Source: Acetobacteraceae bacterium (GTDB lineage: Bacteria; Pseudomonadota; Alphaproteobacteria; Acetobacterales; Acetobacteraceae). Taken from it: a stretch of DNA of 38,558 bases. The translations under genes were made by a program, and so were the position numbers. Under the pieces are notes generated by a model. It searched no databases and was not told the DNA's origin. It was given only the letters and a program-made list of their open reading frames with translations. Positions 1 through 38,558 of this stretch are shown piece by piece. Where the stretch lies: positions 1-38,558 of the forward strand of contig DAIDKZ010000094.1 of NCBI GenBank assembly GCA_027449745.1, written 5' to 3'. Position 1 is the stretch's first letter; every line of letters begins with the position of its first letter.

Positions 1-954
1 CAGCATCTTGCCGGGGAAGCGGCGCTGGATGGCGTTGGCGAAGCGCTCGGCCTCTTCCAGGTTCGGCTCGCTGGTTTCCCACCACAGCAGATCGGCATAC
101 GGCGCATAGGCGAGCGAGCGGGCGATGGCGTATTCGACGCCGAGGCCCTGCTTGATGCGGAAGAAGCCTTCCGGCGTGCGCTCGCCGGAGAGGAACGGCC
201 GGTCGCGCTCATCGACGTCGGTCGTCAGCAGCTGGGCGGCGTGGCTGTCGGTGCGGCACAGCAGCACGGTGGGCACGCCCTCCACGTCCGCGGCCAGGCG
301 CGCCGCGTTGAGGGTGCGGATATGCTGGCTGATCGGCACTAGGACCTTGCCGCCGAGATGGCCGCACTTCTTCTCGCTGGCGAGCTGGTCCTCGAAATGG
401 ACCCCTGCGGCACCGGCCTCGATCATCGCCTTCATCAGTTCGAAGGCGTTGAGTGCACCGCCAAACCCCGCCTCGGCGTCGGCCACGATCGGGGCCATCC
501 AGTACGTGCCCGGGTCGGAGCCTTCCATGCGGGCGATCTGGTCGGCGCGGCGCAGCGCGGCGTTGAGGCGCTTGACCACCATCGGCACCGAGTTCACCGG
601 GTAGAGCGACTGATCCGGGTACATCTCACCCGCCAGGTTGGCGTCCGCCGCCACCTGCCAGCCCGAAAGGTAGATCGCCTTGAGCCCCGCCTTTACCTGC
701 TGCAGAGCCTGGTTGCCGGTCAACGCGCCGAGCGTCGGCACGAACGGCTCGGTCTTGAGCAGATGCCACAGCCGGGCCGCCCCCATCTCGGCCAGCGTGT
801 GGCGGACCCGGAAGCTGCCGGAGAGGCGCGCCACCTCGGCCGGGCTGTAGTCGCGGACGATGCCGGCGAAGCGCTCGGGATCGTGGCCCGGCGGGCTCGC
901 CAGACCGTCCGGGGCGCGGCACGGAATGATGTTCAGGGCGGGTGTGTGATGCAT
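1..954 (-). CDS. aceA: Isocitrate lyase, partial (C-terminal part lies outside the window)
   Basis: Isocitrate lyase cleaves isocitrate to glyoxylate and succinate in the cytosolic glyoxylate shunt, which allows growth on acetate or fatty acids. The 318 codons present read through the family hallmarks: the substrate/metal region [12 protein letters not shown], the catalytic loop KKCGH with its cysteine at residue 197, and [15 protein letters not shown] near the window edge. The start is the ATG whose complement lies at 952-954; GGAGAG precedes it at good Shine-Dalgarno distance. The frame runs open through base 1, so roughly the last 100-120 residues are missing because of the window boundary, not because of damage. 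It diverges from a RamB-type regulator, which is the known partner of this gene in other bacteria. Confidence 0.97.
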
Positions 955-1095
955 GACAACTCTCCTCGACGGCAGCGTCTGATGAGGTAAAGTTTTCACA
1001 CTGCGGCTGCGAAAGCGACCCGATAAATCGACCGGAACGCGGGAATCTGTGTGGGATTTCACCGACTCGGCCCGGTCTTGGTAAAGGATGTAAAT
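955..1095. promoter_or_regulatory. aceA / ramB-like divergent control region with operator-like dyad
   Basis: This 141-base region must hold the promoters of both divergent genes. The clearest element is an imperfect inverted repeat, TTTCACA (994-1000) and TGCGAAA (1008-1014), with a 7-base spacer and 6 of 7 positions paired. The left arm lies within AAAGTTTTCACA (989-1000), which resembles the AAAGTTTGCAAA-type sites described for RamB. I could not assign convincing -35/-10 boxes for either gene. Role as operator is inferred from position. Confidence 0.45.
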
Positions 1096-2490
1096 ATGAC
1101 CGGCCCCCAGATCGGCCGCACCGTCCGCCGATTGCGCCAGGAGCGCGGCCTGTCCCAGCAGGCCCTTGCGGCCCGGCTCGGCATTTCGGCGAGCTATTTG
1201 AACCTGATCGAACACGACCAGCGGGCGGTGACCGCCAGCCTGCTGATCAAGCTGGGCGAGACGCTGCAGGCCGATCTCGCGACGCTGTCCGGCTCGCAGG
1301 AGCGGCAGCTCGAAGTGGGGTTGCGCGAAGCCTTCGCGGATCCGCTGCTCGGCGCGGAGACGGTGCCGGAGGCGGAGGTGCAGGCGCTGGCGGCGAGCGC
1401 ACCGGGTGCGGCGCGGGCGGTGCTGGCGCTCTATCGCGCTTGGCGCGTAGCGCGCGAGGACGCCTCCGGCATCGCGCTGCCCTCGGGGCGGCGTGTGCTG
1501 CTGCCCAACGAGGAGGTGCGCGATATTTTCGATGATCGCGGCAACCATTTTCCGGCGTTGGAGGAGATCGCCGAGGCGATCGGCGCGGAACTCGATGCGC
1601 TGCCCGCGGAACGGAACCACGCGCTGGCGGAACGGCTGCGCGGCCGGCATGGGCTCGCCGTGCTCGTCCGCCCCCTCGAAGGGGCGTTGCGGGCCTACGA
1701 TCCTGCGGCGCGCAGCCTCATCCTGTCGGAACAGCTGCCGCGCGAGAGCCGCGGCTTCCACCTGGCGTTCCAGATTGCGCTGCTGGAAGCCGGCGACGGT
1801 GTCGAGCAGGTGATCGCGCAGGCCAAGCCGACCACGCCCGAGGCGGCCGCACTGCTGCGGATCGGCCTGCTCAACTACCTCGCCGGGGCCCTGCTCATGC
1901 CCTATGGCCACTATCTCGATGCCGCGCGGCTGCTGCGCCACGACATGGAAGCCCTGGCCGCGCGCTTTGGCGTCTCCTACGAACAGGCGTGCCAGCGCCT
2001 CTCGACGCTGCAGCGGCCGGGCGCGCGTGGCGTGCCGTTCTTCTTCCTGCGCGTCGATCCCGCCGGCAATGTCGGCAAGCGTTTCTCCGCTGCCGGCTTT
2101 CCGTTCGCGCGTTTTGGCGGGTCCTGCCCGCGCTGGGTGGTGCATCTCGCCTTCGCCACGCCCGGCGCCGTGCGGGTTCAGCTGGCGAGCCTGCCGGACG
2201 GTGCCGCGTTTCTCTGCTTTGCCCGCACCGTCAGCGGGCCGTCGGCCCGCTGGGGCGATCCGCGGCCGACCCATGTGGTGGCGATGGGCTGCGCCGTCGC
2301 CAACGCCGCCGAGGTGGTCTACGCCGACGGTCTGGACCTCGAGCGCGCCGCCGTCGGCATCGGCCTGTCCTGTCGGCTGTGCGAACGCCCGGACTGCCGC
2401 AGTCGTGCCTTCCCGCCGCTCGAACACCGGCTTGCCTTCGATCCCGCCCGGCGCGGCCTCAGCCCGTTCGCCTTCGAGCCAAAGCGGTGA
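1096..2490 (+). CDS. RamB/PrpR-type transcriptional regulator (XRE HTH + IrrE-like + DUF2083)
   Basis: Cytoplasmic DNA-binding regulator of 464 residues in the short-chain fatty acyl / RamB family, which controls acetate, propionate and glyoxylate genes. An XRE helix-turn-helix occupies about residues 5-62 ([20 protein letters not shown]). The middle is an IrrE/ImmA-like domain in which the HExxH protease motif is replaced by [13 protein letters not shown], so it is probably a ligand sensor, not a protease. The C-terminal DUF2083 region carries C426-x2-C429-x4-C434 plus C344, reminiscent of the iron-sulfur cysteines of PrpR. I chose ATG 1096 over the upstream in-frame GTG 1051 because AAAGGA lies 7 bases before it and the HTH then begins at the usual place. 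Divergent from aceA, its likely target. Confidence 0.9.
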
Positions 2491-2587
2491 CCTGGCATAA
2501 AATGCCGGCTGAACCAGCCCTCCACGCGATTGCCTGCCGGAGCCGATTGTTGCACCTTTGATCCTGCACGAGGGGGGAGCAGGGGTC

Positions 2588-4345
2588 GTGTGGGGAGCCT
2601 TTCGGCGTGGGGAGCGTTGGCGTCGCGCATGGCCGGCTGGCTTGACCGCTCTCGTCGCCGGTCTGCTTCCGTTGGCAGCGGCGGCACAGCCCGGAACGTT
2701 CATACCGCAGGCGTCACCGATCCCGCACATGCTGGCGCCGGAAACTCCGAGCGTCGGCGGCCTGCCGGCCGCACCGCAGCCTGCGGCGCCCGCCGCGGTG
2801 CCGGCGACCGAGGTCGCGGTCACCAGCGTCGCGATCGAGGGCGCCACCGTCTACCCGCCCGAACGGCTGGAGTCTTTCACGACGGGCCTGGTCGGTCCCG
2901 CGATCAAGCTGGCACGTATCGAGGCGGCGCGGGTGGCGCTGCTCAATCTCTATCGCGGCGACGGCTACGTTCTCTCCACCGTCTCCGCCTCGCTCGACGA
3001 GACCGGACGGCTGCGGTTTCTCGTGCTCGAGGGGCGGATTTCGGACGTCAAGCTGGACGGCGAGATCGGTCCTGCCGGTGTCCAGGTTCTGCGCTTTCTG
3101 CGCCACCTCACCGAGAAGGCTCCGATCGACGAGGCGACGCTCGAGCGGTGGTTGTTGCTGGCGCAGGATATTCCCGGCGTATCGCTGCACGCGGTGCTGC
3201 GCCCGTCGGCGGAAACGCCGGGCGCGATGACGTTGGTGGCGCAGGTCAGCCGCAGCGCCGTCTCCGGCCTGTTCACTGCGGATAATTACGCGTTCCGGGC
3301 GACCGGGCCCGAGGAATATCTGGGCGCCATCGATTTCAACAGCTTCACCTCGCTCGGTGAGCGGACGGAACTGTCGCTCTACCAGGGCAACGCCGGAACC
3401 CAGACCTTCGGCCAAGCGTCGGAGGAATTCTATGTCGGGGATTCGGGCCTGCGGGTTCGGGTCTATGGCGGCGCCGGAATCGCCACGCCGTCGGGCGAGT
3501 TGCGGGCGATCGGCTACCAGGACCTGATCGATCTCGGCGGGCTTTCGGCTACCTACCCGCTGCTGCGCTCGCGTCAGCAGAGCCTGACGCTCGGCGCCTA
3601 TTTCGACGTCGAGCAGATGGAGATCCTGACCAATTCGGGGGTTGGCGGCAGCTCCGCGCGGGCGAGCTTCGACGCGCTGCGGGTGTTTCGGTTCGGCGCC
3701 GACTATGCGCGCCAGGACCTTCTGCTCGGCGGCGACCGGGTCGCGCTGAACACAGCGAATGCCCGCGTCTCGCAGGGCATCCCGGGGCTGGACGGAACGT
3801 CCAACGCCAACCCGTTCCCCGGGCGTCTCGGCCAGCGGATCGACTTCACCAAGGTCAACGCCGAGTTCACACGGACCCAGACACTGTTCCAGCCATGGGC
3901 CGATGCGACCGTCGCCCTGAAGGGCTTGGTGGTCGGCCAATATACCAACGACGTGCTGCCGCCGTTCGAGGAGTTCTATCTCGGCGGACCGAACTACACG
4001 CGCGGCTATTTCTGGGGCGAGGCGTTCGGCGACCGTGCCCTCGCCGCCACGGCGGAGCTCGATCTCAACGAGTCGCTCGACGTGCGCGTCTTCGGGCACA
4101 GCCTGCCGCTCGCGGCGCAGTTCTACGTCTTCTACGATTGGGGCGAGACCTGGGACGTGACGCGTGGCGATCCGCACGCCGTCCTGCGGTCCGCAGGCGT
4201 CGGCACGCGGCTCGATCTCACCCAGTATGTCGAGTTCGATGTCATCGGCGCCGAGCGCTTCAGCCGTACCCCGTTCGGGACCGCCGGCGGGCTGCGGCCG
4301 CTGAGCGCCGATGCGATCTACTGGCAGGTGCTGGCGCATTTCTGA
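2588..4345 (+). CDS. Two-partner secretion outer-membrane transporter, TpsB / ShlB-FhaC family
   Basis: Omp85-superfamily beta-barrel protein of 585 residues that exports a TpsA partner across the outer membrane. A signal peptide (hydrophobic core about residues 16-29, ending AAAA before QPGTF) is followed by a proline-rich stretch, two POTRA-like domains (about 77-150 and 151-220) and a C-terminal barrel from about 225. The loop-6 motif is present as [11 protein letters not shown] (RGY at 472-474), and the last strands include VFYDWGETW. Start: GTG 2588 is preferred over the upstream TTG 2558 because a G-rich AGGGGGGAG sequence lies about 8-10 bases upstream and the signal peptide then has normal length. 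The tpsA partner starts 90 bases downstream on the same strand, so the pair is almost certainly co-transcribed. Confidence 0.93.
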
Positions 4346-4435
4346 AGGCTCCGGCCGGCATTGGCTGGGGACGATCAAACCGCCGAAGCCTGGCCTCAGC
4401 CGGCCAAGACCGTGGCGAGCGATAAGGCGAAAACG

Positions 4436-7400
4436 ATGCCGAAGACCGGGGTGCGAGAGCGGGGTGGGAGCGGACGGGGGACGATCCGTGCCGTCGGTCT
4501 GCTGCGACGCAGGCGCGCAGTGCTGCTGCGCGAGACCGCGCTCCAGGCCGCGGCTCTGACCCTGCTGGCGCTGCCGGTGCGGGCGCAGCCGGCGGCGAAT
4601 GCGCGGCCGACCGGGGGCAGTGTCATTGCCGGCAGTGCCACGATCGGCCAGTCGGCCAGCACGACCACGATCACTCAAACCACGCCGTTCGGCGCCCTGA
4701 CCTGGAGCGGGTTCGATGTCGGTGCCGGTCAGAGCGTCCAGTTCCGCCAGCCCTCCGCCAACGCGCTGACCGTCAACGAGGTGACGGCGCCGAACCCCTC
4801 GCTCATCGCCGGCCATATCGACGCCAACGGACGGCTCGTGCTGATCAACCGCTCGGGCGTGGTGTTCTATCCCGGCGCGCAGGTCGACGCCGCGGGGCTC
4901 GTCGTCTCGGCCATCGGCATGAACCAAGCCGCGGCGAAGCAGGGCCAGCTGGTGCTGGACCAGCCGGCGCGCGCCGGCGCACGCATCGTCAACGCCGGAA
5001 CGCTGACGGTGAAGCAGACCGGCCTCGCTGCACTGGTGGCGCCGCAGGTGGCGAATTCCGGGGTCATTTCGGCAAAGCTTGGCCACGTCGTGCTCGCCGG
5101 CGGCGCCGTCGATACCGTCGATCTCTATGGGGACGGGCTGGTTTCCTTCGACGTCACCCGCCAGACGCACCCGGCGGGGGACGGCAAGACGGCGCTGGTC
5201 ACCAACACCGGAACCGTGCTGGCCCAGGGCGGCACGGTGACGCTGACGGCAGCCCAGGCGGACGGTCTCGTGCAGACCCTGGTCGATGCCGGCGGACGCA
5301 TTGTCGCAAACAGTGTCGGGGCGCAGCGTGGCGCGATCGAGATCGCCGGGACCGGCGGGTCGATCGTCATCGCCGGCCGCCTTGCCGCCGATGGCCGCGC
5401 GCCAGGTGAGACCGGCGGGTCCGTGGCGGCGACCACGACCGGCACCGTGCTGCTCACCCCCACCGCCCATGTCTCCGCATCCGGTACGGCCGGCGGCGGT
5501 GCTGTTGCACTTGGCACGACGCTCGCCCGTGCGACCGGCGGTTCGGCGGTGCAGGCACCGATGGCGAAGCGGGTCGCCATCGCCAAGGGTGCGCGCATCG
5601 CGGCGGACGCGACCGGGCGGGGCGCTGGCGGGACGGTGACGGCGCTCTCGACCGAGGCGACCATCCAGCTCGGCACGATCTCCGCCCGCGGTGGTCCGCA
5701 GGGCGGGGATGGCGGACATGTCGAGATTTCGTCGATGGGCGCGCTCGATCTCTCCGGCATCATCGATGTCGCCGGGCCGCTCGGCGCGGCGGGAACGATC
5801 CTGATCGACCCCGTCGACCTGGTGATCGCGAATGCGGGCAACAACATCGCGCTGACCGACAACACCGATCCCAATCTTGCGTTCGCGACCATTGGGACGA
5901 GCAACCCGGCGACCATCACGGTCACGCAGATCGAAGGTCTGCACGGCAACATTCATCTCGAGGCGAGCAACAACCTCACCGTCGGCACCGGCAGCAGCCT
6001 CAGCCTGTCGCTCGGCCGCGGTCAGGCACTCACCCTGGAGGCCGGCAACAATCTCACCGTCAGCACCAACGCCACGCTGAGCACGAATGCGGCCGACATG
6101 GTGCTCACGGCGGCCTCGACCAGGAGCCCGACGCCGAACCCGGCGGGCTCGCTCGACATCGCCGGAACGCTCGTCGTCAATGGCAATCTCACCCTCAACG
6201 CTGGCAGCGGCGGCATCGGCCTCAGCGCGATTGCCTCGGTCACGGCAGGCAACATCACCGTCAACGCTCCGGCCGGCGCGGTCAGCGAACTCTCGGGCGG
6301 ACTGGTCAACACGCCCGGCACGCTGTTCGCGAGCGCGACCACGATCGATCTGCCGACGAATAGTGCCGGCGTCTCCAACAGCATCGCTACACTCGGCAAT
6401 ATCAGCACCGACGGCGGTCTGACCCTGACCATCTTCGGCCCGCTTAGCGTGAATGGTCCGCTGGTCGAAACCAAGAGCGCGATTACGCTGACTGATATCG
6501 GCAGCAGCAGCGGGATTGTTCTCAATGGCAACCTGCTGGCCGCAACCGGCGTAACCCTCAAGTCCCTTGGCGCCATCACCCAGAGCAGCGGCACCATCGG
6601 CCCATCCGGCACCGGCACGATCACCCTTTCGGGCAGCGCCGGCGGCGCGGTGTCGCTGAACAGCCTCGACGGCGTGCTCGGGAGTTTCAGCTCGAATGGC
6701 GGCTTCTCCTTCACCAAGAGTCAGGGCCTCGTTCTCACCGGCAATCTCGATGACCCGTCCGGGCCGATCGCGCTCACGGCCGCGAGCGGGGACTTGAAGC
6801 TTCAGGGCTCGATCAACACGAACGGCACCGTCGACCTGCAGGCGCCTGCCGGCAGCATCGTGCAGAGCCTCGGGACGATCGGGCCTAACGATGGGTTTGG
6901 CAAAGTCGCGGTCAATGCGAGTGCCGCCAACGTCATCCTGCTGACCGATCCGAACCTGATCGCGATACTCGGCGCCCTCACCGCCACGAACGGCGGCATA
7001 ACCGTGACTCAGGAGAGCGCCGCGTCACCCAACCCGTCGGTGCCGGTCACTATTTTGGGGCCGATCCACGCCGGAACCGGGCAGGCCATCGTCCTGACCG
7101 CGGATTCGATCGACCTGACCAACACCCCGACCGTGTCCGCCCCCAACGGGTCCATCCAGCTGGCGCCGGCCACGGCTGGCAGCGGCGTGGCGCTGTGGAG
7201 CGGTGGCCCACTCATGACCTCTCTCTCCGTCGCCACGCCGAACCTGATCAATTTCACTGCCGGCGCCCTGATCCTCGGGTCGGCATCGACCGGTGCGATC
7301 CAGATCGGCTCCCCGCTCGGTTACAACGGAGGACCGGTCGTCATGCCGAGCGGGCTGCCCGCGCTCGGGCTCGCCGGCGCCAAAGTGACCCAGACCGATC

Positions 7401-10400
7401 CTCTCAGTGTGCCGCTGCTGTTCGGCAGCACCGGCGCGGTCAATCTCCCCCTGGCCAACAACGTTGGCACGATCGGCGCCTACGCCGCGAGCGGCTCTTT
7501 CGCTCTGACCAACGCCGTCGGCATCGTTGTTGGCGGCGCGCTCAGTGTGCCCGGCGGAGCCGTCAGCCTGATCGCCCAAACCGGGGCGATCGGCGAGACC
7601 GGCACCGGGAGCATCACCGCTGCCTCGCTCACCGGCAGCGCAGGCCAAACCGTGCAACTTGACGCGACCCATGTCTCGGCCGGCGCGACGGTGGCCAACA
7701 ACCAGATCGGCACCCTGGCCGGCTTCACCTCGTTCGGCGGCTTCGCGCTCGCGAACGGCCAGGCGCTCACCGTGTCCGCCCCGCTCTCGGACACCGCCGG
7801 CCCGGTCTCGCTCACCACCACCGCCGGCGGTCTCACCCTCGGCGCCTCGATCACGGCCGTGGGCAGCGTGACCCTCAATTCGGCCGGGGCGATCACGCAG
7901 ACCGCGGGCACGATCGGGCCGTCCACCAATGCGCCGCTGGCGCTCACCGGCAGCGCCGGCGGGGCGGTGTCGCTGCCGGACGCCAATCAGATCGCGACCC
8001 TCGCCGGCTTCACCTCGTCGGGCGGCTTCACGCTCGCCGACGCCCAGGCGCTCACCGTCTCGGCCCCGCTGCAGGACACCGGGACCAACGGCACCATCGT
8101 GCTGAGCACCGCGACCGGCGATCTGATCCTCAACGCCAACCTGATCGCCGCCTCCGCCACGCTCGACCCGTTCGGTGCGCTCACCCAGACCGCGGGCACC
8201 ATCGCCGTCGGCATGCTGGCCGGCAAGACCGGTGGCACCGTCGCCCTGCCCGACGCCAACGCAATCGCCGCGCTCGGCTCGTTCACCGCCGGCAGCACGT
8301 TCAGCCTGACCGAAGCGGCCAGCCAGGCCTTGACCCTGACCGGCCCGCTCGCCGCGCCATCGGTGAATTTCTCCGGTGGAACCATCACCGAGAGCACGGG
8401 CGTGGTGAACACACAGACGCTTTCGGCCAACGTCGCCGCGCTCTCGCTCCCCCAGGGCAACAGCATCGGCCTCGAGACCGGTCTGATCGCCACTGTCGGC
8501 GGGGTGACCCTGGCCGAGGCGCCGGCCACGCCGCTGACGGTGGGGGGAGCGATCACCGTGCCAACTGGGCAGACCATCGCGCTCACCGCCGACACCGTGA
8601 CGCCGGGTGCGACGCCGGCCCTGAACGCGCCGGGCGGCGTGGTCATGCTCGCGCCGGCGACGCCGAACACCGACCTCACCTTCTTCGGTGCCGGCAACGC
8701 CAGTGGCAGCTTCGTCACGAACACCGGGCTCAGCGTGAATGCCGGCACGATCGCGCTCGGCAATGCCGCCACCGGCACCATAACCCTCGGGAATGGCGGA
8801 CTTCTCGACCTGCTCTCGGGCGGCGTCTCAACCCTGCAGGTGAATGGTGCGGCGGTGCAGGAGACCGGTGCCATCCGCGTCGGCACGCTGAGCGGCGCCC
8901 TCGGCGGCGATCTGACCCTTCCAGGCCCCAACGAGATCGTCACGCTCGGCAGCTTCACCAGCACGGCCGGAAGTCTCACCTTGGTCGAGGGATCAGGACA
9001 AAATCTCAGCATCACCGGCCCGGTGACCGCGACGGGGGGCGGCGCCAGCAGCATAAACGCCCCGGGCGGCATCACCGTCGGCGGCAATGTCGATGCCAGC
9101 GCGCTTGCCCTCGTGGGCGGTCCGATCAGCCAGAGTGCCGGCACGCTCACCGCCAGCAGCACCCTCACCCTCAGCGGCGGGCCGATCAGCCAGAGCGGCG
9201 GGATCATCAATGCCACGACCCTGACGGGCTCCGGCGGCCCGGTCAGTCTCGTCTCGGCCAATACCATCACCAATCTGGGCAACTTCACCTCCGGCGATTT
9301 CACCCTGACCGAGGCCGCCGGGCAGACGGTGTCGATCGTCGGCACGGTCTCCGCCCAGTCGGTCACCCTGAATACCGGGGCCTTCGTCGAGAATGGCGGC
9401 ATCATCAGCGCGGCCACGCTCGCCGCATCCGGTGGTTCGCTGCAGCTCTTGGGTGCGAACCAGATCAACACGCTCGGATCGATCGCGACCTCGGGTGGTG
9501 TCGCGCTCACCGAGGCGGCGGGCCAGGTGCTCACCGTCTCCGGTCCGGTCACTGATCCGAACAACATCGCCCTGACCGCGCCTGGCGGGATCGTCGTCGC
9601 CGGCTCCCTCGGGGCTTCGATTGTTTCGCTGACCGGCGGTGCGATCACCCAGACCGGGGGCACGATCTCGGCCCCGTTCCTCCTCGTTCTCAATGGCGGG
9701 CCGATCACGCAGACCGGCGGCGTCATCTCCGCCGGCACGCTGAGCGGGGCCGGCGGGCCGGTCGATCTGCCCGATGCCAACAGCATCACCGCGCTCGGCA
9801 GCTTCATGAGCTCCGGTGGGTTCGCGTTGACCGAGGCCGCGGGCCAGGCGCTCACGGTCTATGGTCCGCTCACCGATTCGACCTTGATCAGTCTCGATGC
9901 ACCGGGCGGGATGACGCTCGCCGGCACGATCTCCGCGCCGATCGTCTCGCTCAGTGGCGGCGCGATCACCCAGATACAAGGCCCTCTGGTCGCGGACTCG
10001 CCCACGCCCGGCCCCTCCTTCATCGCCACCGGCGCGCTGACCGGCTCGGCGGCTTCGGCGGGCCTCACTCAGCCTAACCAGGTCAATCAGGTCGCCGGAT
10101 TTTCTACGGGCGGCGATTTCGTGCTCACCGAGGCGACCGGGCAGAGCCTCGCCATCGCCGGCGCCGGCCTGCATGCGGGCGGCGCGGTCCTGCTCACCGT
10201 ACCGAGCGCGCTCACGCTCACCGCCGGCACGCTCGCTGGCGCCTCGGTCGCACTCGCCGTCGACGGCGCGGTATCGGAAACGGGCGGCGTGATGCACGTC
10301 GCGGGCGCGCTCACCGGCAGAGCCGGCGATCTCAATCTGGGCGGTGGCAACGAGATCGCCAGCCTCGGCAGCCTCACTTCGCTCGCCGGGCTCGCGGTGA

Positions 10401-12046
10401 CCAATGACAGCCTGCAACCGCTCGGCGTGACGAGCCCGGTGACGGCGCAGAACCCGATGATCCTGACCGCTCCGGCGGGGCTTGGACTCGCCGGCAACCT
10501 CTCCGCGCCCGCCATCGTGCTGAACGGCGGTGCGATCACCCAGAGCGCCGGCACGATCGCGACGACGACGCTGAGCGGAGCGGCGCAGTCGGCCACGCTG
10601 GTCTCGGCCAATGCAGTCGGCACGCTCGCCGGCTTCACCGCGCCGGGCGGGTTGGTGCTGACGAACGCGGCGGCGAAACCGCTGATCGTCTCCGGTCCGG
10701 TCCAGAGCGACGGCGCGGTGACGCTCACCGCCCCGGCCGGGCTGACCATCGCGGGCAGCATCGCCGGCGGCACGGTGAGCGTGAATGCGGCAACCGTCAG
10801 CGAGTCGGGCGGGCTGATCGCCGCCGGCACCCTCACCGGCACGACCGGCACCGCGACGCTGACGGCGGCCAACGCGATCGGTACCCTGGGCGACTTTTCG
10901 GCATCCAGTCTCGCGCTGAACGATGCCGGCGCGCTGACGCTGGCCGGCATCGTCAACGCTCCCAGCGTCAGCTTGACCGCCGGCGGCGCGATCAGCCAGA
11001 CCGGTGGAGCCCTCATCGCATCGACGCTGACCGGCGCGGCCCCCGCCGCCTCCTTCAGCGCACCGGGGAACCGCGTGACGACGCTGGGCAGCTTCACCTC
11101 GGCCGGTGCGGTGCTGCTCGCCGACGCGATCCCGCTCGCCGTCGCCGGCCCCGTCGGCGTGGGCAGCCTGACCTTGATCGATCCCGCTACGGTCGACTTC
11201 ACCGGTACGGTGGGCACCGGTCTGCTTGCCCTCGACAACACCGGCAGCGTGAGCCAGACCAGCGGCACGATTTCCGCGGCCAGGCTGACGGGTTCGGTCG
11301 GCGCCTCGGTCCAGCTCGGACCCGACGCCCCGGGGCCGGTCGCCGAGATCGGCAGCATCGGGGCCTTCAGCGTCAGCGGTCCGCCCGGCCGGTTCGTCCT
11401 CAACGACGCCGTGCCGCTGACCATCACCGGCCCGCTGTCGGCGCCCTATATCGTGATCAGCGCGCCAGGGCGGATCACGCTCGACGGCGCGCTGATCGCG
11501 ACGCTCGGCGCGCCGCTGGCCCAGCAGAACGGCCCGGTGCCGGCCCCCGGCGGCTCCGATTTCAATGTGCTAGCCGCGGGGGCTGGCACGCCGAGCTTTG
11601 TCGGGCTCGGCAGCATCGTGGTGGAGGGGCTGGGCGGCGCGCCGACGTTGCGCATCCAGGTGCCGACGACCGGCGGCTCCATCGCCCTGGGCAGCATCAG
11701 CGGCGGGGATCTGACCCTCGTTCTCGGCCAGGGGCCGGGCCAGGCGACCGGCAATGTCAATGTCGGCGCCCTGCTCGTCGTCGGCACCGGCGGCTCCGCC
11801 AATCTCACCGGCTCGGTCGGAGGCCTTGGTTCGGAGGCGGCGGCGCGGCAGGCGAACATCCTGCCGCTCGAAAACGCCGCCTACCGGATCAATTCCTGCC
11901 CGATCCACTCGGTCAACTGCGTGCTCATCGGCCTGCTCACCCTGCCGACCACCAACCCGCTGCAGGACCTTGCCATCGATTCGGTGCGCGCGGCGCAGGA
12001 GGACCCGGACGTGATGCTGCCCGTGATCGCCAGCCAGGACTACTGA
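4436..12046 (+). CDS. Large secreted filamentous-hemagglutinin-like exoprotein (TpsA) with internal repeats
   Basis: Predicted 2536-residue beta-helical surface or secreted protein exported by the adjacent TpsB. After an extended basic leader and signal peptide (ending VRA before QPAAN) comes a TPS secretion domain (about residues 55-300) with the expected GGSVIAGSATI start, FRQPSANALTVNEV, and LINRSGVVF in place of the usual NPNG motif. From about residue 650 to 2335 there are about 18 degenerate repeats of 85-95 residues built around ITQTxGTI, LPDANxI, LGSFTSxGGF and QALTVSGPL. The only two cysteines I found are C2488 and C2495, 49 residues from the end, which recalls the C-terminal disulfide anchor of HMW1. 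Start: ATG 4436 with AAGG 8 bases upstream; a TTG at 4361 is in frame but less likely. An adhesin role is inferred from family. Confidence 0.92.
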   Translation: MPKTGVRERGGSGRGTIRAVGLLRRRRAVLLRETALQAAALTLLALPVRAQPAANARPTGGSVIAGSATIGQSASTTTITQTTPFGALTWSGFDVGAGQSVQFRQPSANALTVNEVTAPNPSLIAGHIDANGRLVLINRSGVVFYPGAQVDAAGLVVSAIGMNQAAAKQGQLVLDQPARAGARIVNAGTLTVKQTGLAALVAPQVANSGVISAKLGHVVLAGGAVDTVDLYGDGLVSFDVTRQTHPAGDGKTALVTNTGTVLAQGGTVTLTAAQADGLVQTLVDAGGRIVANSVGAQRGAIEIAGTGGSIVIAGRLAADGRAPGETGGSVAATTTGTVLLTPTAHVSASGTAGGGAVALGTTLARATGGSAVQAPMAKRVAIAKGARIAADATGRGAGGTVTALSTEATIQLGTISARGGPQGGDGGHVEISSMGALDLSGIIDVAGPLGAAGTILIDPVDLVIANAGNNIALTDNTDPNLAFATIGTSNPATITVTQIEGLHGNIHLEASNNLTVGTGSSLSLSLGRGQALTLEAGNNLTVSTNATLSTNAADMVLTAASTRSPTPNPAGSLDIAGTLVVNGNLTLNAGSGGIGLSAIASVTAGNITVNAPAGAVSELSGGLVNTPGTLFASATTIDLPTNSAGVSNSIATLGNISTDGGLTLTIFGPLSVNGPLVETKSAITLTDIGSSSGIVLNGNLLAATGVTLKSLGAITQSSGTIGPSGTGTITLSGSAGGAVSLNSLDGVLGSFSSNGGFSFTKSQGLVLTGNLDDPSGPIALTAASGDLKLQGSINTNGTVDLQAPAGSIVQSLGTIGPNDGFGKVAVNASAANVILLTDPNLIAILGALTATNGGITVTQESAASPNPSVPVTILGPIHAGTGQAIVLTADSIDLTNTPTVSAPNGSIQLAPATAGSGVALWSGGPLMTSLSVATPNLINFTAGALILGSASTGAIQIGSPLGYNGGPVVMPSGLPALGLAGAKVTQTDPLSVPLLFGSTGAVNLPLANNVGTIGAYAASGSFALTNAVGIVVGGALSVPGGAVSLIAQTGAIGETGTGSITAASLTGSAGQTVQLDATHVSAGATVANNQIGTLAGFTSFGGFALANGQALTVSAPLSDTAGPVSLTTTAGGLTLGASITAVGSVTLNSAGAITQTAGTIGPSTNAPLALTGSAGGAVSLPDANQIATLAGFTSSGGFTLADAQALTVSAPLQDTGTNGTIVLSTATGDLILNANLIAASATLDPFGALTQTAGTIAVGMLAGKTGGTVALPDANAIAALGSFTAGSTFSLTEAASQALTLTGPLAAPSVNFSGGTITESTGVVNTQTLSANVAALSLPQGNSIGLETGLIATVGGVTLAEAPATPLTVGGAITVPTGQTIALTADTVTPGATPALNAPGGVVMLAPATPNTDLTFFGAGNASGSFVTNTGLSVNAGTIALGNAATGTITLGNGGLLDLLSGGVSTLQVNGAAVQETGAIRVGTLSGALGGDLTLPGPNEIVTLGSFTSTAGSLTLVEGSGQNLSITGPVTATGGGASSINAPGGITVGGNVDASALALVGGPISQSAGTLTASSTLTLSGGPISQSGGIINATTLTGSGGPVSLVSANTITNLGNFTSGDFTLTEAAGQTVSIVGTVSAQSVTLNTGAFVENGGIISAATLAASGGSLQLLGANQINTLGSIATSGGVALTEAAGQVLTVSGPVTDPNNIALTAPGGIVVAGSLGASIVSLTGGAITQTGGTISAPFLLVLNGGPITQTGGVISAGTLSGAGGPVDLPDANSITALGSFMSSGGFALTEAAGQALTVYGPLTDSTLISLDAPGGMTLAGTISAPIVSLSGGAITQIQGPLVADSPTPGPSFIATGALTGSAASAGLTQPNQVNQVAGFSTGGDFVLTEATGQSLAIAGAGLHAGGAVLLTVPSALTLTAGTLAGASVALAVDGAVSETGGVMHVAGALTGRAGDLNLGGGNEIASLGSLTSLAGLAVTNDSLQPLGVTSPVTAQNPMILTAPAGLGLAGNLSAPAIVLNGGAITQSAGTIATTTLSGAAQSATLVSANAVGTLAGFTAPGGLVLTNAAAKPLIVSGPVQSDGAVTLTAPAGLTIAGSIAGGTVSVNAATVSESGGLIAAGTLTGTTGTATLTAANAIGTLGDFSASSLALNDAGALTLAGIVNAPSVSLTAGGAISQTGGALIASTLTGAAPAASFSAPGNRVTTLGSFTSAGAVLLADAIPLAVAGPVGVGSLTLIDPATVDFTGTVGTGLLALDNTGSVSQTSGTISAARLTGSVGASVQLGPDAPGPVAEIGSIGAFSVSGPPGRFVLNDAVPLTITGPLSAPYIVISAPGRITLDGALIATLGAPLAQQNGPVPAPGGSDFNVLAAGAGTPSFVGLGSIVVEGLGGAPTLRIQVPTTGGSIALGSISGGDLTLVLGQGPGQATGNVNVGALLVVGTGGSANLTGSVGGLGSEAAARQANILPLENAAYRINSCPIHSVNCVLIGLLTLPTTNPLQDLAIDSVRAAQEDPDVMLPVIASQDY
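6388..11440 (+). repeat. About 18 degenerate ~280-bp coding repeats inside tpsA
   Basis: Successive units encode the pattern LG-x-FTS-x-GGF-x-LTEA-x-GQALTVSGPL, followed by an APGG...LAG strand pair and an ITQTGGTI strand. Anchoring on the GGF/GQAL segment, I count about 18 units over about 5 kb, or 93 residues on average. Neighbouring units around 7680-8060 and 9480-9860 are the most alike; the outer ones are diverged. The pattern suits stacked rungs of a right-handed beta-helix and is a likely site for recombination-driven length variation. Confidence 0.7.
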
Positions 12047-12048
12047 GC

Positions 12049-15000
12049 ATGCGCGCGCCTCTCCGGTTCGCCTTTTTGGTCCTCCCGCTGCTCGCCACGT
12101 GCGCGACCCCGCCGCCCTCGGCCTATGTCGGGCGCAGCTCGCAGACATCCGGCTCGGCGCAACCCCTCGGCAAGGACCAGGCCGGCGAGGATTGCGTGCT
12201 GCAGTCCGCCGGACCGGCGGCGGCGGCGGTGTTCTGCGGCACGTGGCAGCAGCCGAGCGCACAGGTTCGCCGGGGTGCGGCCGTGGCCTCGCTGATGCAA
12301 GCGGCGACGTCCGGGCCGTGGCGCACCGCGCTCGATGTCCGCGTAACCTGCGAGGCGCCGACCTCGACCAGCATCCTGGACGGGGCGCCGGCGCTGCTGA
12401 TGCAGTGCCGGCGGAAGGTTGGCGGCTGGCCGCACGTCGCGCTGGTCGCCGGAATCGGCGATGCGACCTACTATGCGGATGGGGTCCTGCCTGCGATCGG
12501 GCCCACGGAGCGCGCCGTCGGTGTGCTGTCGGGCCGGCTTGCCGCGTCTGCCGCCGGCACCGCGTCGGGCGCGGCGCGCTCGGCGGCCGATGCCCTGATG
12601 GCGAGCCGTCTGGCGGCGCAGGCCTTCAGTTCGGGCGATATCGGCCAGTATGAAACGCTGGTGCGGCTCGGCACGCGTGCCAATCTGGCAGAGAACTTCG
12701 CCGCCGCCGAGCAGGCGTTCCGCGCCGCGTTGGCGCTGCAGCAGAAGGCCCTCGGGCACGATGATCCGAACACGGCTGTGCCGCTTTCCTATCTCGCGCT
12801 CCAGATCTCCGACCAAGGTCGCTTTGCGGAAGCGGATGGGCTCTTCGCCGACGCGGCGCGGCGCGCAGTCAAGGCCTCCGACCCCGGCGCGCGCGCGCGG
12901 CTGCTGCATGATGAGGGATTGCACGCGCTGAACCAGGGCAAGTTCGCGGAAGCGCGGGTGTTCCTGACCCGTGCCGAAGCCGCGTTTTCGGCGCTGGTTC
13001 CCTCGGAGGCGCTGGCCGCCCGGCCGCCGCCGGACGTGCGTCGCCTCGCGCCCGGCCAGCCTGCCGCGGTGCGCCTGGCCGAACTCGTGCCCAGCCGCGC
13101 CCTGCTGGAGGATCCGGTGCAGCGCGCAGCGCTGCTCGGGCTGGTGGAAACGCGACGCTATCTGAGCATCGTGCTCGGCGCCCAGGGGGACTCCGCCGCC
13201 TCGGCGGCGATGATCGCCTCCGCCGTGATGCTGGCGCGCGCGAACGGGCTTGACCAACCGATTCTCACCTCACGCCTCTATCGCACCGCCGCCGCCGCCG
13301 CCGCGGCGACGGGCGAGCAGGGGCGGGCGCTGACGGACCTCGCCCGTTCGGCCGAGGCATTTGCGGAGGCCCTGCCGGGGACACGTCCGATCGCTGAGAC
13401 CGACTTGCTGCAGGCCGGCGGTCTCGTGAAGGTTGGCCAGCTTGGCGAGGCGCTCGACCTCTGTCGCAAGGCAATCGCCCTGCTGCGCGATTTGCGGGCC
13501 GGCACGAGCGATGAGCTGATCGCGCCGTGTCTCGACGCCTACGCTGACACCGCCGACCGCCAGCCGGGCGAGCGCCAGCATGTGCTTGGCGAGATGTTCG
13601 AGGCGGCCCAGCTGGCGCAGGGCGGTATCACGAGCCAGCAGATCGCTCTCGCCACCGCGCGGCTCAGCGCCAGCGCACGCGACCCGAAGGTTGCCGAGGC
13701 GGTCCGCCGGCGACAGGATGCCAGCGCGGGCCTCGCGGATCTCTACCGCCAGCGCGATGAGCTGGCCAAGCCGCGCCAGCCCGGTGAGTCCGCGCCGGCG
13801 ATGACGGCGGCCGAACTCGACAAGCGCATTGCGGAGGCGCAGGCGACCCTCGCGGATGCGGACAGTGCCTTGCAGGCGGCGGCGCCGAATTACGGCCAGC
13901 TGGTTCAACAGATCGCCCCCGCGACCGCCGTCCTCGCCGCGCTGCATTCGGGGGAGGCGTTCGCCAGCTTTGCGCTGACCGCGCAAGGCGGCTGGGCTTT
14001 CCTGCTGCATGATGGCGTCGTCGCCGTGGCGCGGCTCAAGACCGGCACCGTCGGCCTGACCGCGCTGGTGCGGCGCGTCCGCGCCTCGATTGAGCCGGGC
14101 GAGGCCGGGGTTCCCCGCTTCGATACGGCCGGCGCGGCGGACCTCTACACCGATACGCTGGCACCGCTGCTGAAAGGGGCCGGCACGGTCCGCTCCCTGA
14201 TCGTCGCGCCGGCTGGACCGCTTCTCTCCCTGCCGTTCGCGGTGCTCCTGACCGGCCCGGGCGACCCCGACGCGCTGGCCGCCGCTCCGTGGCTCGTGCG
14301 GCGCCTGACCCTGGCGCACGTGCCCGCGGCGGCGAACTTCGTGGCCCTGCGTAAGCTCGCCGGCACCTCGCGCGCGGCCCGGCCATGGTTCGGGTTCGGT
14401 GACTTCCGTCCGGCCACACTGGCTCAGTCGGAGCGGAGTTTTCCGGGCGCGCGCTGTGCCGACAGTGCCCGGCTCTTCGCCGGGTTGCCTCCGCTGCCGC
14501 TGGCGCGGCGCGAACTCGAGGCAGCGCGTGCGCTGCTCGGCGGCGGGTCGGACGACGAACTGCTCGGCCCGGCCTTTACCGCCGAGGCCGTTGCGCGCGC
14601 CGCCCTCGGCAACTACCGCGTGCTCCATTTCGCCACGCACGCGCTGCTTCCAGCGGAGCTGAAATGCCAGGGGGAGCCGGCCATCGTGACCTCCACGCCG
14701 CCGAACGCCCCCGACGTGTCGGGCGCGCTGCTCACCTCTTCGGATATCACCGGCCTGAAGCTCGATGCCGACGCGGTGATCCTCTCCGCGTGCAACTCCG
14801 CGGGGCCCGGTGGGGCGAGCGCCGGTGAGAGTCTCTCCGGATTGGCGCGAGCCTTTTTCTATGCCGGGGCGCGGGCGCTGCTGGTCACACACTGGTCCGT
14901 GAACGACCAGGCGGCGGCATTCCTTGTGGCGGACACGCTGCGCCGGCTGCGGGCCGGGGACGCAGGTGGCCTCGCCGGGTCACTGCGTGGGGCCGAACTC

Positions 15001-15129
15001 GGCATGCTCGACGATGCCGGCAAGGGGCTGCCGGCGGCGCTGGCGCACCCGTTCTACTGGGCACCATTCGCGCTCATCGGCGAGGGGGCCGGCGCGACGG
15101 TTTCTCCGACCCGTCAAGCCGGGCTATAG
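12049..15129 (+). CDS. TPR and CHAT-domain (caspase-like) protein with N-terminal export signal
   Basis: A 1026-residue protein starting two bases after the tpsA stop. The N-terminus MRAPLRFAFLVLPLLATCA looks like a signal peptide, possibly a lipoprotein signal cleaved before Cys18, although threonine at -1 is atypical. A small cysteine-containing domain (about 40-170) precedes TPR-like helices (about 205-320), further alpha-helical repeats, and a coiled coil (about 545-615). The C-terminal CHAT domain (about 700-1015) retains the caspase-type dyad: H864 in LHFATHALL and C915 in ILSACNSAG. CHAT proteins are clan CD peptidases or scaffolds. Location in a TPS operon suggests processing, release or quality control of TpsA, but its substrate is unknown. 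If the signal is real, the protease acts in the periplasm or at a membrane, unlike the cytoplasmic CHAT proteases of CRISPR systems. Confidence 0.88.
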   Translation: MRAPLRFAFLVLPLLATCATPPPSAYVGRSSQTSGSAQPLGKDQAGEDCVLQSAGPAAAAVFCGTWQQPSAQVRRGAAVASLMQAATSGPWRTALDVRVTCEAPTSTSILDGAPALLMQCRRKVGGWPHVALVAGIGDATYYADGVLPAIGPTERAVGVLSGRLAASAAGTASGAARSAADALMASRLAAQAFSSGDIGQYETLVRLGTRANLAENFAAAEQAFRAALALQQKALGHDDPNTAVPLSYLALQISDQGRFAEADGLFADAARRAVKASDPGARARLLHDEGLHALNQGKFAEARVFLTRAEAAFSALVPSEALAARPPPDVRRLAPGQPAAVRLAELVPSRALLEDPVQRAALLGLVETRRYLSIVLGAQGDSAASAAMIASAVMLARANGLDQPILTSRLYRTAAAAAAATGEQGRALTDLARSAEAFAEALPGTRPIAETDLLQAGGLVKVGQLGEALDLCRKAIALLRDLRAGTSDELIAPCLDAYADTADRQPGERQHVLGEMFEAAQLAQGGITSQQIALATARLSASARDPKVAEAVRRRQDASAGLADLYRQRDELAKPRQPGESAPAMTAAELDKRIAEAQATLADADSALQAAAPNYGQLVQQIAPATAVLAALHSGEAFASFALTAQGGWAFLLHDGVVAVARLKTGTVGLTALVRRVRASIEPGEAGVPRFDTAGAADLYTDTLAPLLKGAGTVRSLIVAPAGPLLSLPFAVLLTGPGDPDALAAAPWLVRRLTLAHVPAAANFVALRKLAGTSRAARPWFGFGDFRPATLAQSERSFPGARCADSARLFAGLPPLPLARRELEAARALLGGGSDDELLGPAFTAEAVARAALGNYRVLHFATHALLPAELKCQGEPAIVTSTPPNAPDVSGALLTSSDITGLKLDADAVILSACNSAGPGGASAGESLSGLARAFFYAGARALLVTHWSVNDQAAAFLVADTLRRLRAGDAGGLAGSLRGAELGMLDDAGKGLPAALAHPFYWAPFALIGEGAGATVSPTRQAGL

Positions 15130-15137
15130 ACGCGGTC

Positions 15138-17225
15138 ATGGACGCAAACCGTCTCGGCAAGTACGAACTGCGCGGCGAGCTTGGTCGCGGCGCCATGGGC
15201 ACCGTCTATGAGGGGTTCGACCCGGCGATCGCGCGGCGGGTGGCGATCAAGACCGTACGTCTGCCCGATCCAACCGATAGCGAGGCGCAGGAGGAGCTGG
15301 CGCGCTTCCGCCGCGAGGCGCAGGCCGCCGGGCGGCTCTCGCATCCGAATATCGTCGGCGTCTTCGACACCGGCGAAACGGAGACGCTCGCCTATATCGT
15401 CATGGAGTTCGTCGATGGGCGGACCTTGAAGGCGGTGCTCGACAAGGGCGAGCGCATGGCGCCGGCGGATGTCGGGCGGGTGATGCGCGATGTGCTGGCG
15501 GGGCTCCAATACAGCCACGACCAGGGCGTCGTTCACCGCGACATCAAGCCCGCCAATATCATGCTGACGCAGGCTGGGCAGGCGAAGATCGCGGATTTCG
15601 GCATCGCACGCATCGAGAGCAGCAGCATGACCCAGGCCGGGACCATGCTCGGAACCCCGGCCTATATGTCGCCTGAGCAGTTCATGGGGCAGACCGTGGA
15701 CGCGCGGACCGACATCTATTCGGCCGGAGTCCTGCTCTACCAGCTGCTCACCGGCGAGCGGCCGTTCGAAGGCAGCAGCCTCAGCGCGATCATGCACAAG
15801 GCGCTGAATACCGAACCGCTCAAGCCATCGGCCCTGTCGGTCACGGTGCCGGCGGCGATGGACGCGGTCGTGGCGCGTGCCCTGGCGAAGCGGCCCGACG
15901 AGCGCTTCGCATCGGCGGCCGAATTTGCCCGCGCGCTCGAGAGCGCTCTCTCCGACGCCGAAGGTGGTGCGTCGGCGGAGGCGACGATCGTCGCCTCCGG
16001 CCGGCCGCAAAGTGGCGCCGCTCCGAAGACGGCCGATGCGCCACGGGCGGCTGCCTTGGCCGGTGGCCCTTCGGGCGCGAACCGGCCGGCGGACGGTGCG
16101 CCGCACTCACGCCGGACGGCGCCACTGCTCGCAGGCGCGGGGGCGCTGGCGCTTGCGCTGGCTGCCGGGGCCTGGTTCGGCCTTCGCCCCGCACCCGCAC
16201 CCGCACCCGCATCGGCGCCTGCGCCGCCGGCAACGCCAAGTGGCGTAACGGCGCCTTTGCCACCCTCCTCGGAGGCGTCGGCGGGGGGCGCTGGCAGCCC
16301 GGCGGAGCCGGCTGTCCCATCCGTACCGGCGCAGCAAGCGGCACCAAGTCCGGTCCCGCCCAGTTCGGCGGCGGTTCCGGCGGCCATTCCGAATCCGGCA
16401 CCGATCACGACGCCCAGCGCCGCACCCGAGGCGGTCGCAGAGACGGCACCGCCGGCCGGACCGTCCGTCCCTGCGCCCTCGGTAGCGCCGCCGCCAATCG
16501 CGCCCGCGCCGTCACCGCCGCCTGAGCGGCTAGCCCTTGCCACCCCGCCGGCGGTCGCGCGCGCGGCCGTCGCCGCCGCGGCGCTGCATGCGGGTTGCAC
16601 GCTGGTCGGCGGCGAGATCGCCGGCGCCACCGTGACCGTCAATGGCCTGGCCGGCGTCGGCAGGCCGGACGAAGCGCTGCGCCAAGCGATCGCAACTGCG
16701 GCCCCCGGCGCCGCGATCGACTGGCACCTGACCCGCTTCGATGGCCCCTACTGCGCCGCGCTCGACACACTACGCCCACTTCGCCCGCCATTCACCGCGA
16801 GTGCTGCCCGCTTCGACGTCGGCCTGCTCGGCGGGCGGACCCGGCTCGTCGACGGTGACTCGATCATCGTCGCCTTGCAGCTCCCGGATTTCCCGGCCTA
16901 TGTGCAGATGGATTATTTTCAGCACGACGGCTCGGTTTTCCACATGCACGACGCCGCAGGCGGAGCGCCCTGGCCGGCCGGCTCGGCGCAGGAGCTGGGG
17001 CGGCCGAAGCCTGGGTTCAGCGGTTGGCAGGTGAGCGAACCCTATGGCACCGACATGATCGCAGCCGTGGCCAGTTCGGCGCCGCTGTTCGCCAAGCCGC
17101 GCGAGGCGCTTGAGCCAGCCGAAGCGTATCTCGCCGCGCTCACCGCCGCGCTCAGCGCGGCCCAGGCCGCGGGTGGACGTCTGGCCGCAGATGCGGTGGT
17201 CCTGGTCACCGCGCCCAAGCACTGA
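15138..17225 (+). CDS. Transmembrane Ser/Thr protein kinase with DUF4384-like C-terminal domain
   Basis: Hanks-type kinase of 695 residues, 8 bases after the CHAT gene stop. The N-terminal catalytic domain (about 9-275) is complete: glycine loop GRGAMGTVYEG, K38 in VAIK, E60 of helix C, HRDIKPAN with D135 and N140, D153-F-G, and GTPAYMSPEQ in the activation segment. One membrane helix follows at about 328-347 (LLAGAGALALALAAGAWFGL). Then comes a Pro/Ala-rich linker to about 470 and a C-terminal domain containing a DUF4384-like stretch (FDVGLLGG, DGDSIIVALQLPDFPAYVQ, DYFQHDGSVFHMH). By family topology the kinase faces the cytoplasm and the C-terminal region the periplasm. Being last in the tps/CHAT operon, it probably senses or controls that system; substrates are unknown. 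Confidence 0.92.
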   Translation: MDANRLGKYELRGELGRGAMGTVYEGFDPAIARRVAIKTVRLPDPTDSEAQEELARFRREAQAAGRLSHPNIVGVFDTGETETLAYIVMEFVDGRTLKAVLDKGERMAPADVGRVMRDVLAGLQYSHDQGVVHRDIKPANIMLTQAGQAKIADFGIARIESSSMTQAGTMLGTPAYMSPEQFMGQTVDARTDIYSAGVLLYQLLTGERPFEGSSLSAIMHKALNTEPLKPSALSVTVPAAMDAVVARALAKRPDERFASAAEFARALESALSDAEGGASAEATIVASGRPQSGAAPKTADAPRAAALAGGPSGANRPADGAPHSRRTAPLLAGAGALALALAAGAWFGLRPAPAPAPASAPAPPATPSGVTAPLPPSSEASAGGAGSPAEPAVPSVPAQQAAPSPVPPSSAAVPAAIPNPAPITTPSAAPEAVAETAPPAGPSVPAPSVAPPPIAPAPSPPPERLALATPPAVARAAVAAAALHAGCTLVGGEIAGATVTVNGLAGVGRPDEALRQAIATAAPGAAIDWHLTRFDGPYCAALDTLRPLRPPFTASAARFDVGLLGGRTRLVDGDSIIVALQLPDFPAYVQMDYFQHDGSVFHMHDAAGGAPWPAGSAQELGRPKPGFSGWQVSEPYGTDMIAAVASSAPLFAKPREALEPAEAYLAALTAALSAAQAAGGRLAADAVVLVTAPKH

Positions 17226-17272
17226 CGCCGGGCGACGCTTCCGCGTGCGAGGCGGGGCGCCGCCGCGGGGAC

Positions 17273-17301
17273 TTGCGCCGCCAAGTGCGGCAGCCTAGCT
17301 T
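17273..17301 (+). promoter_or_regulatory. Probable sigma-70 promoter for tRNA-Thr
   Basis: TTGCGC (17273-17278) and TAGCTT (17296-17301) are separated by exactly 17 bases. Transcription would begin around 17308, giving a leader of about 28 bases before the tRNA. The matches are partial and the assignment rests on spacing and position. Confidence 0.45.
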
Positions 17302-17335
17302 CTTGCCGCCGCGCGGGCGGGCGACCGCCTTCGGC

Positions 17336-17410
<75 letters not shown>

Positions 17411-17428
17411 TTCCGTCGACCGCGACGA

Positions 17429-17947
17429 TCAGATGCCGCGCGACCGCGCCACGAGGTGGCGAAGCCCGGCCCGCAGCAGGCGCGGCAGGGCGAGGCGGAG
17501 AAGCAGCGGCGCGAAGGCCAGTGCCTGCTCCCAGGCCAATGACGCCAAATCCGCAAGCAGCTCATGCTGATAGAAGTTCTTGCGCCAGGCGAGGCCGGCC
17601 TGGGCGGCGAGAAACAGAGCGATGAGCAGCGGCGGTGTCGCGCGGAGCGCCCGCGGCAGCTGGGCCAGGCCCGCGATCGCTGCTTCGACCGCTGCCAGAT
17701 GCTGCGCCGCCAGGGCGCTGCGCGCCGCGGCGGTGGGAACTCGGGCGAACAGGACCGGGTCCACCCGGGTGAGAATGTCCCCGTCCAGCTGCAGCATCGA
17801 GACCACCAGCGGCTCCGCGGCCGACGGCGTGCAGACCCGAACCGCGCCCTCCGTCAGCGCGGCGACGAAGGCACGGAGATCGGCCAGTGTCCGACTTGGC
17901 TGAACGGCAAGCCGAAGCGGGACTGCGAGATCCGACCACATGGCCAT
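17429..17947 (-). CDS. Hypothetical protein, third gene of a three-paralog cassette
   Basis: I do not recognise this 172-residue protein. It contains a strand-like segment VVSMLQLDGDILTRVDP (about residues 48-64) followed by an alanine/leucine-rich helical tail, including a hydrophobic stretch at about 104-121 (PPLLIALFLAAQAGLAW) and an amphipathic Arg/Leu-rich end. The segment resembles TVMQVDGDVVMRVAP of the gene just upstream in the same operon, suggesting common ancestry. The ATG (complement at 17945-17947) lies 9 bases after the upstream stop; a second ATG two codons in is an alternative start. It converges on the tRNA-Thr gene with an 18-base gap. Peripheral or integral membrane association is possible but unproven. 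Confidence 0.7.
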   Translation of the reverse strand: MAMWSDLAVPLRLAVQPSRTLADLRAFVAALTEGAVRVCTPSAAEPLVVSMLQLDGDILTRVDPVLFARVPTAAARSALAAQHLAAVEAAIAGLAQLPRALRATPPLLIALFLAAQAGLAWRKNFYQHELLADLASLAWEQALAFAPLLLRLALPRLLRAGLRHLVARSRGI

Positions 17948-17956
17948 GCAGAGCGG

Positions 17957-18787
17957 TCAGGCGCCGCCGGCACCAAACAAGGCCTTGCCGATGTCCCCGA
18001 GCAGCGCCCGCGCCAGATCGAACAAGGCCCGCCACTGGCGTACGCCGATTTCGACGCTGCCGCGGTGCAGTTCGGCGAAGAAGGCGCGCTTGTCGCTCTC
18101 GGGCTGCGGTGCGACGCGCATCACGACGTCGCCATCCACCTGCATGACGGTCTGGAACAGCACGGTCTCGGTTCCGATGTCCCAGGCTTTGCGCACCATC
18201 AGCACGATGTCGGTGGGAATGCGCAATACGGGCCGCGGTTCGGCGAGCAGACCGGCGGTCACGGCTCCGACGGTCGCGCCGAAGAGTGGCGAGAGCGGCG
18301 CCGGGCGCTCGAAGAGCCGGGCGAGGCTGAGCGTGACTTCGCGCAACTGGCGGCTGTTGGCGCGGATCCGGTCGAGGACGGCGAGTTCAGCCGGGCTGAG
18401 CGCCGCGGCCCCGGCGGCCGCTGGCCGGGTCAGCGCGCGTTGCGCGGCCCATGCCAGGGCGTCGAACGTTTCCGCGCCGTTCGTCAGAGCCGCGGAGGTG
18501 GTATCGCCCGGCTTCGGCCACGCGGCGAGCGCCGCTTCCGCCGTCTCGCGATGCTGCCCCTCAAGCCGCGCTCCGGACGCGGCGAGCAGGCCGTCGCTGA
18601 CCGGGAAGCCGCGCGCGGCGAGGTATGCGGCATAGTCGGCGACAATGCTGTGCAGCGCGAGCGGAAGCTCGGGCATCTTCTCCGCCGACATGTTCGACTT
18701 TTCGATCGTATTGACCTCGAGCGTGAGCAGCGCGCCGGCAATGGCGCGGACACGCTCTTCCCAGTCCCCGCCCGCCCCGTTGGCCAT
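17957..18787 (-). CDS. Hypothetical protein, second and longest gene of a three-paralog cassette
   Basis: Unrecognised 276-residue protein. Its N-terminus (ALLTLEVNTIEKSN, about residues 19-32) resembles [14 protein letters not shown] in the gene upstream. Its C-terminal third (VMQVDGDVVMRVAP, about 213-226, then a helical tail) resembles the gene downstream. The middle is alanine-rich and helical, with LSPLFGATVGAVTAGLLAEP as its most hydrophobic part. No signal peptide and no catalytic motif are visible. It lies 11 bases after the stop of the first gene and 9 before the start of the third, so the three are surely one transcript. It looks like a fused or expanded version of the module found singly in its two neighbours. 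Confidence 0.72.
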   Translation of the reverse strand: MANGAGGDWEERVRAIAGALLTLEVNTIEKSNMSAEKMPELPLALHSIVADYAAYLAARGFPVSDGLLAASGARLEGQHRETAEAALAAWPKPGDTTSAALTNGAETFDALAWAAQRALTRPAAAGAAALSPAELAVLDRIRANSRQLREVTLSLARLFERPAPLSPLFGATVGAVTAGLLAEPRPVLRIPTDIVLMVRKAWDIGTETVLFQTVMQVDGDVVMRVAPQPESDKRAFFAELHRGSVEIGVRQWRALFDLARALLGDIGKALFGAGGA

Positions 18788-18798
18788 CTACGGCGGGC

Positions 18799-19191
18799 TC
18801 AGAGGCCGGCGCGGCCCGCGAGCATCGCGATCGCCGCCTGCAGCATCTCCATGGTCTCCTTGCGCACTGCGCGTGCCTGCTCCTGCGCCTCCTTGTGAAG
18901 CTGCGCATAGGCGGGGTTCTCGACGAAGCCTTTGGTCATCACCGTGCTGCAATCGCCGAGCAGCATGTTGATCGACGACGAGGCGACCTCGCCCGGCGGG
19001 CCGCTCAGCGTGATCTGACTCGGCGTGTCGATATCGGTGAGTTTCACGGCGGCGACGGTGCCGATGACGGTGGTCACCCGGAGCGTCAGCAGCCCGTCGA
19101 CCATCTTCCGCAGCCGGTCGAGAGCGTTGTCCGCGAGATTGAGTGGCGCGGCGGGCGGGGTGGTCGGCACGGCTTCGGTCCCATCGGGCAT
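18799..19191 (-). CDS. Hypothetical protein, first gene of a three-paralog cassette
   Basis: Unrecognised 130-residue protein. It has a strand-rich core ([20 protein letters not shown], then [17 protein letters not shown]) and a long charged C-terminal helix ([17 protein letters not shown] onward) likely to form a coiled coil. The order beta-rich core, GD-containing turn, LH-containing helix also occurs in the two following genes. A strong Shine-Dalgarno, GAGGGAGG, precedes the ATG at 19189-19191, making this the first gene of the minus-strand operon. It diverges from the FAH-family gene across 154 bases. No signal peptide is seen. Confidence 0.72.
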
Positions 19192-19345
19192 CCTGGCCTC
19201 CCTCGCTGGTCTCTATCGGAACAGGCATTGCGCTGGCGAAATCGTCGCGCCGGTGGGCCGCAGCCGTCAAGGCCGCCGCCGCGATCTGGCCAGCCCCGGC
19301 CGCCGCCGCTATGGTGCCACAACATGGATCGCGGAGCGCACGTTG

Positions 19346-20032
19346 ATGGCTGAACTCGTCTTCCCCGCCCCGGCGGTGATCACCGTTCCGGTGGCCGGCG
19401 GCAAGCTGTTCCCGGTGCGGCGGGTGTTCTGCGTCGGGCGGAACTATGCGGCGCATGTGCGCGAGATGGGCGGAGACCCGAGCCGAGAGGCGCCGTTCTT
19501 CTTCATGAAGCCGGCCGACGCGCTCGTCATTGGCGGCGAGGACGCGCCGTATCCGCCGGCGACGTCGGACCTCCATCACGAAATGGAACTGGTGATCGCG
19601 ATCGGTGCCGGCGGGGCGGATATTCCGGAGAGCGCCGCGCTCGGCCATGTTTTTGGATATGCGGCCGGATTGGACATGACCCGGCGGGACCTCCAGGGCC
19701 AAGCCAAGAAGGAAGGCAAGCCCTGGGACATGGGCAAAGGGTTCGACCATGCTGCGCCGATCGGCGAGATCGCTCCGGCGGCGCGCATCGGCCATCCCAC
19801 GCGGGGGCGGATCGAGCTCAAGGTGAACGGCGCCCTGCGCCAGGGCGCGGACCTTGCCAACATGATCTGGAGCGTGCCCGAGATCGTTTCCTGCCTCTCG
19901 CGCCTGGTGCGCCTTGCGCCGGGCGACCTGATCTTTTCGGGCACACCCGAAGGCGTGGCCGCGGTGGTGCGCGGGGATGTGCTGGAGGGTTCCGTCGAAG
20001 GTGTCGGCACCGTCCGCACGCGCATCGTCTGA
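19346..20032 (+). CDS. Fumarylacetoacetate hydrolase family protein (fumarylpyruvate/acylpyruvate hydrolase-like)
   Basis: Cytosolic metal-dependent C-C bond hydrolase of 228 residues, the length of the short single-domain members that cleave fumarylpyruvate or other acylpyruvates. Family signatures are FFMKPADAL, the metal ligands E79 and E81 in [12 protein letters not shown]110 in [10 protein letters not shown], the catalytic-loop sequence WDMGKGFD, and GTPEGV near the end. The start is ATG 19346, with GGAG 9 bases upstream; the frame is open further upstream but that part overlaps the divergent promoter and is not conserved. The exoIII gene begins 5 bases after its stop. There are no neighbouring aromatic-degradation genes to fix the substrate, so oxaloacetate tautomerase or decarboxylase activity is also possible. 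Confidence 0.92.
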
Positions 20033-20037
20033 GCGGC

Positions 20038-20835
20038 GTGCGTCTCGTCACCTGGAACATCAATTCGCTGCGGCTGCGCGCCGGGCTGCTGGCGCGCGTG
20101 GTTGCCGACCTCGCGCCGGACGTCATCTGCCTCCAGGAAACCAAGGTGCCCGACGAACTCTTCCCGTCGGAGCTGCCGGAAGCGCTGGGTCTGCCCTACG
20201 TCGCCCGCCGCGGGATGAAGAGCTATAACGGTACTGCGATCTTCTCGCGCCGACCGCTGCAGGTGCTGGAAGGGACGCCGGATTGGTGCGGCAAGGACGA
20301 CCGCCGCCATCTCGCGGTTGCCATCCATGCGGCGGGTGGCCCGATAGAATTGCACAATTTCTATGTGCCCGCGGGAGGCGATGTCCCAGACCCTGATGCC
20401 AATCCGAAATTTGCCCATAAACTGGACTTCATCGCCGAAGCGCGCGACTATTTTGCAACGCGCGGCAATCTCACGCGCGTAGTGGTTGCCGGGGATTTGA
20501 ATATTGCCCCGCTGGAGAATGATGTCTGGAGCCATCGCCAGTTGCTGGACGTCGTCAGCCATACGCCGCCCGAGACGACCGGGCTTACGGCTTGGCTCGA
20601 TACCGGATTTACCGACGCGGTGCGCTGGTTCGTTCCTCCGGAAGAACGACACTTCACGTGGTGGTCTTACCGCAACCGCGATTGGCGCGTTTCCGACCGC
20701 GGCCGGCGGCTCGATCATGTCTGGGTCTCGCACGATCTCGTCCAGCGGCTGCGGTCCCACGTGACGCTGAAGGAGGCCCGTGACTGGCCGCAGACGTCGG
20801 ACCATGTTCCCGTCTGCGTGGAACTCGACGCGTAG
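20038..20835 (+). CDS. xth: Exodeoxyribonuclease III / AP endonuclease
   Basis: Base-excision-repair enzyme of the Xth/APE1 family that nicks DNA at abasic sites and trims 3' ends. All active-site positions are present: N7 in TWNINS, E34 in CLQETK, D153 and N155 in GDLNIAP, RRLDHVWVS, and the D255-H256 pair in TSDHVPV. At 265 residues it is of normal length. The start is GTG 20038, giving the canonical MRLVTWN beginning. It lies only 5 bases after the FAH-family gene, so it is probably translationally coupled. It converges on the DUF1194 gene with a 16-base gap and no obvious terminator hairpin. Confidence 0.96.
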   Translation: MRLVTWNINSLRLRAGLLARVVADLAPDVICLQETKVPDELFPSELPEALGLPYVARRGMKSYNGTAIFSRRPLQVLEGTPDWCGKDDRRHLAVAIHAAGGPIELHNFYVPAGGDVPDPDANPKFAHKLDFIAEARDYFATRGNLTRVVVAGDLNIAPLENDVWSHRQLLDVVSHTPPETTGLTAWLDTGFTDAVRWFVPPEERHFTWWSYRNRDWRVSDRGRRLDHVWVSHDLVQRLRSHVTLKEARDWPQTSDHVPVCVELDA

Positions 20836-20851
20836 CGGTGCGCCCCTTCGC

Positions 20852-21637
20852 TCAGTCGCGAGCGCCGGCGAACTGGTACGGCAAGGCGGCGATCTCGTCG
20901 ATCAGCTTGCGCGTCATCGCTTTCCCGAAGCTCTTGAAGTCATGGACTTCGAGCACGAAGCTGGAGACGCCGCCCGTGACGTGCTCCCGGTAGTATTTCG
21001 GCAAGCCGCCCGGCGGATGCACGTGGGCGTACATCGCCTCCGAGGGGTGGTCATTGACCAAGGCGAGCCCGTTGATGGTGATGCCGGCTGCCACGGCTTC
21101 GTCGCGGGCGGATTCGACAGTTCGACCCTGGTTGCTCGTGCCGTCGCCACAGACGTCGATCACCCGCCGTCGCGCGTCGAGGCCGCTCTCGGCCAGCAAC
21201 TGAACGGCGGTGTCGATGGCGATCCCGATCGCGGTTGCGCCCCAATCGGACCTCGGGGCGGCGGCAAGCCGGTCGGCGAAGTCGCGGGCGCCGTCGGCGT
21301 CGCGGATCACGGTCCAGTTGACCACGGTGTGGGTTTGGCCGGTGCCGGCGAACTCGATATAGGTAACGGCGATCGAGCCTTGTGGCCCGGCGGCAATCGC
21401 CTCCATCACGCGTGGGTCGGTGAAGGCATCGTGGTAGCCCTGCTTCTGCAGGGCAAATTCGGTGTCGTCGATACTGCGTGATACGTCGCTGACCAGGACC
21501 AGTGCGACATCCACCTTTCCGGCGACCGGGTCGGCGGCCCGCGCCGCCGACGGCAAGGACAGACCTATCCCCAGGACGAATCCCAGGGCCAGGGCCGACG
21601 TCTGGGCAACGACGAACAGCGCGGCTCGGCGCAGCAT
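20852..21637 (-). CDS. Secreted DUF1194 (von Willebrand A-like) protein
   Basis: Predicted exported protein of 261 residues. An N-terminal signal peptide (ALFVVAQTSALALGFVLGIG, ending AARA before ADPVAG) precedes a VWA-like fold with the metal-ion-dependent adhesion sequence VSDVSRS, the start of the DUF1194 domain. Further signatures include RRRVIDVCGDGTSNQGR and GLALVNDHP. The function of the family is not established; the fold suggests metal-dependent protein or ligand binding in the periplasm. I start it at the ATG with complement 21635-21637 because AGGAGGAG lies just upstream; the longer frame to 21745 would add 36 residues ahead of the signal peptide. Confidence 0.88.
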   Translation of the reverse strand: MLRRAALFVVAQTSALALGFVLGIGLSLPSAARAADPVAGKVDVALVLVSDVSRSIDDTEFALQKQGYHDAFTDPRVMEAIAAGPQGSIAVTYIEFAGTGQTHTVVNWTVIRDADGARDFADRLAAAPRSDWGATAIGIAIDTAVQLLAESGLDARRRVIDVCGDGTSNQGRTVESARDEAVAAGITINGLALVNDHPSEAMYAHVHPPGGLPKYYREHVTGGVSSFVLEVHDFKSFGKAMTRKLIDEIAALPYQFAGARD

Positions 21638-21772
21638 CGGCTCCTCCTGTCCCCCGATGGATTGACCGATGATGTCTCCATTGCGCCGGATCGCGCAAGG
21701 TGGGGGCGCGCGGCGCGAGGGACGCCAGCCAATCTGGCGCAGCAACGAGACGGGCGGACAAAAATCTCCCTC

Positions 21773-22213
21773 TCAGGATCCTGGTGTCCGCCGCGGGATC
21801 ATCAGCGGGGCGATCAGCCCGACGCCGATACCCCAGCACCCGTTGATCAGCAGCGAGAGCAGCCAGGGCCGCCAGGCGAATCCGTAGGCGATCGGTTGGC
21901 CCTTGATCGCGGTGACGATGAACAGACCGACCAGCGCGGCGACCACGCCAAGGCCAAGCCCCGCGCGCCAGAGCGGCCCGGGCAGACGTGGCAGCACCAG
22001 CCCGAAAGCCGCGCCGTAAAGTCCGCCCCAGAAGGCGAGGCTGATGATCCGTGGCACCCCGAATGGCGCCGTCGGGCCCATCGGGAAGGGCGGCAGCGGC
22101 ATCAGACCCGCCGCATGGAGCGCCGCCCACATCGCTTGGTGAAATGTGAATGTCGCGACGGCCGCCGCCACGAACCCGAGCGCGGCACGCATCGGCCAGG
22201 GCATCGTCTTCAC
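21773..22213 (-). CDS. Small hypothetical membrane protein
   Basis: A 146-residue protein with four probable membrane segments: about 10-30, 55-75, 84-104 and 118-138. There is a proline-rich loop (MPLPPFPMGPTAPFG) between the first two, and tryptophans at the segment ends. I recognise no family. The start is GTG with complement at 22211-22213, preceded by GGGGGGAA; an ATG three codons in is an alternative. It diverges from rplK, occupying the position where secE-nusG often lie, and is followed after 135 bases by the DUF1194 gene on the same strand. Codon usage is like its neighbours. Confidence 0.75.
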   Translation of the reverse strand: MKTMPWPMRAALGFVAAAVATFTFHQAMWAALHAAGLMPLPPFPMGPTAPFGVPRIISLAFWGGLYGAAFGLVLPRLPGPLWRAGLGLGVVAALVGLFIVTAIKGQPIAYGFAWRPWLLSLLINGCWGIGVGLIAPLMIPRRTPGS

Positions 22214-22285
22214 AGCGTTCCCCCCGTTCTGTGTTGGAGAGGGACATGGGTGCCCGGCCGGGAGTCACAATAGCCGCAAGGGTGC

Positions 22286-22314
22286 TGGACAAGGCGCGCG
22301 GCATCCGCTAGACG
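22286..22314 (+). promoter_or_regulatory. Candidate promoter of the L11-RNA polymerase operon
   Basis: TGGACA (22286-22291) and TAGACG (22309-22314) are spaced by 17 bases, about 120 bases before rplK. This is the best sigma-70-like pair in the gap; the -10 match is only partial. Confidence 0.35.
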
Positions 22315-22347
22315 CGCCCCCTTGATCGGAACGCGGGAGGCCGCGCC

Positions 22348-22363
22348 CGGGGCGTCCGCCCCG
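22348..22363 (+). promoter_or_regulatory. GC hairpin in the rplK leader
   Basis: CGGGGC and GCCCCG form a perfect 6-bp stem around the tetraloop GTCC, about 70 bases before the rplK start. No U-run follows, so it is more likely a leader RNA element than a terminator. Confidence 0.4.
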
Positions 22364-22434
22364 AGCAGCCGTTTGTACCGCGGTCCTTGGGACGCAACCA
22401 TGCGGCCGGTGCGCCGGCCAGGGAGCCAGGGATA

Positions 22435-22869
22435 ATGGCGAAGAAAATTGTCGGCTACATCAAGCTGCAGATTCCGGCCGGCAAGGCGAATCCATCGCCG
22501 CCCGTCGGTCCCGCGCTCGGCCAGCGTGGTCTGAACATCATGGCGTTCTGCAAGGAATTCAACGCTGTGACGCAGGGGATGGAGCCGGGCATGCCGGTTC
22601 CGGTGGTGATCACGGCGTTTGCGGATCGCACCTTCACGTTCATCACCAAGACGCCGCCCAACTCCTATTTCTTGCTCAAGGCCGCGAAGATCGAGAAGGG
22701 CTCGACCACTGCCGGCAAAGGGGCGTCGGTCGGCCGCGTGACCATCACGCAATTGCGTGAGATCGCCGCGCAGAAAATGAAGGATATGAACGCCAACGAC
22801 GTCGATGCAGCGGTCCGCATGCTGGCGGGTTCCGCGCGATCGATGGGTCTCACCGTGGTGGAGGGCTGA
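22435..22869 (+). CDS. rplK: 50S ribosomal protein L11
   Basis: Full-length L11 (144 residues), part of the GTPase-associated centre of the large subunit together with L10 and L7/L12. The N-terminal domain shows the conserved proline run [19 protein letters not shown], and the C-terminal rRNA-binding domain shows [14 protein letters not shown] and [18 protein letters not shown]. Start ATG 22435 gives the standard [17 protein letters not shown] lies about 10 bases upstream. First gene of the ribosomal/RNA polymerase block; rplA starts 4 bases after its stop. Confidence 0.99.
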
Positions 22870-22873
22870 TCCG

Positions 22874-23566
22874 ATGGCGCTGGGCAAGAGGCTGAAGGCG
22901 ATCCACGCCGAGATCAATGCCGGCCGGAGCTATGCGCTCTCCGAGGCAATCAAGCTGGTGAAGGCGAACGCGCGCGCCAAGTTCGATGAGACTGTTGAAA
23001 TCGCGATGAATTTGGGTATCGATCCGCGCCACGCGGACCAGATGGTGCGTGGCCTGGTGGGGCTGCCCAACGGAACGGGTAAGGTCGTGCGCATCGCCGT
23101 CTTTGCCCGCGGCGCCAAGGCCGAGGAGGCGACGGCCGCAGGGGCCGATGTGGTCGGCGCGGAGGATTTGGCGGAGAAGGTGCAGGGTGGCGAGATCAAT
23201 TTCGACCGTTGCATCGCAACCCCGGACATGATGGGCCTTGTCGGCCGGCTTGGGAAAATTCTCGGACCGCGCGGGCTGATGCCGAACCCGCGGCTAGGCA
23301 CCGTGACCATGGACGTCAAGGGCGCCATTGCCGCGGCGCAGGCGGGCCAGGTGGAGTTTCGAGCCGAAAAGGCCGGTATCGTCCATGCCGGCATCGGCAA
23401 GGCGAGCTTTCCCGAGGAAAAGCTGATCGAGAATGCCCGAGCCTTCGTGGACGCGATCCAGAAGGCGAAGCCGACCGGGGCCAAGGGCACCTATTTGAAG
23501 AAGGTGTCGCTGAGTTCGTCGATGGGCGCCGGTGTGCGGGTCGATCTGACGACGCTGGCCGGCTGA
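22874..23566 (+). CDS. rplA: 50S ribosomal protein L1
   Basis: Full-length L1 (230 residues), which binds 23S rRNA at the L1 stalk and, in well-studied bacteria, represses translation of the L11-L1 mRNA. Signature [19 protein letters not shown] is present, as are [16 protein letters not shown] and the C-terminal [21 protein letters not shown] 22874 is 4 bases after the rplK stop, consistent with translational coupling. The region of more than 300 bases that follows is a structured leader for rplJ. Confidence 0.99.
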
Positions 23567-23883
23567 CCGGCCGAGGAGATTCGCCACCTTCCGATCGGAG
23601 GTGGCGGGCAGGGTGAGGGGTCGCCCTCATCCGAACCTGTCCGAGACTGCACGTGCTCGCCTTCGACGGCGAGCATAATGGGCGGTGAGCCCGCGCGCGG
23701 TAGACGGGGTGGCCATGACAAGGGAGCGCGCTGAGCGCTCCGGCGTCCTGGCGGTTCCGGCTATGGGGTGCGCCGAGAGGCGTGCGCCGAAGGACAGGCG
23801 AACCGGGTCGTCCGCTGAGCGGGCGCCCCATGGGCCAACCCGGTCCGTCGCCGCAAGGCGCCGGGCCAGACAGGAGACGGGAC
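23567..23883 (+). promoter_or_regulatory. Structured rplJ (L10) leader, 317 bases without a gene
   Basis: No real gene fits here; the short open frames lack homology and good starts. The RNA has clear hairpins. One pairs CGCCACCTTCCGA (23582-23594) with TCGGAGGTGGCG (23595-23606), with one bulged T. Another is a perfect stem GCTCGCC/GGCGAGC (23655-23661/23668-23674), and a third is GGAGCG/CGCTCC (23723-23728/23736-23741). Nearest rplJ, an outer stem ACCGGGT/ACCCGGT (23802-23808/23838-23844) encloses two small hairpins, CCGC/GCGG and GCCC/GGGC, i.e. a three-way junction. By analogy with other bacteria, L10(L12)4 probably binds this junction to repress rplJL translation. Confidence 0.65.
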
Positions 23884-24402
23884 GTGGACCGTACGGAGAA
23901 GCGGGAGTTTGTCGCCTCGCTCGCCGCGGTGTTTGCAGAAACGTCGATGGTCGTGGTCACCCGGAACAAGGGGCTGACCGTGGCTGAAGTGACGGATCTG
24001 CGGCGCCGTATGCGGGCGGCGGGGGTAAGCTTCAAAGTCGCGAAGAACCGGCTGGCCTCGCTCGCCCTGGCAGGGACCCGATTCGACGGCATCGAGCCAA
24101 TGCTGAAGGGGCCGACCGCGCTCGCGTGGTCGCACGACCCTGTGGCAGCGGCCAAGGTCGCCGTCGAGTTCGCCAAGACCAACGAGAAGCTGGTGGTGGT
24201 TGGCGGCGCGCTCGGCTCCCGGACGCTGGATGCGGACGGGATCAAAGCGCTCGCCGAATTGCCGTCGCTGGAGATGCTGCGGGCGCAGGTGGCGGGGCTT
24301 GTCGCCACGCCAGCGACGCGCATCGCGGGCGTTCTGCAGGCGCCGGCCGGCCAGCTCGCACGGGTCTTCGGGGCTTATGCCAAGCGCGATGAGGCGGCCT
24401 GA
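23884..24402 (+). CDS. rplJ: 50S ribosomal protein L10
   Basis: L10 (172 residues) anchors L7/L12 dimers to the ribosomal stalk and usually acts as autogenous repressor of rplJL. The start is GTG 23884 (VDRTEKREFVASLAAVF), with AGGAG ending 7 bases upstream; the frame is open for 34 more codons, but these lie in the structured leader. Typical features include VVVTRNKGLTVAEVTDLRR, FKVAKNRLASLAL, PMLKGPTALAW and the C-terminal L12-binding helix region. rplL follows after 101 bases containing a stable hairpin. Confidence 0.98.
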   Translation: MDRTEKREFVASLAAVFAETSMVVVTRNKGLTVAEVTDLRRRMRAAGVSFKVAKNRLASLALAGTRFDGIEPMLKGPTALAWSHDPVAAAKVAVEFAKTNEKLVVVGGALGSRTLDADGIKALAELPSLEMLRAQVAGLVATPATRIAGVLQAPAGQLARVFGAYAKRDEAA

Positions 24403-24440
24403 CCGTCGCGACGCGCGAGCGGGTAGAGCCTACGCATGTC

Positions 24441-24465
24441 GGCACCCCGCACGAGCGGGGTTGCC
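24441..24465 (+). promoter_or_regulatory. rplJ-rplL intergenic hairpin
   Basis: ACCCCGC (24444-24450) pairs perfectly with GCGGGGT (24455-24461) around the loop ACGA; GGC/GCC extends the stem past one bulged T. No U-run follows. Position just upstream of rplL suggests mRNA processing or stabilisation that favours the extra copies of L7/L12 needed per ribosome; that role is inferred. Confidence 0.5.
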
Positions 24466-24503
24466 AGGAACCGGACTAGGACGCATAGTAGAGGATCAAG
24501 ATC

Positions 24504-24884
24504 ATGGCCGATTTGTCGAGGTTGGTTGAAGAGCTCTCCGCGCTGACGGTGCTGGAGGCTGCGGAGCTGTCGAAGCTTCTCGAGGAAAAGTGGGGCGTAT
24601 CCGCGGCCGCTCCGGTCGCTGTGGCGGCGGCTCCGGCGGCAGGCGCTGCCGCGGCGGCGCCGGTCGAGGAGCAGACGGAATTCACCGTCATCCTGGCCAA
24701 GGCGGGTGAGAAGAAGATCAACGTCATCAAGGAAATCCGGACGATCACCGGGCTTGGCCTGAAGGAGGCGAAGGACCTGGTCGAAGGCGCCCCCAAGACG
24801 GTCAAGGAGGGTGTCAACAAGGATGAGGCGGCGAAGATCCGCAAGGTGCTTGAGGAGCAAGGCGCTTCTGTCGAGATTAAGTGA
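24504..24884 (+). CDS. rplL: 50S ribosomal protein L7/L12
   Basis: Stalk protein (126 residues) that recruits and stimulates translational GTPases. The N-terminal dimerisation helices ([20 protein letters not shown]) are joined through an Ala/Pro-rich hinge (about residues 33-53) to the globular C-terminal domain with [19 protein letters not shown] and [23 protein letters not shown] 24504 has AGAGGA about 8 bases upstream. Lies between two hairpin-bearing gaps. Confidence 0.99.
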
Positions 24885-24934
24885 CATCGCTGCGGCCGAT
24901 ACCGGCTGCGAGCTGCGCCGTTCTCGCTTACGGG

Positions 24935-24998
24935 ACGGGCGGGGATCCGAGGGATCGCCGCCCGTAACGGCGTCAGCCACCTGCCTGGCAGAGGCAGG
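24935..24998 (+). promoter_or_regulatory. rplL-rpoB intergenic hairpins (attenuator or processing-like)
   Basis: The 231-base gap before rpoB carries two strong hairpins. The first pairs ACGGGCGG (24935-24942) with CCGCCCGT (24958-24965) and, inside one G-G mismatch, GATCC with GGATC around the loop GAG. The second pairs CCTGCCT (24980-24986) with AGGCAGG (24992-24998). Neither has a trailing U-run. In E. coli the same gap holds an attenuator and an RNase III site that lower rpoBC expression relative to rplL; a similar role is inferred here. Confidence 0.55.
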
Positions 24999-25115
24999 GG
25001 CGATCCATCTCTCGCGGATCGACGACACGAACTCTGCCCCCGGCCGCCGGGGAAGGCAAGGCGGAAGCTTCAGTGCATGGCGGGGGCCGATGGCCCGGTT
25101 GCTCAAGGGTGGGGC

Positions 25116-29309
<4,194 letters not shown>

Positions 29310-29347
29310 CCCGGCGCGACCTTTCGCGGACATCGACATGCGGGGCC

Positions 29348-29399
29348 GGTTGGATGAGTCACGGCGATATCCCAATGCCGCACTCAGCCTATGCCAACC
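29348..29399 (+). promoter_or_regulatory. Structured rpoB-rpoC intergenic RNA
   Basis: The gap of 174 bases holds a nested stem: GGTTGG (29348-29353) with CCAACC (29394-29399), inside it TGAGT (29355-29359) with ACTCA (29382-29386), then CGGC (29362-29365) with GCCG (29377-29380). Internal loops separate the stems. It could be a processing site or simply a stabilising element; no U-run is present. Confidence 0.4.
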
Positions 29400-29447
29400 C
29401 CGCGGAGCGTATTTGCTTAGAACGGGCGCGCAACGCCGACCGGCTGA

Positions 29448-33644
<4,197 letters not shown>

Positions 33645-33652
33645 TCGGCATC

Positions 33653-34285
33653 GTGCCACTTCTGATCACCGCGCTGGCCGGGGGAGCGATCTACATTCTC
33701 GTCCCCGGCCCGGCCTTCGTGGCGGTGCTCGGAATCGGTGCGTCGCAGGGACGGCGTGCGGCGGCGCGTTTTGTCATCGGCAATCTCGCCGGTGACATGC
33801 TGTGGAACGCTCTGGCGCTCGTCGCTCTCGTCGGCGCTCACCGCATTGGGCCGGCGGTATTCGACGCGCTTGGGCTTGCCTGCGGGGCCTATCTCTCCTT
33901 CCTCGGCTTGCGGGCCTTGCGCCCGCCGGCGGAGGCAGCATCAGGCCTTTCGGTCTCTCGGCCGCTGCTTCGTGGTTTAGCGTTTGGCTTGGTCAATCCC
34001 AAGGGCTACCCGGTAGCCCTTGCAACCTTCACGGCGCTGCTGGCGGGTTCCGGTGGGAGTCTAAGCTTCGCGGTTCTCCCGACGCTGCTGGCAGCCGTTT
34101 GGTGTGGCATCGTCCTCGCAGACGGGGTGCTCGTGCTTGCAGTCGGCGCCGGGCCCGTCCGCCGCTTTTACCAGCGACACACGCGGTGGGTGAGCCGCTT
34201 CGTTGGGGTCCTATTCATCGGCTTCGGTGCGCATGTGCTGCTGAGCGCGTGTGGGGATATCCGGCTGCGGTTGGCGAGAGGCTGA
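33653..34285 (+). CDS. LysE/RhtB family amino-acid exporter
   Basis: Inner-membrane translocator of 210 residues with about six hydrophobic segments. Family marks are the N-terminal PGPAFVAVLGIGASQGRR, GNLAGDMLWN, GAYLSFLGLRALR, and FGLVNPKGYPVALATF (the NPKG motif). Such proteins export amino acids or related compounds; the substrate cannot be read from sequence. The start is GTG 33653, just 8 bases after the rpoC stop and with no strong Shine-Dalgarno of its own, so translation is probably coupled to rpoC. Converges on guaA. Confidence 0.92.
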   Translation: MPLLITALAGGAIYILVPGPAFVAVLGIGASQGRRAAARFVIGNLAGDMLWNALALVALVGAHRIGPAVFDALGLACGAYLSFLGLRALRPPAEAASGLSVSRPLLRGLAFGLVNPKGYPVALATFTALLAGSGGSLSFAVLPTLLAAVWCGIVLADGVLVLAVGAGPVRRFYQRHTRWVSRFVGVLFIGFGAHVLLSACGDIRLRLARG

Positions 34286-34403
34286 ACGGGGCGGTTCCAA
34301 GACCGTTGCCATCGGGTGCATTTTCCGTCTCTCCCGGGTCGAGGTGAACCCCGGGGCGGCGCTGACCGGATCCGGCACTGTTACACCACCGACGCCGTCG
34401 CCC

Positions 34404-35966
34404 TCACTCCCACTCGATGGTGCCGGGCGGCTTGCTCGTGATGTCGTAGGTGACCCGGTTGACCCCCCGTACCTCATTGACGATGCGGCCGGCGACGCGG
34501 CTGAGGAAGCCCATGTCGAAGGCGAACGCCTCGGCGGTCATGCCGTCGGTGCTGGTCACCGCGCGCAGGGCGCAGGCGTGGTCGTAGGTGCGCCCGTCGC
34601 CCATCACGCCGACGCTGCGCACCGGCAGCAGCACGGCAAAGGCCTGCCAGATCGCCTCGTAGAGGCCGGCGGCGCGGATTTCCTCGAGGAAGATCGTGTC
34701 GACGCGGCGGAGCATCTCCAGCTTCTCGCGCGAGATCGCGCCGGGAATGCGGATGGCGAGGCCCGGGCCAGGGAATGGGTGGCGGCCGAGGATTGTGTCC
34801 GGCAGGCCGAGTTCGCGGCCGAGCGCGCGCACCTCGTCCTTGAACAACTCGCGCAGCGGCTCGACCAAACGCATGCGCATCCGTTCGGGAAGGCCGCCTA
34901 CATTGTGGTGCGACTTGATGGTGACCGAGGGCCCACCGGTCGCCGAGACGCTTTCGATCACGTCCGGATAGAGCGTGCCCTGGGCGAGGAAATCGGCGCC
35001 GCCGATGGCCGCCGCCTCCTCCTCGAACACGTCGATGAACAGCCGGCCAATGGTCTTGCGCTTGGCCTCCGGGTCCTCGACACCTTCGAGCGCCGTGAGG
35101 AACAGGTCGGACGCGTCCCGATGCACGAGGCGGAGGTTGAAGCGGTCGCGGAAGGTCGTCACCACATCCTCGGCCTCGCCCGCGCGCAGCAAGCCGTGAT
35201 CGACGAAGATGCAGGTGAGCTGATCGCCGATCGCTTCATGGACGAGCATCGCCGCCACGGCCGAATCGACCCCGCCGGAGAGGCCGCAGACCACCCGCCC
35301 GCCGCCGACCTGGGCGCGGATGCGGGCGATCTCGGCCTGGCGGAACGTCGCCATGGTCCATTCGCCGCGGCAGCCGGCGACGTCGTGGGTGAAGTTGCGC
35401 AGGAGCGCCGCGCCGTGCGGCGTATGGACGACTTCGGGATGGAATTGCAGGCCATAGAAGCCGCGGGCATCGTCCGCGATGGCGGCGAAAGGTGCGCCCT
35501 CGGAAATGGCGACGACGCGGAAGCCGGGCGGCAGGCGCGTCACCCGGTCGCCATGGCTCATCCAGACCGGCTCGCGCGCGCCCTTGTGCCAGACGCCATG
35601 GAACAGGCGGCATTCGTCGGCGATCTCGACATACGCACGTCCGAACTCGCGCTGGTCGGAGCCCTCCACCGTGCCGCCGAGCTGGGCGCACATGGTCTGC
35701 TGGCCATAGCAGATGCCGAGCACCGGCACCCCGGCGTTGAAGACGATATCGGGCGCGCGCGGGGCGGCGGTGTCGGTGACGGAGGCGGGGCCACCGGAGA
35801 GGATGAAGCCGCGTGCGCCGAAGCCGGCGATGCGGGCTGGCTCGGCGTTGAATGGCCAGATTTCGCAGTAGACCCCGCTCTCGCGCACGCGGCGGGCGAT
35901 GAGCTGGGTGACCTGGCTGCCGAAGTCGAGGATCAGCACACGGTCGGGAGGAGAGGAGCTGTTCAC
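34404..35966 (-). CDS. guaA: GMP synthase (glutamine-hydrolysing)
   Basis: Converts XMP, ATP and glutamine to GMP in purine synthesis. The 520-residue protein has the class I glutamine amidotransferase domain first (SGGPASVTD, nucleophile C86 in GICYGQQ, and LQFHPEV for His/Glu). The ATP pyrophosphatase domain follows with P-loop GLSGGVDS, then the GMPS dimerisation domain ending in IEWE. The start is taken as GTG (complement 35964-35966), giving [18 protein letters not shown], the normal beginning; the frame stays open 59 codons upstream, but that part overlaps the sulfotransferase gene and is not conserved. The ribosome binding site is weak. Confidence 0.98.
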
Positions 35967-36028
35967 GATGCCGCTTGCAGCACGCCGCGCCGCGCCGCGC
36001 AAGCGATGCCGCGTTGGCGGGGCCGCGA

Positions 36029-36664
36029 TTAGCCCGTCGCGTCCCTCGCCGCCACGAGGTTCTGTACCTCCCGGACGAAATCCTCGGTGGTGTTGGCCTT
36101 GGGGAACGGTGCGTCCGGTACCGGGACGCCGAGGAAACGGCACAACGGCTCCCAGCCATCGGCAACGCGGTAATCGAGCAGCCGGTCGGCAGGCGCCTCG
36201 CGCCTCACTGCCGCGTTATGGCGCTCGAAGGCGGCGATGCAGATGGCGCGGTCGTCGATCCGGCCGGCGAAATTGCGCGCGGCAATGCCGCGAAGCATGC
36301 GCCCGAGCGGCGACGGGTCGTCGTTGAACGGATTGGCCGGGCCATGGATCGTGTTCTGCGTGCTGCGGAACCAGCTCTCGGCGTCGCGCGTGGTCAGGAT
36401 GATCTTCGCGGCCGGCCAGTGCGCGGCCAGGTCCCGCCAGTAGTCGCACGCCGGCCAGTCGACGGCGGACCGGTAGCCGGCGAAGACCGCGTCCCATGCC
36501 ATCGGCCCGCCCTCTGCAGCGCTGAGCCAGTGTTGCGCCGCACCGGGCGTTCTGATCACGTCCACCATGTGGTAACACGGGCCGAACCCGAGCTGCTCCA
36601 GCGCGATCTTCAACGACATCGTGCCGGTCCGACCGAAGCCTGCTCCGATCACCGCAAGCGCCAT
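36029..36664 (-). CDS. Sulfotransferase family protein
   Basis: PAPS-dependent sulfotransferase-like protein of 211 residues (Sulfotransfer_4-like). The 5'-phosphosulfate loop is near the N-terminus ([14 protein letters not shown]12-T13-G14-T15), and the 3'-phosphate-binding strand is seen as [13 protein letters not shown]. The end [14 protein letters not shown] is typical of this group. The acceptor substrate is unknown. Start ATG (complement 36662-36664), preceded by GGGGGG; the longer frame to 36733 adds a non-conserved 23-residue leader that runs into the divergent promoter. It diverges from a SulP anion transporter, a possible functional link through sulfate, and lies 62 bases upstream of guaA on the same strand. 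Confidence 0.9.
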
Positions 36665-36769
36665 CGCACGGCCCCCCAGCGTTCTCGGCGGTTCGAAGCC
36701 GCCCGCTTGTCCTGCTCCCGTTGGCAACATCATGCATCCGGCCTGGAGCCGATGCTACAAGGCAGCGTG
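36665..36769. promoter_or_regulatory. Sulfotransferase / SulP divergent intergenic region
   Basis: These 105 bases separate two divergent start codons and must carry both promoters. I see no confident -35/-10 pair or operator. AAGG (36759-36762) lies 7 bases before the SulP ATG at 36770 and decides that start; an upstream ATG at 36752 has GGAG only 3 bases away. Confidence 0.4.
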
Positions 36770-38470
36770 ATGTCCTCTCCGCTCCCCGACCGCTCCGCTC
36801 CGGCTCCCATGCGGCCGTGGCCGCTGTTGTCCTCGCTGTCCGGCTACACCGCGCGGAGCGTTACCCCGGACCTCATGGCCGGGGTCACGCTCGTCGCCAT
36901 CGCGATCCCCGAACAGATGGCGACGGCCCGTCTCGCCGGCCTGGCGCCGGAGATCGGCTTCTTCGCCTTCATCGCCGGAGCCGTCGGCTTCGCCCTGTTC
37001 GGTGCCAACCGCTTTCTCTCGGTCGGCGCCGATTCGACGATCGCCCCGATCTTCGCGGCCAACCTGATCGCGTCCGCGGTGGCGGGCACGGCCGGCTACG
37101 CCGCTCTCGCCGCAACGCTCGCGCTCTCGGTCGGGCTGATCCTGATCGTGGCCGGTCTACTGCGTCTCGGATGGGTCGCGGACTTGCTCTCGGTGCCGGT
37201 CACGACCGGCTTTCTTGCTGGAATCTCCGTGCATATCATCGTCTCGCAGGTTCCGACGCTGCTCGGTCTGGCCCCGCCCGAGGGGAGCCTCCTGCGCCGC
37301 ATGGCCACGCTTGCGCTCGGCCTCGGCCAGACCAACCCCTATGATGCGGCGCTCGGCCTCGCCGTCTTCGGCCTGACCGTCGGGGCGGAGCGTCTCAGCG
37401 CACGCATCCCGGGCGCGCTCATCGGTCTCGTCGCCGCCACCGCCGCCGTGCTGGTAGGCGGCCTGGAGTCGCACGGTGTCGCTGTGCTCGGGCCCGTTCC
37501 CGGCGCTTGGCCGCCCCTTGGCCTCCCGGACGCGGCGCCTGCCACCTGGCTCCGCGTCCTGCCGCTGGCACTCGTCGTCGCGGTCGTCGTCATGCTGCAG
37601 ACCGCCGCGACGACGAGGGCCTTCCCGTCCGAACCCGGGCAGGCGCCCGCGGTCGATCGCGACTTTCTCGGTGTCGGCGCCAGCAACATCCTGGCTGGCC
37701 TGTTCGGCGCGTTTCCGGTCGATGCCAGCCCGCCGCGGACCGCGATCGTCGCCGAGACCGGCGGCCGGTCCCAACTCGCGGGTTTGCTCGCCGCAGCGAT
37801 CGTGCTCGGGCTGGTCACCTTCGGCACCGGGCTGCTCGCGCATATCCCCCAGGCCGCGCTCGCCGGCGTGCTGCTGTTCATCGCGCTCCGCATTTTCCGC
37901 GTGCCGCGGATGATCGAGGTCTATCGCCGGACGGGCGCCGAGTTCGCTCTCATCCTCGCCACTCTGGCCGCGATCGTCGTCCTGCCGATCGAGACCGGCA
38001 TCGGCATCGGCATCGTGCTCTCGCTCACGCATGGGATGTGGACGATGACCCGCGCCCAGCCCGTGGAGTTCGAGCGGGTGCCTGGCACCTCGATCTGGTG
38101 GGCGCCGACGCCGCAATCGAAGGGCGAGACCGAGCCTTCGGTTCTTGTCATCGCCTTCCAGGCACCGCTCTCCTTCCTCAACGCCTACAGCTTCGAGCAC
38201 GGTGTGCTGGAGTTGATCGCGCGCCGCGCCAAACGGCCCAATCTCGTCGTGCTGGAGGCGAGCAGCATCATCGCCATCGACTTCACCGCGGCCGAACTCG
38301 TCGCCGGGATCATTCGGCACTGCCGATCCGCGGGGGTGGTTCTTGCCGTCGCGCGCCTGGAATCGGTGCGGGCCCAGGCCGCGTTCCGGGAGTTCGGCCT
38401 GCTGGACCTGCTCGGCGCCGACCGCCTGTTCCTAAGCGTGGAGGACGCGGTCCGGGCGTTGGCACGCTAG
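36770..38470 (+). CDS. SulP family inorganic anion transporter with STAS domain
   Basis: Inner-membrane transporter of 566 residues. About 10-14 hydrophobic segments fill residues 30-420, beginning with the family entrance VTPDLMAGVTLVAIAIPEQMA and containing SVGADSTIAP, LSVPVTTGFLAGISVHII and GAFPVDASPPRTAIVAETGG. A cytosolic STAS domain occupies about 450-560 (PNLVVLEASSIIAIDFTA). SulP members carry sulfate, bicarbonate or other anions; neighbouring sulfotransferase suggests sulfate, but this is inference. The start ATG 36770 is chosen on ribosome-binding-site spacing. The TAG stop overlaps the left arm of a 26-bp palindrome. Confidence 0.95.
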   Translation: MSSPLPDRSAPAPMRPWPLLSSLSGYTARSVTPDLMAGVTLVAIAIPEQMATARLAGLAPEIGFFAFIAGAVGFALFGANRFLSVGADSTIAPIFAANLIASAVAGTAGYAALAATLALSVGLILIVAGLLRLGWVADLLSVPVTTGFLAGISVHIIVSQVPTLLGLAPPEGSLLRRMATLALGLGQTNPYDAALGLAVFGLTVGAERLSARIPGALIGLVAATAAVLVGGLESHGVAVLGPVPGAWPPLGLPDAAPATWLRVLPLALVVAVVVMLQTAATTRAFPSEPGQAPAVDRDFLGVGASNILAGLFGAFPVDASPPRTAIVAETGGRSQLAGLLAAAIVLGLVTFGTGLLAHIPQAALAGVLLFIALRIFRVPRMIEVYRRTGAEFALILATLAAIVVLPIETGIGIGIVLSLTHGMWTMTRAQPVEFERVPGTSIWWAPTPQSKGETEPSVLVIAFQAPLSFLNAYSFEHGVLELIARRAKRPNLVVLEASSIIAIDFTAAELVAGIIRHCRSAGVVLAVARLESVRAQAAFREFGLLDLLGADRLFLSVEDAVRALAR

Positions 38471-38522
38471 AGCACGACCGTCCGACCTGATGGAATCATC
38501 AGGTCGGACGGTCGTGCTCTAG
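38467..38522. repeat. Perfect 26-bp palindrome of the TAGAGCA interspersed family
   Basis: The arm at 38467-38492 (beginning CTAGAGCACGACCGTC) is the exact reverse complement of 38497-38522, with loop GAAT. Elements starting TAGAGCA and containing TCCGA-CTG-type cores are common between genes in alphaproteobacteria. There is no U-run after the stem, so transcription termination is possible but not shown. It overlaps the SulP stop codon. Confidence 0.85.
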
Positions 38523-38534
38523 AAACCATAATGG

Positions 38535-38558
38535 CTAGAGCAACTTATCTCCGATCTG
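38535..38558. repeat. Start of a second TAGAGCA-family palindromic element (cut by the window end)
   Basis: CTAGAGCA at 38535-38542 repeats the first 8 bases of the preceding palindrome, and TCCGATCTG at 38550-38558 matches its TCCGACCTG with one change. The right arm lies outside the window. Twelve bases separate the two elements. Confidence 0.6.

Follow-up and report, generated by a model that had tools for sequence, protein, structure and literature searches.

A conserved TpsB-TpsA-CHAT-kinase operon as a candidate type Vb secretion system with an added module for processing and sensing in the envelope

The locus and its genes

The window, i.e., the whole stretch of 38,558 nucleotides that was analysed, contains four uninterrupted and close-packed open reading frames on the same strand, coding for TpsB, TpsA, a TPR-CHAT protein and a Ser/Thr kinase (Table 1). 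With the starts taken at GTG 2588 for tpsB and ATG 4436 for tpsA, the gaps of 90, 2 and 8 bases and the TpsA length of 2536 residues given by the first-pass annotation are reproduced, and the order, spacing and motifs that it described for four co-directional genes are confirmed at their coordinates by the open reading frames and by Pfam.

Table 1. Features of the operon, in window positions
Feature	Position	Strand	Evidence
tpsB, POTRA_2 and ShlB barrel, outer-membrane two-partner-secretion transporter	2588..4345	+	Pfam ShlB 3.1e-11, POTRA_2 1.6e-10
tpsA, exoprotein of 2536 aa: extended signal peptide, TPS domain, long beta-helix-like repeats	4436..12046	+	Pfam TPS 1.4e-24
TPS secretion domain of TpsA	4604..5341	+	PF05860
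Cys hairpin CPIHSVNC, TpsA residues 2488-2495	11897..11920	+	C-x5-6-C in 60/70 CHAT-linked Acetobacteraceae TpsA; alignment
Terminal tag DVMLPVIASQDY, extreme TpsA C-terminus	12008..12043	+	58/70 fit the tag pattern
TPR-CHAT lipoprotein gene, caspase-like, clan CD, exported	12049..15129	+	Pfam CHAT 1.5e-46, TPR_12
Lipobox Cys18, LLATC, then xPPxAYV	12100..12102	+	near-invariant column, 14 orthologues
CHAT domain with dyad His864 (14638-14640) and Cys915 (14791-14793)	14134..15084	+	PF12770
Ser/Thr kinase, single-pass, C-terminal domain predicted periplasmic	15138..17225	+	Pfam Pkinase 1.2e-55
Kinase transmembrane segment, predicted, ~residues 329-349	16122..16184	+	top hydropathy windows
Kinase C-terminal domain, predicted periplasmic: N-terminal alpha/beta part, then DUF4384 (~16851-17084)	16569..17222	+	

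In TpsB, POTRA_2, ShlB and Omp85 all score above the Pfam cut-offs, and TpsA, the gene of which adjoins tpsB, matches the TPS domain with 87.8 bits. Based on these matches we class the locus as a type Vb pair, with TpsA predicted to be secreted by TpsB; from its TPS domain and repeat architecture, TpsA may be an adhesin. Its conservation is clustered at both ends, in the first ~460 and the last ~60 residues. It is noted that an apparent TpsA-CHAT fusion at locus L184 (an open frame of 2513 aa) was rejected, as it is a high-GC open frame and the TPS match sits in a different frame.

The TPR-CHAT lipoprotein

The third protein matches Pfam CHAT with 159.6 bits, together with TPR_12. The His-Cys dyad, which the first-pass annotation had called intact, is invariant in the 14 orthologues and in 21 CHATs from Acetobacteraceae and other families, a set of diverse TPS-linked and related proteins, and this speaks against a pseudo-protease. 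The seeming absence of HxAxH in some families merely reflects variation of the first, non-catalytic His. With N-terminal TPRs preceding a CHAT domain that has the dyad, the protein has the architecture of a TPR-CHAT protease, its proteolytic activity being putative.

The first-pass annotation had also described the protein as apparently exported, a view that is strengthened by a conserved lipobox and paired cysteines. The lipobox reads LAGC, LAAC or LASC in the orthologues and is absent from one contig-truncated orthologue only; the LLATC of the window is atypical in having Thr at -1. Judged across the orthologues, the hydrophobic signal, the lipobox and the invariant Cys mark a lipoprotein, and the orthologue alignment shows the conserved cysteines C49/C63, C101/C120 and C803/C873. 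The CHATs of other families also have a lipobox or a type I signal. The lipobox and the cysteine pattern speak against a cytoplasmic CHAT of the CRISPR or defence type, and the PADLOC defence models match none of CHAT, TpsA and TpsB. Since the CHAT protein is predicted to be exported, it would be in a compartment suited to meeting TpsA; cleavage of TpsA by it is plausible, the protein being regarded here as a protease candidate only.

The AlphaFold model of the CHAT protein aligns with the TPR-CHAT of Csx29 (Craspase) with Z 26.9 and with separase with Z 22.6. In the Foldseek search the transmembrane anti-sigma factor DdvA takes rank 1 (E 7.8e-11), with an alignment spanning the TPR and CHAT parts, and VIA gives Z 19.8 with rmsd 14.2 over 509 residues. 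Moreover, the TPR part is similar to the peptide-binding kinesin light chain. CHAT proteins can be non-proteolytic scaffolds, which weighs against cleavage, and by its likeness to DdvA and to kinesin light chain the protein might instead serve in the periplasm as a scaffold or chaperone, docking the tail of TpsA and relaying a signal, as DdvA may do. A pure scaffold, however, would not need His864 and Cys915, which are fixed throughout the 21 diverse proteins, and we consider this explanation unlikely.

The TpsA C-terminal tail

The usual tail of CHAT-linked TpsA consists of the Cys hairpin (CPIxSVNC) followed by the terminal tag (LPNVSxxDY). With the Cys pair defined as C-x5-6-C inside the last 70 residues and the tag as P-x-[VIALT]-[SAG]-x-x-[DEGN]-[YF]-end, both patterns being defined post hoc from tails already inspected, the tag occurs in 58 of the 70 CHAT-linked Acetobacteraceae TpsA and in none of the 14 TpsA without adjacent CHAT, while the Cys pair is missing from 10 of the 70. 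None of the conserved tail motifs was found among these 14. In CHAT-linked TpsA of other groups a second tail motif, GNExLW, occurs in 9/13. Some CHAT-linked TpsA, those of L125, L189, L203 and L201, lack both tags.

The reader of the tag could be the CHAT protein or, alternatively, TpsB or another factor. PorU and GPI transamidase are clan CD enzymes that cut and attach their substrates, and on their model the CHAT protein might be a C-terminal sorting transpeptidase, which would cut the TpsA tail and link TpsA covalently to a surface acceptor. That a conserved tag at the extreme C-terminus goes together with a clan CD enzyme, itself an exported lipoprotein, would be consistent with this, but neither a hydrophobic sorting segment nor an acceptor gene is seen and anchoring by the Cys hairpin is simpler, so that we give it little credence. 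In HMW1 and HxuA the TpsA C-terminus is anchored by a disulfide (PMC5422565; PMC4694147).

The kinase

The kinase matches Pfam Pkinase with 189 bits and retains K38, HRDIKPAN and DFG. Its single hydrophobic segment is followed by a stretch with 31% proline and then by the C-terminal domain, modelled with pLDDT 93.5. DUF4384 is sub-threshold in the window copy (21.3 bits against a cut-off of 27) and is matched at E<=1 by 34 of 37 kinase homologues, with the best at 2e-10, which bears out the earlier description of a single-pass kinase with a DUF4384-like end; with kinase domain, one transmembrane segment and DUF4384 via the homologues, it is an STPK-DUF4384 protein. The N-terminal alpha/beta part of the C-terminal domain corresponds to a BON domain in a distant homologue (L188). 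For the fold of this end no PDB match was found by Foldseek at E<=0.001, and the VIA-align matches, with Z up to 9.5, are little informative, being to Ig-like sandwiches, a common fold (complement C5, V. cholerae RbmA). In PADLOC the kinase matches the kinase models PD-T4-6 and mad6, mainly across the kinase domain.

Conservation of the gene set and exchange of the membrane partner

Across 36 Acetobacteraceae genomes, CHAT and TpsB of this type co-occur perfectly (16 genomes with both and 20 without both), and the kinase, scored from a search with its C-terminal domain alone, is present in 15/16 of the CHAT-positive and 0/20 of the CHAT-negative genomes; with phylogeny ignored, p is ~1e-10 and 3e-9, respectively. 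In 80 further named loci the end of TpsA normally lies just 5' of CHAT. The kinase is directly 3' of CHAT in 44 of the 65 loci with enough sequence; the other 21 have no kinase there, 2 of them having a divergent kinase upstream. In genome G029 the kinase was sought and not found. Named strains with the system include Acidocella facilis ATCC 35904, Acidocella aquatica NBRC 112502, Acetobacter garciniae TBRC 12339 and Falsiroseomonas bella CQN31. The association is more than chance because of these p values and of a gene order kept across dozens of loci. Chance adjacency in one genome is thus ruled out; the neighbourhoods are clearly not confined to a single genome, the outcome on which the first-pass annotation would have been given up.

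TpsB-TpsA-CHAT recurs in other alphaproteobacterial families, where a CHASE2 protein (L118, L190) or a CHASE2-cyclase (L119, L125, L189) replaces the kinase, L188 having an STPK-BON protein. In these families 11 TPS-CHAT pairs within 15 kb on one strand are observed against 0.22 expected. In Cyanobacteria, CHAT and TPS genes may also be neighbours. The genes could still be ordinary neighbours sharing an operon for co-expression and serving separate processes, as compact operons are typical of high-GC genomes and one third of the loci have no kinase 3' of CHAT; against the perfect co-occurrence, the conserved order, the recurrence elsewhere and the covariation of the tail, however, this is very improbable.

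What stays constant across the swaps is the presence of a membrane-bound partner whose candidate sensor domain is predicted from sequence to lie in the periplasm. CHASE2-cyclases sense outside and signal inside, and hence the swap fits better with an inward-reporting receptor than with an adhesin-modifying enzyme. Moreover, the kinase is unlikely to control the adhesin directly, because its catalytic domain is predicted to be cytoplasmic and CHAT and TpsA would act outside the cytoplasm. Of the earlier overall reading, therefore, the single conserved envelope-spanning module stands by its linkage, whereas a part of the kinase in the control, cleavage or release of the adhesin is not borne out, given the predicted location of its catalytic domain and the CHASE2-cyclase replacement.

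Proposed model

We propose a model in which a type Vb operon is enlarged by a module for processing and sensing in the envelope. To this model as a whole, as the best explanation, we assign a probability of roughly 45%. The gene set, its conservation, the export signals, the intact dyad, the linkage of tail and CHAT and the swap of the membrane partner are observed directly; tail retention, CHAT-tail contact, cleavage and signal direction we infer. In the model, TpsB would export the giant TpsA, the C-terminus of which, with its disulfide-hairpin tail and terminal peptide, would be retained in the periplasm, for which HMW1 and HxuA are precedents. This tail would be bound by the TPR-CHAT lipoprotein, probably located on the periplasmic side of the outer membrane, which would either cut it by the His-Cys dyad, leading to maturation or release of TpsA, or hold it pending a trigger. 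The periplasmic BON-like/DUF4384 domain of the inner-membrane kinase would sense the state of the CHAT-tail complex, and the kinase would phosphorylate cytoplasmic targets, the signal thus running inward. The data on linkage, export, tail and swap favour such a periplasmic module, with CHAT-tail engagement and an inward-reporting receptor. More tentatively, the system may represent a widespread and so far undescribed type Vb class, in which an exported caspase-like TPR-CHAT lipoprotein reads a C-terminal tag dedicated to it on TpsA, cleavage or transpeptidation sets the surface fate of TpsA, and an interchangeable receptor, Ser/Thr kinase or nucleotide cyclase, signals inward.

The signal might also run the other way, with cytoplasmic cues causing the periplasmic domain of the kinase to sequester or free the CHAT protein as a protease and shedding of the adhesin thereby triggered on demand, in a LapD-LapG-like manner. 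We regard this as improbable: CHASE2-cyclases can take the place of the membrane partner, and an active kinase domain is an output rather than an obvious receptor for a ligand. It would nevertheless agree with the export and intact dyad of CHAT, with the kinase adjoining CHAT and with the compartments, which are the same as in LapA/LapD/LapG and CdrA/LapG (PMC4694147; PMC5422565).

Significance and comparison with known systems

A 2017 review of two-partner secretion noted that the genes of TpsA maturation proteases apparently lie outside the TPS operons (PMC5422565), and by contrast the conserved operon here joins TpsA with an exported cysteine-protease candidate. The exported TPR-CHAT lipoprotein with its invariant dyad, the CHAT-linked TpsA tail and the CHASE2 or CHASE2-cyclase swap are new; a literature search found neither 'CHAT domain' with 'two-partner secretion' nor with 'CHASE2', which is weak evidence of novelty, as most subscription journals lay outside its scope. 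If the model is true, the caspase-like CHAT enzymes, which are known chiefly from inside cells, would be placed in the bacterial envelope, and a giant surface protein would be tied to kinase or cyclase signalling. The gene set, present in relatives of the acetic acid bacteria, suggests an unnoticed bacterial means of watching or trimming a surface adhesin. The conserved tail gives a specific prediction at the residue level, and the named strains make the system directly testable.

CdrA-LapG-LapD of Pseudomonas aeruginosa is also of type Vb, and LapG is the periplasmic protease that cleaves the tail of its TpsA protein, CdrA (PMC5422565; PMC4694147). The present system would resemble this one in function, with a TpsA adhesin, a periplasmic cysteine protease (here a candidate) and an inner-membrane signalling protein with a periplasmic part, the parts being unrelated: LapG is a transglutaminase-like protease in place of the TPR-CHAT lipoprotein, and LapD is a c-di-GMP receptor in place of the Ser/Thr kinase or CHASE2-cyclase. 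By Pfam, none of the four window proteins has a LapG-type or GGDEF/EAL domain, which sets the locus apart from the LapADG type, and tpsB, tpsA and the protease candidate here share one operon. HMW1A/B and HxuA/B have in common with it the TpsB/TpsA pair and the C-terminal cysteine pair, whereas CHAT or kinase genes are not described there and the LPNVSxxDY tag was found in this analysis only with CHAT-linked TpsA. Csx29 of the type III-E CRISPR system and separase share the combination of TPR or helical repeats with CHAT, the fold and the His-Cys dyad, but they are intracellular, while the CHAT here has a lipoprotein signal peptide, extra conserved cysteines and a TPS partner. Finally, DdvA (PDB 8rot, 8rw5) is likewise a membrane-associated signalling protein with a TPR-CHAT-like fold; it is itself the transmembrane anti-sigma factor, whereas here the CHAT lipoprotein is separate and the kinase would be the cytoplasmic output.

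Gene arrangement

The ORF calls and translations bear out the four genes, tpsB-tpsA-CHAT-kinase, which the first-pass annotation had read as one operon, with gaps of 90, 2 and 8 bases, in that order, on one contig of a 3.3-Mb draft genome (table).

Features of the window and the basis of their assignment
Feature	Coordinates	Strand	Basis or remark
XRE/M78/ScfRs regulator of RamB type	1051-2490		co-directional with the operon
tpsB	2588-4345	+	GTG start; ORF call and translation; Pfam ShlB/POTRA_2
tpsA	4436-12046	+	ATG start, 2536 aa; Pfam TPS
CHAT	12049-15129	+	ORF call and translation; Pfam CHAT+TPR
kinase	15138-17225	+	ORF call and translation; Pfam Pkinase
tRNA-Thr	17336-17410		
Ribosomal-protein and RNA-polymerase cluster	22805-29309		L1, L7/L12, rpoB
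SulP sulfate permease	35975-38470		at contig end

It is noted that nothing ties the upstream regulator to the module, and that some 5 kb separate the operon from the ribosomal-protein cluster downstream. TpsA is a putative adhesin, and its TpsB-dependent secretion is likewise predicted.

Linkage and exchange of the membrane partner

In 36 Acetobacteraceae genomes, one per genus except for three from the window's own genus, CHAT and window-type TpsB (scored at E below 1e-95) occupy the identical set of 16, and the kinase C-terminal domain is present in 15 of these 16 and in 0 of the remaining 20 (Fisher p = 1.4e-10 for CHAT-TpsB and 2.9e-9 for the kinase domain, phylogeny being ignored). Among 81 loci (the window and 80 others), 70 have the end of a TpsA-like frame immediately 5' of CHAT, and among the 65 loci where 1.5 kb or more of sequence remains the kinase starts directly 3' of CHAT in 44 and is divergent and upstream in two more; L127, L129, L132 and L135 are examples of full TpsB-TpsA-CHAT-kinase clusters. 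Since the genes co-occur in many genomes of the family and adjoin in many loci, the linkage noticed in the window is not confined to one genome, the case that would have spoken against the proposed system. Almost all named relatives found by the CHAT profile bear the label Acetobacteraceae, Rhodospirillales or unclassified Proteobacteria. The record CAJCJG010000342.1, under the title Solirubrobacterales bacterium 70-9, contains an Acetobacteraceae-type TpsB-TpsA-CHAT locus and is probably a mislabelled or contaminated assembly.

In 192 alphaproteobacterial genomes, 11 TPS-CHAT pairs lie on the same strand within 15 kb, versus about 0.22 expected. In other families a CHASE2-guanylate/adenylate cyclase stands in the kinase's place (L119:2569-4611, L125:3765-5771, L189:3283-5229), or the membrane partner is a CHASE2 protein (L118, L190) or an STPK that has a BON domain and ends in a DUF4384-like region (L188), and in one other family (L184, L185) no membrane partner was seen adjoining the pair. 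Because the TPS-CHAT pair recurs and its membrane partner varies by family, the pair is the core, and the signalling part is exchangeable, the kinase being the form it takes in Acetobacteraceae. Outside the class but in the same phylum, TPS and CHAT neighbours occur at L201:4778-12069, L200:4723-11239 and L199:4545-6225; L201, from another class, has the order TpsB-CHAT-TpsA and a CHAT with a signal-like N-terminus.

Features of CHAT, the TpsA tail and the kinase

The 14 aligned CHAT orthologues have a hydrophobic N-terminus and a lipobox (LAGC, LAAC, LASC or GSC; LATC in the window) with a near-invariant Cys18, followed by xPPxAYV; L184 and L185 aside, most CHATs whose N-termini were read in other families have lipoprotein or type I signals. 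By these signals CHAT is assigned as exported, with lipidation predicted. A non-Asp residue after the lipoprotein Cys is the usual rule favouring the outer membrane, and since Asp never follows directly in the 14 orthologues, outer-membrane placement is favoured. Six more cysteines (49/63, 101/120, 803/873) are invariant or nearly so, and such pairs would fit disulfides outside the cytoplasm, as expected. The dyad His864/Cys915 is invariant in the 14 orthologues and is also kept in a set of 21 CHATs that spans this family and others. In structural alignment the AlphaFold model (pLDDT 77) scores highest against the TPR-CHAT protease Csx29 (Z 26.9, rmsd 6.3, 534 residues), with separase at Z 22.6, and Foldseek ranks the transmembrane anti-sigma factor DdvA first; the TPR part matches kinesin light chain by profile.

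The TpsA body is very variable in length and its C-terminal end is conserved, with the hairpin CPIxSVNC and, at the very terminus, a sequence resembling DLLLPNVSDRDY; in seven full-length TpsA the invariant columns are concentrated in the first ~460 and last ~60 residues. CHAT-linked tails carry the terminal tag in 58/70 and the Cys pair in 60/70, and TpsA without adjacent CHAT carry the tag in 0/14 (p = 3e-9, indicative only, because the pattern was set after inspection and related sequences are non-independent). In other families, 9 of 13 CHAT-linked TpsA end in a second shared motif, GNExLW. At L196:3-2876, L186:1667-8275 and L118:8120-11710, the form G-N-E-x-[LF]-[WFI] is often flanked, before or after, by acidic runs, and such tails resemble W-acidic peptides, ligands of kinesin-light-chain TPRs. 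Two loci of one genome with several TPS-CHAT loci (G017; L139:4960-12719 and L140:4725-10671) keep the tag (VPNAGGRDF, LPNAGSRDF) despite loss of the Cys hairpin, and neither has an adjoining kinase.

The window kinase retains the catalytic Lys, HRD and DFG motifs, with a single hydrophobic segment at about residues 329-349 and a Pro-rich segment. DUF4384 at its end is under the cut-off in this protein alone; of its 37 homologues, 34 match the domain with E<=1, the best of them at 2e-10.

Proposed mechanism and comparison with known systems

The most likely mechanism is that CHAT acts on the TpsA tail and the kinase reports inward. CHAT would bind the tail and probably cut or guard it, and the kinase, with a predicted periplasmic DUF4384 domain and a predicted cytoplasmic catalytic domain, would report the state of this complex inward. 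It had been proposed that the kinase, together with CHAT, controls, cleaves or releases the adhesin. For the kinase this calls for caution, because the periplasm is ATP-free and the kinase would be unable to act directly on exported proteins there. LapD-like inside-out control by the kinase is possible; outside-in signalling is favoured, because CHASE2-cyclases replace the kinase elsewhere.

All component families are individually known. No paper in the literature searched, itself incomplete, describes an operon-encoded exported CHAT combined with a tagged TpsA and an interchangeable membrane signaller. We rate the system as a variant within type Vb secretion. It is of interest, and testable, because, according to a review, TPS operons seem to lack genes for TpsA maturation proteases (PMC5422565), in contrast to this operon with its exported CHAT. 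In HMW1 and HxuA a disulfide loop holds the TpsA C-termini in the periplasm, and the TpsA protein CdrA is shed when LapG cleaves its periplasmic tail (PMC5422565, PMC4694147); by analogy, CHAT would meet TpsA at the conserved hairpin and tag.
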